From a virus, in IMG/VR virus record IMGVR_UViG_3300005340_000048, positions 1 through 44,495 of that record: a stretch of DNA of 44,495 bases; one strand, 5' to 3'. Made by a program: the position numbers and the translations under genes. Of the stretch, positions 1 to 44,495 are shown piece by piece. Each line of letters begins with the position of its first letter. Position 1 is the first letter of the stretch. The notes below the pieces were generated by a model. The model saw nothing but the letters and a program-made list of their open reading frames with translations, did not search any database and was not told the origin of the DNA.

Positions 1-516
1 GAGGCTGGTAAGTGGGTATGCAATTTGCTGCATGAGAAGGACTTTGAAGGTAATAGCCCTAACCCGAAGGAGATGGGCTGTGCAGTAGGGCTTGTCAGCC
101 TTAACTCCGGAGATACAAAGACGATTACGGTTAAGAAACAACACCTGCCTTACTGGTTTGATGAAACACCAGAGGTAATCGAAGAGCATCTAGATATCCA
201 GATAGAGAGTGGCCCTAACTCAGGCGCTAGCTGCTCGATTAATAAGGAGGTAATTAAGGTCGGAGATACCTTTGAGGTTGCAAGGTATCCTAAGGCTGGT
301 AGTCCTCAAGAGACTAAGGATGCGATTAAGTATCTCTATCAGGAAATTCCTGAGGATCTTAGGTATAAGAATGGCTTTGACAAAGTAAGTCAACTTCAAG
401 CTCATACAAATGCAGTCGTGAATTACAACGACAGGGATATGAAGCATCTTGGTGCCGCTGGTGCTAAGAAGTGGTTTGAGGCTGCCAGGGATAGAGCTAT
501 TGCAGATGGAAATTAA
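1..516 (+). CDS. hypothetical protein, 5'-truncated by window edge
   Basis: The frame is open to base 1, so the N-terminus is missing and 171 residues are visible; the first possible start inside the window is TTG at 25. The protein is hydrophilic with alternating acidic and basic stretches, no membrane segment and no motif I recognise. It overlaps the next gene by 11 bases, as in an operon. The partial gene at 44437-44495 could be its 5' end if the genome is circular, but the two frames join only if one base is missing between the window ends. Confidence 0.75.
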   Translation, partial: EAGKWVCNLLHEKDFEGNSPNPKEMGCAVGLVSLNSGDTKTITVKKQHLPYWFDETPEVIEEHLDIQIESGPNSGASCSINKEVIKVGDTFEVARYPKAGSPQETKDAIKYLYQEIPEDLRYKNGFDKVSQLQAHTNAVVNYNDRDMKHLGAAGAKKWFEAARDRAIADGN

Positions 517-868
517 ACAAATGCCATCAGAGAACCCAGATCAGGTTAAGAGAACCTTGATAGGGGGGAAGTATGTAGTTAGCACTATTCAGAGAACTAT
601 GGAACTTAAGCTTCTAGATCTGATGATTGTTAAACACGCTAAACAAATAGGACTAGATGAAGATGAGATTGCCGCCGAGAGAGGTGGGCTGTCCCTCAGT
701 GATCCAGGAGGCTATGAGAGTATGGTCTTTGAATGCGATGCTGATGGGAAGGTAACGAACTGGACTGAGCTTAAGGGAGTTCGGTATGACAGTCGAGAAG
801 CCGCTGAGCTTGGTCATGATGAGTTGGTAAATATCTATTACGAGGAGTATTCAAATGGCACCAGTTGA
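506..868 (+). CDS. hypothetical protein
   Basis: A 120-residue acidic protein of unknown family. I start it at ATG 506, inside the end of the upstream gene, rather than at a farther upstream alternative that would overlap heavily; ATG 521 is also possible. The C-terminal third is rich in Glu, Asp and Tyr. It sits in a run of three overlapping small genes that ends before the hairpin region at 1080. Confidence 0.7.
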   Translation: MEIKQMPSENPDQVKRTLIGGKYVVSTIQRTMELKLLDLMIVKHAKQIGLDEDEIAAERGGLSLSDPGGYESMVFECDADGKVTNWTELKGVRYDSREAAELGHDELVNIYYEEYSNGTS

Positions 869-1079
869 ACTTAAAGTAGAGATGGTTGAGCCGCCTAAGC
901 CTGAGAAGGTTAAGCAATTTACATTGACTCTCTCTGATGAAGAAATGCAGCTTATTGGTAGAGCGCTTTGGAACTACCATGATTATGGAACGTATGTCCA
1001 CCAAGCTAAAGCTCTCTACAACGAGTTAGTTCAAATAGGAGCTTTTCCCGAGTCCTGGAAACATACAAAAACACCTTAA
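855..1079 (+). CDS. hypothetical protein
   Basis: A 74-residue protein starting at ATG 855, preceded by a GAGGAG-like ribosome site at 841-847 and overlapping the upstream stop by 14 bases. A Pro/Lys/Glu-rich N-terminus is followed by an amphipathic helical part with several aromatic residues (FTLTLSDEEMQLIGRALWNY). No known domain is recognised. It is the last clear gene before about 490 bases without coding signal. Confidence 0.7.
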   Translation: MAPVELKVEMVEPPKPEKVKQFTLTLSDEEMQLIGRALWNYHDYGTYVHQAKALYNELVQIGAFPESWKHTKTP

Positions 1080-1568
1080 GAACTACTACTTACTTAATAC
1101 ATATAGATGGCCTCGTTTCCCTCGGCCATCCTAATATAGACGGCGAGCGGACATAGCCGTTTATTGCCCTCGGCTCCTTCTACCTTCGCCCCTTATGTGC
1201 TAGGGAAGCCTCGCAGAGGACTCAGAGAGGGTAAGAACAGAGAGAAACAGTGGAGACAATCTCTGTTAATTATTAATGTGCTATCCGTTCTTCTATCCGT
1301 GGTAAAGGGCAATTCCTCTTTTCAAGTGGTGATGAAGATTGAAGTAGGGGAATTGACCTTTGTTTATCGGTTGAAAGAGAGAATGTAAGGATTGCAGGAG
1401 TTTTTGCAAACTCGTCCGTTTGTTACGTTTAGAACCCTTCGGACGTGGAATAATGTCCCTAGGACATAGCTCGTCAGCCGCTATTAGAAGTTTCCCTTTT
1501 GAGCCGAGCGCGGGAGCGCCAAGCGCGGGGAAGCAATCTCTAGTCAATATCCAAGGAAAGGAAATACC
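1080..1568 (+). other. gene-free region with several hairpins
   Basis: About 490 bases with no convincing gene; the only + strand frame (1164-1388) begins with an unsupported TTG and has no ribosome site. Readable hairpins are 1106-1112 with 1124-1130 (GATGGCC/GGCCATC), ACGGC 1140-1144 with GCCGT 1156-1160 followed by TTATT, CAATTCCTC near 1310 with GGGGAATTG near 1348, GAGTTT/AAACTC near 1399-1414, CGTCCG/CGGACG near 1412-1445, and ATGTCC/GGACAT near 1452-1468. It probably ends the upstream operon and may form the leader of the gene at 1569. No tRNA is seen. Confidence 0.5.
1106..1162 (+). terminator. possible transcription terminator pair
   Basis: A 7-bp perfect stem (GATGGCC/GGCCATC, 1106-1130, loop of 11) is followed by a 5-bp stem ACGGC/GCCGT (1140-1160) and then TTTATT. 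The position just after the last gene of the operon fits termination, but the U-tract is short, so the call is tentative. Confidence 0.35.
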
Positions 1569-1994
1569 GTGAAAATGAAGATCACAAAGACAATCCTTCC
1601 GCCGTCGAACGTAGGACGGAAAGCCATCCCGGTGGACGCAGAAGCGGTGGACTATTTCGTTCAATGCTTCCGCGAGTGTCCCATCGAAGAAATGGACGAT
1701 GACTTTCGCCCTGCGGCTTATGGGCCGGAAGATCATCTTTTCGTCAAAGACACCGCTGCTCAGGCGGAGGGTCGCCGTTACTCAAAGGCTGTCATGGAAA
1801 AGCTAGGAGTGACAGTTCGGGTGAGAGTCGATGACAACGGCGTCGGCGAGAAGCTTGACGAAAACAAGAAGGTCATCAAGCCGTCCGAAGGTACACGTTA
1901 CCTCTGGAGGCTGTACGTCCCTCTGAGCGTAGGGATGGAGCTTGCCCCTACCGAGAGCGGGGATGACGAGAGCGAGGCTCCTGAGGACGAATAG
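1569..1994 (+). CDS. hypothetical protein with acidic C-terminal tail
   Basis: A 141-residue protein starting at GTG 1569, with the good ribosome site AAGGAAAGGAA just upstream. It has a basic first ten residues, a mixed central part and an acidic tail (ESGDDESEAPEDE). I recognise no family. The acidic tail recalls DNA-mimic or ssDNA-binding proteins, but nothing else supports that. It begins a run of five small genes to 2956. Confidence 0.75.
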   Translation: MKMKITKTILPPSNVGRKAIPVDAEAVDYFVQCFRECPIEEMDDDFRPAAYGPEDHLFVKDTAAQAEGRRYSKAVMEKLGVTVRVRVDDNGVGEKLDENKKVIKPSEGTRYLWRLYVPLSVGMELAPTESGDDESEAPEDE

Positions 1995-2070
1995 GGGCAC
2001 TTGCTAGCCGAGAGCGGGGGAGGTGTCGCCATCCCTCCCCTTCTCAACCGACAAGGAAAGGATCGCGGGA

Positions 2071-2253
2071 ATGAACTACTCATCTAGTAAAGAGCCTGCG
2101 CCTACTGTTGGCTCTGTCCGATATGGCTTTCTCCAAAGGGGTAGAGAAATTGCCTACGCAAAAGCAAAGCTGGAAACCCCGAATGAGGTCGCAGCTTTCG
2201 AGCGGAAAGTTAATGCCGAACGAGCGAAGGTTCGCTTGGCGGAATCATGCTAA
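2071..2253 (+). CDS. hypothetical small protein
   Basis: A 60-residue protein. ATG 2071 is chosen because AAGGAAAGG lies 10 bases upstream; a longer frame from 2023 has no such site. The C-terminal half is a charged helix rich in Ala, Glu, Lys and Arg. It overlaps the next gene by 7 bases (ATGCTAA). Function unknown. Confidence 0.65.
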   Translation: MNYSSSKEPAPTVGSVRYGFLQRGREIAYAKAKLETPNEVAAFERKVNAERAKVRLAESC

Positions 2254-2450
2254 GCGCAGCGAGAGCGGAATACGCGGCTAGACTTCTGCGGTGGAGCGCG
2301 GGAGGTATCACGGCAGGGTATAACGAGGAAGACTGGGCCAAGCTTAGCCCAGAGGAAAGGGCTATTGCGGTGCGCAGGGAAGTAGCGGTTTGCAGTTGCG
2401 AGCGGTGCAAGCAGGCCCGAATGGATGCGGAGATTCGCGGTCGTGTTTAG
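2247..2450 (+). CDS. hypothetical small protein with Cys pair
   Basis: A 67-residue protein whose start codon overlaps the upstream stop. It is helical and charged, with a C-terminal CSCERCKQAR segment, so it could bind a metal alone or with the next product. It is translationally coupled at both ends: the following gene starts at GTG 2443 inside its stop region. Function unknown. Confidence 0.65.
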   Translation: MLSAARAEYAARLLRWSAGGITAGYNEEDWAKLSPEERAIAVRREVAVCSCERCKQARMDAEIRGRV

Positions 2451-2544
2451 CTTCTGTCCCAAGTGCGGCAATCCCAAAGGCTCACTGTATTCCCTATGCG
2501 CTAAGTGCGCGAGGCTATGCCCAAAGAAAGGCGGCGGTAAGTGA
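2443..2544 (+). CDS. zinc-ribbon microprotein (33 aa)
   Basis: A very short gene starting with GTG in GTGTTTAG, which overlaps the upstream stop. The product carries CPKCG, then CAKC and a further Cys, the spacing of a minimal zinc ribbon. It is one of several tiny Cys-pair proteins in this genome (2756, 2971, 36081, 37442). The frame continues beyond its TGA stop as another Cys-containing stretch to 2653 that has no start codon of its own near its beginning. Confidence 0.55.
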   Translation: MFSFCPKCGNPKGSLYSLCAKCARLCPKKGGGK

Positions 2545-2735
2545 TGCAATCCCCGCTGTAATGGCGGGCCAACAATCACCATCACGCAAGCGGAAAAGCC
2601 GGGGGTAATTGCAGCGGCTTTTATCCCTGGCAATTCCAATATGTCAAAAGAAATTTAGGGGGCTGGGATTTTTGCCCACGGGACGAACGTAGTGAGTCCT
2701 ACCCGCTACAAATTCTGGGGGGTATAAAACCGCTG

Positions 2736-2744
2736 TGCTATAGT
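2736..2744 (+). promoter_or_regulatory. extended -10 promoter element
   Basis: TGC-TATAGT, an extended -10 element, lies 11 bases before ATG 2756. No clear -35 box is seen. A transcript starting about 7 bases downstream would have almost no leader. Confidence 0.5.
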
Positions 2745-2755
2745 GGTTTTGCCGC

Positions 2756-2956
2756 ATGGATAAAGAGATTGACTACCTCGCCGTGTTTATGCCAGAGGGA
2801 CAATGCGCCCGCTGCGGAACCTCTGTCCCACTGCACCAGCACCCTTTCCAAACGTTGTCAGGTCAGAAAATAGAATTGGGTTTTTGCACTCGGAAATGCG
2901 AAAACGACTTTGTGCAAGGAATTGAGGCAGTGAACCATGCTGCTGAAAGAACATAA
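2756..2956 (+). CDS. small zinc-finger protein
   Basis: A 66-residue protein with CARCG near residue 17, a His cluster HQH and a second FCTRKC element, consistent with one zinc-binding treble-clef or ribbon. It has no clear ribosome site; the extended -10 at 2736-2744 suggests a nearly leaderless mRNA. Function unknown; such phage proteins often bind nucleic acid or host proteins (inference). Confidence 0.7.
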   Translation: MDKEIDYLAVFMPEGQCARCGTSVPLHQHPFQTLSGQKIELGFCTRKCENDFVQGIEAVNHAAERT

Positions 2957-2970
2957 CACAATTTGTAAAG

Positions 2971-3114
2971 ATGCCATCCTATACCCGATATGAGTCTTTA
3001 GCCCGTCCTTGCGCAAGGTGTTCTCGGGATATGCAGAAGAGAAAAAACGAGTCTATTCCCAACTGGCACAAGCGCCGCTTCTGCTCCCTCACATGTGCTA
3101 GGCTGAAGCACTGA
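2971..3114 (+). CDS. small zinc-finger protein (47 aa)
   Basis: Starts at ATG 2971 and ends at a TGA that overlaps the next ATG (TGATG). It has a basic composition with CARC in the first half and FCSLTC near the end, the same two-pair layout as the 2756 product, so the two may be diverged paralogues. No better function can be given. Confidence 0.6.
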   Translation: MPSYTRYESLARPCARCSRDMQKRKNESIPNWHKRRFCSLTCARLKH

Positions 3115-3401
3115 TGATCGAGCCACAGCCCGTAGGAAAATTGGTAAGAGTTCACTGGCGAGATTGCTTTTCTCACTGCGAGCAGCCCTGGTATACCAAG
3201 GAAGAATTGGATAAGCTAACTACAGGGCATGTAGAGATTGAAACAGTAGGTTGGGTCTTTAAGGATGATGGTGAATATCTAACTGTCACTATGAGCAAGG
3301 GTGATGGATCTGAGGAAGATAATGGCGACGTAGGAATGGCTATAACTATCCCTGTGGCAATGATTAAGAGCATTTACCAACTTACGTCAGATTTTAATTA
3401 G
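3114..3401 (+). CDS. conserved phage protein, DNA- or partner-binding fold unknown
   Basis: A 95-residue protein starting at ATG 3114 (TGATG overlap). The pattern ETVGWVFKDDGEYLTVT followed by a hydrophobic ITIPVAMI segment resembles a small beta-rich protein often found in phage accessory regions, which I can describe but not name. It is acidic in the middle (GDGSEEDNGD). It is the last small gene before the capsid gene. Confidence 0.65.
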   Translation: MIEPQPVGKLVRVHWRDCFSHCEQPWYTKEELDKLTTGHVEIETVGWVFKDDGEYLTVTMSKGDGSEEDNGDVGMAITIPVAMIKSIYQLTSDFN

Positions 3402-3409
3402 CAGGCTTC

Positions 3410-3415
3410 TATTAT
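3410..3415 (+). promoter_or_regulatory. start-proximal -10 element (TATTAT)
   Basis: TATTAT lies 7 bases before the GTG start of the capsid gene, and there is no ribosome site. It is part of the genome-wide pattern of TANNNT placed 6-9 bases before start codons. Confidence 0.45.
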
Positions 3416-3422
3416 TCAATGA

Positions 3423-4613
3423 GTGACCGCCGAGACTACTACCTCACTAAGCAACTTCCTTACGGATATGATTGCCCCTCTTCAGGAGTCCTTTCCGAAG
3501 AGGACTGTTCTTTCTGATGAGTTGAAGCGAAATACACGGAGGGAGAACTTCCGTGGTCTTCAGGTTCGTGTCCCGCTGCTTCTTACTCCTAAGCAGGGTA
3601 CGGGCGGAATTGCACAGACGGGTACGCTTAACGTCGCTAGGCAGTTGGATGACAAAGCAGCCTTCATTACGATGGCGCGTGTCACCCACGCTATTGAGCT
3701 TTCAGTTGACCTTATTAAGGCGGCTGAAGGAAATAACTTTGTTGCTGCGGGTTCTGCGCTTAAACTCCACATGGAGCAAGCTGAGGTTGGCCTGAGCCGA
3801 GTTGAGAACGAGATGCTGGTGGGCGATGGTACTGGACTTCTCGCCGGGCCGGTAACTTCTGCTACGACCAACACCACTCTCGTTGTCCTTGGTACTACGG
3901 CTAACTATTACCCTCTGTATCCGGGCCGCATTGTGGATATCTTCCAGACTGGTGGTACTTCGGTTTCTGCCTCTAGAACGATTGTCTCCGCAACTTCTAC
4001 CTCGGTGACTCTGGATGCAAACGTTACTGCTACTACGGGGTCTGCGGTCTATATCGAAGGAACTTTCGGTAATGCGACCCAGGGGCTGAAGCAGCCATTT
4101 GCTACCACGGGTACGTTTGAAGGTATTGACCTCGGTACAGTGGTCGGGTTTAGATCGATTGACGGGCGCGGTGGCTCAACTGCTGCTGACCTTTCGATGT
4201 CAATTCTTGATGGTTCTTTCCGTCGAGTTATGCAGGCTTCGGGCAAAGCCCCGGACTTCTGGATCGGTGATCCGGCTGCAATTGATAAGTTCGGCCAGGG
4301 TCTGGTTTCTCAGTTCCGCTGGCAGCCGAAGATTACTCGCCTGGATACGGGTTGGGAGGGGATTGATTATCGCGGCACTCCGCTAATCCCTGAATTCGAT
4401 ATCGCTCCTGGTGAACTTTACGGAATCAATAAGAGCGCCATTACTCTCTACGGTTTTGGTAACGGGCCTTCATGGGATGATATGGATGGCAATAGGTTCC
4501 GAAGGTTTAACCGCTCTCTGCCGGTAGAGGCTTGGCTTGTGGACTTCCTCCAGATGGGTATCCATCAGCCTAACGCCCTCGTCAGAATGCAGGGTCTTAA
4601 CCAGGCCGCGTAA
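3423..4613 (+). CDS. major capsid protein
   Basis: A 396-residue protein that would form the icosahedral shell. The N-terminal region (SNFLTDMIAPLQESF, then a basic stretch and RVPLLLTPKQGTGG) and the later NEMLVGDGTG and YRGTPLIPEFDI segments fit HK97-fold coat proteins of this kind. Start is GTG 3423; an ATG at 3419 lies in another frame. It is followed by small genes with TAATG overlap. The matching portal and scaffold genes are unusually far away, on the - strand at 30-33 kb. The assignment rests on sequence style and genome position, not on a search. Confidence 0.8.
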   Translation: MTAETTTSLSNFLTDMIAPLQESFPKRTVLSDELKRNTRRENFRGLQVRVPLLLTPKQGTGGIAQTGTLNVARQLDDKAAFITMARVTHAIELSVDLIKAAEGNNFVAAGSALKLHMEQAEVGLSRVENEMLVGDGTGLLAGPVTSATTNTTLVVLGTTANYYPLYPGRIVDIFQTGGTSVSASRTIVSATSTSVTLDANVTATTGSAVYIEGTFGNATQGLKQPFATTGTFEGIDLGTVVGFRSIDGRGGSTAADLSMSILDGSFRRVMQASGKAPDFWIGDPAAIDKFGQGLVSQFRWQPKITRLDTGWEGIDYRGTPLIPEFDIAPGELYGINKSAITLYGFGNGPSWDDMDGNRFRRFNRSLPVEAWLVDFLQMGIHQPNALVRMQGLNQAA

Positions 4614-4623
4614 TAACTGCCTA

Positions 4624-4629
4624 TACAAT
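4624..4629 (+). promoter_or_regulatory. start-proximal -10 element (TACAAT)
   Basis: TACAAT lies 8 bases before ATG 4638 in the short gap after the capsid gene. There is no ribosome site. Confidence 0.35.
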
Positions 4630-4637
4630 ATCTCTAG

Positions 4638-4898
4638 ATGGCTGTTAAGAGCATGTATACAGGCTCCGGAAGAACGGAATCCACTCCTGCGAAGGGCAGC
4701 AAGACTGCTGAGCATGTTCATATGCTTCATCGAATTGCTGACGCCATTCATTCGGACTACGAAGATCACGCCAATACCATTCGCCATGTGGCTAAGCAAT
4801 TGGCTGGTGGCAAGGCAGGAAAGGCAGGGGTCAAGGAGCATTTGGGCAATCAGAGTGGCCCAGGCCAGAAAAAGACCAACGTAGCCAAGGGAGGCTAA
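4638..4898 (+). CDS. small basic virion-region protein
   Basis: An 86-residue basic protein with many His, Lys and Gly and a central helical part (HVHMLHRIADAIHSDYEDHA). The Gly/Lys-rich tail could bind DNA or capsid. It lies directly after the capsid gene and overlaps the next start as TAATG, so a virion or assembly role is plausible. Family not recognised. Confidence 0.7.
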   Translation: MAVKSMYTGSGRTESTPAKGSKTAEHVHMLHRIADAIHSDYEDHANTIRHVAKQLAGGKAGKAGVKEHLGNQSGPGQKKTNVAKGG

Positions 4899-5041
4899 TG
4901 AATCCCTGGACTGACATTAATGCTTGGAAGGAATTTCTTTGGGATATGCGTCATCCGGGACAGCTTTGGGATCGCATGAAGGAAGGAACCCGAGAGGCTA
5001 TGAACGATTGGGTATCATACCTGAATGCCAAGAAGCCCTAA
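4898..5041 (+). CDS. hypothetical small protein (47 aa)
   Basis: Starts at ATG 4898 in the TAATG overlap and runs to TAA at 5039-5041. The product is Trp-rich (six Trp in 47 residues) and amphipathic, with repeated W-x(n)-M/L patterns. It overlaps the glycosyltransferase gene by 17 bases. Function unknown; an amphipathic, membrane- or partner-binding peptide is possible. Confidence 0.6.
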   Translation: MNPWTDINAWKEFLWDMRHPGQLWDRMKEGTREAMNDWVSYLNAKKP

Positions 5042-5852
5042 GAAGCCCAATCCAACTAAGACCATTCCGCATGAGGTAGCCGCACTACCTCCCAGGAACT
5101 ATGAGTTTGACCCTAATACACCGCTAATCAGAGAGCTTCAGGAGAAGCTTCCTGGAGGGATGGTGGCAATTCTCGCCAACGAAAGTGCTCGATACACGGT
5201 CTTTCAGGCCGCTTGTATGGCAATGATTCTTCCTACAGGCTCTAGGTATGGGTTTCATACTGGCTGCTATGTAACGGATAGCTGCAATCGGGCTACCGCC
5301 TCTATGAGGCCTGAGGAGGATTGGATCATGTTTATGGGGGATGACCATAACTTCCCCCCTAATATCGTCTTAAAACTGCTTACAAGCATGTATAAGGACG
5401 ATCTAGACATCATCGTTCCGGTTTGTTTTAAGCGGGACTTCCCGCCTACGCCTGTTCTTTACAAGTACGGTGTCGCTGAGCCAGGAGTTGATTATTCCAA
5501 GTACGCTTATGAGGAGAACGACAATACCTTCCTTTGCCCCATAAATCTCAACGCCTTCCCAAAAGGAGGTTTGATCGAGGTAGACGGAGCCGGAAGTGCT
5601 GGTATGATTGTACGCCGTCGTGTAATGGAAAAACTGGAGCCGCCATGGTTTAGGCTTGGCATTGGTATGTGGGGGGAAGATCTTGATTTTTGTCGTAGGG
5701 CGCAGAAAGCCGGGTTTAAAATCCACGCAGATTTGGATATGTCTCTTGGGCACATCATCAATACTACTATCTGGCCCGAGCAAACGGATGAGGGACAGTG
5801 GGGCTGTCAATATGACCACGGAAATAAGGGAGGGTTTTTCCTAACGCTATGA
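5025..5852 (+). CDS. glycosyltransferase (GT-A fold, GT2-like)
   Basis: A 275-residue protein. After a Pro/Lys-rich N-terminus comes a GT-A domain: FMGDDH near residue 105 is the metal- and nucleotide-binding DxD-type motif, and GEDLDFCRRAQKAG near 218 is the catalytic ED segment typical of family-2 enzymes, followed by a conserved GHI. It would transfer a sugar from a nucleotide donor to an unknown acceptor. It overlaps the next gene, a sugar-nucleotide epimerase, by 4 bases (ATGA), so donor synthesis and transfer are probably coupled. The target could be a virion protein or host surface glycan. Confidence 0.8.
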   Translation: MPRSPKKPNPTKTIPHEVAALPPRNYEFDPNTPLIRELQEKLPGGMVAILANESARYTVFQAACMAMILPTGSRYGFHTGCYVTDSCNRATASMRPEEDWIMFMGDDHNFPPNIVLKLLTSMYKDDLDIIVPVCFKRDFPPTPVLYKYGVAEPGVDYSKYAYEENDNTFLCPINLNAFPKGGLIEVDGAGSAGMIVRRRVMEKLEPPWFRLGIGMWGEDLDFCRRAQKAGFKIHADLDMSLGHIINTTIWPEQTDEGQWGCQYDHGNKGGFFLTL

Positions 5853-6733
5853 GAATACTTGTCACTGGAAGCGAGGGATTCATTGGGAAAAACCTATGTG
5901 CTCGTCTTAAAAAGGACGGTCATTATGTTTTTTACTATGATCTGAAGATCGGAAAGGCCTGGGACTTCCTTGCTGTTCCCCCAGAAGTAGATATTATTTA
6001 TCATCTTGCTTGTGTAAACCAAGAAGAAGCTCTAGAAAACCCTCAGGAAAACCTCATGACGAACGCTTGGGGAGCTAAATTGGCTGGTTTCTGGGCTATG
6101 GAGCAAGGAATTCCTCTTGTTTTTACCTCTACAGCATCTGTTTACGGTGCTTCTGAGAGAATTCCGACGCCTGTGGACGCAGATATCAAGCCACAGACGG
6201 ATTATGCGGTGGCAAAGCTCGCCGGTGAGCACTTTATTCGCAATTCTGGCTGCGATTACAAGATTTTGAGGCTTTCAAACGTCTATGGCCCCGGCCAAAC
6301 CACCGAAAATCCCTACTGCGGTGTGATTGGTAAGTTTATTGAGGCCGCAATTGACAATAAACCGCTTGAAGTCATCAAGCCAGGCACTCAAACCCGTGAT
6401 TACACTTATATTGATGATGTAATTGACGTAATTACTTCCACCGACACCGATAATACGACTAAAAACGTGTCTTCTGGCACGGAAACCTCAGTTCTAGATC
6501 TTGCTAACGAGATAATTCGTCAGACAGGACATAAATCTGGGATTGCCATGATCGAACCCAGAGGAATTGACGGAATTATGCGCCGAAGACTGATTACTGA
6601 CTACCGCTGTCCCACTGCTCTTGACGAAGGATTGGCTAAAACTGTAGAATGGTATCGTGCTACAGCAGGAAAAGGAAGTCCAGCAAGCTTTGCACCACTT
6701 AGACCCGGATCTCTTTCTGGACAAACTCTATGA
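5849..6733 (+). CDS. NAD-dependent sugar epimerase/dehydratase (extended SDR)
   Basis: A 294-residue protein, near usual family length. GSEGFIG at residues 7-13 is the Rossmann nucleotide-binding loop, TSTASVYG carries the catalytic Ser/Thr region, YAVAK is the YxxxK catalytic pair, and RLSNVYGPGQ and TRDYTYIDDV are extended-SDR sugar-binding signatures. It resembles UDP-glucose 4-epimerase-like enzymes, but the exact substrate cannot be read. It starts inside the stop of the glycosyltransferase gene and is overlapped at its end by the next gene. Confidence 0.88.
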   Translation: MRILVTGSEGFIGKNLCARLKKDGHYVFYYDLKIGKAWDFLAVPPEVDIIYHLACVNQEEALENPQENLMTNAWGAKLAGFWAMEQGIPLVFTSTASVYGASERIPTPVDADIKPQTDYAVAKLAGEHFIRNSGCDYKILRLSNVYGPGQTTENPYCGVIGKFIEAAIDNKPLEVIKPGTQTRDYTYIDDVIDVITSTDTDNTTKNVSSGTETSVLDLANEIIRQTGHKSGIAMIEPRGIDGIMRRRLITDYRCPTALDEGLAKTVEWYRATAGKGSPASFAPLRPGSLSGQTL

Positions 6734-7046
6734 CCCTGACGGCCAGTACGTTTATTATGCAGTACGTTATCCTGCCGCTCCTGGTCTTGAGCCTCTTACT
6801 TGTGTTCATTGGAGAACTCTTGATGGTCCTCTGCCTCTTTCATTGGATTTGGTTGGGGTTGTTAGACGTCAAGAAGGCGATATCCGCGAGGCTATCAAAG
6901 AAGCCACAATCAATAACGCCCTGAAGAAACAGGCCCATAACCAGGACCTTCATGATGATATTGATGAAAGGCTTCGATGGATGGAAAAATCTAGAAAGAG
7001 ATTGGGTATTTATGGTCCTTGGTCTAACAAGTCTAACCTTAGGTAA
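6657..7046 (+). CDS. conserved phage structural-region protein
   Basis: A 129-residue protein from GTG 6657, overlapping the epimerase end by 77 bases. The first half (HHLDPDLFLDKLYD, then VYYAVRYP) is followed by a charged helical C-terminus rich in Arg, Lys and Asp. Similar short proteins are common in phage virion modules, but I cannot name a function. The ATG at 6730 in another frame is a shadow. Confidence 0.65.
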   Translation: MLQQEKEVQQALHHLDPDLFLDKLYDPDGQYVYYAVRYPAAPGLEPLTCVHWRTLDGPLPLSLDLVGVVRRQEGDIREAIKEATINNALKKQAHNQDLHDDIDERLRWMEKSRKRLGIYGPWSNKSNLR

Positions 7047-7237
7047 TGGCTACTTCTGGAGAACTTTCAACGATTAGAGCGCTTGCCGCAAGCAAGAACT
7101 ACAACATTTATCCATACCAGAATGCTTTTAATAGTGGATCTGGAATAGGAACCTTTTTAGTCTTTAGTCCTACTGGCAAGGTGTTTAAGTGCAACCTAGA
7201 CCTAGGATCAATGACTACTCACCTAAATAATTCCTGA
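7046..7237 (+). CDS. hypothetical small protein
   Basis: A 63-residue protein with TAATG overlap at its start. It is rich in Ser, Thr, Asn and Gly, with a short beta-like core (FLVFSPTGKVFKCNL). Unknown; probably part of the virion or adsorption module by position. Confidence 0.6.
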   Translation: MATSGELSTIRALAASKNYNIYPYQNAFNSGSGIGTFLVFSPTGKVFKCNLDLGSMTTHLNNS

Positions 7238-7240
7238 ATC

Positions 7241-7246
7241 TAAAAT
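7241..7246 (+). promoter_or_regulatory. start-proximal -10 element (TAAAAT)
   Basis: CTAAAAT, with 7 bases between the hexamer and the GTG start at 7254. The same CTAAAAT word precedes the genes at 9500, 10684 and 13546. It would drive the gene pair or trio that contains TatA. Confidence 0.5.
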
Positions 7247-7253
7247 ATGAAAT

Positions 7254-7694
7254 GTGAAGGATTCACTTGGAATTAAGGGCGAAGTAAAGCTCGTTCTCCG
7301 CAATGCTAAGGGAGAAATCAAAGAAACCAGGGTATCTAACCTCGTTGTAACAGCGGGTAAGAATCACATTGCCGATCAGCTTTCCTCGGCCCCGGGCCAG
7401 GGCGCTATGTCCCATATGGCTCTTGGCACGGGCACGGGCGCTCCTGCTGCTGGCGATACTGCTCTCGGCACAGAGATTGATAGAAACGCTCTCACTTCCA
7501 GAACTGACGCAACTAACGTTGTCACCTATGTAGGTAACTGGGCTGCTGGTGATGCGACTAACTCAGCAATTGCTGAGGCCGGTATTTTTAATGCTGGTGC
7601 CGCAGGAACCATGCTAGCCCGAGCTACTTTCACAGCAATTAATAAGGGGGCATCTGACACGCTTCAGGTGACGTGGACAGTCACTATTGGATAA
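7254..7694 (+). CDS. phage fibre-like or decoration protein
   Basis: A 146-residue protein from GTG 7254. The pattern KLVLRNAKGEIKETRVSNLV, then GKNHIADQL, HMALGTG and SNSAIAEAGIF-like segments matches a beta-rich protein repeatedly found among tail-fibre or minor structural proteins of phages. Its TAA shares one base with the start codon of the TatA gene, so both are probably translated together. Confidence 0.72.
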   Translation: MKDSLGIKGEVKLVLRNAKGEIKETRVSNLVVTAGKNHIADQLSSAPGQGAMSHMALGTGTGAPAAGDTALGTEIDRNALTSRTDATNVVTYVGNWAAGDATNSAIAEAGIFNAGAAGTMLARATFTAINKGASDTLQVTWTVTIG

Positions 7695-7840
7695 TGCCTA
7701 TAGGGGTAGGACCTTGGGAACTTGTTCTATTGTTTTTTTTGGCTCTTTTACTATTCGGAGCTAAGCGACTTCCTGAGATTGGCAGATCCATGGGTGAAAG
7801 TCTTAAAGAGCTTAGAAAAGGCGTAAGGGACGATGATTGA
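7694..7840 (+). CDS. tatA: TatA-family twin-arginine translocase subunit
   Basis: A 48-residue protein with every TatA hallmark in order: a short periplasmic N-terminus (MPIGVGPWEL), one hydrophobic transmembrane helix (residues about 9-22), the hinge FGAKRLPEIGRSMG containing the invariant FG and the KRLPE-G block, and an amphipathic charged helix (ESLKELRKGVRDDD). TatA oligomers form the export pore for folded proteins together with TatC. It is shorter than most bacterial TatA but complete. It overlaps the upstream stop by 1 base and the downstream gene by 8 bases. That gene encodes a protein with a Tat-like signal peptide. Host TatC (and TatB if present) would be needed; none is encoded here. 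Confidence 0.9.
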   Translation: MPIGVGPWELVLLFFLALLLFGAKRLPEIGRSMGESLKELRKGVRDDD

Positions 7841-9485
7841 TCGACCCTCTTTTCTAAAGAGGTTAGGATTAATTATGGGAGGAGCATTTATACCAGGAAT
7901 TTCTACAAGCAATGCTTTTGCAAAACCTCCTCATCCTCCAAAACCTCATTCAGGAAATCCTTTATCTTTAGTCGTTTCAGATAGTTCCCCTATTATTGAT
8001 GATGTGGTAACGCTTAAAACTACAAGCCCGAACAATCCTCCTGGAACTAATACCTGGGTGCCTACTCCTCCTGGATCTTTTAATCCAACAGGAACAATCG
8101 CTATGACTACTGTTGATGCAGGACTTGGTGGAGACACCCCAGGATACGCTCTTTTCAATAGCTCTAGTCAGAAGGTTGTTCAGAATGACAATGGAATCTT
8201 TGTTGTTTATAACAACTATTCAAATGTAAATGCTCCTACTGGATATGTGGGATTCTGGAGGCTCCGTAGATCTGTAACCGTAGATGGCGGAGGGCATTAC
8301 AACGGAGCAGTTTGGTCTACCATGTTTGATTCTCAGGCACAGGGAATGCCTGCCAATACCTGGGCACCTGCCGTTGAGACTGATGCAGCTAACAATATTT
8401 ATGTTTTCGCTTCACACTATCCTCCCTCAAATACTAATAGGGTTTGGCGTATGTATAAGTTTTCTCCACCTTCCTATAACCTGGTTTCAGGTTATCCCAA
8501 ACTATTGAATCAGGAGGCATCAGGGAAATTCTCAGTTACATATGACCAAGGAAGAGGATGGTTCTGGATCTTTAACTGGGCTATTGGATTCAACTCACCA
8601 TCTCTTTGTGCGTTTGATACAAACGGAAATAGAGTATATTCCAAACTATTTTTTGATAGACAGGAAACCGCACTTCATGCTCCAGCTACTTATCCCTGGA
8701 TTGATGTTGCTCATGATGGGACTATTATTGCCACCTGGACCACAGAGACTAGTGGGAAAATAGATCATTCTGGAATTCTAACTCACAAGTTTCCGCAAGG
8801 ATATTACGACATTCACATGGTTTATTCACAGGATAATGGCGTTACATGGATTGGTGCAAGTGGAAATCCTGTTGTTGAATTTCCTGCTATGGACGGAGGA
8901 ACTGCAATAACTCAGGACGATGCAGGAACTGCTAGTAATTCTGGATTCCAGATTGTTGACATTACAAATCAAGCAGAATTTCTCGATTGGAATGATCCAA
9001 CAATGGTTTATGACGGAAACTGGAACTGGAATCAGATTTATAGCGCTGTATATAACAATGGGAAGATTCATAATTATTATTCCTCTGGAGGCGCATCTAG
9101 ACCTACGTTTCACACTCCTTATGCAAGATTTAATCTTGCTACCAAATCTATTGATAAAAGATTGAGTCCTTTTATGCTTGGTAAAATTTCTGAGTCTGAT
9201 CCCACAACTATGCAGCTAGTAGGGAATGAAGTTACGATCCTAAGAGAGTCAACCCAAACAGGAAGACTCTATATGTATGGAGAGGGTCGAGGGACAGACG
9301 CTGGCAAGGTTTTGGTACTTAGATCTGATGACAATGGAGACAACTGGTATCGCTATGTCTTAGGTCCTTTCGTAGGCAGCTTCGAGAACACTTCAGCCAC
9401 TAGATGGATTCAGTCAGATGGATCAATTTTGGGAGTTACTTATGTAACCGCCGATAAATCCATCAGATTTTTCCGGATTACATAG
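7833..9485 (+). CDS. exported BNR/sialidase-like protein with Tat-like signal peptide
   Basis: A 550-residue protein. The N-terminus RPSFLKRLGLIMGG, a hydrophobic stretch and a likely AFA cleavage site near residue 30 form a signal peptide. RPSFLK matches the Tat motif RRxFLK except that the second Arg is Pro. The mature part is rich in Asn, Trp, Tyr and Gly and holds Asp-box motifs (SQDNGVTW near 333, SDDNGDNW near 516), typical of six-bladed sialidase/BNR propellers. It may bind or cleave glycans. It overlaps tatA by 8 bases, which suggests that it is the substrate served by the phage TatA. Whether it is virion-bound or secreted cannot be read. Confidence 0.8.
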   Translation: MIDRPSFLKRLGLIMGGAFIPGISTSNAFAKPPHPPKPHSGNPLSLVVSDSSPIIDDVVTLKTTSPNNPPGTNTWVPTPPGSFNPTGTIAMTTVDAGLGGDTPGYALFNSSSQKVVQNDNGIFVVYNNYSNVNAPTGYVGFWRLRRSVTVDGGGHYNGAVWSTMFDSQAQGMPANTWAPAVETDAANNIYVFASHYPPSNTNRVWRMYKFSPPSYNLVSGYPKLLNQEASGKFSVTYDQGRGWFWIFNWAIGFNSPSLCAFDTNGNRVYSKLFFDRQETALHAPATYPWIDVAHDGTIIATWTTETSGKIDHSGILTHKFPQGYYDIHMVYSQDNGVTWIGASGNPVVEFPAMDGGTAITQDDAGTASNSGFQIVDITNQAEFLDWNDPTMVYDGNWNWNQIYSAVYNNGKIHNYYSSGGASRPTFHTPYARFNLATKSIDKRLSPFMLGKISESDPTTMQLVGNEVTILRESTQTGRLYMYGEGRGTDAGKVLVLRSDDNGDNWYRYVLGPFVGSFENTSATRWIQSDGSILGVTYVTADKSIRFFRIT

Positions 9486-9487
9486 TC

Positions 9488-9493
9488 TAAAAT
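9488..9493 (+). promoter_or_regulatory. start-proximal -10 element (TAAAAT)
   Basis: CTAAAAT exactly 6 bases before ATG 9500, so a transcript would begin at the start codon. No ribosome site is present. Confidence 0.5.
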
Positions 9494-9499
9494 AGGCCC

Positions 9500-10213
9500 A
9501 TGAGTTCTCCACCTCTTTCCAATACTTTTGAAGGCGGAACCGATGGAGTAATTATCTCTGGAGCCAATTCCGGAGGCGCTAGCGGCAATGCCTTTGATAA
9601 CACTCCTGGAAACCCCACGTTTACTGCTGCTCAGAAAATGCACGGAGGACTGGCAGTTGCAATCACAGATGCTACTGCTGGACTAGGAGTAAACTGGACT
9701 GGATTTGGAGGAATTACTGCTGATCTCTGGATCAGATATTATCTCTGGATTCCTGCGTGGCCTACGGGAGCGAATCTAAGAACTCATCAGTATCTAGACG
9801 CAGGAGGAGTAAATCATGGAGCTTTTGAAGTCCAGACCTCAGGACGACCTAGGTGGCATACTGGACTTGCAGCTACTCAGGGTTCTGTAGATTTTCCTGT
9901 TTCTCAATGGACTCGCGTAGAAATGAGAATGAGGGCAGACACATCGGTAGGACAAATAGAAGTTAGATGGTATGCAACCCCTGATTCGACGGGTGCTCCT
10001 ACCGATACCTGGAATGCAACTGGACTAAACACAGGGGCAGGAACAGCAAGCATGGCCTTTGGGTCGATGAACTCCTTCCCTACAACTCCTTACACCATTT
10101 ACCTAGATGATCTTGCTGTCTCAACCACGGACTGGATTGGAACTTCATTTGTCCCTCCTGTAGTTCCAGGCCCAAATCTCTGGGTTTTGAGATCTCCCTA
10201 TCGTCTAAACTAA
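9500..10213 (+). CDS. LamG/concanavalin-like carbohydrate-binding protein
   Basis: A 237-residue protein with beta-sandwich character. It contains a conserved-looking region DLWIRYYLWIP, then WTRVEMRMRAD and TPYTIYLDDLAVST near the C-terminus. This resembles LamG-type or polysaccharide-lyase-like jelly rolls, in which a strand with IYLDDL ends the fold. It lies after the BNR protein, so a role in glycan binding at adsorption is likely. It has no signal peptide, unlike its neighbour, so it is probably a virion protein. Confidence 0.65.
   Translation: MSSPPLSNTFEGGTDGVIISGANSGGASGNAFDNTPGNPTFTAAQKMHGGLAVAITDATAGLGVNWTGFGGITADLWIRYYLWIPAWPTGANLRTHQYLDAGGVNHGAFEVQTSGRPRWHTGLAATQGSVDFPVSQWTRVEMRMRADTSVGQIEVRWYATPDSTGAPTDTWNATGLNTGAGTASMAFGSMNSFPTTPYTIYLDDLAVSTTDWIGTSFVPPVVPGPNLWVLRSPYRLN
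10206..10211 (+). promoter_or_regulatory. start-proximal -10 element (TAAACT)
   Basis: TCTAAACTAATATCTG precedes ATG 10220 (8-base spacer). It is almost identical to TCTAAACTAATAACTA before the - strand gene starting at 34624. It overlaps the upstream gene's end. Confidence 0.45.
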
Positions 10214-10219
10214 TATCTG

Positions 10220-10651
10220 ATGGCTCGCTACAGATCTTCTTTCGTAACTACGGCTGGCTCTGCAACTCTTCCCGCTGCTTCTCTTTATGCTGCGGCTGCG
10301 GTGGCACCTAGGCTTAGGGAGATTTGGGTTACTAATACCACGGCCACAAACTTGGACGTAAGGATTCTCAGACTTACTACCACAGGAACCCAGGGTGCCG
10401 CTCAAACGGCTGAAAAGGATGATCCTGATACGGTCGCTGCTTCTGCATCTCCGAGGACTACTCACTCTGTTGCTCCTACTCTTTCTGATGAAATTGGCAG
10501 GATTTCCATTGGTGCTGCAATTGGAGCAGGAGCCATTGTTCCGTTCGGAGATCAGGGAATTAGGATTCCTGTAGGAACTGGTAATGGAATCGGCATTATT
10601 CCGGTTGGTACAGGCCAGGTTCTGAACGTAACTTTCGTCTGGGACGAATAA
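10220..10651 (+). CDS. phage structural protein
   Basis: A 143-residue Ala/Thr/Gly-rich protein of beta character (LREIWVTNTTATNLDVRIL, then a Gly-Ile-rich C-terminus ending NVTFVWDE). This composition is typical of small head or tail decoration proteins. No enzyme motif. It sits between the LamG-like protein and the repeat protein, each with its own start-proximal promoter element. Confidence 0.65.
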   Translation: MARYRSSFVTTAGSATLPAASLYAAAAVAPRLREIWVTNTTATNLDVRILRLTTTGTQGAAQTAEKDDPDTVAASASPRTTHSVAPTLSDEIGRISIGAAIGAGAIVPFGDQGIRIPVGTGNGIGIIPVGTGQVLNVTFVWDE

Positions 10652-10671
10652 TACTTCTAGATAGCTAAAAC

Positions 10672-10677
10672 TAAAAT
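10672..10677 (+). promoter_or_regulatory. start-proximal -10 element (TAAAAT)
   Basis: ACTAAAAT with 6 bases to ATG 10684. The gap has no ribosome site. Confidence 0.5.
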
Positions 10678-10683
10678 GGCCTA

Positions 10684-12054
10684 ATGGCTATTGTTAAGGG
10701 TTTGCTTATCCCCGGTCGGATGAAGACCGACAATGTGGGACTTCTTGTAAGCAGCCCACCTTACGCCTATACATATTCGCCCACATACGAGAAGCCGCCA
10801 TCTTCTCAGACCTTTGAGATAAGGCTTGGGGGAGGAAATCTTGTTCTTAGCTTTCCTACGACCCCGATGGTGCCGGGAGGAAACGCCTTCACCATTCAGC
10901 CAGTTAAGCCTTACGAGACAAAATTCACTAATAAATACATAAGCACAGGGGCACTTACGCAGCTTCCAGTTGTTTTCCCAATTTCTCCTGGAAGCAACTC
11001 TCTTACTCTCAAGCCAATTGCTCCCTATGAGTCCAAGTTTCTAGACAAATATCAGAAACTTCCCTTTGGCAATGGTCCAACTGCCTATGCAGATCAAATA
11101 GATGATTCTGTAACAACTTCAGACAGTCTGACATTTGATCGTCTTCTAACTCTTTCAGATAATCCTGCTATTGCAGATGCTCAGAACTTTGATATCGCAA
11201 TGCAGATCAATGATTCGGTATCTCTGGCTGACAATGTAGTTGAAGACCAGATCATTATTCCACCAATCCATCCTATGTATCCACAGGGGAGCGCATGGAT
11301 TACAAGCCCTCTCAAGCCCTACGAGGCAAGTCAGGTTACTCCGAGTATGCCGAGCATTCTATTTGGTCCCTCGGTTAACAATTATCAAGTAAATGTAAAC
11401 GACAGCTTCCTCGTTTCTGACAACGTAAATGCCAGGAATTTCCCTCCTATTCCACAGATTCCCATGACGCCGGGAACTCTGACCGTTGGATCTCAGTTCA
11501 CGCTACAGCCGCTTAAACCATATGAAGCCAAGCAATTTTCCCCCACCTTCCCAATGCTTATTAGTGGGTTGGTCGCCGGGGTTGCTCCTGGAGTTTTCCC
11601 GCCATACATTTTGACAGTCGGCGGTAATTTCACCGTTATTGCTAAGAATCCTCCTTCTTATGAGAGAAAACAGATTATTGGGCCTTTTGGAATGCTTCTG
11701 GGAGCGCTGAATTATACGATCTTTACCCCAGTTAATTACACAAGAACGGCAGACGATGCAGCTACCACTGATGACTTTGTTGTTCTTGAAAGACATCCGA
11801 ACGTCGATGACGACATTCTCAGCATTACGGACTTCATCACGGTTACAAACACCAAGCTTCAACTTATCTCAGATTCTGTAAGTCTGTCAGATTTTGTAGA
11901 CACAGTGACTACTGCTGGAATCATTCTTACTCAGAATCTCACTGAGATTATTTTGCTCGAAGATTCTATTTCCCTGTCGGTGGGAACCGTTGTCCCTCAT
12001 GTTCCTGGGTATGTGGCACCGAGCCAGCAGGGGCCATATATGGATATTACTTAA
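10684..12054 (+). CDS. repeat-rich virion protein
   Basis: A 456-residue protein built from two interleaved repeat families. One is an aromatic/Thr-x-x-Pro-x-KPYExK motif: FTIQPVKPYETKF, LTLKPIAPYESKF, WITSPLKPYEAS, FTLQPLKPYEAKQ and a diverged PPSYERKQ. The other is an acidic (N/D)DSVSxSDN motif: IDDSVTTSDSL, INDSVSLADNV, VNDSFLVSDNV, SDSVSLSDFV and others. No signal or membrane segment. This design suits an elongated fibre or a cement protein. Its stop interlocks with that of the antisense gene at 12051. Confidence 0.7.
   Translation: MAIVKGLLIPGRMKTDNVGLLVSSPPYAYTYSPTYEKPPSSQTFEIRLGGGNLVLSFPTTPMVPGGNAFTIQPVKPYETKFTNKYISTGALTQLPVVFPISPGSNSLTLKPIAPYESKFLDKYQKLPFGNGPTAYADQIDDSVTTSDSLTFDRLLTLSDNPAIADAQNFDIAMQINDSVSLADNVVEDQIIIPPIHPMYPQGSAWITSPLKPYEASQVTPSMPSILFGPSVNNYQVNVNDSFLVSDNVNARNFPPIPQIPMTPGTLTVGSQFTLQPLKPYEAKQFSPTFPMLISGLVAGVAPGVFPPYILTVGGNFTVIAKNPPSYERKQIIGPFGMLLGALNYTIFTPVNYTRTADDAATTDDFVVLERHPNVDDDILSITDFITVTNTKLQLISDSVSLSDFVDTVTTAGIILTQNLTEIILLEDSISLSVGTVVPHVPGYVAPSQQGPYMDIT
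10894..11676 (+). repeat. protein-level tandem repeats (KPYE and DSVS families)
   Basis: Five KPYE-type units, at about 10891, 10999, 11308, 11503 and 11647, alternate with acidic DSVSxSDN-type units. The repeats are visible at protein level; the DNA copies have diverged. Confidence 0.55.
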
Positions 12055-12527
12055 TCGCAGTGAAGAATATTCATTGCTTCCAATGTTCTACTCTGCCCGT
12101 CAATAGAGATCTGAATAGATTTGGCAGAAACACCCGGAATGCCCTGTGGGTGGTCCTGCAAAAATTCAATAGAAGCACCTCTTCTGATCTGAACATCATT
12201 TCTTAGAGCACAAAGAGCTAGCGTAGTTCTATTGGCTTCTTTTGCAATATCATTTCTTCGATTTAAAGAATCTGTATAGAAAAAAGACCCCAAAATAGCT
12301 AAACTTAGATAAAGTCCAACAGTTGCAGCAGTTAGCCACCTAATTGCCCCAGTAATAGGTTTTCCACGAGGCTGATAACTTCCACCAGTTCCTCCGGCAC
12401 CACCTGCGCCTCCTGTGTCATAGCCTACTCCGCCGACTCCTCCTGCTCCTCCGGCCCCTCCAGATTCTCCAGTTCCCTTCTCTCCTGGCATTCCTGGTCT
12501 TCCCTCATGTGGGCTAAAATTATCCAT
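12051..12527 (-). CDS. membrane protein with collagen-like Gly-rich N-terminus
   Basis: A 158-residue protein. Residues about 8-50 are Gly-rich with GxxGxx triplets (GRPGMPGEKG, then GGAGGAGG blocks), followed by a basic segment and one transmembrane helix at about 66-86, then a soluble part with two Cys. It starts 8 bases inside the end of the coiled-coil membrane protein gene, so the two probably work together. Its stop TAA shares TTAA with that of the + strand repeat-protein gene. A lysis or host-envelope role is possible but unproven. Confidence 0.68.
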   Translation of the reverse strand: MDNFSPHEGRPGMPGEKGTGESGGAGGAGGVGGVGYDTGGAGGAGGTGGSYQPRGKPITGAIRWLTAATVGLYLSLAILGSFFYTDSLNRRNDIAKEANRTTLALCALRNDVQIRRGASIEFLQDHPQGIPGVSAKSIQISIDGQSRTLEAMNILHCD

Positions 12528-12915
12528 GAGATTCCAATTCAGTGACTCGTCTTCTTAATTTTACATTTTCATCACGAAGGGTTATATTTTCCTCGCTTAC
12601 ACGATGAAGTTGACTTCTCAACTCATCAATAGTTGCTTCATGGCCTTCAATCATTCTTTTAAGGTTTCCATTCTCAAGATAAAGTTGGTCATTTCGTCTT
12701 TCAAGTTCATCAATTCTTTGCTGACAGTTATAGATAACTTTGTTTAACTCTTCAATTCTCTTTTGATAGTCCTGACGAATAGACCTAGACTCTTCCCATA
12801 GATCAGCGGCTTCTGAGGAAGCCACTTTCCCTGACAGTCTTCTCGCCGCCGCCAAATAGCCAAGCAGCGGGGCGGCAAGGATGCCAATTAGAGTCAGGAT
12901 TATAGTAGGCTCCAT
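12520..12915 (-). CDS. membrane-anchored coiled-coil protein
   Basis: A 131-residue protein. Residues 4-22 form a transmembrane anchor (IILTLIGILAAPLLGYLAA) and residues about 45-128 a continuous coiled coil with heptad Leu/Ile spacing. This topology resembles spanin-like or membrane-organising proteins, but there is no lipobox. TATGAT lies 6 bases before its ATG, within the 21-bp divergent gap. It forms an antisense two-gene cassette with the 12051 gene inside the virion region. Confidence 0.68.
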   Translation of the reverse strand: MEPTIILTLIGILAAPLLGYLAAARRLSGKVASSEAADLWEESRSIRQDYQKRIEELNKVIYNCQQRIDELERRNDQLYLENGNLKRMIEGHEATIDELRSQLHRVSEENITLRDENVKLRRRVTELESHG

Positions 12916-12936
12916 ATACCTATCATAGTTATATAT
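12916..12936. promoter_or_regulatory. divergent promoter region between start codons
   Basis: The 21-bp gap between two divergent start codons contains CTATCATAG, which reads as C-TATCAT on + and C-TATGAT on -. The - strand copy is 6 bases from its ATG. There are no ribosome sites on either side. Confidence 0.5.
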
Positions 12937-13536
12937 ATGGATTTCTTGGATATTCAGAACGAAGTAATCTCTGACCGCTTTGACGAGGGGCGGAGGGACA
13001 GTGTTAAGACCTGGATCAACTACCGTTATGGTCGAATCTGGGCTGCGGCTGACTGGACTTTCAAACTTCAGACCACAACTTTAACGGTTAACCAGGGCAC
13101 CCAGAGCATTTCTAGGGGCACAATAGGTGATATTCTCTCTGTCTCAGATGGGACTTATGGGACTGGATATGACCCTATGTATGCCTATAGGCCTGAGGAA
13201 TTCTTCGATAAGTCGGTACTTACTGCGGCTAGGCCTAGTGCCTACACGATCATTGGGGATCTTATTTGGTTTAATGCCCCACTTGATGTAATTAGGACCT
13301 ACCAGATTGTCAGCGAAGTGAAATTCACCGCCCTGGTTAATGATATTGATACTCCTGCTATTCCTAGTGAATTCCATTACATTCTCGTCCATGCCGCTGC
13401 TGCGGAGGGTCTTCTAAAGGAAAGCGACCCCGGATGGCAGGGAGAAGAACAGCAGTATGAGAGCGCGTTGGATGGAATGAAGTCCGAATATCTCTCAAAC
13501 GCTGTTTATTACGATCATTTGCCAACATGGCCCTAA
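12937..13536 (+). CDS. head-completion / tail adaptor protein
   Basis: A 199-residue protein. The N-terminus MDFLDIQNEVISDRFDEGRR with VKTWINYRYGRIWAAADW is a pattern seen in head-tail adaptor proteins of short-tailed phages, which bind the portal after packaging. The C-terminal helical part with LVHAAAAEGLLKESDP fits too. It starts after the divergent promoter gap and is followed by the larger tail protein, the usual order in such phages. Confidence 0.65.
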   Translation: MDFLDIQNEVISDRFDEGRRDSVKTWINYRYGRIWAAADWTFKLQTTTLTVNQGTQSISRGTIGDILSVSDGTYGTGYDPMYAYRPEEFFDKSVLTAARPSAYTIIGDLIWFNAPLDVIRTYQIVSEVKFTALVNDIDTPAIPSEFHYILVHAAAAEGLLKESDPGWQGEEQQYESALDGMKSEYLSNAVYYDHLPTWP

Positions 13537-13539
13537 AAT
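13534..13539 (+). promoter_or_regulatory. start-proximal -10 element (TAAAAT)
   Basis: CCTAAAAT with 6 bases to GTG 13546. The element overlaps the stop codon of the upstream gene (TAA of CCCTAA). Confidence 0.45.
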
Positions 13540-13545
13540 AAAAGT

Positions 13546-15018
13546 GTGGCTGCTAGAGATCTTGTCTATAGGGACTTTTCGGGTGGAACCAATGCCAGAG
13601 ACTGGCCTTCTGAGCTTTCTCCGAATGAATTCCCTTATTCACTCAACGTAACGATTGACGAGCGAGGATATGCTCAAAAACGTCTGGGATATGAAGATCG
13701 TTATGGAGCGGCCATTGGTAGCGGGGTAGTAAGCAATCTTTTCTATTGGGCGACTAGCAATGCAATTGTGGCTCAGATTGGGTCAAGTCTGCACAAGGAT
13801 GGGGCTGCCTCCTTTAAAACCTTCTCCACCTCTGACCGCTGTGGAATGTGCGAGTTCGCAGGGAGTGTTTTTATTACTCACCCAATTGATGGTTGCTTCC
13901 TTTATGACGGAGTAACAGTTACTGCCGTTCCCACTGGGCCTAAGGGGAACTCCTGCGCCACCTGGCAGAATAGGGTTTGGGTCAATGATCTTACTGCTCC
14001 TCCGCGTCTGTGGAGGAGCGATGTAGGAACGGCGGCTACGTTTGGAGTAGGAAACTTTACTGATATTAGAGAAAAAGACTCTGCTCAAATTCGTTGCATC
14101 ACAGGTTCTTCTGGCCTTGATATCGCAGGTCGTCCTGGTTTGCTTGTCTTCAAAGATTCTTCTGCCTACAGAATTAATGATCCCTCCACGGGCGGATACC
14201 AAACTATTGATCCTTCTGTTGGCTGCGGAAGCAATATCGGCGGCGTTTCGGCATACGGACGAACCTATGTAATTTCCACAAGAGGAATTTATTCCACCGA
14301 TGGTCTGTCCCCCTGCCGTGAAGAGAGCAGACTTATGGAACCTCTGTTTAATAAATTGCAGATCAATCAGTCTCGCCCAGATCTATATTGCGCTGGTCGA
14401 TATCAGGACAGGCTGTGGTTCTCATTGCCTAGGGCTGGAGCTTCTTCTAATTCAATTGCTCTTGAATATCACCCGGAAAGCAAGTGGATTGTCGCTCACA
14501 CTAATGCTGCCTCTGCTTACGCAATTCTTACGCAGACTACTGACCTTGTTTTTGGATCTCCAACTACAAATAGGATTTATAACCTAGCAAAAGGAGGCTC
14601 TGATGCTGGAGTTGCTATCTCTTCTGCATTTCAGACCAGATGGGCTGAGCCTGCTGACGGAAGGAAAGGGAGGCTGAGAAAGGCCCGATTTGTAGGACGC
14701 GGAACTTTCCAGGCTGACTATTTCAAGGATTATCAAAGCGGGCCTTCACAGGCGGCTAGTCAGGTAAATATTAATCCTGGAGGCCTTGTCTGGAATGAGG
14801 GGAACTGGAATGAAGCAGAATGGGGTCCTCTCTTCTTTCAGTCTTATCAGACTTTTTGGAGCCTTGGAACCTGTAGGGCTTTGTCTGTATATATCAGCGA
14901 AACCTCATCTATTTCTACCTCAGGACTAACGGTTGCTGGTGGAGTTGTCCCTACGGAAATTGGGGCCTGGGAGTTGGCCTACATTGATTTCCTGACTTAT
15001 GACCTAGGCACCTTTTAA
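13546..15018 (+). CDS. tail hub / propeller-like structural protein
   Basis: A 490-residue protein from GTG 13546. The N-terminus (YRDFSGGTNARDWPSEL, then LNVTIDERGYAQKRLGYE) is typical of a large tail or stabilisation protein that follows the adaptor in many short-tailed phages. The body has repeated beta blades with short WN/W motifs, and the middle reads like a propeller (GRTYVISTRGIYSTDG). It probably forms the tail tube or nozzle below the adaptor ring. Confidence 0.68.
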   Translation: MAARDLVYRDFSGGTNARDWPSELSPNEFPYSLNVTIDERGYAQKRLGYEDRYGAAIGSGVVSNLFYWATSNAIVAQIGSSLHKDGAASFKTFSTSDRCGMCEFAGSVFITHPIDGCFLYDGVTVTAVPTGPKGNSCATWQNRVWVNDLTAPPRLWRSDVGTAATFGVGNFTDIREKDSAQIRCITGSSGLDIAGRPGLLVFKDSSAYRINDPSTGGYQTIDPSVGCGSNIGGVSAYGRTYVISTRGIYSTDGLSPCREESRLMEPLFNKLQINQSRPDLYCAGRYQDRLWFSLPRAGASSNSIALEYHPESKWIVAHTNAASAYAILTQTTDLVFGSPTTNRIYNLAKGGSDAGVAISSAFQTRWAEPADGRKGRLRKARFVGRGTFQADYFKDYQSGPSQAASQVNINPGGLVWNEGNWNEAEWGPLFFQSYQTFWSLGTCRALSVYISETSSISTSGLTVAGGVVPTEIGAWELAYIDFLTYDLGTF

Positions 15019-15021
15019 ACT
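15016..15021 (+). promoter_or_regulatory. start-proximal -10 element (TAAACT)
   Basis: TAAACT with 7 bases to ATG 15029. The element contains the upstream gene's TAA stop. Confidence 0.4.
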
Positions 15022-15028
15022 GTAGGTA

Positions 15029-15835
15029 ATGCCAACAGTCTCTCTTACAGACCCTGCTCCTCATACTAATGCAGACGCAGGAGTAATTGCAACCAATAAC
15101 GGGAACCTTAGAACGCTTCTTAACGGAGGAATTGATGCTGCAAATCTTCTGGGTACTCCTAGCCTTGCTTCTGGAGAAGTTCCTGTATGGAATGGCTCTC
15201 AGTTTGTTAGATCAACAGTTACAAGGGTTGGCGCAACGAGCCTTGGGTCTGGAACTCCTGATTCTACTAAATATCTGAGAGGAGATGGTTCTTGGCAGAC
15301 GCTAACCATTCCATCAATTGGATATGCAACTACTTTGCCTGGATCTCCTACAGACGGACAGGAAAGTATTCTGGTTGATTCTCTAACCGTTCCCACTTAC
15401 CAATGGAGATTCAGATGGAATGCTGGTTCTGCTAACACAGATAAGTGGGAATATGTTGGCGGAACTGCGGCAGTTACAGAAACTCCTAACGCAGACCTTT
15501 TGAATGCCAATGCGGTTTATACCACCATTGCTAATGCAGGTCCTAGTTTTGCTCTACCTCGCGCAGGCGTGTATACGGTCGAAGTAGGTTGCTTCCCGAA
15601 GCAGACCGCAAATGCCCACTATTACATGAGCTATGACATTGGCGGGACAGGCGCTGTAGACGCCGACGCTTTTGAAGGAGACTGGGGTAACGGAGGAAAC
15701 GGTACTGCTGGTAGCTTCGCACGAACTAAGTCTGGGCTTACCGCAGTGACTTTGACCGCAAAATACAAGTCTCTAACGGGAAATACTACGTTCGCAAAAC
15801 GCTGGATGCGCGTTACGCCAGTTCGGGTAAGTTAA
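15029..15835 (+). CDS. tail fibre / receptor-binding protein
   Basis: A 268-residue protein. The middle segment STKYLRGDGSWQTL is a short motif found in many phage tail fibres just before the C-terminal receptor-binding domain. The last 120 residues form a beta-rich region (AGPSFALPRAGVYTVEVG, then KRWMRVTPVRVS) like a TNF-type jelly-roll tip. Its TAA interlocks with the antisense stop at 15832 in TTAA. Confidence 0.72.
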   Translation: MPTVSLTDPAPHTNADAGVIATNNGNLRTLLNGGIDAANLLGTPSLASGEVPVWNGSQFVRSTVTRVGATSLGSGTPDSTKYLRGDGSWQTLTIPSIGYATTLPGSPTDGQESILVDSLTVPTYQWRFRWNAGSANTDKWEYVGGTAAVTETPNADLLNANAVYTTIANAGPSFALPRAGVYTVEVGCFPKQTANAHYYMSYDIGGTGAVDADAFEGDWGNGGNGTAGSFARTKSGLTAVTLTAKYKSLTGNTTFAKRWMRVTPVRVS

Positions 15836-16920
15836 ACTCTTCCTGCTCCACCCACTGCATAACGAAGAACATCAGGACTCTTAATTGGAGTAAGAGCAGC
15901 CGCCAACGGAGTAGACGGAATATCAGAAGGAGCAGGAGTTGTATCTACAGGGGGAGGAGTAGGAGCAGCCATATCGGGAGGACCGAGAGGAGTCCATTCG
16001 GTTGAAGATCCTGAAGGAGTATCGTATTTAATCCATACACCTGCCTGATTGCCGTGGTATTCAATATGTCCTTCCTGTTTTACTCCGTGGACACTAAAAC
16101 CGTGATTAGCAGCATACTGTTGGGCTGCCGCAGAAACTGCATCGCCGGAATATCCTGCGCTAGCAAGCGCTGACGCAGAGCCTGCATCCCATTCCAGGCC
16201 GCTGGAATCAACCACAGAACCATTTGGCATAGATTCATACCCCGCCCTTTGAAGTGCTGCCTGAGTAGCTGCATCCAATTCCTGTTGTCTAGCAGTTTCC
16301 TTAGAGGTGAGCAGACCCGTATCAATCCCTGCTAGCATATCGCGCAGACGTGAACCAATACCCCCTTCAGCAGAAGCTCTTCCCTGATTCAATAGAGAAA
16401 GATTATTTGCGTACTCACCGGAATACAGCAAATTCTGAGCAGACATCGCCTCCTCAAGCTGCTTCTGACGAGCCGCAAATTCCCTCTGAAGCTGAGCATA
16501 CTCCGACTCGGGATTCTGTCCCGCTGCCGTAAGAGTATTCTCATCGAAATTCAGGTCTTTACCCACTGAGGTAAGTCCAGAGGAAATAAGAGCATCCTTT
16601 CTCAATTGAGCCGCGTTAGTAGTGGCATTATTGACCGTCTGAGAAGCCAATGCCTGGATCTTGCTCAAAATGGGGTCATAGTCAAAACTTGAGTCAAAAT
16701 TCGTCTGAGGAATTGAAGCTGCATTTACCTGCTTCTGCTGCAAAAGAGCAGAAGCCAAATCCTGCCCTCCAAAAGGAGAAGAGGACTCAATCCCAGAAAC
16801 ACCTCTCCGGGGCACTGAATAAGGCTGATAGGCCTTGGGATAGGTGTATGAAGTTCCATAGGTTCTCTTGCTCCCCGAGGGAGAAGATTTGGAACTCAGA
16901 TAATTGGAGAGATAGGCCAC
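15832..16920 (-). CDS. internal virion-like protein
   Basis: A 362-residue protein from GTG 16920. It has a Ser/Tyr-rich N-terminus, a helical Gln/Ala-rich middle (QLQREFAARQKQLEEAMSAQ) and a Pro-rich C-terminus. The helical Ala/Gln pattern resembles the + strand gene that diverges from it at 16939, and both may be internal or ejected proteins. Transcription is opposite to its neighbours, from a palindromic promoter at 16923-16936. Confidence 0.62.
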   Translation of the reverse strand: MAYLSNYLSSKSSPSGSKRTYGTSYTYPKAYQPYSVPRRGVSGIESSSPFGGQDLASALLQQKQVNAASIPQTNFDSSFDYDPILSKIQALASQTVNNATTNAAQLRKDALISSGLTSVGKDLNFDENTLTAAGQNPESEYAQLQREFAARQKQLEEAMSAQNLLYSGEYANNLSLLNQGRASAEGGIGSRLRDMLAGIDTGLLTSKETARQQELDAATQAALQRAGYESMPNGSVVDSSGLEWDAGSASALASAGYSGDAVSAAAQQYAANHGFSVHGVKQEGHIEYHGNQAGVWIKYDTPSGSSTEWTPLGPPDMAAPTPPPVDTTPAPSDIPSTPLAAALTPIKSPDVLRYAVGGAGRV

Positions 16921-16922
16921 TA

Positions 16923-16936
16923 CTAGAATATTCTAG
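16923..16936. promoter_or_regulatory. perfect palindrome between divergent start codons
   Basis: CTAGAATATTCTAG is a perfect 14-bp palindrome with exactly 2 bases to ATG 16939 on + and 2 bases to GTG 16920 on -. On each strand it presents TAGAAT 9 bases from the start codon. It is probably a bidirectional promoter and/or the site of a dimeric regulator. Confidence 0.6.
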
Positions 16937-16938
16937 GT

Positions 16939-18327
16939 ATGCCTTGGGGTGTTTATAAGCAAAAGAAGAAGCCATATGTTGTTGGTGGGTTCTCAGTCGT
17001 GTCTAAACCCAAAAAGCCGAAGAAGTATTCGGTTGGAGGTTTTACCCAGGTTTCTGGTTCCAAGGGCGTAGGGAAGCTCTCAGGGGGCGTAGGAGCGCCT
17101 TCTGTAGTCAACCGTCTGTTGGGGAATTCCGCTGCCGCAGGAGGCGTAGGGGCAGATACTTCGCAATATGACCCATATCCCTCTTATAACGATCCCTTCT
17201 CTGGGATGCTTGCCAATCTTGCTAGGCAGGAAGCTCTTGCCGAGGGTCAGCTTAAGGGAAATCTTGTAGGCCGTGAAGCGGCTATTAAAAAGCTCTACGC
17301 AGACCAGGTTCCTCTAGTAGATGCTAATTACAACCAGGCAATCAAAGAATCTGCTGCTGTCAATGATGCTGTGGCTAATCAGCTTCACTCTCAGGGAGAT
17401 GCAACTAATGCAGATCTTCTTTCCAGGCTTGCAGGAATTAACGCTCCTCAGGGAGCTACAGATCAGGCCGCTCAGCAGGTAAAGGATTATTACGGCGGAC
17501 TTAGCAATGCCAACTACGCAATGGATGCTGGAGATGTTCAGAGGCTTATTGGAGCATTGTCAGAAGCTCAGAATTACTTGGCTAAGCAGCCCGGAGTTAT
17601 CGCTCAGCAGCTTGAGAGCGAATATGCACAAGCTATAGCTCAACTTAAATCTGATTACATGAGTCAGTCAACTGATCTCCAGGGACAGCAGGCCTCTGGT
17701 CTTAACGATTACAACTTGCAGAAGTTCGGCTACGAACAGGACCAAAAGAGCAAGCAGGCAGATGCTAAGGCCAAGATTGCTCAGGACGCTGAAGATCGTT
17801 ATTGGGATAACTATTGGAAGCAACGTGATTATCAGCAGAAGCGGTATGAGCTTGCTGTGGCTACCAATAACAAGAAAATGCAGCTTGCAGCGCAAGCAGA
17901 GATGAAGAGACTTGATAGGCAAAAGGATGTTGACCTTGCAAAGATCAGGTCTAATACTCAGATTGCCACTAATGCTAATACAGTTAATCAGTCCAATATC
18001 AACAACCAGAGAACTACTCAGACCTCTGCGGCTAATAACGCTGCAAATAACGCTGCCAAGGGAAAGAAAGTTGTAACTGGAGCTACAGTCGTTAAGGCTA
18101 AGCAGGCCTCACTGAATGCAGTGTTTAATGGAACTTTCGTGAGAGATGGAATTGTTAACGACGGGAACGTTCAGGCCAAAGTCAATAACCAACTTCGTGC
18201 TTACGGGATTGATCCCTACTCAACTCAAGGCACTGCAATTAGGAAATGGGTGTTTTCTCAGCTAAACGGCAAGAAGAATCGACAGGGCCGTGTGTGGAAG
18301 TCTGGTAAAGATCGGCTGCCTAAGTAA
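16939..18327 (+). CDS. internal virion-like protein
   Basis: A 462-residue protein. The N-terminus is basic with two Lys/Pro-rich repeats ending VGGF (residues 12-18 and 31-35). A long Gln/Ala/Asn-rich helical region with coiled-coil character (about 190-390) follows. No catalytic motif. The gene size, helicity and position just before the 619-residue protein fit the ejected proteins stored inside short-tailed phage heads. Confidence 0.65.
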   Translation: MPWGVYKQKKKPYVVGGFSVVSKPKKPKKYSVGGFTQVSGSKGVGKLSGGVGAPSVVNRLLGNSAAAGGVGADTSQYDPYPSYNDPFSGMLANLARQEALAEGQLKGNLVGREAAIKKLYADQVPLVDANYNQAIKESAAVNDAVANQLHSQGDATNADLLSRLAGINAPQGATDQAAQQVKDYYGGLSNANYAMDAGDVQRLIGALSEAQNYLAKQPGVIAQQLESEYAQAIAQLKSDYMSQSTDLQGQQASGLNDYNLQKFGYEQDQKSKQADAKAKIAQDAEDRYWDNYWKQRDYQQKRYELAVATNNKKMQLAAQAEMKRLDRQKDVDLAKIRSNTQIATNANTVNQSNINNQRTTQTSAANNAANNAAKGKKVVTGATVVKAKQASLNAVFNGTFVRDGIVNDGNVQAKVNNQLRAYGIDPYSTQGTAIRKWVFSQLNGKKNRQGRVWKSGKDRLPK

Positions 18328-18328
18328 C

Positions 18329-18334
18329 TAAGAT
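18329..18334 (+). promoter_or_regulatory. start-proximal -10 element (TAAGAT)
   Basis: CTAAGAT with 6 bases to ATG 18341. No ribosome site. Confidence 0.45.
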
Positions 18335-18340
18335 ATAGCT

Positions 18341-20200
18341 ATGGGACTTGGCCCCGCTCCTAAAGCAGCAAAGAAGAAGTCCAAACACCGAGGCTTTTTC
18401 GGTTCTATCGGCCACGCCATTGGAGGAACTTCTCGGGGTATTTATCACGGAGTAACCGGATTCCCCACTGGGGTCTATATGACCGGTAGGGCCTTGGGCC
18501 ACGATTTGGCCCATCCAGATATTCATCATCCCCTTGGATTTGGTAAGCATTCTCACCTTGGGCCAATCGTAAAAGGGATGGCTAAAAGCGAGTATGATGC
18601 CTATCGGCATTTCGGCCGTGGAGGGGATTATTCTACTCCTATTTTCGATGCTCTGGCGCTTCTCTCAGGAGGCGGAGCAGTTGTAGGTAAGGCAGGGGCT
18701 GCATCTAGGGCTTTGAGGGCGGGAGAAGGGCTTACAGGGGCAAATAGAGCTATTCTGAGGAGCTACCCACACAGCCGCCAGATCCCTGGACAGCCCTATC
18801 GTATCCCTGCTTCTCCTAACCCTCTGATGAGGGGTATTCAGGTGGCTGCTCTGAAGAACCCCAAAATAGCAGGGAGAGCTTTGGAAAGACGAAATTGGCA
18901 GGCTGAGAGGTTTCAGCGTCAGCTTACTCAGGGAACAAAAACAGTTCCCTATAAAGGAAAGGTTCAACTTCCTCCAGGAGTAAAAGTTGCAGCCCATCAG
19001 GTCAAAAATAAGCCCAATAGAAAAAGTCCGCTCTGGCAGAAGACTTTGGATGCTCCTATGGATGCTCTAAGGCTTGCAATGTGGGCACGTCCTAGGTATT
19101 ACGCACAGAACATTACTCAGACTGGACAGATGCTTGGAACTAATCCTTTTGCTGCTTCTAAAGCAGTTGGAAGAATGTCGAAGGTAAGAAAGAGTAATAC
19201 AGGGCTTTACAAAGATCTTCAAAACATCACTGGAGAGGGACAGGCTCTTGCTTCTCAGGCTGGTCGCGTTTCTCGCTCCAGGGCTATGGAATGGGCCGGT
19301 AAGACGGCTAATGCGCCTGAGGCTCATATCAGAGTCATCTCAATCATGAAGGAGTTGGATAGAGAGGGATTTAAGACTGAAAAACAAATGGTAAGGGCAA
19401 TGAAGGAGCTTAAGAGCGGTAAGCCAAGTTCTAGGGCGCTTAACGCGGCAATTAGGGCTAATGAAAATGTGGGAGACTTCGGGCGGCTTAGCAAAACAGA
19501 GCGCCAGTTTATGAAGGCACAGATTCCAATCTTCTACCCAATGTTTAAGGCTCTTACGCGATATGGATATCGCTTCCCGTTTGAGCATTCCATTCAGGCT
19601 GCTGCAATTCAGAAGGTTGGTAAGTCAGGTAAAGCAGAGCAGAAAAGACTTTTAGGAGATCTTCCATTCTGGGCGCAGTATCTTGTCCCGAAGGGGGCAG
19701 GAGATCCTAATGCAAAGAAAGGACCTAGGCAGGCTGTCTTTAATCCTGGAAATATTTATAACTTGCAGCCTGGAACCGATATCACTCGTCAGGCTTTTGA
19801 AGCTCCTACTAGGAAGGGCGGTCCTATTCCAGGAATTAATCTTTTGCAGGAAATTGCTCCAGCAATTCAGCTTGGATATGGAATGGAAACTGGAAAGGAT
19901 ATTCAGACCGGATATCCAATCAAGGGGCCAACCAAAAGAGCAGGAATTGATATTCCCCTTAACTTCCTGGCAAGCCTGCCTCTGAGTGATCTTGTTGCTA
20001 TTTCCAGAGGACAGCCGCCTACTCATGTTCGTTCTTATTTCCCGCCGTCCACTTGGCGTCGTATTGCTCTGGAACTTGGTCCTGGACCTTGGGCCGTAAG
20101 TAGGGATCTTAAAACCAAGGAAACTACGAAACAGGCTAAGAGAGAAAAGAGAGTAGGAATGGGACGTAAGAAGCGGAAGCATAAGGCTCCTAATTTCTAG
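18341..20200 (+). CDS. large internal virion (ejection) protein
   Basis: A 619-residue, very basic protein. It has a Lys-rich start, a Gly-rich hydrophobic segment (about 100-120, ALALLSGGGAVVGKAGAASRA) that could cross or perturb a membrane, a Pro/Lys-rich middle, and a C-terminus ending in a Lys/Arg cluster (GRKKRKHKAPNF). It is the largest protein here apart from the portal, and lacks enzyme motifs. It probably enters the host with DNA. It ends just before the bidirectional terminator. Confidence 0.65.
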   Translation: MGLGPAPKAAKKKSKHRGFFGSIGHAIGGTSRGIYHGVTGFPTGVYMTGRALGHDLAHPDIHHPLGFGKHSHLGPIVKGMAKSEYDAYRHFGRGGDYSTPIFDALALLSGGGAVVGKAGAASRALRAGEGLTGANRAILRSYPHSRQIPGQPYRIPASPNPLMRGIQVAALKNPKIAGRALERRNWQAERFQRQLTQGTKTVPYKGKVQLPPGVKVAAHQVKNKPNRKSPLWQKTLDAPMDALRLAMWARPRYYAQNITQTGQMLGTNPFAASKAVGRMSKVRKSNTGLYKDLQNITGEGQALASQAGRVSRSRAMEWAGKTANAPEAHIRVISIMKELDREGFKTEKQMVRAMKELKSGKPSSRALNAAIRANENVGDFGRLSKTERQFMKAQIPIFYPMFKALTRYGYRFPFEHSIQAAAIQKVGKSGKAEQKRLLGDLPFWAQYLVPKGAGDPNAKKGPRQAVFNPGNIYNLQPGTDITRQAFEAPTRKGGPIPGINLLQEIAPAIQLGYGMETGKDIQTGYPIKGPTKRAGIDIPLNFLASLPLSDLVAISRGQPPTHVRSYFPPSTWRRIALELGPGPWAVSRDLKTKETTKQAKREKRVGMGRKKRKHKAPNF

Positions 20201-20209
20201 TATCCTATT

Positions 20210-20268
20210 AAAGAGCCGTTTTTAGACTCGCCGGGCTACGGCCTATAAAAGGGAGTCGCGGCTCTTTT
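20210..20268. terminator. bidirectional stem-loop terminator
   Basis: A nested hairpin between convergent genes. The outer 9-bp stem is AAAGAGCCG (20210-20218) with CGGCTCTTT (20259-20267); inside are GACTC/GAGTC and GCCG/CGGC. It has T-rich flanks in both directions (CTCTTTT on both strands), as expected for a two-way Rho-independent terminator. Confidence 0.7.
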
Positions 20269-20506
20269 ACCTTTTAATAGACTCAGGCAGGACTCCGACC
20301 GCAGGAACAGGCGTTACCCCCTTGGTTAGAAGGTCCACTACAGCCTTCACAGCCGCAGACGCCCCTGCAACCACCGCTGATACCGCTAGGGCTTTCACTC
20401 CGTCGAAGTTCGGTGCGGCTCCGATTCCGGAAAGGGTAGCGATAAAGACCGGGACGAATGCGAATACAAATACTCTAGCAACTTCCTTAAGAAAGGTTTT
20501 ATTCAT
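20267..20506 (-). CDS. holin-like membrane protein
   Basis: A 79-residue protein with two hydrophobic helices (about 9-27 and 36-60, VKALAVSAVVAGASAAVKAVV) separated by a short loop, and charged ends; this is a class II holin-type layout. It would make the hole that releases the lysins. It has a strong ribosome site (GGGGGAAG) before ATG 20506 and overlaps the upstream gene's end by 8 bases. The lysozyme-like gene is divergent at 20717 and the amidase is at 22431. Confidence 0.7.
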   Translation of the reverse strand: MNKTFLKEVARVFVFAFVPVFIATLSGIGAAPNFDGVKALAVSAVVAGASAAVKAVVDLLTKGVTPVPAVGVLPESIKR

Positions 20507-20699
20507 AATCTTCCCCCATTGTATCAGAAAGTTTCCAGTGCTCTTCGATAAGGAATTGACAAATAGCCTTGCCTGCCAAATCGTGCAATTCTAGGTCTGC
20601 ATCAGGGGCTACAAGCATGGTGAATTCAATGGGGTGTTTTTCGGGGCCAGTAAATGTCATGAATGAGAATTCCCCCTGAAATGTGTAACAATTCAGCAT
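20499..20699 (-). CDS. hypothetical small acidic protein
   Basis: A 66-residue protein upstream of the holin. ATG 20699 has TATGAT 9 bases upstream, in the divergent promoter gap. An alternative ATG at 20660 is preceded by GGGGG 11 bases upstream and would give 53 residues. It is acidic at the end (SDTMGEDYE). Unknown; it may regulate lysis, by position. Confidence 0.55.
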   Translation of the reverse strand: MLNCYTFQGEFSFMTFTGPEKHPIEFTMLVAPDADLELHDLAGKAICQFLIEEHWKLSDTMGEDYE

Positions 20700-20716
20700 C
20701 CTTTCATAATCATATA
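20700..20716. promoter_or_regulatory. divergent promoter region
   Basis: A 17-bp gap between start codons. CATAAT is 6 bases from GTG 20717 on +, and TATGAT is 9 bases from ATG 20699 on -. The same layout is seen at 12916-12936 and 16923-16936. Confidence 0.45.
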
Positions 20717-21598
20717 GTGGCTACGAATAGATCGGGATTAATTCTTAGTTTGGCTAGGAGTCTGGGGATTCGTGATCCTCGGGCTGTACTATCAGTAGCC
20801 GCTCAAGAAGGACTTGGTGGAGGCATTGGAGATAGAGGCACGTCTTTCGGCCCATTTCAACTGCATGTAGGAGGGGCCTTCCCGTCCGGCATTCAGGGCA
20901 ATAGACATCAGTGGGCCTGGAGTCGCCCTGGTCTTCTTTATGCATTAAACCGTATTAAAGTAGTTGCGGGTAATAGACAGGGTGCTGATGCCATTGCGAA
21001 TATTGTCAATAGGTTTGAAAGGCCTGCTAACGCGCAGGGAGAAATTGCTAAAGCGCTTGCTTATTATCGTGGTGGAGGATATTCCTCATCCCTTAACGGC
21101 GGACCTGGGAGCTACCCAGGTATTGGAACCGCCTCTTCCCACGGAGACAATCGCGCGCTTCTCAATGCCATTATAAACAATCAGAGCCTTATTCCTGCTA
21201 TTACAGCAATGCAAGCCTCGCCAGAGCAGGCGCAAATTCATCCACAATCTGCGCTCCCAACGACTGGAACTGTCCCTGCTGAATTGTTCTATCGGAATCA
21301 TGCTCTGAAATTTGGGAAACACATCGGGGCGGTGAAGGGTCATTATGACCATGTTCACGTTGCAGAAACCAACCCTCAGGCAATGCTCGCCGCAATCTCG
21401 TTGGCACAAAGACTAGGCCTTCGGGTAGCTGAAAACCCTTACGAGGGAGGGGTGAATCCTGTTCATGTGAAGAATTCATATCACTATCGTAGCTTTAAAG
21501 AGAAATACCACGGGAAAAGACTAGGAGAGGCAATTGATGTTTCTGGACCACCTAAACTCATGGGTAGGTATTACCAATTGCTTGCAGCCGGAAGATGA
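20717..21598 (+). CDS. virion-associated lysin (transglycosylase-like plus peptidase-like)
   Basis: A 293-residue protein starting at GTG 20717, chosen because of the -10 element; a frame from 20663 adds 18 unlikely residues. Residues about 20-60 (SVAAQEGLGGGIGDRGTSFG) form a lysozyme/transglycosylase-like catalytic start with Glu and the GD/FGPFQ core. A second part contains HYDHVHVAE, and near the end YHYRSFKEKYHGK then LGEAIDVSG, resembling M15/LAS-type metallopeptidases (H...H, D). It may degrade peptidoglycan during entry or lysis. It overlaps the next gene by 4 bases. Confidence 0.7.
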   Translation: MATNRSGLILSLARSLGIRDPRAVLSVAAQEGLGGGIGDRGTSFGPFQLHVGGAFPSGIQGNRHQWAWSRPGLLYALNRIKVVAGNRQGADAIANIVNRFERPANAQGEIAKALAYYRGGGYSSSLNGGPGSYPGIGTASSHGDNRALLNAIINNQSLIPAITAMQASPEQAQIHPQSALPTTGTVPAELFYRNHALKFGKHIGAVKGHYDHVHVAETNPQAMLAAISLAQRLGLRVAENPYEGGVNPVHVKNSYHYRSFKEKYHGKRLGEAIDVSGPPKLMGRYYQLLAAGR

Positions 21599-22125
21599 GA
21601 AGAATAGACCGAAATACAAACAGTGGGACAGCGGCCTCTCGGAGAAGTCATACCGGAGCTGCTCAAATACTCAGGCCTAAATCACCGGCTCCCCATATAT
21701 CTGGTAAACACCTTCTAATTCAGTTGGCAGATATCGCTACTGGATTGCCTACAATCATTAATGCAGCTAAACAAGTTCATGCAGGAGGAGGCGGTAGAGC
21801 GCAGCTTGCTCTTGCGGCTAGCACTCCAATGGGAAGAATTAAGTTCCCTGACTTTATGACACCTCCAGTTAGACCAGGAGGATATTCAAGAAGAGGAAGA
21901 TTGGATCTTCTTAACGCCACTAGAGAGCTAGGAGGGGTTACTGCCTTTGATAAGGCTCATCCACGCCTAGGCCCTTCATATCCAATTGCAAAAGAACGCA
22001 AGCTTCTTGGCTACGGGCCTCCAGGCGGGGATTTCCTAAGTCATGTGGCTCGTCTAAATGATCCTGAGGCTAGCCGGGCAATGGTTGAGTGGATGATGCT
22101 TCATCACTACAGGCGTCCTAATTAG
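21595..22125 (+). CDS. hypothetical basic virion-region protein
   Basis: A 176-residue basic protein starting in an ATGA overlap with the lysin gene. It is rich in Arg, Gly and Pro, with short helical parts (LLIQLADIATGLPTIINAAKQ). No catalytic motif. Its TAG stop shares TTAG with the TAA of the antisense gene. It is probably structural or DNA-binding; not recognised. Confidence 0.62.
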   Translation: MRRIDRNTNSGTAASRRSHTGAAQILRPKSPAPHISGKHLLIQLADIATGLPTIINAAKQVHAGGGGRAQLALAASTPMGRIKFPDFMTPPVRPGGYSRRGRLDLLNATRELGGVTAFDKAHPRLGPSYPIAKERKLLGYGPPGGDFLSHVARLNDPEASRAMVEWMMLHHYRRPN

Positions 22126-22421
22126 AAGTTAATTCTAATGATCTGACCTGTAGCAAAGCCGAAGCTTCTGCATCCCCATCCAGAGGCACATGCAGACCCC
22201 CAACCACTTCCACTACGGGAAAAGTAAAGGGTACAACCATATCCTCCACAGCCTGCGGATTCTCCAGTGTTTCCTAGAGTTCCAGAAACATTGCAATAGA
22301 GCGCAGGACTGCCGTGCGTACAGTAAACGTACACAGAGGCAGATTCCTTCTTAGCTGACGCAGGAACTGACAGCAAAAGGGCAGAAAAGATTAGGGCTAC
22401 AAGGATTGAAAGTTTTCTCAT
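22122..22421 (-). CDS. secreted Cys-rich small protein
   Basis: A 99-residue protein. MRKLSILVALIFSALL with cleavage after ASA (about residue 23) is a standard Sec signal peptide. The mature part of about 76 residues has six Cys (YVYC, LYC, GCGGYGC, SAC, GWGC), suggesting three disulfides, and is Gly/Ser/Tyr-rich. The family is unknown. It could act on the envelope or compete for host surface partners. TAGACT is 6 bases before ATG 22421. The stop interlocks with that of the + strand gene. Confidence 0.72.
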   Translation of the reverse strand: MRKLSILVALIFSALLLSVPASAKKESASVYVYCTHGSPALYCNVSGTLGNTGESAGCGGYGCTLYFSRSGSGWGSACASGWGCRSFGFATGQIIRINF

Positions 22422-22427
22422 ACAGAC

Positions 22428-22433
22428 AGTCTA
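22428..22433 (-). promoter_or_regulatory. start-proximal -10 element (TAGACT)
   Basis: TG-TAGACT with 6 bases to ATG 22421 on the - strand; it overlaps the end of the amidase gene. Confidence 0.4.
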
Positions 22434-22976
22434 CAGGTTATTTTCCAGTTCTTTGTAATACTTTCTTACTAGGCCCATAAACAAAAGACGCGGCCAACCC
22501 CTGCCAGGATCGGTGTGATCGCCACCAAAAGCCTTAGAACACTCGGCATGGGTTGTCACCCCCTTTAGCCCTTTCTTAAGCAAATCTGCGGTGAGAAATA
22601 CAGGAGGGATGTTGAACTTGTGACAATGTAGCGCTGTTTTGTAGGCCGCTCTTTGTAGTGTTTTGTAATGAGACTTCCAGATAACGAAAGACCACTTCGC
22701 AAACCCGCATTGTTCGATATGAAAACCGTGCTCATTAGCGCCGGGAGCGCCACGCGGAATGTCGTCGTTGGTAAGGCATCTGTAACACTCGGAATCGTCA
22801 ACGACAAGATGGGTGTATCCAGCAGTGCTTGTATGAAAATAGTGAGCGATGGCACGGGCCGTTCCACCTTCTGTATCGTGGAGGACAATATACCGGATCT
22901 CTTCCGGATTCCTGTGACCATCCAGGGGTTCTCTGAGGTATTCTCGATTGCAGACTGCATTAATTGGAGTTGGCAT
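22431..22976 (-). CDS. N-acetylmuramoyl-L-alanine amidase (endolysin)
   Basis: A 181-residue Amidase_2-type enzyme that cuts the amide between MurNAc and L-Ala of peptidoglycan. YIVLHDTEGG carries the first zinc His (about residue 33), HYFHTSTAGYTHLVVDD is the family's central block, and THAECS (about 142) followed by GGDHTDPGRGWP carries the second and third ligand region. No signal peptide, so it needs the holin. TGC-TAAACT is 8 bases before ATG 22976, inside the upstream gene. Confidence 0.88.
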   Translation of the reverse strand: MPTPINAVCNREYLREPLDGHRNPEEIRYIVLHDTEGGTARAIAHYFHTSTAGYTHLVVDDSECYRCLTNDDIPRGAPGANEHGFHIEQCGFAKWSFVIWKSHYKTLQRAAYKTALHCHKFNIPPVFLTADLLKKGLKGVTTHAECSKAFGGDHTDPGRGWPRLLFMGLVRKYYKELENNL

Positions 22977-23382
22977 TCCCTCTTAGTTTAGCACGATACC
23001 GAGCATTGCTCTCCTGACGGCCCTTCTTATTTCTACGGTAATCGGCAAGCCGTTTTGCTTCTTTGCAGACATTACATCGACACCCTCTGTTGTTGTAGGA
23101 AGCTATTCCGTGCTTTCTTTCCTGCTGCCTGCTCCGGGGCTTTCTTCCATCAGGTCTTACCTTGGGCTTATCTTCATATTCCTCCAAAAGGTGAAAATCA
23201 GCAATGCGATCTAGCCCTACACAGATCTTGTCTGCTAGGTAGTAATCAGTAAACTCAGTCCTCTCAGCTTTGATGCTCCACATACGCTTATGTGGAACGC
23301 CAGTAAGATACTCCAATTCTTTGGAGTTAAGCGTTTTAGGGATTAGTTTCTTAAGATCTGCTGTTTTAACATAACTTGCCAT
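22960..23382 (-). CDS. HTH-like / HGxxxY-GCRC zinc-binding protein
   Basis: A 140-residue basic protein. The N-terminal half (LNSKELEYLTGVPHKRMWSI) looks like a helix-turn-helix. The C-terminal half has KHGIASYNNRGCRCNVCKEAKR, the HGxxxYxxxGCRCxxC motif that is common in actinophages and Actinobacteria and looks like a metal- or DNA-binding element. It has a ribosome site GGAGG before ATG 23382 and overlaps both neighbours by 17 bases. Probably a DNA-binding regulator. Confidence 0.7.
   Translation of the reverse strand: MASYVKTADLKKLIPKTLNSKELEYLTGVPHKRMWSIKAERTEFTDYYLADKICVGLDRIADFHLLEEYEDKPKVRPDGRKPRSRQQERKHGIASYNNRGCRCNVCKEAKRLADYRRNKKGRQESNARYRAKLRGNANSN
22985..22993 (-). promoter_or_regulatory. 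extended -10 element (TGC-TAAACT)
   Basis: On the - strand, TGCTAAACT with 8 bases to ATG 22976. The element lies inside the tail of the upstream gene, so the amidase can be expressed separately. Confidence 0.45.
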
Positions 23383-23989
23383 GATCTACCTCCACTAAGG
23401 TAACAAAGTTCTCTATGTCCACTTGCCACTCCGTCTGCTTAGAGCGCGTCCGAAGGATATATGCCGGGTGCCAGATCGGGAAGACAAGGGCTTCGTTGAG
23501 CCATGACTCGTTAATCTGACCACGAACCTCAGAGAACGGGAACGTGGGTAGGAATGCTCTTGTCGCCACGGCTCCCACGGTGAGGACGTAAATTGGATTA
23601 AGAGTTGATATTTCCTTCCTAAGATAGTTTTGACTACAAATGCGTTCTTGTTCATCAGTTGGAGTTCCTTTCGGATAGCACTTGACTGTATTTGTCAGGT
23701 AACATTTCTTTAGTGGTAATCCTGCTCTCAATAATTCACTTCTTAAGAGCTTCCCTGAAGGGCCAACAAAAGGACGCCCTCTACGATCTTCCTCCCGGCC
23801 CGGTGCCTCACCCAAAATCATCACGGGTAATCGTCCGGAGCCTTCACCGAATACGCATACCGTCGAAGCTTCTTTATGAAGAGGACAAAGATCGCAACTA
23901 GGGTTTCTTAGGCTCTTCAAGGAGCTTAAGCGCCCTGCCGGTAGCGATCTCTCGCCCAATCTTTCGACTCCAATTGTCTCGTTTTCCAC
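23366..23989 (-). CDS. uracil-DNA glycosylase, family 4/5 (Fe-S)
   Basis: A 207-residue protein. C32 and C35 (CDLC), a third Cys in VKCYP and a fourth in ERICSQN can ligate a [4Fe-4S] cluster. GEAPGREED with the RPFVGPSGKLL loop is the uracil-excision motif, and HPAYILR is the second catalytic motif. It would remove uracil from DNA and start base excision repair. Start GTG 23989 is uncertain: the first 25 residues are dispensable in length and overlap the upstream gene. Confidence 0.9.
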   Translation of the reverse strand: MENETIGVERLGERSLPAGRLSSLKSLRNPSCDLCPLHKEASTVCVFGEGSGRLPVMILGEAPGREEDRRGRPFVGPSGKLLRSELLRAGLPLKKCYLTNTVKCYPKGTPTDEQERICSQNYLRKEISTLNPIYVLTVGAVATRAFLPTFPFSEVRGQINESWLNEALVFPIWHPAYILRTRSKQTEWQVDIENFVTLVEVDHGKLC

Positions 23990-24179
23990 ACTTAGCCTCT
24001 CCGTAGGAAACTATCTTACCGTCTTCATCAAAGATCCAAGCTTCAGTTAGTCCTGCGTTAGGACGCGGCTCATGGCCGTTCATGTTGTCTTTGTGCTGAT
24101 ATCCACTCACTCCCTTGTACCTTCGGAAGTGAACGATCTTAACCGAATAGCCGTTAGGAACCACTCGGGTCTTCTTCAA
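23898..24179 (-). CDS. hypothetical actinophage-type protein
   Basis: A 93-residue protein from TTG 24179, supported by GAGG 8 bases upstream; GTG 24164 is an alternative. It reads KIVHFRRYKGVSGY, then TEAWIFDEDGKIVSYGEAKC and KIGREIATGRALKLL. This pattern resembles small proteins seen in actinophage nucleotide or replication regions, possibly beta-hairpin DNA-associated. Overlaps with the glycosylase and the upstream gene show coupled translation. Confidence 0.62.
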   Translation of the reverse strand: MKKTRVVPNGYSVKIVHFRRYKGVSGYQHKDNMNGHEPRPNAGLTEAWIFDEDGKIVSYGEAKCGKRDNWSRKIGREIATGRALKLLEEPKKP

Positions 24180-24429
24180 GTTTCTCACCTCTTTCAATGG
24201 CTCTGAGCATTTCTTGTGCGTGTTTATCTGGATTGTTTCTAAGCTCGGCTGCATAAGCCTCTGCTGTTTGAGTGCCAATGGATTCATCCTTTCTGTTCTG
24301 AGGGATTTCGTCTAGATGACCCTTTTCAAGATGGTCTGCCCATCTAGGCAAATCCCATCCATGAACCCAAGTGCCATCCTTTTTCTTCTTACTAAGCAAC
24401 CATCTGCCAATAGCTTCTTGTCTAGTCAT
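24154..24429 (-). CDS. hypothetical small charged protein
   Basis: A 91-residue protein from ATG 24429, preceded by GGAG 6 bases upstream; ATG 24453 upstream lacks such a site. It is helical and charged, beginning MTRQEAIGRWLLSKKKKD and ending with an acidic helix. Unknown function. Confidence 0.6.
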   Translation of the reverse strand: MTRQEAIGRWLLSKKKKDGTWVHGWDLPRWADHLEKGHLDEIPQNRKDESIGTQTAEAYAAELRNNPDKHAQEMLRAIERGEKLEEDPSGS

Positions 24430-24474
24430 CTCCATCTCCAAAAGTGCCACCATTTTTTAGGCAGTGTTCCAATA

Positions 24475-24663
24475 CTAGTCAAAGCCGTGTCCCATCTTCT
24501 CTACGATCTGCTCAAGTGCAGTTGCAATTCTTACCAACTGAATAAGAACCTGAGGATCTACTTGTAGATTTACGTTGGTTATGGGGCCTGGAGCAGTAGT
24601 GACAGACGGAAACAGCGGGTATGTGCTTGTTCCTGACTCAGTATACGAAGGTCCAGTAGACAT
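24475..24663 (-). CDS. hypothetical small protein
   Basis: A 62-residue protein whose ATG overlaps the upstream stop (TAATG). It has a Ser/Thr/Pro-rich N-terminus followed by an amphipathic helix (VLIQLVRIATALEQIVEKM) that could oligomerise. Unknown. Confidence 0.6.
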   Translation of the reverse strand: MSTGPSYTESGTSTYPLFPSVTTAPGPITNVNLQVDPQVLIQLVRIATALEQIVEKMGHGFD

Positions 24664-25220
24664 TACATTACCTCAAAAGACCTAACGATAAACTCGCCAT
24701 AGGCCTGTCGTGGATTCCAACAGATGATTGGATTAGATGCTGTCTCTCCTGGGTACACCGGGAACGTTTCCGGCATAAGATCGCGCGCCTCCATGCGAAG
24801 AAGCATATCATCAGCCTCTTTCACAGAGGTAGGCATTTCAAGCTCCATTTCAAACTTCTCACAGATAGCGTTCATTACCCTTTCCTCTGCTTCCAAGTAG
24901 AACGGGCCGAAGTCAGGATGTTTCTTAATCGGACGTGCAATATCGCTCAAATATGCCTCAGAAGCATCATGTAGAAGACCCCACTTAGCATCAGATGAAA
25001 GGCAATATTGGCTGACCAACACACTATGTTCAGCAACCGAATAGAATTCCTTAACATGGCCTGTGAATCGACACTGATTTGCGAGAGCATGAGCAATGTC
25101 CTTTAGTTCGATATCGTCTGGATTCGGCTTAAACACATTGAACCACTTACCGGAAGCCAGGATAATTTCTCCAGCTTCAGAAACGTGAGTTAACTCAGAT
25201 GGGTTGTGTTCTGTAATCAT
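24663..25220 (-). CDS. HD-domain phosphohydrolase (YfbR-like)
   Basis: A 185-residue protein. H-E-H at about 54-65 (TGHVKEFYSVAEHSVLV), the HD pair at 84-85 (GLLHDASEAYLSD) and a later conserved Glu/Asp set form the metal site of HD hydrolases related to dNMP phosphohydrolases. It would adjust nucleotide pools during replication. Ribosome site AGAGG precedes ATG 25220. It overlaps the upstream gene by 26 bases. Confidence 0.82.
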   Translation of the reverse strand: MITEHNPSELTHVSEAGEIILASGKWFNVFKPNPDDIELKDIAHALANQCRFTGHVKEFYSVAEHSVLVSQYCLSSDAKWGLLHDASEAYLSDIARPIKKHPDFGPFYLEAEERVMNAICEKFEMELEMPTSVKEADDMLLRMEARDLMPETFPVYPGETASNPIICWNPRQAYGEFIVRSFEVM

Positions 25221-25485
25221 GTGTTTCCTCTCTTTCTAGAACCATTTCATAGGTCCTTGCGTAACCTGCAATATCTACAATTGAATCGTGGTGTGTTGGA
25301 GTCTGCACCAGTCTGGAAATCTTCACCAACACCATGTAGAGGGAATGGTGCAAGGGACCGGAAAGGGGGTTTACGCCTAGGGCATTGGCAGCACCTACAA
25401 CCTTTTGAAAGTCATCGGCTGGATGCCCATAAGCCTCTCCCCTATCTCCCCCTACCGCTTTGTTAGCCTCTTCAAGAATGTTCAT
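25195..25485 (-). CDS. DUF6378-like phage protein
   Basis: A 96-residue protein with GDRGEAYGHPADDF near residue 13, MVLVKISRLVQTP in the middle and HHDSIVDIAGYA near the end, the conserved blocks of a phage protein family (DUF6378 by my reading) of unknown biochemistry. It is often near nucleotide metabolism genes, as here beside the HD hydrolase. Start at ATG 25485 in an ATGA overlap. Confidence 0.75.
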   Translation of the reverse strand: MNILEEANKAVGGDRGEAYGHPADDFQKVVGAANALGVNPLSGPLHHSLYMVLVKISRLVQTPTHHDSIVDIAGYARTYEMVLEREETHDYRTQPI

Positions 25486-25628
25486 TCTTCTTCAAGAGAA
25501 AGCTGCATCAAAACGATTGCAGCCTGAATACGATCAGTCGCCGGTGGCGAAACACCATCAAGCGGCACTCCAGCAGCAATTTCAGCAAGAGTAGTTAGTG
25601 CTCTTTCTTTCATTTCCTGTGTAGTCAT
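25482..25628 (-). CDS. hypothetical small protein (48 aa)
   Basis: Runs from ATG 25628 to TGA at 25484-25482, with 4-base ATGA overlaps on both sides, the pattern of a coupled operon gene. Product MTTQEMKERALTTLAEIAAG then an amphipathic helix and an acidic end (SLEEE). Unknown. Confidence 0.62.
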   Translation of the reverse strand: MTTQEMKERALTTLAEIAAGVPLDGVSPPATDRIQAAIVLMQLSLEEE

Positions 25629-26380
25629 ACTGTGAACTCCTTTCCGGCCACTACGCATGAGTAGCCCTTTGAATTTACGATTGGTACTCCTTGAATGTGC
25701 GTTGTTCCATTTTCAGGGTTTTGGAAACCTATTCCGAACCCCAGGCTCCACTGTCTACGGAGCTTAATTTTATGCATGTAATCGACCTTCTCGATATCTC
25801 CTAGCCAGCCGAATGACCAAGCCGGATAGTGCTTACCAAGGGCATCGCCCTCAATGGTAGCAGCGTAGCGATGGGTATGGCCGACAACTATTGGATGCTG
25901 GAACGTAGCGGCTGCGCGAAAGATTGCGTAGGGGCCTGTAGAGCCAACATCGTGAGTCATGTAAAGCTTTCCTACCTTGATATGTTCTTTGTAAGGAACG
26001 TATTCCCATCCCCTCAATTCCAAATTGAATAGCCGAGGGACAGTTACGGTCTCAAATAGCTCTGGGGCTGTATCCATAAGATATCTAGCCAGCCTGTCTT
26101 CATGGTTTCCTCCGATGAAGATCTTCCGTTCTGCGCCAAGGCTATCCAATTCATCAAGGGCCTTGTTGTCTTGTTCGATTTCTTGGTCAAAAGTATTCTC
26201 CCTTGTTGGATCTTTCTGAAAACGTGAGATCTTATAGAAGTCAGCTAAATCACCTAGGCATACCAATACGTCCGGTTTAAAGTCTTCCATTGCTGTCAGA
26301 AATAAACTCCAAGCCTTACGATGATGATATGGGTGATGACTGTCTCCGAAGAATGCGAATTTCTTAAGCGTTGTCTGCAT
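25625..26380 (-). CDS. calcineurin-like metallophosphoesterase
   Basis: A 251-residue protein. The metal-binding motifs appear in order: FFGDSHHPYH (D-x-H), VCLGDLADF (GD), IGGNHEDR (GNHE/D) and VVGHTHR (GHxH). It could act on nucleotides, DNA ends or cyclic nucleotides; the substrate cannot be read. ATG 26380 is preferred to a frame from 26395 because it gives a normal N-terminus before the first strand; it overlaps the regulator gene by 17 bases. Confidence 0.85.
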   Translation of the reverse strand: MQTTLKKFAFFGDSHHPYHHRKAWSLFLTAMEDFKPDVLVCLGDLADFYKISRFQKDPTRENTFDQEIEQDNKALDELDSLGAERKIFIGGNHEDRLARYLMDTAPELFETVTVPRLFNLELRGWEYVPYKEHIKVGKLYMTHDVGSTGPYAIFRAAATFQHPIVVGHTHRYAATIEGDALGKHYPAWSFGWLGDIEKVDYMHKIKLRRQWSLGFGIGFQNPENGTTHIQGVPIVNSKGYSCVVAGKEFTV

Positions 26381-26594
26381 ACACTTTCTGAGCAAGACGG
26401 TTAAGAGCTTCTTTCCTCACGGCTGTCTTTGGCTCAGGACCGAACGAAAGACTACCAAGCCCGTGACGCTTCCACCAGCGGCTCAAAGTCGTTCGGTCTG
26501 CACCTCCAATCTCTGTAGCGATAAGGTCGAATGAACCATACTCTTCATACGCTGCTCTGAGCAGCTTTGGGTCTTGATACCATCTTGATTCCAT
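26364..26594 (-). CDS. small HTH protein
   Basis: A 76-residue protein from ATG 26594. Residues about 10-40 (LLRAAYEEYGSFDLIATEIG, then ADRTTLSRWWKRHGL) form a helix-turn-helix of the resolvase/terminase-small type. It is preceded by TGC-TATAAT ending 7 bases before the ATG, the best promoter match in the window, so this is probably a transcription regulator made from its own promoter. Confidence 0.7.
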   Translation of the reverse strand: MESRWYQDPKLLRAAYEEYGSFDLIATEIGGADRTTLSRWWKRHGLGSLSFGPEPKTAVRKEALNRLAQKVYADNA

Positions 26595-26601
26595 AGGTGA
26601 G

Positions 26602-26610
26602 ATTATAGCA
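26602..26610 (-). promoter_or_regulatory. consensus extended -10 promoter (TGC-TATAAT)
   Basis: On the - strand, a perfect TGnTATAAT with 7 bases to ATG 26594. The mRNA would begin at or next to the start codon. No ribosome site exists, so translation is predicted to be leaderless. Confidence 0.65.
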
Positions 26611-26616
26611 CAATCG

Positions 26617-26940
26617 TCAGCCATAGTAATACTCACTCAGCGGATCATCGAACCAGTGATGAGTCATATCCATAGCTGTGAGCAGTTTGTCTGCTACATC
26701 AAATGAGATACAGAAATCATCGTCGTCAAGCATCTTCATGATGATTTTCTTTGATATACCTGAACGTTCAGTGAGAACTTTGTGATGAGGGATTTCGGTG
26801 GAAGAGAGGAGAGGTCTGATGGACCCCGAAATATCGTGACGGACAGTGTTGTTCCCATAAAGTGGAAATGTTTTTCCATAATTCTGGACCCATTCCATAT
26901 AGATTTTCCTGAAATGAGTTGCTGGAATTTTATCATTCAA
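26617..26940 (-). CDS. XRE/actinophage-type HTH regulator
   Basis: A 107-residue protein. The C-terminal half (KVLTERSGISKKIIMKML, then SFDVADKLLTAMDMTHHWFDD) has a helix-turn-helix followed by the VxxDxADKLLTAxxxTHxW block that is common in small regulators of actinophages. It has a GAGG ribosome site 8 bases before ATG 26940. It is a likely repressor or early regulator of the - strand block. Confidence 0.68.
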   Translation of the reverse strand: MNDKIPATHFRKIYMEWVQNYGKTFPLYGNNTVRHDISGSIRPLLSSTEIPHHKVLTERSGISKKIIMKMLDDDDFCISFDVADKLLTAMDMTHHWFDDPLSEYYYG

Positions 26941-26950
26941 ATCACCTCAA

Positions 26951-27673
26951 CTATACACGATGAAATACAACTTGTGTTTTATCTAGTTTTACATCTAGAG
27001 GGGGGTGTTTCGCTCCGAATCTGTTCTTGACTGTCCAGACCTGCGCGTAATCAGAATGCTCGTCTTCCCGATAGATAGAAAGAAGGACGGCCCCTTTTTG
27101 TTCAAAGACACCCGATTCCTTAAAGTCATGCATGGACGGCTCTTTGGGGAATTGTGGATCAGGACGACGTAATTGTGCAAGAGCAAGTAGCGCAACGTTG
27201 TGTGCCGGTGCCATTGCCAAAAGTCTTTTAACCTCCCTCTCAAGCCCCATACGGTCTTCATATTGGAGTTCATGTAGGTGGTCAATGATAACAAGATCGT
27301 GTCCCTCTTTCATTATCAGTTCGATTTCAGGTGCCGAGATATAGCTCTCAGTTACCTGCGCTTCATTGTCCCTAATCCATTGCTTGCATTGTTCTTCGTT
27401 GTCGAATTGTCGTGCGTATCTTTCAAATAGATCAGATGGAGTCATTTCCAGAGTTACAAAGATGGCGTTTTTTCCACACTCAATTACATGCCGCCATATC
27501 TGTAGAGCCAGGGCTGTCTTACCGCCCCCTGGGGGGCCTCCTAGGAGCATGGCCCGTCCCTTCGTGAGAGGCGGCAGGAAGCCATCGAACAGGTTAGGCA
27601 AGGCCTCACCGCTGTCTCCCGATTCCACCTGATCTAGCCATTCCTGCGCTGTAAGTAGAGGAATCGAAGTCAC
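26951..27673 (-). CDS. DnaB-like RecA-fold ATPase (helicase domain)
   Basis: A 240-residue protein from GTG 27673. Walker A GGPPGGGKT at 45-53, a catalytic Glu in TLEM at 76, Walker B DLVIIDHLHEL with D131, and a sensor-like LALAQLRRPD match the C-terminal ATPase domain of replicative DnaB-type helicases. It lacks the N-terminal primase-binding domain, so it is a short helicase or RepA-like loader. It is the only clear replication motor in the window. Confidence 0.82.
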   Translation of the reverse strand: MTSIPLLTAQEWLDQVESGDSGEALPNLFDGFLPPLTKGRAMLLGGPPGGGKTALALQIWRHVIECGKNAIFVTLEMTPSDLFERYARQFDNEEQCKQWIRDNEAQVTESYISAPEIELIMKEGHDLVIIDHLHELQYEDRMGLEREVKRLLAMAPAHNVALLALAQLRRPDPQFPKEPSMHDFKESGVFEQKGAVLLSIYREDEHSDYAQVWTVKNRFGAKHPPLDVKLDKTQVVFHRV

Positions 27674-27680
27674 TCGACAC

Positions 27681-27686
27681 AGCCTA
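27681..27686 (-). promoter_or_regulatory. start-proximal -10 element (TAGGCT)
   Basis: On the - strand CTAGGCT with 7 bases to GTG 27673. It overlaps the + strand promoter at 27696 in a divergent arrangement. Confidence 0.35.
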
Positions 27687-27695
27687 GCGAACGTG

Positions 27696-27704
27696 TGCTA
27701 TGCT
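27696..27704 (+). promoter_or_regulatory. extended -10 promoter (TGC-TATGCT) on antisense side
   Basis: TGC-TATGCT on the + strand, with a TCGACA (27674-27679) that resembles a -35 box 19 bases upstream. No + strand gene follows; the hairpins at 27727-27776 do. Confidence 0.45.
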
Positions 27705-27710
27705 AGGAGA

Positions 27711-27777
27711 GCAGAGGGACAGAGCCGCAAGTGATGCGGTCTTTTGCAGAGGGGGCCGAAAGGCCCCTTCTTATTGC
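27711..27777 (+). ncRNA. candidate small RNA with intrinsic terminator
   Basis: Downstream of the + strand extended -10 at 27696-27704 lie two hairpins: CCGCA/TGCGG followed by TCTTTT, and GGGGCC-GAAA-GGCCCC followed by TTCTTATT, a textbook terminator. There is no + strand gene nearby, and the flanking genes are on the - strand. A transcript of about 66 bases is predicted. It could be an antisense or regulatory RNA; no match to a known family is claimed. Confidence 0.45.
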
Positions 27778-27791
27778 CCTTGCAAGGAAAT

Positions 27792-28055
27792 TTAATACTC
27801 AAGATTCTCAAGGCTTTCTTTGGTGACGATTTCCATATCTACACCGTAGGCCTTATTTATCTTCAGTCGGTCAGCAGTCTTTTTAGAGTTTCCATTAAGA
27901 GTGCATTGGAAGACCCTAAACTTCCCGTCTTTAACTGCCCAAACATCAACTGGAGATTTACTAGAAGCGCTTCGTGCGGCCATATAACCGTTAGCCCGGA
28001 GTCGGATGACAAGCTCACGCTCCAGATTTGCCCCTCTTCGGTATTGGTTAGCCAC
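27792..28055 (-). CDS. Holliday-junction resolvase-like protein (Hjc type)
   Basis: An 87-residue protein from GTG 28055, with AGAGGAAA just upstream and 13 bases between the previous stop and this start; a longer start at 28166 is possible. GANLERELVIRLRANGY, RSASSKSPVDVWAV and KFRVFQCT match the core of Hjc-like nucleases: Glu, then PVD with catalytic Asp, then FQC. The usual Lys of the ExK/QxK motif is Thr here, so activity may differ. Confidence 0.72.
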   Translation of the reverse strand: MANQYRRGANLERELVIRLRANGYMAARSASSKSPVDVWAVKDGKFRVFQCTLNGNSKKTADRLKINKAYGVDMEIVTKESLENLEY

Positions 28056-28068
28056 AATTTCCTCTAGT

Positions 28069-28812
28069 CTATCTCTGACAACACTCTGCTCCGAGAGGGC
28101 AATACTTTCCAGCCCAGGGATGAGTGACGTTTCCTCTCCAGTCTTCTTTGTCACCGTATTGCTCATAATTGAAGACCATCTCCTTGTAGATCTTCGCAAC
28201 GAATGCTAGAAAGTCCTTGCTCGGCGTACCAACGTAGAAAGGGTGCGCGATGCTATCAGGTACAACAACCGGATTTGTTGAGTTTCTTGTGACCACATGG
28301 AATTCTCCTGGCTGTGGGTATTTGATTTGGTAAATGTTCATCTGCAATTTCCACTCAGGATTTAGTTCCGGTTTCCGGCTAACATATCCCGTAGTTTTAA
28401 CATCAATGATTCCACGCGATGTCTGAATATCGACATATCCAAGCAGAGGTATTGGTATTCCCGGTATTTCAACCAGGATTTCTTGCTCTGTTTCCAAAAC
28501 GTCAAGAAACTTACCTACTTTCTCGTAGTAATTCCAGAGCATTTTCTCTGCCCATTTCTTGGCAGCCTCTGGCTTATCTTTCCAAATTACTTCTTCGTTC
28601 TCTTGCAAAGCCGACTGCATCGACTCTTCAAAAAAGTTGCCTACTTCCTGTCCCAGTAGCAAACGACTAAGGCCAAGATGTACAGCAGAGCCAATAACAA
28701 GGCTACTAGAAGAAGAACCTCTGATACCACGGATATACACCTCCTGCCACTGTCGAGGACAGCGTAAGAATAGAGAAATAGATGATGCGCTTAGATGTTC
28801 TAGGGGAAGCAT
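28069..28812 (-). CDS. Cas4/RecB-like PD-(D/E)XK nuclease with Fe-S cysteines
   Basis: A 247-residue protein from ATG 28812, which overlaps the upstream stop (TAATG) and has AAAGGA upstream. LSASSISLFLRCPRQW, IGSAVHLGLS, GYVDIQTSRGIIDVKTTG (D, D-x-K) form the nuclease core. C18 near the start and CPLGAECC at the end fit a four-Cys Fe-S cluster as in Cas4 and AddB. It probably processes DNA ends in recombination; no CRISPR is present. Confidence 0.85.
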   Translation of the reverse strand: MLPLEHLSASSISLFLRCPRQWQEVYIRGIRGSSSSSLVIGSAVHLGLSRLLLGQEVGNFFEESMQSALQENEEVIWKDKPEAAKKWAEKMLWNYYEKVGKFLDVLETEQEILVEIPGIPIPLLGYVDIQTSRGIIDVKTTGYVSRKPELNPEWKLQMNIYQIKYPQPGEFHVVTRNSTNPVVVPDSIAHPFYVGTPSKDFLAFVAKIYKEMVFNYEQYGDKEDWRGNVTHPWAGKYCPLGAECCQR

Positions 28813-29450
28813 TAGATCCTTTCTTCTGAGAGGATGCAGCCATCCCAATCACTTGGCATGAATTTTGCACCATCGTAAAAAACCTTAACGCGAGAAGATT
28901 TAACTCCCTGATTAATCAAATCATTTCTGAGATTGTCATATGGGGGTTTATCGTATTCTCTCATATCGTAATAGAAATTCTGAGGAACAACGACTAGGTT
29001 TACATCCGAATTAATCGTCTGAACCAACTCAGGAGTAAACCAACCTCCCTGATGAGGCTCTAGCGTCCAGGCTATTGGTCCTGAGGGTCGCCAGCGACGA
29101 TACTCAATAATCGTCCGTCTAACGAAATCAGGGTCGTGATATTCGATGTCGAACATGTATCCGGCAACGCCCCCAACTTCCATATCAGTGACTGCTTTTC
29201 TGGCGAGAGCAACTGGATCTGTAATAGATTCCCAGGAAGGATCTCTGTAGATTCGATAACCGAATCCTTGGGAATTGACACCTGCGCGATAAGCTGCGGT
29301 GATTTCATTAATGTTCTTAACCCACTTTCCTGTGGTTATATCGAACTTTAAAGCCGGAACGTAAAAGTCAGTAACTCCCCTGTCATGCATTGCTTTCCAA
29401 GGGGGCCAATAGGCGTCACCGACAGGATTAGTTCTCCAAATTCCTTTCAT
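28812..29450 (-). CDS. TIM-barrel-like glycoside hydrolase
   Basis: A 212-residue protein. The segments AGYMFDIEYHDPDF (an acidic pair at the end of a strand), GPIAWTLEPHQGGW and VNLVVVPQNFYYDM suggest a beta/alpha barrel like chitinase- or GH25-like folds. There is no signal peptide. TGA-TACACT is 6 bases before ATG 29450. It could be a virion hydrolase; its neighbours are nucleases, so the role is uncertain. Confidence 0.55.
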   Translation of the reverse strand: MKGIWRTNPVGDAYWPPWKAMHDRGVTDFYVPALKFDITTGKWVKNINEITAAYRAGVNSQGFGYRIYRDPSWESITDPVALARKAVTDMEVGGVAGYMFDIEYHDPDFVRRTIIEYRRWRPSGPIAWTLEPHQGGWFTPELVQTINSDVNLVVVPQNFYYDMREYDKPPYDNLRNDLINQGVKSSRVKVFYDGAKFMPSDWDGCILSEERI

Positions 29451-29456
29451 TTAAAT

Positions 29457-29465
29457 AGTGTATCA
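29457..29465 (-). promoter_or_regulatory. extended -10 element (TGA-TACACT)
   Basis: On the - strand TGATACACT with 6 bases to ATG 29450. No ribosome site. Confidence 0.5.
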
Positions 29466-29477
29466 GGGATAAGACCA

Positions 29478-29536
29478 GGGGGAGTCTTCTAGCCCTCCCC
29501 CCGGTTAAAGAGCCACGCTAGTCCGAAATACGTGGC
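29478..29536 (-). terminator. two stem-loops after the 29548 gene
   Basis: On the - strand, GCCACG/CGTGGC (29512-29536) followed by TCTTT, and further on a 7-bp GGGGGAG/CTCCCCC stem (29478-29501). They lie between the SD-bearing gene at 29548 and the promoter of the 28812 gene. Confidence 0.5.
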
Positions 29537-29547
29537 CTGTCGGACAC

Positions 29548-29979
29548 TTACTTTGTTGCGTTTACCAGAGCAGTTGCCTGATCTGAAAGAGCACTCATTT
29601 GCTCGCTGGTAAGCGGGAACTCAAAAACAGAGTCCGATGCAATAAGTAGCTCAATCGAGCGACCATAGGCCCACTGCCTAGCAATTCTCTCCTGAGTCTC
29701 AGGAGTCCTAGGGGCAGCACCATTAGATGCCGTCTTAGCCCTAGGCTTGGGGGAATCCTTAACGCCGTTGATCTCGTTCAAGTAAACGTTGGTATACTTC
29801 CCCTTCGTTACCCGAGAAACAACTACATCAGCGATGGTCCCACGACTCTGGAATGCAGCCTTCGCCAATTCCTCAGACTTAGTTGAAGCCTTTGAGTCAT
29901 CCTCAAAAACAACCTCAAACCAACCCTGGGCATTGGGTCCGTCTACTTCCTTAACTGCCAGTGATAGTGTTTCAGCCAT
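29548..29979 (-). CDS. OB-fold-like or ssDNA-binding-like protein
   Basis: A 143-residue protein with the strongest ribosome site in the window (AAAGGAGG, 7 bases before ATG 29979), so high expression is likely. The first 70 residues (GWFEVVFEDDSKASTK, then IADVVVSRVTKGKYTNVYL) have an alternating pattern compatible with an OB fold, followed by a Lys/Arg/Pro linker and a helical tail. Could be a ssDNA-binding protein; not proven. Confidence 0.6.
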   Translation of the reverse strand: MAETLSLAVKEVDGPNAQGWFEVVFEDDSKASTKSEELAKAAFQSRGTIADVVVSRVTKGKYTNVYLNEINGVKDSPKPRAKTASNGAAPRTPETQERIARQWAYGRSIELLIASDSVFEFPLTSEQMSALSDQATALVNATK

Positions 29980-30026
29980 ATATTTACCTCCTTTCGCTTA
30001 TCTCTTTGAAAGTGGACTTGCTTTGT

Positions 30027-30662
30027 TTACAACTCGTTTTGATGGACGTACTTATCAATCACTTCGTCGTATGATTTAGCGGGTGTTTCTCCGGGTACAG
30101 CAGATGTAGTCGCCCCGAAGTCTTCAGAAGATCCGCTGCCTCTCCTAGTAGCGCGGGATCTAAGCTCAGTTGTTGCCTCATCTCTTTCTCGCTTCCGCAC
30201 TTCAGCAGCGTATTTCGCAGCTTCTCTGACGGATTTCTCAGCATCACCAGATTGGTCATAGAAATAAAACGCAGTTCGTTCTGCGAGATCATGATCGAAG
30301 CTACCCACTTCCTTTTCCAAGTCTCCGAACATCGTTTCCATCTGCTTCTTTCCCTGCTCCTGAGCCGCAGTCTTCACATACGGAGTAACAGACTGAAGCC
30401 TCTGGTCAACCACTCTATCAATCAGGGCTGCCATTGTGTAGGGATCGCTCAAGTCGATTTCAGACATATCCGGCATTCCATCATCTTCCGGAGCCTGAAA
30501 ATAGCTGTCGTGCTCTGCAAGCTTGGCCTGCAATTGCTTATTGCTTTCCTGTAGAGCCTCAAAATCTTCCCTAGAAGGCGTCCACGCGGGAGCTTCCGGG
30601 GCTACTGGCTCGGGCGGAGCAACTGCCCCACCTTCGTTTTCAAAGTTCTGTTCGTCGCTCAT
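30027..30662 (-). CDS. scaffolding-like protein
   Basis: A 211-residue acidic, helical protein with a Pro-rich N-terminus (GAVAPPEPVAPEAPAWTPSRE), an amphipathic coiled-coil middle (QEQGKKQMETMFGDLEKEV) and a Ser/Thr/Gly-rich basic region before the end. It sits after the portal and the small 30702 gene, where scaffold proteins are commonly found. TGC-TATACT is 8 bases before ATG 30662. The capsid gene is on the opposite strand, far away. Confidence 0.65.
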   Translation of the reverse strand: MSDEQNFENEGGAVAPPEPVAPEAPAWTPSREDFEALQESNKQLQAKLAEHDSYFQAPEDDGMPDMSEIDLSDPYTMAALIDRVVDQRLQSVTPYVKTAAQEQGKKQMETMFGDLEKEVGSFDHDLAERTAFYFYDQSGDAEKSVREAAKYAAEVRKRERDEATTELRSRATRRGSGSSEDFGATTSAVPGETPAKSYDEVIDKYVHQNEL

Positions 30663-30670
30663 CGGTTAGC

Positions 30671-30679
30671 AGTATAGCA
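30671..30679 (-). promoter_or_regulatory. extended -10 element (TGC-TATACT)
   Basis: On the - strand TGCTATACT with 8 bases to ATG 30662. No ribosome site. Confidence 0.55.
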
Positions 30680-30701
30680 CAACTATTGCGTCTTCTGCGC
30701 T

Positions 30702-30989
30702 TCAAGTTCCTTTCTTCTGATTTCTCGCTTTCTTTTCGCTCTTACGCGCTTGTTCCTTGTTAGCGTGAAGTTTTTTAAGCCATCCAAATGTGGCATTGAA
30801 ATATTCCCTACTTTCTTTAGTGCGAGGATTATACCTCCACTGAATTGCTGCTTCGCTGTCCTCAGGAAATTCTTCAGGCAATTCTGGAAGAATACCGCCT
30901 AGATCTACTATCTTTTGCTCTAAATAGTATCTCCTTTGAATCCACGGGAATTTCTCCATGTTGTTCTGCTGGATTGGCTCTCTAGCCAC
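30702..30989 (-). CDS. small basic virion-region protein
   Basis: A 95-residue protein from GTG 30989, which overlaps the portal stop by 8 bases (GTGGCTAG). It has helical and Trp/Tyr-rich parts (FPWIQRRYYLEQKIVDL, then FGWLKKLHANKEQARK) and ends in a Lys-rich tail. It is translationally coupled to the portal gene. Function unknown. Confidence 0.65.
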   Translation of the reverse strand: MAREPIQQNNMEKFPWIQRRYYLEQKIVDLGGILPELPEEFPEDSEAAIQWRYNPRTKESREYFNATFGWLKKLHANKEQARKSEKKARNQKKGT

Positions 30990-33081
30990 CTGGGCCTCCT
31001 ACTTGGGGTACGGGGGGAAGTGTACCAGTTGGGGCGGTGTTACCGGGGCCGCGTGTCCCTGCGCCTCCTGTGCCCGGCTGAGGGCCTACAGAGCCGGGCT
31101 GTGGCGCTGCTGTCTGTGAGTCAGAAGCCATCTGGCCCGGCTTTGTAGCTTGTGCGGCACGGAGGTGTTCCTGGCAGTGTTGTTCAATAATACCTGCGAC
31201 TGTCCCTCCGTCCTGATCTCCCATATTTGCCATCGAGTGCATATTGCTCTGGAAAGCCCTATGGATTTCAACATGGGCAAGATCATCATCTTCAGGACTG
31301 ACAGGGACGTTCTGCTTGGTATGGAACATGACAATGTTCTCAAGTTCAGCCTTATGCTTAGAGGTATTGCTCAGAGAAGTAGGAAGCTTCTGAGGTTTAC
31401 CAGCATTAAGAGACTCGACATACCAAGTCATTGGAAGCGGCTGCTGAATAGCAATAGCCGCAGCCCAAATATCATTGATCTTCTGCAACTCGGCTGCCTG
31501 ACTCCTAGGCAATGCACCCTGCTTAGGAGCAATAACAAGATACCTCTCGGGGATCTCATTGGCAGAGAAGAGGAATGCTCTCAAAGCCCCATCAGGGCCT
31601 GCAATTTCCATGTTCTTTTCCTTAGGCCAATTACGCATTGATTCCATCGTGTCAAAGCTCAGCTCAATAAAGCCAAGACGAATATCCTGGGCAATTGGAT
31701 CAAGCTTAAGAGCATCGTTTTCAGTAAGCAGAGCCATAGCTGAATAAGCAGAGACTCCCTGGGGAGGCTGACCGAGAGAAATGGATTTCATGCCCATTGC
31801 CTTCTCAACATTTTCATCCTGCAACTTAATGTCCTGAAGCATCCACTGTCCAGGCTGGAATCCAGACCAAACCTGTGGCAGGGGGGCACCAGGGCGAATT
31901 TCAACATATTCTCCAGGCTCTCCAGTTCGTGGCCTAGCAAGACTTTGCTCTTCAGTGAAGATTTTTGGCATACCACGGTCAATTGTGGTGTCAATCTGAG
32001 TCAGTCTTTTATTTCTAATTGTCTGAGCACCAATTCCGCCTTCGATAAATGCAACCCCAGGGAAGCGTCCTGGCACGATCTGCCAACGGAAGTAATGAAC
32101 TCCTGTTTTAGGTCCCTTAGGGTGATCTGAGAAGGGCAAAGAAGGAATAACGTCAAGAAGGTTTGTCTTGGTAAAAATGATTGTCCTTCCCTTCTTAAAC
32201 TTGGAGTTAGGCTTCTCATACAAGGTGTAGACCATTACCTTGTTAGACATAGAGCTTTTGCTCTCTTCTTTAAATCCCAAGCCAGAAGTAAGGCTTCCGG
32301 AGGACTGAAGATTCTCAGCAAGAATTCCATCTGCCATCTCTCCATAACGGGCATGAACTTCCATCACGTCGATAGGACGACCAATAGCTTCCCAGGAGAA
32401 CTCTGATGGGTCTTCCTCGCCAGAGGGCCAGAGAATGTTTTCCAGAGAAAGCATTTCCCAACAGACCTTTCCCTCTCTAAGAGTTGAGAAAGCCGCCCTA
32501 CCGCCGTCTTTAGCTGTCTCTGCTACATATTTCCGAGCTTCTTCAGCATCAGTAATAGGACGGCCATCCTTGTATGGAATGTCTCCAATAATCTCTCCAT
32601 AACTTCTGTCATACCTACAGCGGATAGCCGCAGTTCCGTCGATGGCAAGCAGACGCAAGAGGGACAGCACCTTTCTTTCTCCATCCCATTCGTTATCCCA
32701 ACCCCAGGTATACGCATCATTAATCATGATGGTAATCTCAGCGGCCTGTTCGTCAGGCTGGCCTGCTAGGAAATTAGGCTTGTAATCGTTAGCAGCCAAT
32801 CGTCCGATTGCTGACTGGACGTACTGGCCGAGAATGTCAGAAGTGACCATTTTGACGGATACCCCAGAGATGGTCCTATATCTGGCATCCAAAACTCGAC
32901 CATCCTGGGGGTTAATGTCAAGATGCTGCTTTTTGGCAGCGAACTTACGATTAACACGCACTTGTGGTAGGAACTCATCTCTATGCTTCTCGCTTTCCTC
33001 TACTCGGGCAAGTGCAGGCTGAAGGATATCTTCAACCTTGTAGACGGTATCGCCAATTTTAATGCTGTCAGGCTGTGCCAC
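30982..33081 (-). CDS. portal protein (P22-like)
   Basis: A 699-residue protein starting at GTG 33081. Length and order of features fit the large portals of short-tailed phages: an acidic N-terminal helix (ALARVEESEKHRDEFLPQ), a core that includes DYKPNF and TIMINDAYTWGWDNEWDGERKVL, then a Pro/Gly-rich C-terminus. It forms the dodecameric DNA entry ring. TAAACT is 6 bases before its GTG. The terminase large subunit and scaffold flank it. Confidence 0.82.
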   Translation of the reverse strand: MAQPDSIKIGDTVYKVEDILQPALARVEESEKHRDEFLPQVRVNRKFAAKKQHLDINPQDGRVLDARYRTISGVSVKMVTSDILGQYVQSAIGRLAANDYKPNFLAGQPDEQAAEITIMINDAYTWGWDNEWDGERKVLSLLRLLAIDGTAAIRCRYDRSYGEIIGDIPYKDGRPITDAEEARKYVAETAKDGGRAAFSTLREGKVCWEMLSLENILWPSGEEDPSEFSWEAIGRPIDVMEVHARYGEMADGILAENLQSSGSLTSGLGFKEESKSSMSNKVMVYTLYEKPNSKFKKGRTIIFTKTNLLDVIPSLPFSDHPKGPKTGVHYFRWQIVPGRFPGVAFIEGGIGAQTIRNKRLTQIDTTIDRGMPKIFTEEQSLARPRTGEPGEYVEIRPGAPLPQVWSGFQPGQWMLQDIKLQDENVEKAMGMKSISLGQPPQGVSAYSAMALLTENDALKLDPIAQDIRLGFIELSFDTMESMRNWPKEKNMEIAGPDGALRAFLFSANEIPERYLVIAPKQGALPRSQAAELQKINDIWAAAIAIQQPLPMTWYVESLNAGKPQKLPTSLSNTSKHKAELENIVMFHTKQNVPVSPEDDDLAHVEIHRAFQSNMHSMANMGDQDGGTVAGIIEQHCQEHLRAAQATKPGQMASDSQTAAPQPGSVGPQPGTGGAGTRGPGNTAPTGTLPPVPQVGGPGG

Positions 33082-33085
33082 CCCT

Positions 33086-33283
33086 CTAGTTTACAGGGTC
33101 CTCCACATATTTGAAGAAGGCCTTCCCCAGATAAAGGGCATCCTTAGGGCTGAGCCTAATTTTGGGGATCTCATTAGATCGAGAAAGAGCAGCATAGTCA
33201 GTAAGAGTGACCCAACCGCTTTCTTCGATTACAACCTCTGTCCCTCCGTCAAGGCTAATTACTCTTCCGGATTGATCTTTCAA
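33086..33283 (-). CDS. hypothetical small protein
   Basis: A 65-residue protein from TTG 33283 in a TTGA overlap with the upstream stop. It is beta-like (GGTEVVIEESGWVTLTDY) and ends with an aromatic helix. Unknown. Coupled translation with the 33280 gene is the main evidence that it is real. Confidence 0.55.
   Translation of the reverse strand: MKDQSGRVISLDGGTEVVIEESGWVTLTDYAALSRSNEIPKIRLSPKDALYLGKAFFKYVEDPVN
33088..33093 (-). promoter_or_regulatory. start-proximal -10 element (TAAACT)
   Basis: On the - strand TG-TAAACT with 6 bases to GTG 33081. Its TAA is the stop codon of the upstream gene. Confidence 0.45.
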
Positions 33284-33555
33284 AGTGGCTGGAAACCTTC
33301 CTCTTCACTTTTCTCTACCCAATCCTCTTCTCCAAGAGTCTTCATTTCAACCGCCACGGGCTGAGGGGGAGCGAATTCTCGATATCCCTTCTGCAAGAGA
33401 ACTCTGTCAATCAATTCCCCACGTTCAATAGCCCAGGCCTTTCTTTCCCTAGAAAAGGAGTTATTTGCTTCCATGGCTGTCTTGCGCTGATATACAGCGA
33501 CAACGCTAAGAACTACGTTTACTAGATTTAGGCCTAACAGTATTGCTAGTAGCAT
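33280..33555 (-). CDS. small membrane-anchored protein
   Basis: A 91-residue protein starting at ATG 33555, with AAAGGAG just upstream. Residues 2-22 are hydrophobic (LLAILLGLNLVNVVLSVVAV), and the rest is a charged, soluble domain. One membrane anchor with a cytoplasmic or periplasmic tail. Function unknown. Confidence 0.68.
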   Translation of the reverse strand: MLLAILLGLNLVNVVLSVVAVYQRKTAMEANNSFSRERKAWAIERGELIDRVLLQKGYREFAPPQPVAVEMKTLGEEDWVEKSEEEGFQPL

Positions 33556-33904
33556 CTTTCTCCTTTAGGTAGGCAGAGATATCTTCCTGCAAATTATCGA
33601 GGAGTTGCTGATAACGCTGGCTCCAGGATTGAATTTCATCCTTAGCCTTTTCCAACTCTTCCTCCAGGGCGATGTATTTCTCTGCGAACTCCATCGTATC
33701 AGATTTGGGCATACAACCGATTAGACGGGCAATCTGCTCTAGACATACAGCACAGATAACTAGGTCTACAACCCCGCTAACCTCTCCTTCGGGGTTTCTA
33801 ACCAGAGTATCTGCAATGCAGTCAACAAAACCTCTGTCGCATACCGAAGTACCGCAGAGAGGGCATCCAGCAGATGCCTGTGGAATCCAAGTAAAGCTAG
33901 CCAT
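33506..33904 (-). CDS. zinc-ribbon plus coiled-coil protein
   Basis: A 132-residue protein. CPLCGTSVC at residues 14-22, then further Cys at CAVC and GC, fit one or two zinc ribbons. The C-terminal half (FAEKYIALEEELEKAKDEIQ) is a coiled coil. AAAGGA is 6 bases before ATG 33904, and the end overlaps the next gene by 50 bases. It is probably structural or regulatory. Confidence 0.68.
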   Translation of the reverse strand: MASFTWIPQASAGCPLCGTSVCDRGFVDCIADTLVRNPEGEVSGVVDLVICAVCLEQIARLIGCMPKSDTMEFAEKYIALEEELEKAKDEIQSWSQRYQQLLDNLQEDISAYLKEKDATSNTVRPKSSKRSS

Positions 33905-34062
33905 TATTGTCCTTTCTTTGAGGGATCATTTGCATAGATCGCTCTCATCTGAGCCTCACACTGAGCCTTAGAGTCGAAGCGACCATGAACCTTACCAGAG
34001 CCTACCGTGACACATTCCCACTTACCGCCCTTCTGGATGCATTTAATGTCGTAGGGAGGCAT
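33904..34062 (-). CDS. small AI/YAN-motif protein
   Basis: A 52-residue protein from ATG 34062; a TTG at 34098 would give 64. KWECVTVGSGKVHGRFDSKA and QMRAIYAN fit a compact family often found in phages as a short domain, commonly at the end of or near maturation proteases. Here it stands alone. It begins in the region after the 34142 gene and overlaps the next start by one base. Confidence 0.58.
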   Translation of the reverse strand: MPPYDIKCIQKGGKWECVTVGSGKVHGRFDSKAQCEAQMRAIYANDPSKKGQ

Positions 34063-34141
34063 TAAAGACAGAAATGGACGGTTAGGATCACTACGCAAAC
34101 CGTAGAGACAAGAGCGCAGAGATCAAGGAAGGTGAAATTCA

Positions 34142-34624
34142 TTACTTGTCCTTTTTGTCGTTGCCTTCGTTAACAGTTTCATTTCCGCGAAGGTCAGGGC
34201 GACCAGCCGCAAGCCTCTCAGAGACAGGACGATCACCGGCCTGCTTTGCCTCTTCCTTAGCTCGCTTTTCCTTTTCCTCAACCGGCAGGGCCTTTACAGC
34301 AGCCGCAGCACGTTCACCAGACTGAGGCGCAGGAGCGCCAAGGCCAAAACCCTTGCTAGGCGGAGCAGGATTAGCCAACTCAGGATGAGGGGCAACTCCA
34401 AACTCAGGAGCAATATCCCATTCCTGGTCGCGGGTAGGATCAACATAATCGCCAACAATTCCAGTGACCTTGTAATTCATCAAGGCACGATCTTGAGCCG
34501 CAGTGTTTTCAGCATCAGGCACAGAAACCGGATATCCACCGGCAGACTTGCTGCCCTTAACTTCCTTCTCTGCCTCATCGGAGCGGTTAACCGCTGCCTT
34601 GGACTCTGATTTACCGTCAGCCAT
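34142..34624 (-). CDS. disordered acidic/basic protein near terminase
   Basis: A 160-residue protein of low complexity, rich in Ala, Glu, Lys and Pro (KESAAVNRSDEAEKEV-type text, later KEKRAKEEAKQAG). It is largely disordered, with no enzyme motif. It lies between the large terminase and the portal region. TAAACT is 8 bases before ATG 34624. It may be an assembly factor. Confidence 0.6.
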   Translation of the reverse strand: MADGKSESKAAVNRSDEAEKEVKGSKSAGGYPVSVPDAENTAAQDRALMNYKVTGIVGDYVDPTRDQEWDIAPEFGVAPHPELANPAPPSKGFGLGAPAPQSGERAAAAVKALPVEEKEKRAKEEAKQAGDRPVSERLAAGRPDLRGNETVNEGNDKKDK

Positions 34625-34632
34625 TAGTTATT

Positions 34633-34638
34633 AGTTTA
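34633..34638 (-). promoter_or_regulatory. start-proximal -10 element (TAAACT)
   Basis: On the - strand TCTAAACTAATAACTA precedes ATG 34624 and is nearly identical to the sequence before 10220. Confidence 0.45.
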
Positions 34639-34647
34639 GAAGACCGC

Positions 34648-36039
34648 TTAACCATACGGCTCTGCCTGCTGAGGCCAAGCCTTCCATTGCCTGACACTTC
34701 TTCCCTGAGGGGAATTATCCTTCTGATTTGGATATACCCGCGCAGTAAGCAAATACCTCATAGCAGCAATTCCATGACCGTATTTGGTTTCCCAAAATGG
34801 GTCAACAGTTTCTCCCTCGATGGCATCAAGCGGTGCAATTGTGAGTTGCTTGATGAGATTCTTACAATTTGATGTAATGAATAGCCCAGGACTTCCAAGC
34901 GAGCCGTATCCCCGGTGGTAAGGTGGATAAGCAAGGGAGGGATTTGGACGAAGAAGCTCGCTAATCCTGACTCGGCCAACACGACGGTCGTTGTTAGCGG
35001 GGATGAGGTAAATTCCATTTTTGCTGAATTCGCTATGCACCGTATCTCCAACACCGCTTGTTCCAAAGCCAGTTCTGGATTTGATAGAAGGGTCGCATAG
35101 AGCAAGCTGAGGCTGCCCCCAGGCGTTTTCTCTATAAGTAAGGATTGCACTCGCATGCTTACTAATCAGCCCTTCAGAGTAATACTCACCGTGTATGACG
35201 GTGTGACCATCCGGAGACAGAGCTGCTGAGTACCAAGCGGTCGGATTTGATACCCCAAAGTCCATTCCTTCCCATCTTCTCCAGTCGTAGGGAATAGCAA
35301 TAGGATCGATGACGTGAATATTAACGTTAAATTCGGGGAACGCAGAATCTTCCACTTCGTCCCAAGAGCCGTCAATGAGGCGCTTTTGGGTGCTTTCAGG
35401 CAATTCTTTGAGTGAGTCATAATAAGCCTCCTGGTCTATATATTCATTGTCATGGAAATTAGCTGGAATAAAGATACCTTTAGTTTTTTCCCCTTCTGCT
35501 GGCTCCACAAATCTCTCTTTCACCCAAGCTGCTCCAATTCCAACAGGGTTACTAGCACTTCTTACTCTGAGTGGAATATCAGACCCTTCTAGGCGTCTAA
35601 GGCGAGAGAACATGAAGACGTAGGCATCGTCATCGGGGAAGTCGGTGATCTCGTCCCAACCGATATACTGTAGCTCAGACGACTGGTAGCGCCACTTATC
35701 GCCAGGGGTCTGAACGTAACCGAAGGACAGCTTAGCACCTGAAGGAAAGGACCAAGTATGCGTCTCGCGTTCCCACTTAGCATCAGTATTGACAAGCCAG
35801 GCTCTAGCCCTGTCCATGAGAGCGCCGGGCAGTGCTAGGTCGGCGTAAGTTCTTCGGAAGATCATCCCGGCGTAAGAAGGAATGTCAACGTATTGAAGCG
35901 CGGCCATCAGAAGTGCATCCGATTTTCCACCTGCCGCAGCCCCACCGTAAAAAGCCTCCAATCCATCGTATGCCAGAAACGCCAACTGCTTCGGCTGAGG
36001 CTTATGAGGTATATAAGGAGAAGGAAGACGAACTTTCAT
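34648..36039 (-). CDS. terL: terminase large subunit
   Basis: A 463-residue packaging motor. The Walker A variant GGAAAGGKS is at residues 32-40, the Walker B region QYIGWDEITDF near 124-134 has the catalytic Asp/Glu, and the RNase H-like nuclease has GMDFGVSNP, ALCDPSIKS and a final Asp/His region (WETKYGHGIAAMRYL). It would pump DNA into the procapsid with the small subunit at 36993. TGA-TATGCT is 6 bases before ATG 36039, and there is no ribosome site. Confidence 0.9.
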   Translation of the reverse strand: MKVRLPSPYIPHKPQPKQLAFLAYDGLEAFYGGAAAGGKSDALLMAALQYVDIPSYAGMIFRRTYADLALPGALMDRARAWLVNTDAKWERETHTWSFPSGAKLSFGYVQTPGDKWRYQSSELQYIGWDEITDFPDDDAYVFMFSRLRRLEGSDIPLRVRSASNPVGIGAAWVKERFVEPAEGEKTKGIFIPANFHDNEYIDQEAYYDSLKELPESTQKRLIDGSWDEVEDSAFPEFNVNIHVIDPIAIPYDWRRWEGMDFGVSNPTAWYSAALSPDGHTVIHGEYYSEGLISKHASAILTYRENAWGQPQLALCDPSIKSRTGFGTSGVGDTVHSEFSKNGIYLIPANNDRRVGRVRISELLRPNPSLAYPPYHRGYGSLGSPGLFITSNCKNLIKQLTIAPLDAIEGETVDPFWETKYGHGIAAMRYLLTARVYPNQKDNSPQGRSVRQWKAWPQQAEPYG

Positions 36040-36045
36040 ATAAGG

Positions 36046-36054
36046 AGCATATCA
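36046..36054 (-). promoter_or_regulatory. extended -10 element (TGA-TATGCT)
   Basis: On the - strand TGATATGCT with 6 bases to ATG 36039 of the terminase gene. Confidence 0.55.
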
Positions 36055-36080
36055 CTTTGCACAAAAAAGCCATAATTGAA

Positions 36081-36233
36081 ATGAGTAAATCAGACTTCGA
36101 TAGGTTAAAAGAACTTTTGGATAGTCATATTCTTTACGATGAAATGAAGAAAGGAAAGCTAATATGTATCCATTGTGGAACTGAACAATCAGACATCATC
36201 TGTGCATACTGCAAAGATAGAGGGAGGTTTTAA
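36081..36233 (+). CDS. small zinc-ribbon protein (50 aa)
   Basis: Starts at ATG 36081, with a helical N-terminus (MSKSDFDRLKELLDSHI) and then CIHCG and CAYC, forming a four-Cys zinc ribbon. CATAAT lies 4 bases upstream of the ATG, in the 41-bp gap that it shares with the divergent terminase gene. One of the recurring tiny Cys proteins of this genome. Confidence 0.62.
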   Translation: MSKSDFDRLKELLDSHILYDEMKKGKLICIHCGTEQSDIICAYCKDRGRF

Positions 36234-36234
36234 A

Positions 36235-36393
36235 ATGACTACTGAAGAGATGGTTTACGAACAGGAGCAGGAGATTGCTCGTCTTAAGAGCAAAGTGGCA
36301 ATGCTGGAGAAGATTGCCGAAGATCAAAAGAAGATGAATGAAGCTTTGGAAGCTTCTTTGTCTGAGGCTCTACGCCTTGCCGCTATTCATTAA
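36235..36393 (+). CDS. small coiled-coil protein
   Basis: A 52-residue protein from ATG 36235 with GGAGG 8 bases upstream. The product is almost all a heptad coiled coil (EQEQEIARLKSKVAMLEKI). It probably dimerises or attaches to a partner. Its TAA shares TTAA with the antisense stop at 36390. Confidence 0.62.
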   Translation: MTTEEMVYEQEQEIARLKSKVAMLEKIAEDQKKMNEALEASLSEALRLAAIH

Positions 36394-36653
36394 TAGCCTT
36401 GGTTTTGACCTTGGGCCGGTGGCCCACCTTGACCTTGACTCTGATCTGGCATATGACCGCCTCTGATGGATTCAAGTCGAGCAAGGCATTGGGTTACTGT
36501 AGCTCTGTTCTTAGGGTCTTGAACTAGGTCTAGATATGAATGGAGAGCGGCGATACCTCTTGCAAGCGCTGCTACCGCCTCACGGCTATCGCCGCCTCCT
36601 TGACCTACGCTCTGCTGAGCTAGCGCACCAATAATTCCACCAGGGAGTCCCAT
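36390..36653 (-). CDS. Gly/Gln-rich small protein
   Basis: An 87-residue protein from ATG 36653. A Gly-rich N-terminus (LPGGIIGALAQQSVGQGGG) is followed by an Ala/Leu helix and a Gln/Gly/Pro-rich end. It shares base 36653 with the opposite-strand start codon TTG of the next gene. TATAAT lies 9 bases before its ATG. Function unknown; an assembly or portal-linked role is possible. Confidence 0.6.
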   Translation of the reverse strand: MGLPGGIIGALAQQSVGQGGGDSREAVAALARGIAALHSYLDLVQDPKNRATVTQCLARLESIRGGHMPDQSQGQGGPPAQGQNQGY

Positions 36654-37153
36654 TGCTTAAGAATTATACAGCACGGAATAAATGCCCCATCTGTGGGAGG
36701 TATAAGACCGCGTATAAGGATAAATGTCATGGGTTTTTAACCACTGACGGTAAGTACGCTTACTGCTCTAGAGAGATGGGGCAGGAGGGACAGCGCCAGA
36801 CACAGACGCACTACGGAAAACCGCTGTATAGGCATAGCCTTGTATCAAGTATCGATACTCAATACACTACTACTACAGCTACTAAAGACCCCCTTCCCCC
36901 TCCGCAATCGGTAAGCGTAAAGGACACGATTCCTGAGGGGGTTGCGTCTTCTCAGTGGAGCCAGGATACGATGGAGCATGAGCTTGAGAAGATCATTCAG
37001 CAGCGTCAACAGGAGGGTCAGTGGCCTTATCGGTCTGCTGCTGAGCCTGAGCAGCCTTCCGAACCTTCAGAATCTCCAGAGCCTGATCCACCTCTTTCTC
37101 AGAGAACTCAAACTCCTGAGTCTTCACGATTTCCTTGGCAGTCTCAGTCTTAA
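36653..37153 (+). CDS. zinc-finger protein with disordered Pro/Glu tail
   Basis: A 166-residue protein from TTG 36653, supported by GGGAG 6 bases upstream. The N-terminal CPICGRYK, then C-H and YCSREMG, resembles the zinc finger seen before DNA-primase domains, but no primase domain follows; the rest is Gln/Pro/Glu/Ser-rich. Its last 54 codons overlap, antisense, with the end of the terminase small-subunit gene. Confidence 0.55.
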   Translation: MLKNYTARNKCPICGRYKTAYKDKCHGFLTTDGKYAYCSREMGQEGQRQTQTHYGKPLYRHSLVSSIDTQYTTTTATKDPLPPPQSVSVKDTIPEGVASSQWSQDTMEHELEKIIQQRQQEGQWPYRSAAEPEQPSEPSESPEPDPPLSQRTQTPESSRFPWQSQS

Positions 37154-37439
37154 ACGAATCTCGATAGCTTGGGTCGAGCTTTTTAAGCAAAAACATCAAA
37201 AGCAAATGTCCAGACCTGTCATCCTTATCCAAAGCCCTAGACCTCAGATGTTCTTCCAGCTCCTCTTTAGAGGCAGCGAGAGCATCATCCCAAGCTTCTT
37301 CAAACTCAGGGAATTCCTGTCGGAAGTAATAAACTCTACGACGGCTAACACTTGCCATCTGGCATGCTTTCGTCACAGTATGACCCAACTTCAATGCAGT
37401 CAGGAAATCATTCTGTTCTCGCATGGACAAAGCCTTCAT
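36993..37439 (-). CDS. terS: terminase small subunit (HTH type)
   Basis: A 148-residue protein. Residues about 20-45 (HTVTKACQMASVSRRRVYYF) form a helix-turn-helix, followed by an acidic helix and a Leu-rich helical body (LLLMFLLKKLDPSYRD). This fits small terminases that bind the packaging site. TATACT is 6 bases before ATG 37439. It starts 2 bases from the divergent gene and overlaps the + strand gene by 161 bases at its end. Confidence 0.72.
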   Translation of the reverse strand: MKALSMREQNDFLTALKLGHTVTKACQMASVSRRRVYYFRQEFPEFEEAWDDALAASKEELEEHLRSRALDKDDRSGHLLLMFLLKKLDPSYRDSFKTETAKEIVKTQEFEFSEKEVDQALEILKVRKAAQAQQQTDKATDPPVDAAE

Positions 37440-37441
37440 AC

Positions 37442-37588
37442 ATGAAGTATAAAGACGATCCAGATGCTCAAATTGTCTATTGTGAAAAGTGTGGATTAAG
37501 ACAATGGACGACTTGGCATGATGGTTTTATTGCAACTCCGTGTAAAAGAATTGGGTGCAATAGCTACTACGCAGTTAGCCGTAAGTGA
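37442..37588 (+). CDS. small zinc-ribbon protein (48 aa)
   Basis: Starts at ATG 37442, two bases away from the divergent start of the terminase small-subunit gene. CEKCG and a second CKRIGC pair frame an aromatic-rich middle (WTTWHDGF), giving a minimal zinc ribbon. Unknown function. Confidence 0.6.
   Translation: MKYKDDPDAQIVYCEKCGLRQWTTWHDGFIATPCKRIGCNSYYAVSRK
37446..37451 (-). promoter_or_regulatory. start-proximal -10 element (TATACT)
   Basis: On the - strand TATACT with 6 bases to ATG 37439; it lies inside the divergent + strand gene at 37442. Confidence 0.45.
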
Positions 37589-37851
37589 ACTGCTATCCGT
37601 AATCCCGACCCCTCCTCTCGACCGCGTTGCCAAAGGGCAACACAGGAGATGACAATCCGTAAATATAGGAGTTACGGATGTCTCCATTGTAGCAAAGATC
37701 ACAAGCCGCTCGCCACAATCCGCACAAGCGAACGAATTTCCCGCAAATTGGTAAAACTTCCCTTTGTATAGTGGCCCGGAGCGGGTACCCTGTGCGTTAC
37801 GCGCGCGTGTACCCCGACAGCGCAATCCGGCGGCGGTAGGAGGTGAGAAAA
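37589..37851 (+). promoter_or_regulatory. leader/promoter region of the early operon
   Basis: About 260 bases with hairpins GTTGCC/GGCAAC (near 37625-37640), CCGTAA/TTACGG (near 37657-37677) and GGGTAC/GTACCC (near 37786-37814). TG-TATAGT at 37765-37772 is a possible -10, giving a structured leader of about 75 bases to the SD AGGAGG before TTG 37852. The region fits a promoter for the + strand operon. Confidence 0.45.
37649..37771 (+). CDS. possible 40-aa basic protein
   Basis: An open frame from ATG 37649 to TAG 37771. The product begins MTIRKYRSYGCLHCSKDHK and is basic, with one CxxC. The GGAG site sits directly against the start, too close for good initiation. It is uncertain whether it is real; it lies in the leader region. 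Confidence 0.25.
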   Translation: MTIRKYRSYGCLHCSKDHKPLATIRTSERISRKLVKLPFV

Positions 37852-38085
37852 TTGGAAAGAGTTAATCCTAGAGAGGTTAAAGCTGAGCCTTTCGTAGTAG
37901 TGAATGATCTAACTCCTGCGGAGCTTCGATATTGGGAAGAGAATGCAGCAAGCATTAATTTCCTAATTGAAGAAGCAATCAATGCTTCAGAAGTTAGTGC
38001 AGAATCAGTTGGTATTGCACTTGCACAGTTCTCTTTGTTCATGTTTAAACTAGGGAGGAATTATGCAGACTCGGGAAGCTCCTAA
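37852..38085 (+). CDS. hypothetical small protein
   Basis: A 77-residue protein. TTG 37852 is chosen because AGGAGG lies 8 bases upstream; the earlier GTG 37843 would sit inside that site. It is acidic and helical (ELRYWEENAASINFLIEEA). It is the first gene of the long + strand operon. Unknown. Confidence 0.62.
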   Translation: MERVNPREVKAEPFVVVNDLTPAELRYWEENAASINFLIEEAINASEVSAESVGIALAQFSLFMFKLGRNYADSGSS

Positions 38086-38260
38086 CAAAGAACTGAAGTA
38101 CCTAGCGTTTAATGAAGTATTCGATGCCTTGGCAGAAGGAGATATTGCCAAGGCTTTGCACGTTCTGGATCGCAGTACCTTTTCTGATAACGAAAAGGCA
38201 ATTCTGTCAGAACTTCTGACAACCTTCAAGGAAATTAAGGTGGTGGATTTCAGTGCTTAA
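38063..38260 (+). CDS. hypothetical small helical protein
   Basis: A 65-residue protein from ATG 38063 with GGGAGGAA upstream, overlapping the previous gene by 23 bases. It is fully helical, ending DFSA. Its stop carries the AGTGCTTAA junction with the next gene's GTG start. Unknown. Confidence 0.65.
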   Translation: MQTREAPNKELKYLAFNEVFDALAEGDIAKALHVLDRSTFSDNEKAILSELLTTFKEIKVVDFSA

Positions 38261-38420
38261 TCCAGAGACAAAGACCGCGCTGAACGAGATGCGAAAAGAA
38301 CTTGAAGAAGTCGAGCGGCAGAAAGCCCGAGAAAGGGGTAAGGCAATCGGTCGCAAGATCGACCAGACGGAACTTTGTTATAAGCAATACTCTCCCCCGC
38401 AGATTCAAAATGCTGTTTAA
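38253..38420 (+). CDS. small charged protein (55 aa)
   Basis: Starts at GTG 38253 in AGTGCTTAA, overlapping the upstream stop, and ends at TAA 38418-38420, overlapping the ATG of the next gene by 11 bases. It has a highly charged helix (ELEEVERQKARERGKAIGR). Function unknown. Confidence 0.6.
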   Translation: MLNPETKTALNEMRKELEEVERQKARERGKAIGRKIDQTELCYKQYSPPQIQNAV

Positions 38421-38634
38421 ACCTGGAGATTTAGTTAAGTCTATTCAGGAACCATTTCCAACTGGTCCATTGGTAGTTCTTGCATTTGCAACAGTGGACC
38501 CAATAAAGGAAAAACAATGGGGCAAGCCATATTACTGGGTCTACCCACTAGATCCTGCCGAAGTTCCTAGCTACATTAAGGATTATTCCGCAGGATGGTT
38601 AGAAGAAAACCTGGAGTTGATTAAAAGTGCGTAA
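38410..38634 (+). CDS. KPGD/SH3-like tandem family protein 1
   Basis: A 74-residue protein from ATG 38410; a longer upstream frame is a shadow. It starts MLFKPGDLVKS, has a beta-rich core and the phrase YYWVYPLDPAE, and ends ELIKSA. KPGDxV at a strand start is typical of SH3-like barrels that bind nucleic acid or peptides. First of five stand-alone copies; the family also appears in the next large gene. It overlaps the next gene through AGTGCGTAA. Confidence 0.65.
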   Translation: MLFKPGDLVKSIQEPFPTGPLVVLAFATVDPIKEKQWGKPYYWVYPLDPAEVPSYIKDYSAGWLEENLELIKSA

Positions 38635-38881
38635 TCTAAAAGTAGGAGATCTTGTTACTTACAAACATGCAGATCCTGGCTATGGATCTCTTGTTGTAAT
38701 TTCGGAAGGAGAAAATCATCCTATTTCAGATTATGAGTATGGTAATACCTATATCTGGGTAATGCCTCTAGATCCATCGCTTCATTCTGAATGGGAAGAC
38801 AATCATACTTCTGGCTTTAGGTTCATCGGAATTCAGGAAGATCAGCTTATAAAAGTAGAAGAGGAAATTCCGTTCTCATGA
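38627..38881 (+). CDS. KPGD/SH3-like tandem family protein 2
   Basis: An 84-residue protein from GTG 38627, inside AGTGCGTAA. NLKVGDLVTY at the start and YIWVMPLDP in the middle mark it as a paralogue of the 38410 product. An acidic tail (KVEEEIPFS) distinguishes it. The next gene starts 4 bases before its end (ATGA). Confidence 0.65.
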   Translation: MRNLKVGDLVTYKHADPGYGSLVVISEGENHPISDYEYGNTYIWVMPLDPSLHSEWEDNHTSGFRFIGIQEDQLIKVEEEIPFS

Positions 38882-39090
38882 AAAAGGGAGATCTAGTAAC
38901 CGTTAAACATCCGGGAAGCAAACAAACTCTTTGCGTGGTCTGGGGAATAGGAAGAATTAAACCAGTAAAAGAAAGAGACTACAAACAAACTTACGTCTGG
39001 GTATCTCCTTTAGATCCAGCCGAAAGAGCTTTTGACTTCGAAGGACTTCCTTGTAATGGTTTTTATAAGGAGTATGTTCACATTGCTTAA
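38878..39090 (+). CDS. KPGD/SH3-like tandem family protein 3
   Basis: A 70-residue protein from ATG 38878 (ATGA overlap). KKGDLVTVKHP at the start and YVWVSPLDPAER share the family pattern with its two upstream neighbours. It ends before the next ATG at 39074, with a 17-base overlap. Confidence 0.65.
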   Translation: MKKGDLVTVKHPGSKQTLCVVWGIGRIKPVKERDYKQTYVWVSPLDPAERAFDFEGLPCNGFYKEYVHIA

Positions 39091-39295
39091 AGCAGGAGAC
39101 ATTGTTAGATGGAAAAAGACCGATATGTTACTCGTTGTCTGCAAAATAGGAGGAAATAGACCAGACGGAAGTATTCCAACAAAGGGTAATTGGGTTTGGG
39201 TAATCCCACTTGACCCAACCTTTAAATATCCTTCCTCTAGAAAGTGTTTCAACGGATATAACAAAAACTCTTTAACGATAATCTCCAGTGCCTAA
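39074..39295 (+). CDS. KPGD/SH3-like tandem family protein 4
   Basis: A 73-residue protein from ATG 39074, which has AAGGAG just upstream; a frame from 39032 is an upstream extension in another gene. LLKAGDIVRW and WVWVIPLDPTF keep the family signature. It ends IISSA and joins the next gene through AGTGCCTAA. Confidence 0.65.
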   Translation: MFTLLKAGDIVRWKKTDMLLVVCKIGGNRPDGSIPTKGNWVWVIPLDPTFKYPSSRKCFNGYNKNSLTIISSA

Positions 39296-39476
39296 ATTCA
39301 AACCCGGAGATATCGTTATCTGTGTACAAACAGAAAAAAGACTTACAAAGCTTCATGTTCCATGTGTCTATGAAGTTGAAAAGATAATGACACAAAACGG
39401 ACAAGAACTTCTGAAAAGAAAAGGATTTGACGGATATTTTCTTGAGTCCAGGTTCAGGTTGATTAAAAGTGCCTAG
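39288..39476 (+). CDS. KPGD/SH3-like tandem family protein 5
   Basis: A 62-residue protein from GTG 39288. FKPGDIVIC is kept but the WVxPLDP block is lost; instead it has YEVEKIMT and ends RLIKSA. It is thus intermediate between the first four copies and the N-terminal domain of the next gene. It joins that gene through AGTGCCTAG. Confidence 0.65.
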   Translation: MPKFKPGDIVICVQTEKRLTKLHVPCVYEVEKIMTQNGQELLKRKGFDGYFLESRFRLIKSA

Positions 39477-40713
39477 AGTCTATAAGTTCAAACCAGGAGA
39501 CAAAGTAGTAGCAAACTGTTCTCACGAAAAACTTGAAAAGGGAAAGACGTATACCGTAGAAAGGTATATCGAGTGGTTTAAAAAACCTCTACTAAGAGTC
39601 GAAGAAATTAGTAGTTCGTTTTACGAAGATCGTTTCGAGTTAAAGGAGAAGAAGTTGTCTTACACTTGTAGTTTTTGTGGTAACGAAGGCCATAATCGCC
39701 GAACCTGTCCCTCAGCCGTGAAAGGAAGTGGAGAATTGCTTGTCAAGGAAACAATCAAGTCCGGAGATCGTGTTACCCTCATCGACGTAGAAAAGGAAAT
39801 GTATCGAACTAAGGAAGTTGAGCCTTACTTCGGTCATACCTTTGAGGTAGTCGAGGTTAATGATTACGTCGTAATTTGTAAGCCAGAAGACACGACTGGA
39901 AAAACTTTTGGCGAGGGGAATAACCTTCACTTCCAGAAGTCAGTCTGGAAATTCGGAGCGGAGGACTCAGCTATGGCAGAGTTTAAGAAGCGGCTCAGCA
40001 TTTGGGAGCTAACAGAAACGATCATTCCGGTTTCACGTTTGACGTTGCTGTTTGGTCCTCCTGGTACTGGAAAGACAACGGCTGCAAACTTCGTGAAAGA
40101 TCACAGCGGAGAAACGCCGAAGGTTTACAACATTACCTTGACTGAAGAGACTCCTGCCGCAGAGTTGCGGGGTCACTTTATCCCGAAGGGTCATGAGTTT
40201 CACTGGATGGATGGCCCTGCACTTGCAGCTTTCAAGTCGGGCGCTCGTCTTGTCTTGAATGAGATTGACAAGGCATCTGGTGATGCATTGACTTTCTGCC
40301 ATGCACTTCTGGATGATCCTGGTATCGCAAGAATCACGTTGCCTTACAAGGACGAGAATGGCGATCCTGTAACCGTTATGCCACATGAGGATTTTCGGGT
40401 GATTGCAACAATGAACGGACACCCGGACGATCTTCCGGAAGCATTGCGGGATAGGTTTGCTGTTCGGATTAACATTGACCAACTTCATCCTGAGGCAATT
40501 AAGTCTTTGCCCTCTGATCTGAGGAATGCAGCAAAGAAGGGAATCAGCAGGGATACGGAAAGGTCAGTCAGCGTTCGTGGCTGGAAAGCCTTTGCATCTT
40601 TGCGTGATATCGTTGGTGAGGAGGAAGCCGCGCTTGCTGTCTTCGGTGAAAGAGCAGAAACTGTGCTTAACACCATTAAGATTTCAAGGGCTGGTGGTAA
40701 GGGAAAAGTCTAA
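39469..40713 (+). CDS. MoxR/CobS-like AAA+ ATPase with N-terminal KPGD and zinc-knuckle domains
   Basis: A 414-residue protein. Domain order: KFKPGDKVV (residues 6-14, family of the five upstream proteins), a CCHC zinc knuckle CSFCGNEGHNRRTC (67-80), a second SH3-like part (IKSGDRVTLI, about 96-105), then a AAA+ core: Walker A GPPGTGKT (196-203), Walker B LVLNEID (261-267), sensor 1 IATMN (312-316) and ALRDRF (325-330). It is a MoxR/CobS-type remodelling ATPase, which normally pairs with a VWA protein; one is encoded at 41212. Confidence 0.85.
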   Translation: MPRVYKFKPGDKVVANCSHEKLEKGKTYTVERYIEWFKKPLLRVEEISSSFYEDRFELKEKKLSYTCSFCGNEGHNRRTCPSAVKGSGELLVKETIKSGDRVTLIDVEKEMYRTKEVEPYFGHTFEVVEVNDYVVICKPEDTTGKTFGEGNNLHFQKSVWKFGAEDSAMAEFKKRLSIWELTETIIPVSRLTLLFGPPGTGKTTAANFVKDHSGETPKVYNITLTEETPAAELRGHFIPKGHEFHWMDGPALAAFKSGARLVLNEIDKASGDALTFCHALLDDPGIARITLPYKDENGDPVTVMPHEDFRVIATMNGHPDDLPEALRDRFAVRINIDQLHPEAIKSLPSDLRNAAKKGISRDTERSVSVRGWKAFASLRDIVGEEEAALAVFGERAETVLNTIKISRAGGKGKV

Positions 40714-40724
40714 CCACCCAATGG

Positions 40725-41210
40725 GTGAAGAAAACTTCTGTTAATGATTTTAAAGTCGGAAATATTTTCAAATACAAAGGTAAAGGCCCTCATTTAGACC
40801 AAAGTGGAACTGCTTGTGTTACTTCGCTTAATGATAAGTATGTATCAGCCGAGGGAATAGATGGATATTACGAGGAGCATCAGGGGCTAGGTTTCTTTCT
40901 AGAGCACTACGATCTCTTCCTAGAAGAAGAAGTCTGGGTAGAAGATCTTCCAGAAGTAGAAGTTGTAATCCCTGGTCCTCCTTATATGACAAAGTGTTGG
41001 CATAACAGTCAACCAGAATCAAACTTTGATTGGTATGGAGGCGGAAAGGATAAGTTAAAAGGAAATAAATGGGAAGACCTAAAAGAAGCTGAAGACTGGT
41101 TTATCGAATTCTCGAAAAACAGGCAATTCAACTACAAGATAATTGATGAAAAAACAGAGACAGAAATCCTTCATATCTTTGAAGGTGAAGTAATTAAAAG
41201 GATGGTGTAA
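40725..41210 (+). CDS. KPGD-like domain plus C-terminal domain protein
   Basis: A 161-residue protein from GTG 40725. The first 70 residues (DFKVGNIFKYKG, then ISAEGIDGYYEEH-like text) recall the KPGD family, and the last part is acidic and aromatic-rich (NFDWYGGGKDKLKGNKWED). It sits between the ATPase and the VWA protein, so it could be a partner or adaptor (inference). Confidence 0.6.
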   Translation: MKKTSVNDFKVGNIFKYKGKGPHLDQSGTACVTSLNDKYVSAEGIDGYYEEHQGLGFFLEHYDLFLEEEVWVEDLPEVEVVIPGPPYMTKCWHNSQPESNFDWYGGGKDKLKGNKWEDLKEAEDWFIEFSKNRQFNYKIIDEKTETEILHIFEGEVIKRMV

Positions 41211-41211
41211 T

Positions 41212-42633
41212 ATGGGATTCCTTAGACGAACTTACCGCGCCAGGCCTATTCCTGAACTGCTTGACGGAGAGAACTGGGAGGTAAGAAATTCCAATGATGT
41301 GAGCAGGGCTTACGTTGATTTTGATAAACGTGAGTTCGTAGTTCCATTTGAGGAAAGTCCGGCAGGAGAACTCACAAGAGCGCATGAAGCTATGCATGTG
41401 AAGATTTCTCCTAGGGATTACGTCCGTCCCGATGATATGGGATTCACAACCTTGCAATCTGTTGAGGATTGCCGTGTCTGGCAGGGACTTCGTGTTTGTG
41501 GAATTGAAACAAATAATAAAAGAGCAAGAATCTTTGACGATGAAAGACTAAAAGAGGCTTTCTCTAGTCCACAAATGCAGCATCCCATGAAACACGCGGA
41601 AGCCTTGTTTGCGACAAGAGGGACAGCGGAAGAAAAGGCCTGTCGTGAATTGTCTGATAACAGGGCTGTAGAAATCGTTGACAAACTTGCAGAGAAGTAT
41701 TTTAATCCCGATGAACGCAATGGGAAGATTACTTCTTTTGAGGACGCAATGCAATGTGCAGAAGAATTGCGTCAAATGATCGAAGAGGCAACTCCAGAAA
41801 TGGAAATGCCTGAGCCTGACGGAGATCCCAGGGCAGAGCCGGGTGAGGAAGGAGATCAGAATGGGAATATCACTTATTCCTGGGAGCCTGCTCCTGAAAG
41901 CCCAGAGCAGACAAGCATTTCCAATTTGACTGAGGAGGAAAAGCAGGAAGCAAAAGATATGGGTCTTGATCATATTCCTGAGAACGAAGTAACTTCATTC
42001 AGGTATCCGAATGATTTTTCTGACCCAGGAAAGCTCAGGCCTATTGAGCATCCCAAACTCGATCATGCAATTAAGTTCAAGATGACCGACAGCGTAAAGA
42101 TGACACCCTCAGACGAAGGAGTTATTCCAGTCAGAATGCATCGGTATGCAACTGATATGAAACTCTTTTCTAGAAAGGGTCGCCGCCGCGCTGGAGCCGC
42201 TGTTCTTATTGATGTAAGCGGTTCAATGTCATTGAGCAATGAGATGATTCTGGATATCATCAAACAATGTCCAGCATCTATTGTTGCGATTTACTCGGGC
42301 TTTAGAACTGATGGTATTCTCCGTATCGTTGCAGAGAACGGAAGATACAACACAGATCTAAAGCGTGGAATGGGTGGAGCTAATGTAGTGGACATTCCTG
42401 CGCTGCATTGGCTCGCTAAGAGAAAGGAAAAGAAAAAGCTCTGGATTTCTGACGGTTGGATTACAACTAAGAATGAGAATATGGCTTATGAGGAAGAGAT
42501 TCGTAAGCTAACTAATCTCATGAGAGAAAAGAAGATTGAGCGGGTAGGAAATGTCCGAGAGCTTTTGAAGTCCGGAAAACTCATTGACCATGCCTTCGAT
42601 GATGGTCACGAACTTGGAAGGGGAACGAAATAA
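41212..42633 (+). CDS. VWA-domain protein with HExxH (CobT-like partner of AAA+)
   Basis: A 473-residue protein. HEAMH at residues 58-62 is an HExxH metallopeptidase-like motif in an N-terminal domain. The acidic low-complexity middle (about 185-245, PEMEMPEPDGDPRAEPGEE) is followed by a VWA domain with MIDAS DVSGSMS (334-340) and a later conserved Asp-Gly pair. The layout is that of CobT/VWA partners of MoxR-type ATPases, here in the same operon. Metal-dependent adhesion and peptidase activity are inferences. Confidence 0.82.
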   Translation: MGFLRRTYRARPIPELLDGENWEVRNSNDVSRAYVDFDKREFVVPFEESPAGELTRAHEAMHVKISPRDYVRPDDMGFTTLQSVEDCRVWQGLRVCGIETNNKRARIFDDERLKEAFSSPQMQHPMKHAEALFATRGTAEEKACRELSDNRAVEIVDKLAEKYFNPDERNGKITSFEDAMQCAEELRQMIEEATPEMEMPEPDGDPRAEPGEEGDQNGNITYSWEPAPESPEQTSISNLTEEEKQEAKDMGLDHIPENEVTSFRYPNDFSDPGKLRPIEHPKLDHAIKFKMTDSVKMTPSDEGVIPVRMHRYATDMKLFSRKGRRRAGAAVLIDVSGSMSLSNEMILDIIKQCPASIVAIYSGFRTDGILRIVAENGRYNTDLKRGMGGANVVDIPALHWLAKRKEKKKLWISDGWITTKNENMAYEEEIRKLTNLMREKKIERVGNVRELLKSGKLIDHAFDDGHELGRGTK

Positions 42634-43055
42634 TGGATGCGATTCCACTTAGCGGTTTGTACGGGGCTATGGCCCTTGCTGCAAAGATCGTTTCAACGCA
42701 TGATGCAAATGAAAAAGACAATCCTGAGAGCGTTGGATTGATTAATGGATTGCGGGAAGCCCTGCAAACATTGGTCTTGACTTCTGCTCTTATCACTCAT
42801 ATTCAGGATGAGGATAATCCTGTTATGAAGATGAATGAAGGAGAGTCTGCGATGGACTGTACTCCTGCGGATATTCTGCGCCGTCTTGCAGATGCGTGGG
42901 AGGAAGGCCCTGCCGCTTATTGGGATGATGACGTGGAGCAATTTAAGACTACGTTTAATTCCACAATGGCAGAGGTAGCCGCAGACAAATTCAATGCTGA
43001 TTTTCCTGATGATCTTAATGTCAGTGATATTCTAGGAGAAAATAAGGAGGACTAA
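42633..43055 (+). CDS. hypothetical acidic protein
   Basis: A 140-residue protein starting in a TAATG overlap with the VWA gene. It is acidic and helical, with two hydrophobic helices (ALAAKIVSTHDANE region and LVLTSALITHIQDE). It is tightly coupled to the VWA gene. Unknown family. Confidence 0.65.
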   Translation: MDAIPLSGLYGAMALAAKIVSTHDANEKDNPESVGLINGLREALQTLVLTSALITHIQDEDNPVMKMNEGESAMDCTPADILRRLADAWEEGPAAYWDDDVEQFKTTFNSTMAEVAADKFNADFPDDLNVSDILGENKED

Positions 43056-43291
43056 TGGACGACATTAATAGCTTCATTAAAGCAGTAGTAAAGGGTAAGG
43101 AATCTGTAATTGAGCCTGCAACTCCAGAAGAGTTACGAATTATCGCTAGTGCTTTTGACATTCTGATCTACTGCTGCGAAAACAAGGTGGACTTTCCCTG
43201 TAAAGATGGTAAGGGAAAGGAAGAGTACAAAGAGATGAGAGATGCACTTCGCGCTCTTGCAGACAAAATCGAGAAGGAGGAAAAGTCATGA
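43055..43291 (+). CDS. hypothetical small helical protein
   Basis: A 78-residue acidic helical protein with start and stop overlaps (TAATG and ATGA). It contains YCCENKVDFPC, three Cys close together. Unknown. Confidence 0.65.
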   Translation: MDDINSFIKAVVKGKESVIEPATPEELRIIASAFDILIYCCENKVDFPCKDGKGKEEYKEMRDALRALADKIEKEEKS

Positions 43292-43518
43292 AAAGATTTC
43301 TAAAGATTATCTGGGAATCAGTTCATCTCATTGCCCTAGGTCTAATTATTTATTGGGCTTATTCTGGCGAGAAGTGGGCAGCAGTTCTTTTGGGTGTCCT
43401 TGTTTTCATGTGGTTTATTGCGGCTCAGTTGTGGGAGCACAACTCAGAAGAATGGAAGAAGCTTTCTAAGGATTGGCAAAAGCTTTATGAAAGGGCAAAT
43501 GACCGATATTCTCGGTAA
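43288..43518 (+). CDS. small membrane protein (two helices)
   Basis: A 76-residue protein with two transmembrane helices (about 10-24 and 31-47, AAVLLGVLVFMWFIAAQLW) followed by a charged amphipathic tail. It starts in an ATGA overlap. Could act at the host membrane, for example in exclusion or lysis control; unknown. Confidence 0.65.
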   Translation: MKRFLKIIWESVHLIALGLIIYWAYSGEKWAAVLLGVLVFMWFIAAQLWEHNSEEWKKLSKDWQKLYERANDRYSR

Positions 43519-43768
43519 GATCGATAGGACTCTGGAATTGTCAGAGAAGATTGAAAACTCAACAACTCTTGAAGATACTGCGGAGGTTGCTATTGAGTTG
43601 TATAAAACCCTAGGCTTTTGTCACGGTTTCCTTGGTAAGGAAACTATGCAATTCCCTGAATGGGAAACAAAGGAGTTTCCTTGGAGCAGAGAAATCTGGA
43701 ACTCTTGTTTTACCGCTTACTCCTGGGAAGTGGAAGAGGGAATTAAGTTCCGAAAGGAGATGGAGTAA
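43499..43768 (+). CDS. hypothetical small protein
   Basis: An 89-residue protein from ATG 43499; ATG 43487 is an alternative, and both overlap the previous gene. It is acidic and aromatic (FCHGFLGKETMQFPEW, then WSREIWNSCFTAYSWEVEE). Unknown. Confidence 0.58.
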   Translation: MTDILGKIDRTLELSEKIENSTTLEDTAEVAIELYKTLGFCHGFLGKETMQFPEWETKEFPWSREIWNSCFTAYSWEVEEGIKFRKEME

Positions 43769-43945
43769 TTGAAGCCCAGTAATGCATGGATGTTTCTTGC
43801 TGTTGCAAGTACATATCTTTCCGCTGCATTCGGTTTTGGAGTGGACGGTTCAGTTGGTCTTGTTCTAGGAATTGTCTACGGAGTATTTGCAGCGTTCTGT
43901 GTTCTGGGTTCTTATTCCAGCGAAGGAAAGGATTGGACTAAATGA
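43769..43945 (+). CDS. small membrane protein (58 aa)
   Basis: Starts at TTG 43769 with GGAG 3-4 bases upstream and ends at TGA 43943-43945, overlapping the next ATG. Hydrophobic helices span most of the product (AWMFLAVASTYLSAAFGFG, then LVLGIVYGVFAAFCVLG). Unknown. Confidence 0.58.
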   Translation: MKPSNAWMFLAVASTYLSAAFGFGVDGSVGLVLGIVYGVFAAFCVLGSYSSEGKDWTK

Positions 43946-44109
43946 AGCATCTCTGGTACACACTTGCTCTGTGGTTTTTGATTGTTTCTTATCACAACCA
44001 TAGTTGGATTCGTGTGGTTTATGGAGTCGTAGCTATTGCCTACCTTGTCTTTGGTTGGCTAGATGAAAGAGAGGAAAGAAAAGTTGAGAGATCTAACAAG
44101 TCTTATTAA
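43942..44109 (+). CDS. small membrane protein (55 aa)
   Basis: Starts at ATG 43942 (ATGA overlap) and ends at TAA 44107-44109. Two hydrophobic segments (LWYTLALWFLIVSY and VVYGVVAIAYLVFGWL) are followed by a basic tail. Its end overlaps the next gene by 47 bases. Third small membrane gene in a row. Confidence 0.58.
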   Translation: MKHLWYTLALWFLIVSYHNHSWIRVVYGVVAIAYLVFGWLDEREERKVERSNKSY

Positions 44110-44437
44110 GGACGCAGTTAGTCCGAAAGATAAGAAGCCGCCGCTTCCTGAGATCTTTAAGCGGATTAGGAAGCATTGGGTTTCGTTTCAAAAGAAAGAT
44201 CCCAATCCAGTTGTCTGGTCTAAGGAGGAAGGACTTGAGGGTTTGTGTCCTCCTAATTCCTTGCATGAAAAGTGGGACAAAGCAGTTGCAGTTCAGGCAT
44301 TGGATGAAATCATTGCTTGTTTGCCTACGAGTCCTGCTGAGTTTGAAGCATATGACAGTGATACGCAGACGTATCTTATTGCATCATTGCTGTTGGGTAT
44401 CCGTCTAGGTAATGCACTCGGAAAGGAAAATCAGTAA
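44063..44437 (+). CDS. hypothetical small protein
   Basis: A 124-residue protein from ATG 44063; TTG 44084 is possible, with AGAGGAAAG upstream. A basic first third is followed by an aromatic- and Pro-rich middle (HWVSFQKKDPNPVVW) and an Ala/Leu helix. Unknown. Confidence 0.6.
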   Translation: MKERKEKLRDLTSLIKDAVSPKDKKPPLPEIFKRIRKHWVSFQKKDPNPVVWSKEEGLEGLCPPNSLHEKWDKAVAVQALDEIIACLPTSPAEFEAYDSDTQTYLIASLLLGIRLGNALGKENQ

Positions 44438-44495
44438 TGGCTAGGCCTATGCCAGGAGAAAGAGTGTTCATGAAAGGTGATGATGAAGAAGGAGT
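44437..44495 (+). CDS. hypothetical protein, truncated at window end
   Basis: ATG 44437 overlaps the upstream TAA and the frame runs off the window. Visible: MARPMPGERVFMKGDDEEG. It could be the 5' end of the gene that is cut at base 1, if one base is missing between the two ends. Confidence 0.45.
   Translation, partial: MARPMPGERVFMKGDDEEG

Follow-up and report, generated by a model that had tools for sequence, protein, structure and literature searches.

What do small tandem genes do when they stand directly upstream of a phage AAA+ ATPase gene whose own product begins with a domain of the same kind, and is this arrangement more than a chance neighbourhood? The window, by which we mean the whole stretch of DNA analysed here, is a 44,495-base phage record from IMG/VR; the phage is uncultivated and known from metagenomes alone. 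Between 38410 and 42633 its + strand codes for four mini-proteins (k1 to k4, 70-84 aa), a fifth one (k5, 62 aa), an ATPase (414 aa), a protein that we call g7 (161 aa) and a VWA protein (473 aa), with the following features:

38410..38634, + strand: k1, WVxPLDP-family mini-protein of 74 aa (open reading frame; z 13.4-13.5 against k2 and k3)
38627..38881, + strand: k2, WVxPLDP-family mini-protein of 84 aa (open reading frame; shuffle test; SH3-like AlphaFold model)
38878..39090, + strand: k3, WVxPLDP-family mini-protein of 70 aa (open reading frame; shuffle test; no separate copy in G002/G003)
39074..39295, + strand: k4, WVxPLDP-family mini-protein of 73 aa (open reading frame; shuffle test; no separate copy in G002/G003)
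39288..39476, + strand: k5, stand-alone KPGD protein of 62 aa, in the family of the ATPase N-terminal domain
39469..40713, + strand: ATPase, whole gene, 414 aa (open reading frame)
39469..39654, + strand: ATPase residues 1-62, fused KPGD domain modelled as SH3-like, hypervariable among relatives
39667..39708, + strand: putative CCHC zinc knuckle, ATPase residues 67-80
39724..39990, + strand: ATPase residues 86-174, linker or second domain starting IKSGD (2 changes in 89 residues against L003)
39991..40713, + strand: MoxR/CobS-type AAA+ core, ATPase residues 175-414
40054-40077, + strand: Walker A GPPGTGKT in the ATPase core
40249-40269, + strand: Walker B-like LVLNEID in the ATPase core
40725..41210, + strand: g7, 161 aa, a KxGD module (about residues 1-80) and a C-terminal part
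41212..42633, + strand: VWA partner, 473 aa, CobT-like (sequence and alignment; PHROG 33218, E 4.5e-15)
41383-41397, + strand: HExxH motif (HEAMH), N-terminal in the VWA protein
42211-42228, + strand: MIDAS motif DVSGSM, C-terminal in the VWA protein

The genes lie where the initial annotation had placed them, and we consider this anatomy of tandem families, fusion, ATPase and VWA protein nearly certain. Upstream, a conserved anchor ORF (38253-38420) overlaps the start of k1 with its end, and from k1 through the ATPase gene every neighbouring pair overlaps by 4-17 nt. The proteins k1 and k5 end in LIKSA and k4 in ISSA, and the GTG start of the next gene lies inside each of these endings (the D2 repeat), a pattern that fits duplicated, possibly translationally coupled units. 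For k4, a TTG at 39083 is a possible alternative start. Neither RNA elements nor tRNAs were found.

The five small genes had been described as one KPGD family expanding into the ATPase. The tandem is real, but it is made of two related families. The first comprises k1 to k4, the four copies in which a WVxPLDP block had correctly been recognized; they share the pattern KxGDxV ... VV ... WVxPLDP and their pairwise z values range from 6.3 to 18.9, with 0/500 shuffles reaching the score of any pair. The second unites k5 with ATPase residues 1-62 (z 9.4, 0/500 shuffles) through the pattern KFKPGD ... Y ... RFxL, and it is for this fifth gene, homologous to the ATPase N-terminal domain, that the idea of an expansion into the ATPase holds. 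Paired directly, members of different families mostly score no better than chance, the best pair being k1-k5 (2/500 shuffles); profile-profile comparison ties the families together (hhalign E 6e-6, probability 85%), and they are probably distant relatives with one SH3-like fold. The profile search of each copy that had been proposed linked the two families and connected k5 to PHROG 4927 (E 9e-4), but it gave no convincing family in Pfam, PHROG or NCBIfam for the WVxPLDP genes, nor for g7. The profile search against solved structures returned nothing meaningful.

Structure prediction of one representative of each family is in line with the expectation of a common fold. The AlphaFold model of k2 is an SH3-like short beta-barrel (pLDDT 76, pTM 0.65), and ATPase residues 1-62 are modelled as five strands in an SH3-type barrel (pLDDT mostly 73-87, about 85, over residues 11-60). 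Fold matches of k2 include proteins of SH3 type (PWWP, CAP-Gly, photosystem I chain E, phage SH3-like), none of which reaches E 0.001; small phage proteins predominate among the viral ones, and one carries the name ‘SH3-like domain protein’. Judging from these models, both mini-protein families are probably SH3-like.

The sixth gene contains the parts ascribed to it, a KPGD domain, a CCHC motif and an ATPase. The putative knuckle CxxCxxxGHxxxxC at residues 67-80 (sequence CSFCGNEGHNRRTC) is kept in G002-G005, and its match to Pfam zf-CCHC_2 (E 4.6e-4, 20.4 bits) stays under the curated cut-off of 27. CCHC knuckles and small SH3-like barrels are often nucleic-acid binders. The ATPase matches AAA_5 (E 2.2e-17) and PHROG 249, annotated as porphyrin biosynthesis / CobS-like (E 8e-20), the match to bpMoxR is weak (8e-4, under the cut-off of that model), as are those to MoxR-specific models, and the score against the cobaltochelatase model TIGR02442 is far under its cut-off. 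In the window, L003, L004 and G004, GPPGTGKT, LVLNEID, ATMN and LRDRF are conserved and S[VI]RGW is present. With a P-loop domain that has both Walker motifs, sensor 1 and the arginine residues, the product can be classed as a MoxR/CobS-type AAA+ ATPase. Residues 86-174, with KSGD near their start, display a pLDDT of only ~30-40, and by sequence they are not linked to any other module; past residue ~62 the model of the whole ATPase is of no use, and we do not accept the ‘second SH3-like part’ that had been assigned there (residues ~86-174).

Downstream, the gene at 41212-42633 encodes the VWA neighbour, whose DVSGSM motif is common to the relatives. It is a divergent VWA protein, since no Pfam VWA model reached E 1, and it is 97% identical to its L003 counterpart (dS 0.31). 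Its HExxH motif reads HEAMH in the window and HTAMH in G004, and is absent in L097; with the catalytic Glu replaced in G004, peptidase activity does not seem to be required throughout the group. Between ATPase and VWA, the seventh gene had been called related to the small ones. In the window this is true only weakly (z 2.7 to gene 5), but the homologue in a relative has a pair of KxGD modules that are mutually related (z 8.5), and one of the pair weakly resembles gene 3 (z 4.3). g7 also exchanges modules: its first 80 residues are 79% identical to those of relatives (dS 0.63), and the C-terminal half holds a second KxGD module in G002/G003 and a different sequence in the window.

Comparison with close relatives locates the variation precisely. 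The contig L002/G001 matches the window (G000) almost exactly. Two others, L003/G002 and L004/G003, present the layout of the window with two k1-k4-type genes, one k5-type gene, ATPase, g7 and VWA, thus 2+1 mini-genes against 4+1. At about 38,420, DNA identity drops from ~0.93 to ~0.5, and it recovers to ~0.95 within the ATPase gene, at about 39,700; the left border of the variable cassette lies just inside k1 and the right one at the end of the ATPase head domain. Within these borders, identity to the L003 counterparts is 43% for k1 (dS 2.5), about 55-56% for k2 (dS 0.73), 53% for k5 (dS 1.3) and 46% for ATPase residues 1-62 (dN 0.47, dS saturated and not computable). Beyond them, ATPase residues 86-414 show 2 amino acid differences against the close relatives (dS 0.2-0.28), both within 86-174, and residues 175-414 are identical in L003 at 240/240 positions (dS 0.28). 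The dS of k2 is barely above those of the N-terminal part of g7 (0.63) or the ORF at 43055 (0.61), so that k2 alone is no proof of replacement.

The jump of dS as well as dN in the cassette points to a divergent allele having been swapped in, rather than to substitutions accumulating fast; diversification through substitution alone is rejected, the dS jump being clearest in k1, k5 and ATPase residues 1-62. We hold it to be very probable that array and fused head domain form one replaceable allelic cassette and that this cassette is exchanged. The notion of an interchangeable set, put forward from the window sequence, gains independent support in this respect: in two close relatives divergent versions stand in for the array and the N-domain, with hardly any change in the remainder of the ATPase, copy number changes, and the head in G004 is different. 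That the modules are structurally interchangeable is well supported. G002 and G003 carry one array allele, therefore a single exchange event is seen twice, not two events. Further mosaic blocks exist elsewhere in the same genomes, and exchange itself is not special to this locus; what is special is an exchanged block that ends inside the ATPase gene, at the end of the head domain. A diversity-generating DNA repeat mechanism was also considered and rejected: the repeats of the locus measure just 14-22 nt, and the variable region does not take the form of a short variable repeat. No reverse transcriptase was found among the proteins scanned, a subset of the ORFs.

A scan of viral contigs for the zinc-knuckle pattern gave 51 stretches, one of which, the 45-kb contig G004, is a distant relative. 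It keeps the upstream anchor gene, the knuckle, the ATPase core (57% over the best segment), a gene at the place of g7 and the VWA gene, and one gene without detectable similarity stands where the array would be. The head of its ATPase is a different, longer domain (in order VGE ... LIV ... VGG ... RP ... YWVW ... DP ... NGY), which aligns to k4 with z 6.2 (1/1000 shuffles, the best among eight comparisons); profile comparison of this head with the k1-k4 family gave no support. Its membership of that family is possible. Another relative, L095/G005, has knuckle and core only, without N-domain, and homologues in actinobacterial MAGs (L100, L101) are bare cores, adjoined in L100 by a full VWA gene and in L101 by the start of an open frame before the contig ends. 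This series suggests that heads may have been added to, and exchanged on, a constant ATPase. Such a head is known in the window genome and the near-identical G001, in G002 and G003, and in divergent form in G004.

The array had further been expected beside MoxR genes in other phages, and this was not borne out. Within 4 kb around each of 13 known phage MoxR/CobS ATPases, profiles of both families detected no array, these profiles being narrow enough to miss divergent SH3-like genes; ICP2 has one partial KxGD match ~2 kb downstream of its ATPase, not an array. Stand-alone KPGD proteins occur in phages without a MoxR neighbour, such as Mx1 and Aristophanes, and a KPGD-type motif is frequent, at least 600 stretches having matched a pattern. 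The tblastn matches in Klebsiella phage AM_K4 and Escherichia phage ES2-BCU-3 were spurious, being off-frame or on the wrong strand. As far as seen, the association of array and ATPase is confined to this small group of uncultivated phages, and the WVxPLDP family as a general associate of the ATPase has no support beyond it.

How could such a locus work? In the reading that we prefer, with a probability of about 0.42 for the mechanism as a whole, it is a variable-module locus built on a MoxR/CobS-type ATPase and its HExxH-VWA partner. The SH3-like domain and the knuckle of the ATPase would form a head docking substrates or targets, and the stand-alone copies would attach to additional targets or to other sides of the ATPase complex. 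They would feed targets to the MoxR-VWA machine as an adaptor does to a AAA+ unfoldase or chaperone, and by replacing modules the phage could keep up with targets that change; proteins of the host, or fast-evolving ones of the phage itself, are the most plausible candidates. A role as chaperone and co-chaperone has been shown or proposed for phage and cellular MoxR-vWA pairs (PMC7824862), and one class of cellular systems combines a constant pair with hypervariable partners (PMC7159879). As the pair is a chaperone/co-chaperone couple in these cited cases (PMC7159879, PMC7824862), a recognition role of the variable N-domain would be the simplest reading. We propose the adaptor or target-recognition role of the modules tentatively. 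Against it count that k5 alone is directly paralogous to the fused head, k1-k4 belonging here to the other family, and likewise the KPGD proteins without MoxR, the 13 loci without array, the mosaic blocks elsewhere and the small number of genomes. The more specific proposal of a constant motor whose recognition modules, in cis and in trans, are swapped as cassettes to retarget it appears unlikely.

The rival that survives best, although it is somewhat improbable in our view, sees ordinary accessory genes: a duplicated run of small early SH3-like genes that came by chance to lie upstream of an ATPase, with one copy fused to it by chance read-through and the diversity due to ordinary mosaicism. 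The stand-alone KPGD proteins of unrelated phages (Mx1, Aristophanes), the frequency of the motif, the other mosaic blocks in the same genome pair and the 13 phage MoxR/CobS genes without a nearby array all agree with it. However, the block in which the two alleles differ has its end within the ATPase gene, so that array and fused domain change together; moreover, the fusion persists in G000, G002 and G003, and the head in G004, very divergent or non-homologous, occupies the same place.

Improbable, too, is an anti-defence set, in which each mini-protein would on its own inhibit host defences or serve them as a decoy, with recombination as the source of diversity; the ATPase-VWA pair would either be a neighbour without relation to them or sequester the inhibited complexes. 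Rapid replacement and changing copy number are typical of host-conflict genes, and cellular MoxR-vWA pairs are linked to conflict systems (PMC7159879), but no known anti-defence family appeared among the Pfam, PHROG and NCBIfam matches. PADLOC, which holds defence and not anti-defence models, gave generic P-loop-type matches alone for the ATPase, the mini-proteins being outside that scan. A role in nucleic-acid metabolism, where the SH3-like and CCHC modules of a paralogous array would bind DNA or RNA and load the CobS-like ATPase in replication or virion assembly, would suit the general binding habits of such modules and the position of cyanophage cobS near clamp and clamp-loader genes. We judge it the least probable of all; against it, the MoxR-VWA machines whose function is known work on proteins or cofactors (PMC7159879, PMC8651126).

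If the retargeted motor proves true, the locus would be the phage equivalent of systems with variable specificity, for example the target-recognition domains of type I restriction or tail-fibre tips. MoxR/CobST-VWA pairs occur widely among phages and haloviruses, and the roles proposed for them so far are in cobalamin, virion assembly and proteolysis. Natural alleles in which the putative docking part alone changes on a constant ATPase point to the part that may set specificity. They also provide paired reagents for target finding, with the same motor and different heads and free modules.

Among known systems, RavA-ViaA of E. coli associates a MoxR ATPase with a VWA co-factor and binds its target via an extra domain. 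LARA, as this domain is called, differs from an N-terminal SH3-like head, and no exchange between close relatives is known for that system. The MoxR-VWA or CobS-CobT layout is known from actinophages, ICP2, jumbo phages and haloviruses (PMC8651126, PMC7824862, PMC7911831). In the phage CobS/CobT-like pairs (PHROG 249, Gordonia phages, DSL-LC01, ICP2, cyanophages, haloviruses; PMC8651126, PMC7911831), an AAA_5/MoxR-type ATPase likewise lies near a VWA protein, which in several cases also has an N-terminal HExxH region, and actinophage CobS-like cores can be aligned to that of the window at 27-34% identity. They differ in having no KPGD head, CCHC knuckle or KxGD array (13 ATPases, 4 kb). In cyanophages, cobS is accompanied by a ‘peptidase’ gene viewed as a mis-annotated cobT (PMC8651126), and in two Microbacterium phages examined here, rIIA-like genes rather than VWA adjoin the ATPase. 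The MoxR AAA+ and vWA pair of jumbo phage group 2.2, with an N-terminal metallopeptidase and a proposed function as virion-assembly chaperone, similarly joins an ATPase to a VWA protein with HExxH region, but its description contains no tandem SH3-like modules (PMC7824862).

The cellular MoxR-vWA-centric ternary conflict systems (PMC7159879) also couple a constant pair to hypervariable partner modules, whereas the present system belongs to a phage and varies in small, putatively SH3-like proteins. No third component of the type VMAP, iSTAND, FtsH or beta-propeller was found in the Pfam, PHROG and NCBIfam matches of the ATPase, g7, the VWA protein and the scanned mini-genes. Finally, small phage KPGD/SH3-like proteins (PHROG 4927; Mx1, Aristophanes) resemble the k5 family in their KPGD/KVGD start and RFxL/RFK end, but at the loci examined they form no tandem array and are not fused to a AAA+ ATPase. 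A search of the literature, limited to open-access full text, turned up no case in which MoxR-VWA and small KPGD proteins are combined with a fused head that is exchanged between alleles; taken separately, the ATPase-VWA pair and the small KPGD proteins are of known kinds.

In the close relative G002, the matches to base 1 and base 44495 of the window are found ~400 bases apart and in the same orientation (L014, positions 2947 and 3351). Judging from this arrangement, the window appears to be a circularly permuted genome that is nearly complete, with a full length of ~44.9 kb. Its terminase and portal are recognisable and are carried by the strand opposite to the following run:

Window 7833-22125, + strand: seven proteins of 176-619 aa.

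Searches of Pfam and PHROG with these seven proteins gave no match at E 0.001; they are possibly virion proteins.

The VWA partner of the ATPase was also examined in the distant relative G004:

L091 (G004) 4539-5972, minus strand: VWA partner.

Here HExxH is replaced by HTAMH and the MIDAS motif is kept, and judging from these motifs the peptidase activity of the partner looks dispensable in G004.

The scan of viral contigs for CCHC knuckles also returned a recurrent viral family of ~300 aa, unrelated to the ATPase, which combines a knuckle with the motif DAMQGLAHRV (DAMRGLAHRV in some members):

Members: L038, L041, L063, L064, L067, L074, L076, L081, L084.

Small KPGD proteins are also represented in Myxococcus phage Mx1:

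L023 1732-2937: Mx1 small-gene cluster including one KPGD protein.

The cluster contains two paralogous proteins of SH3-like appearance (TGSKIKVV... and TGSRIKVV...), and no MoxR gene is present nearby.

Finally, an ATPase core and a VWA gene occur together in an Acidimicrobiaceae MAG contig:

L100 644-3762: bare ATPase core and HExxH-VWA gene.

These two genes, followed downstream by a 178-aa gene and nrdR, likely constitute a chromosomal homologue of the phage pair.
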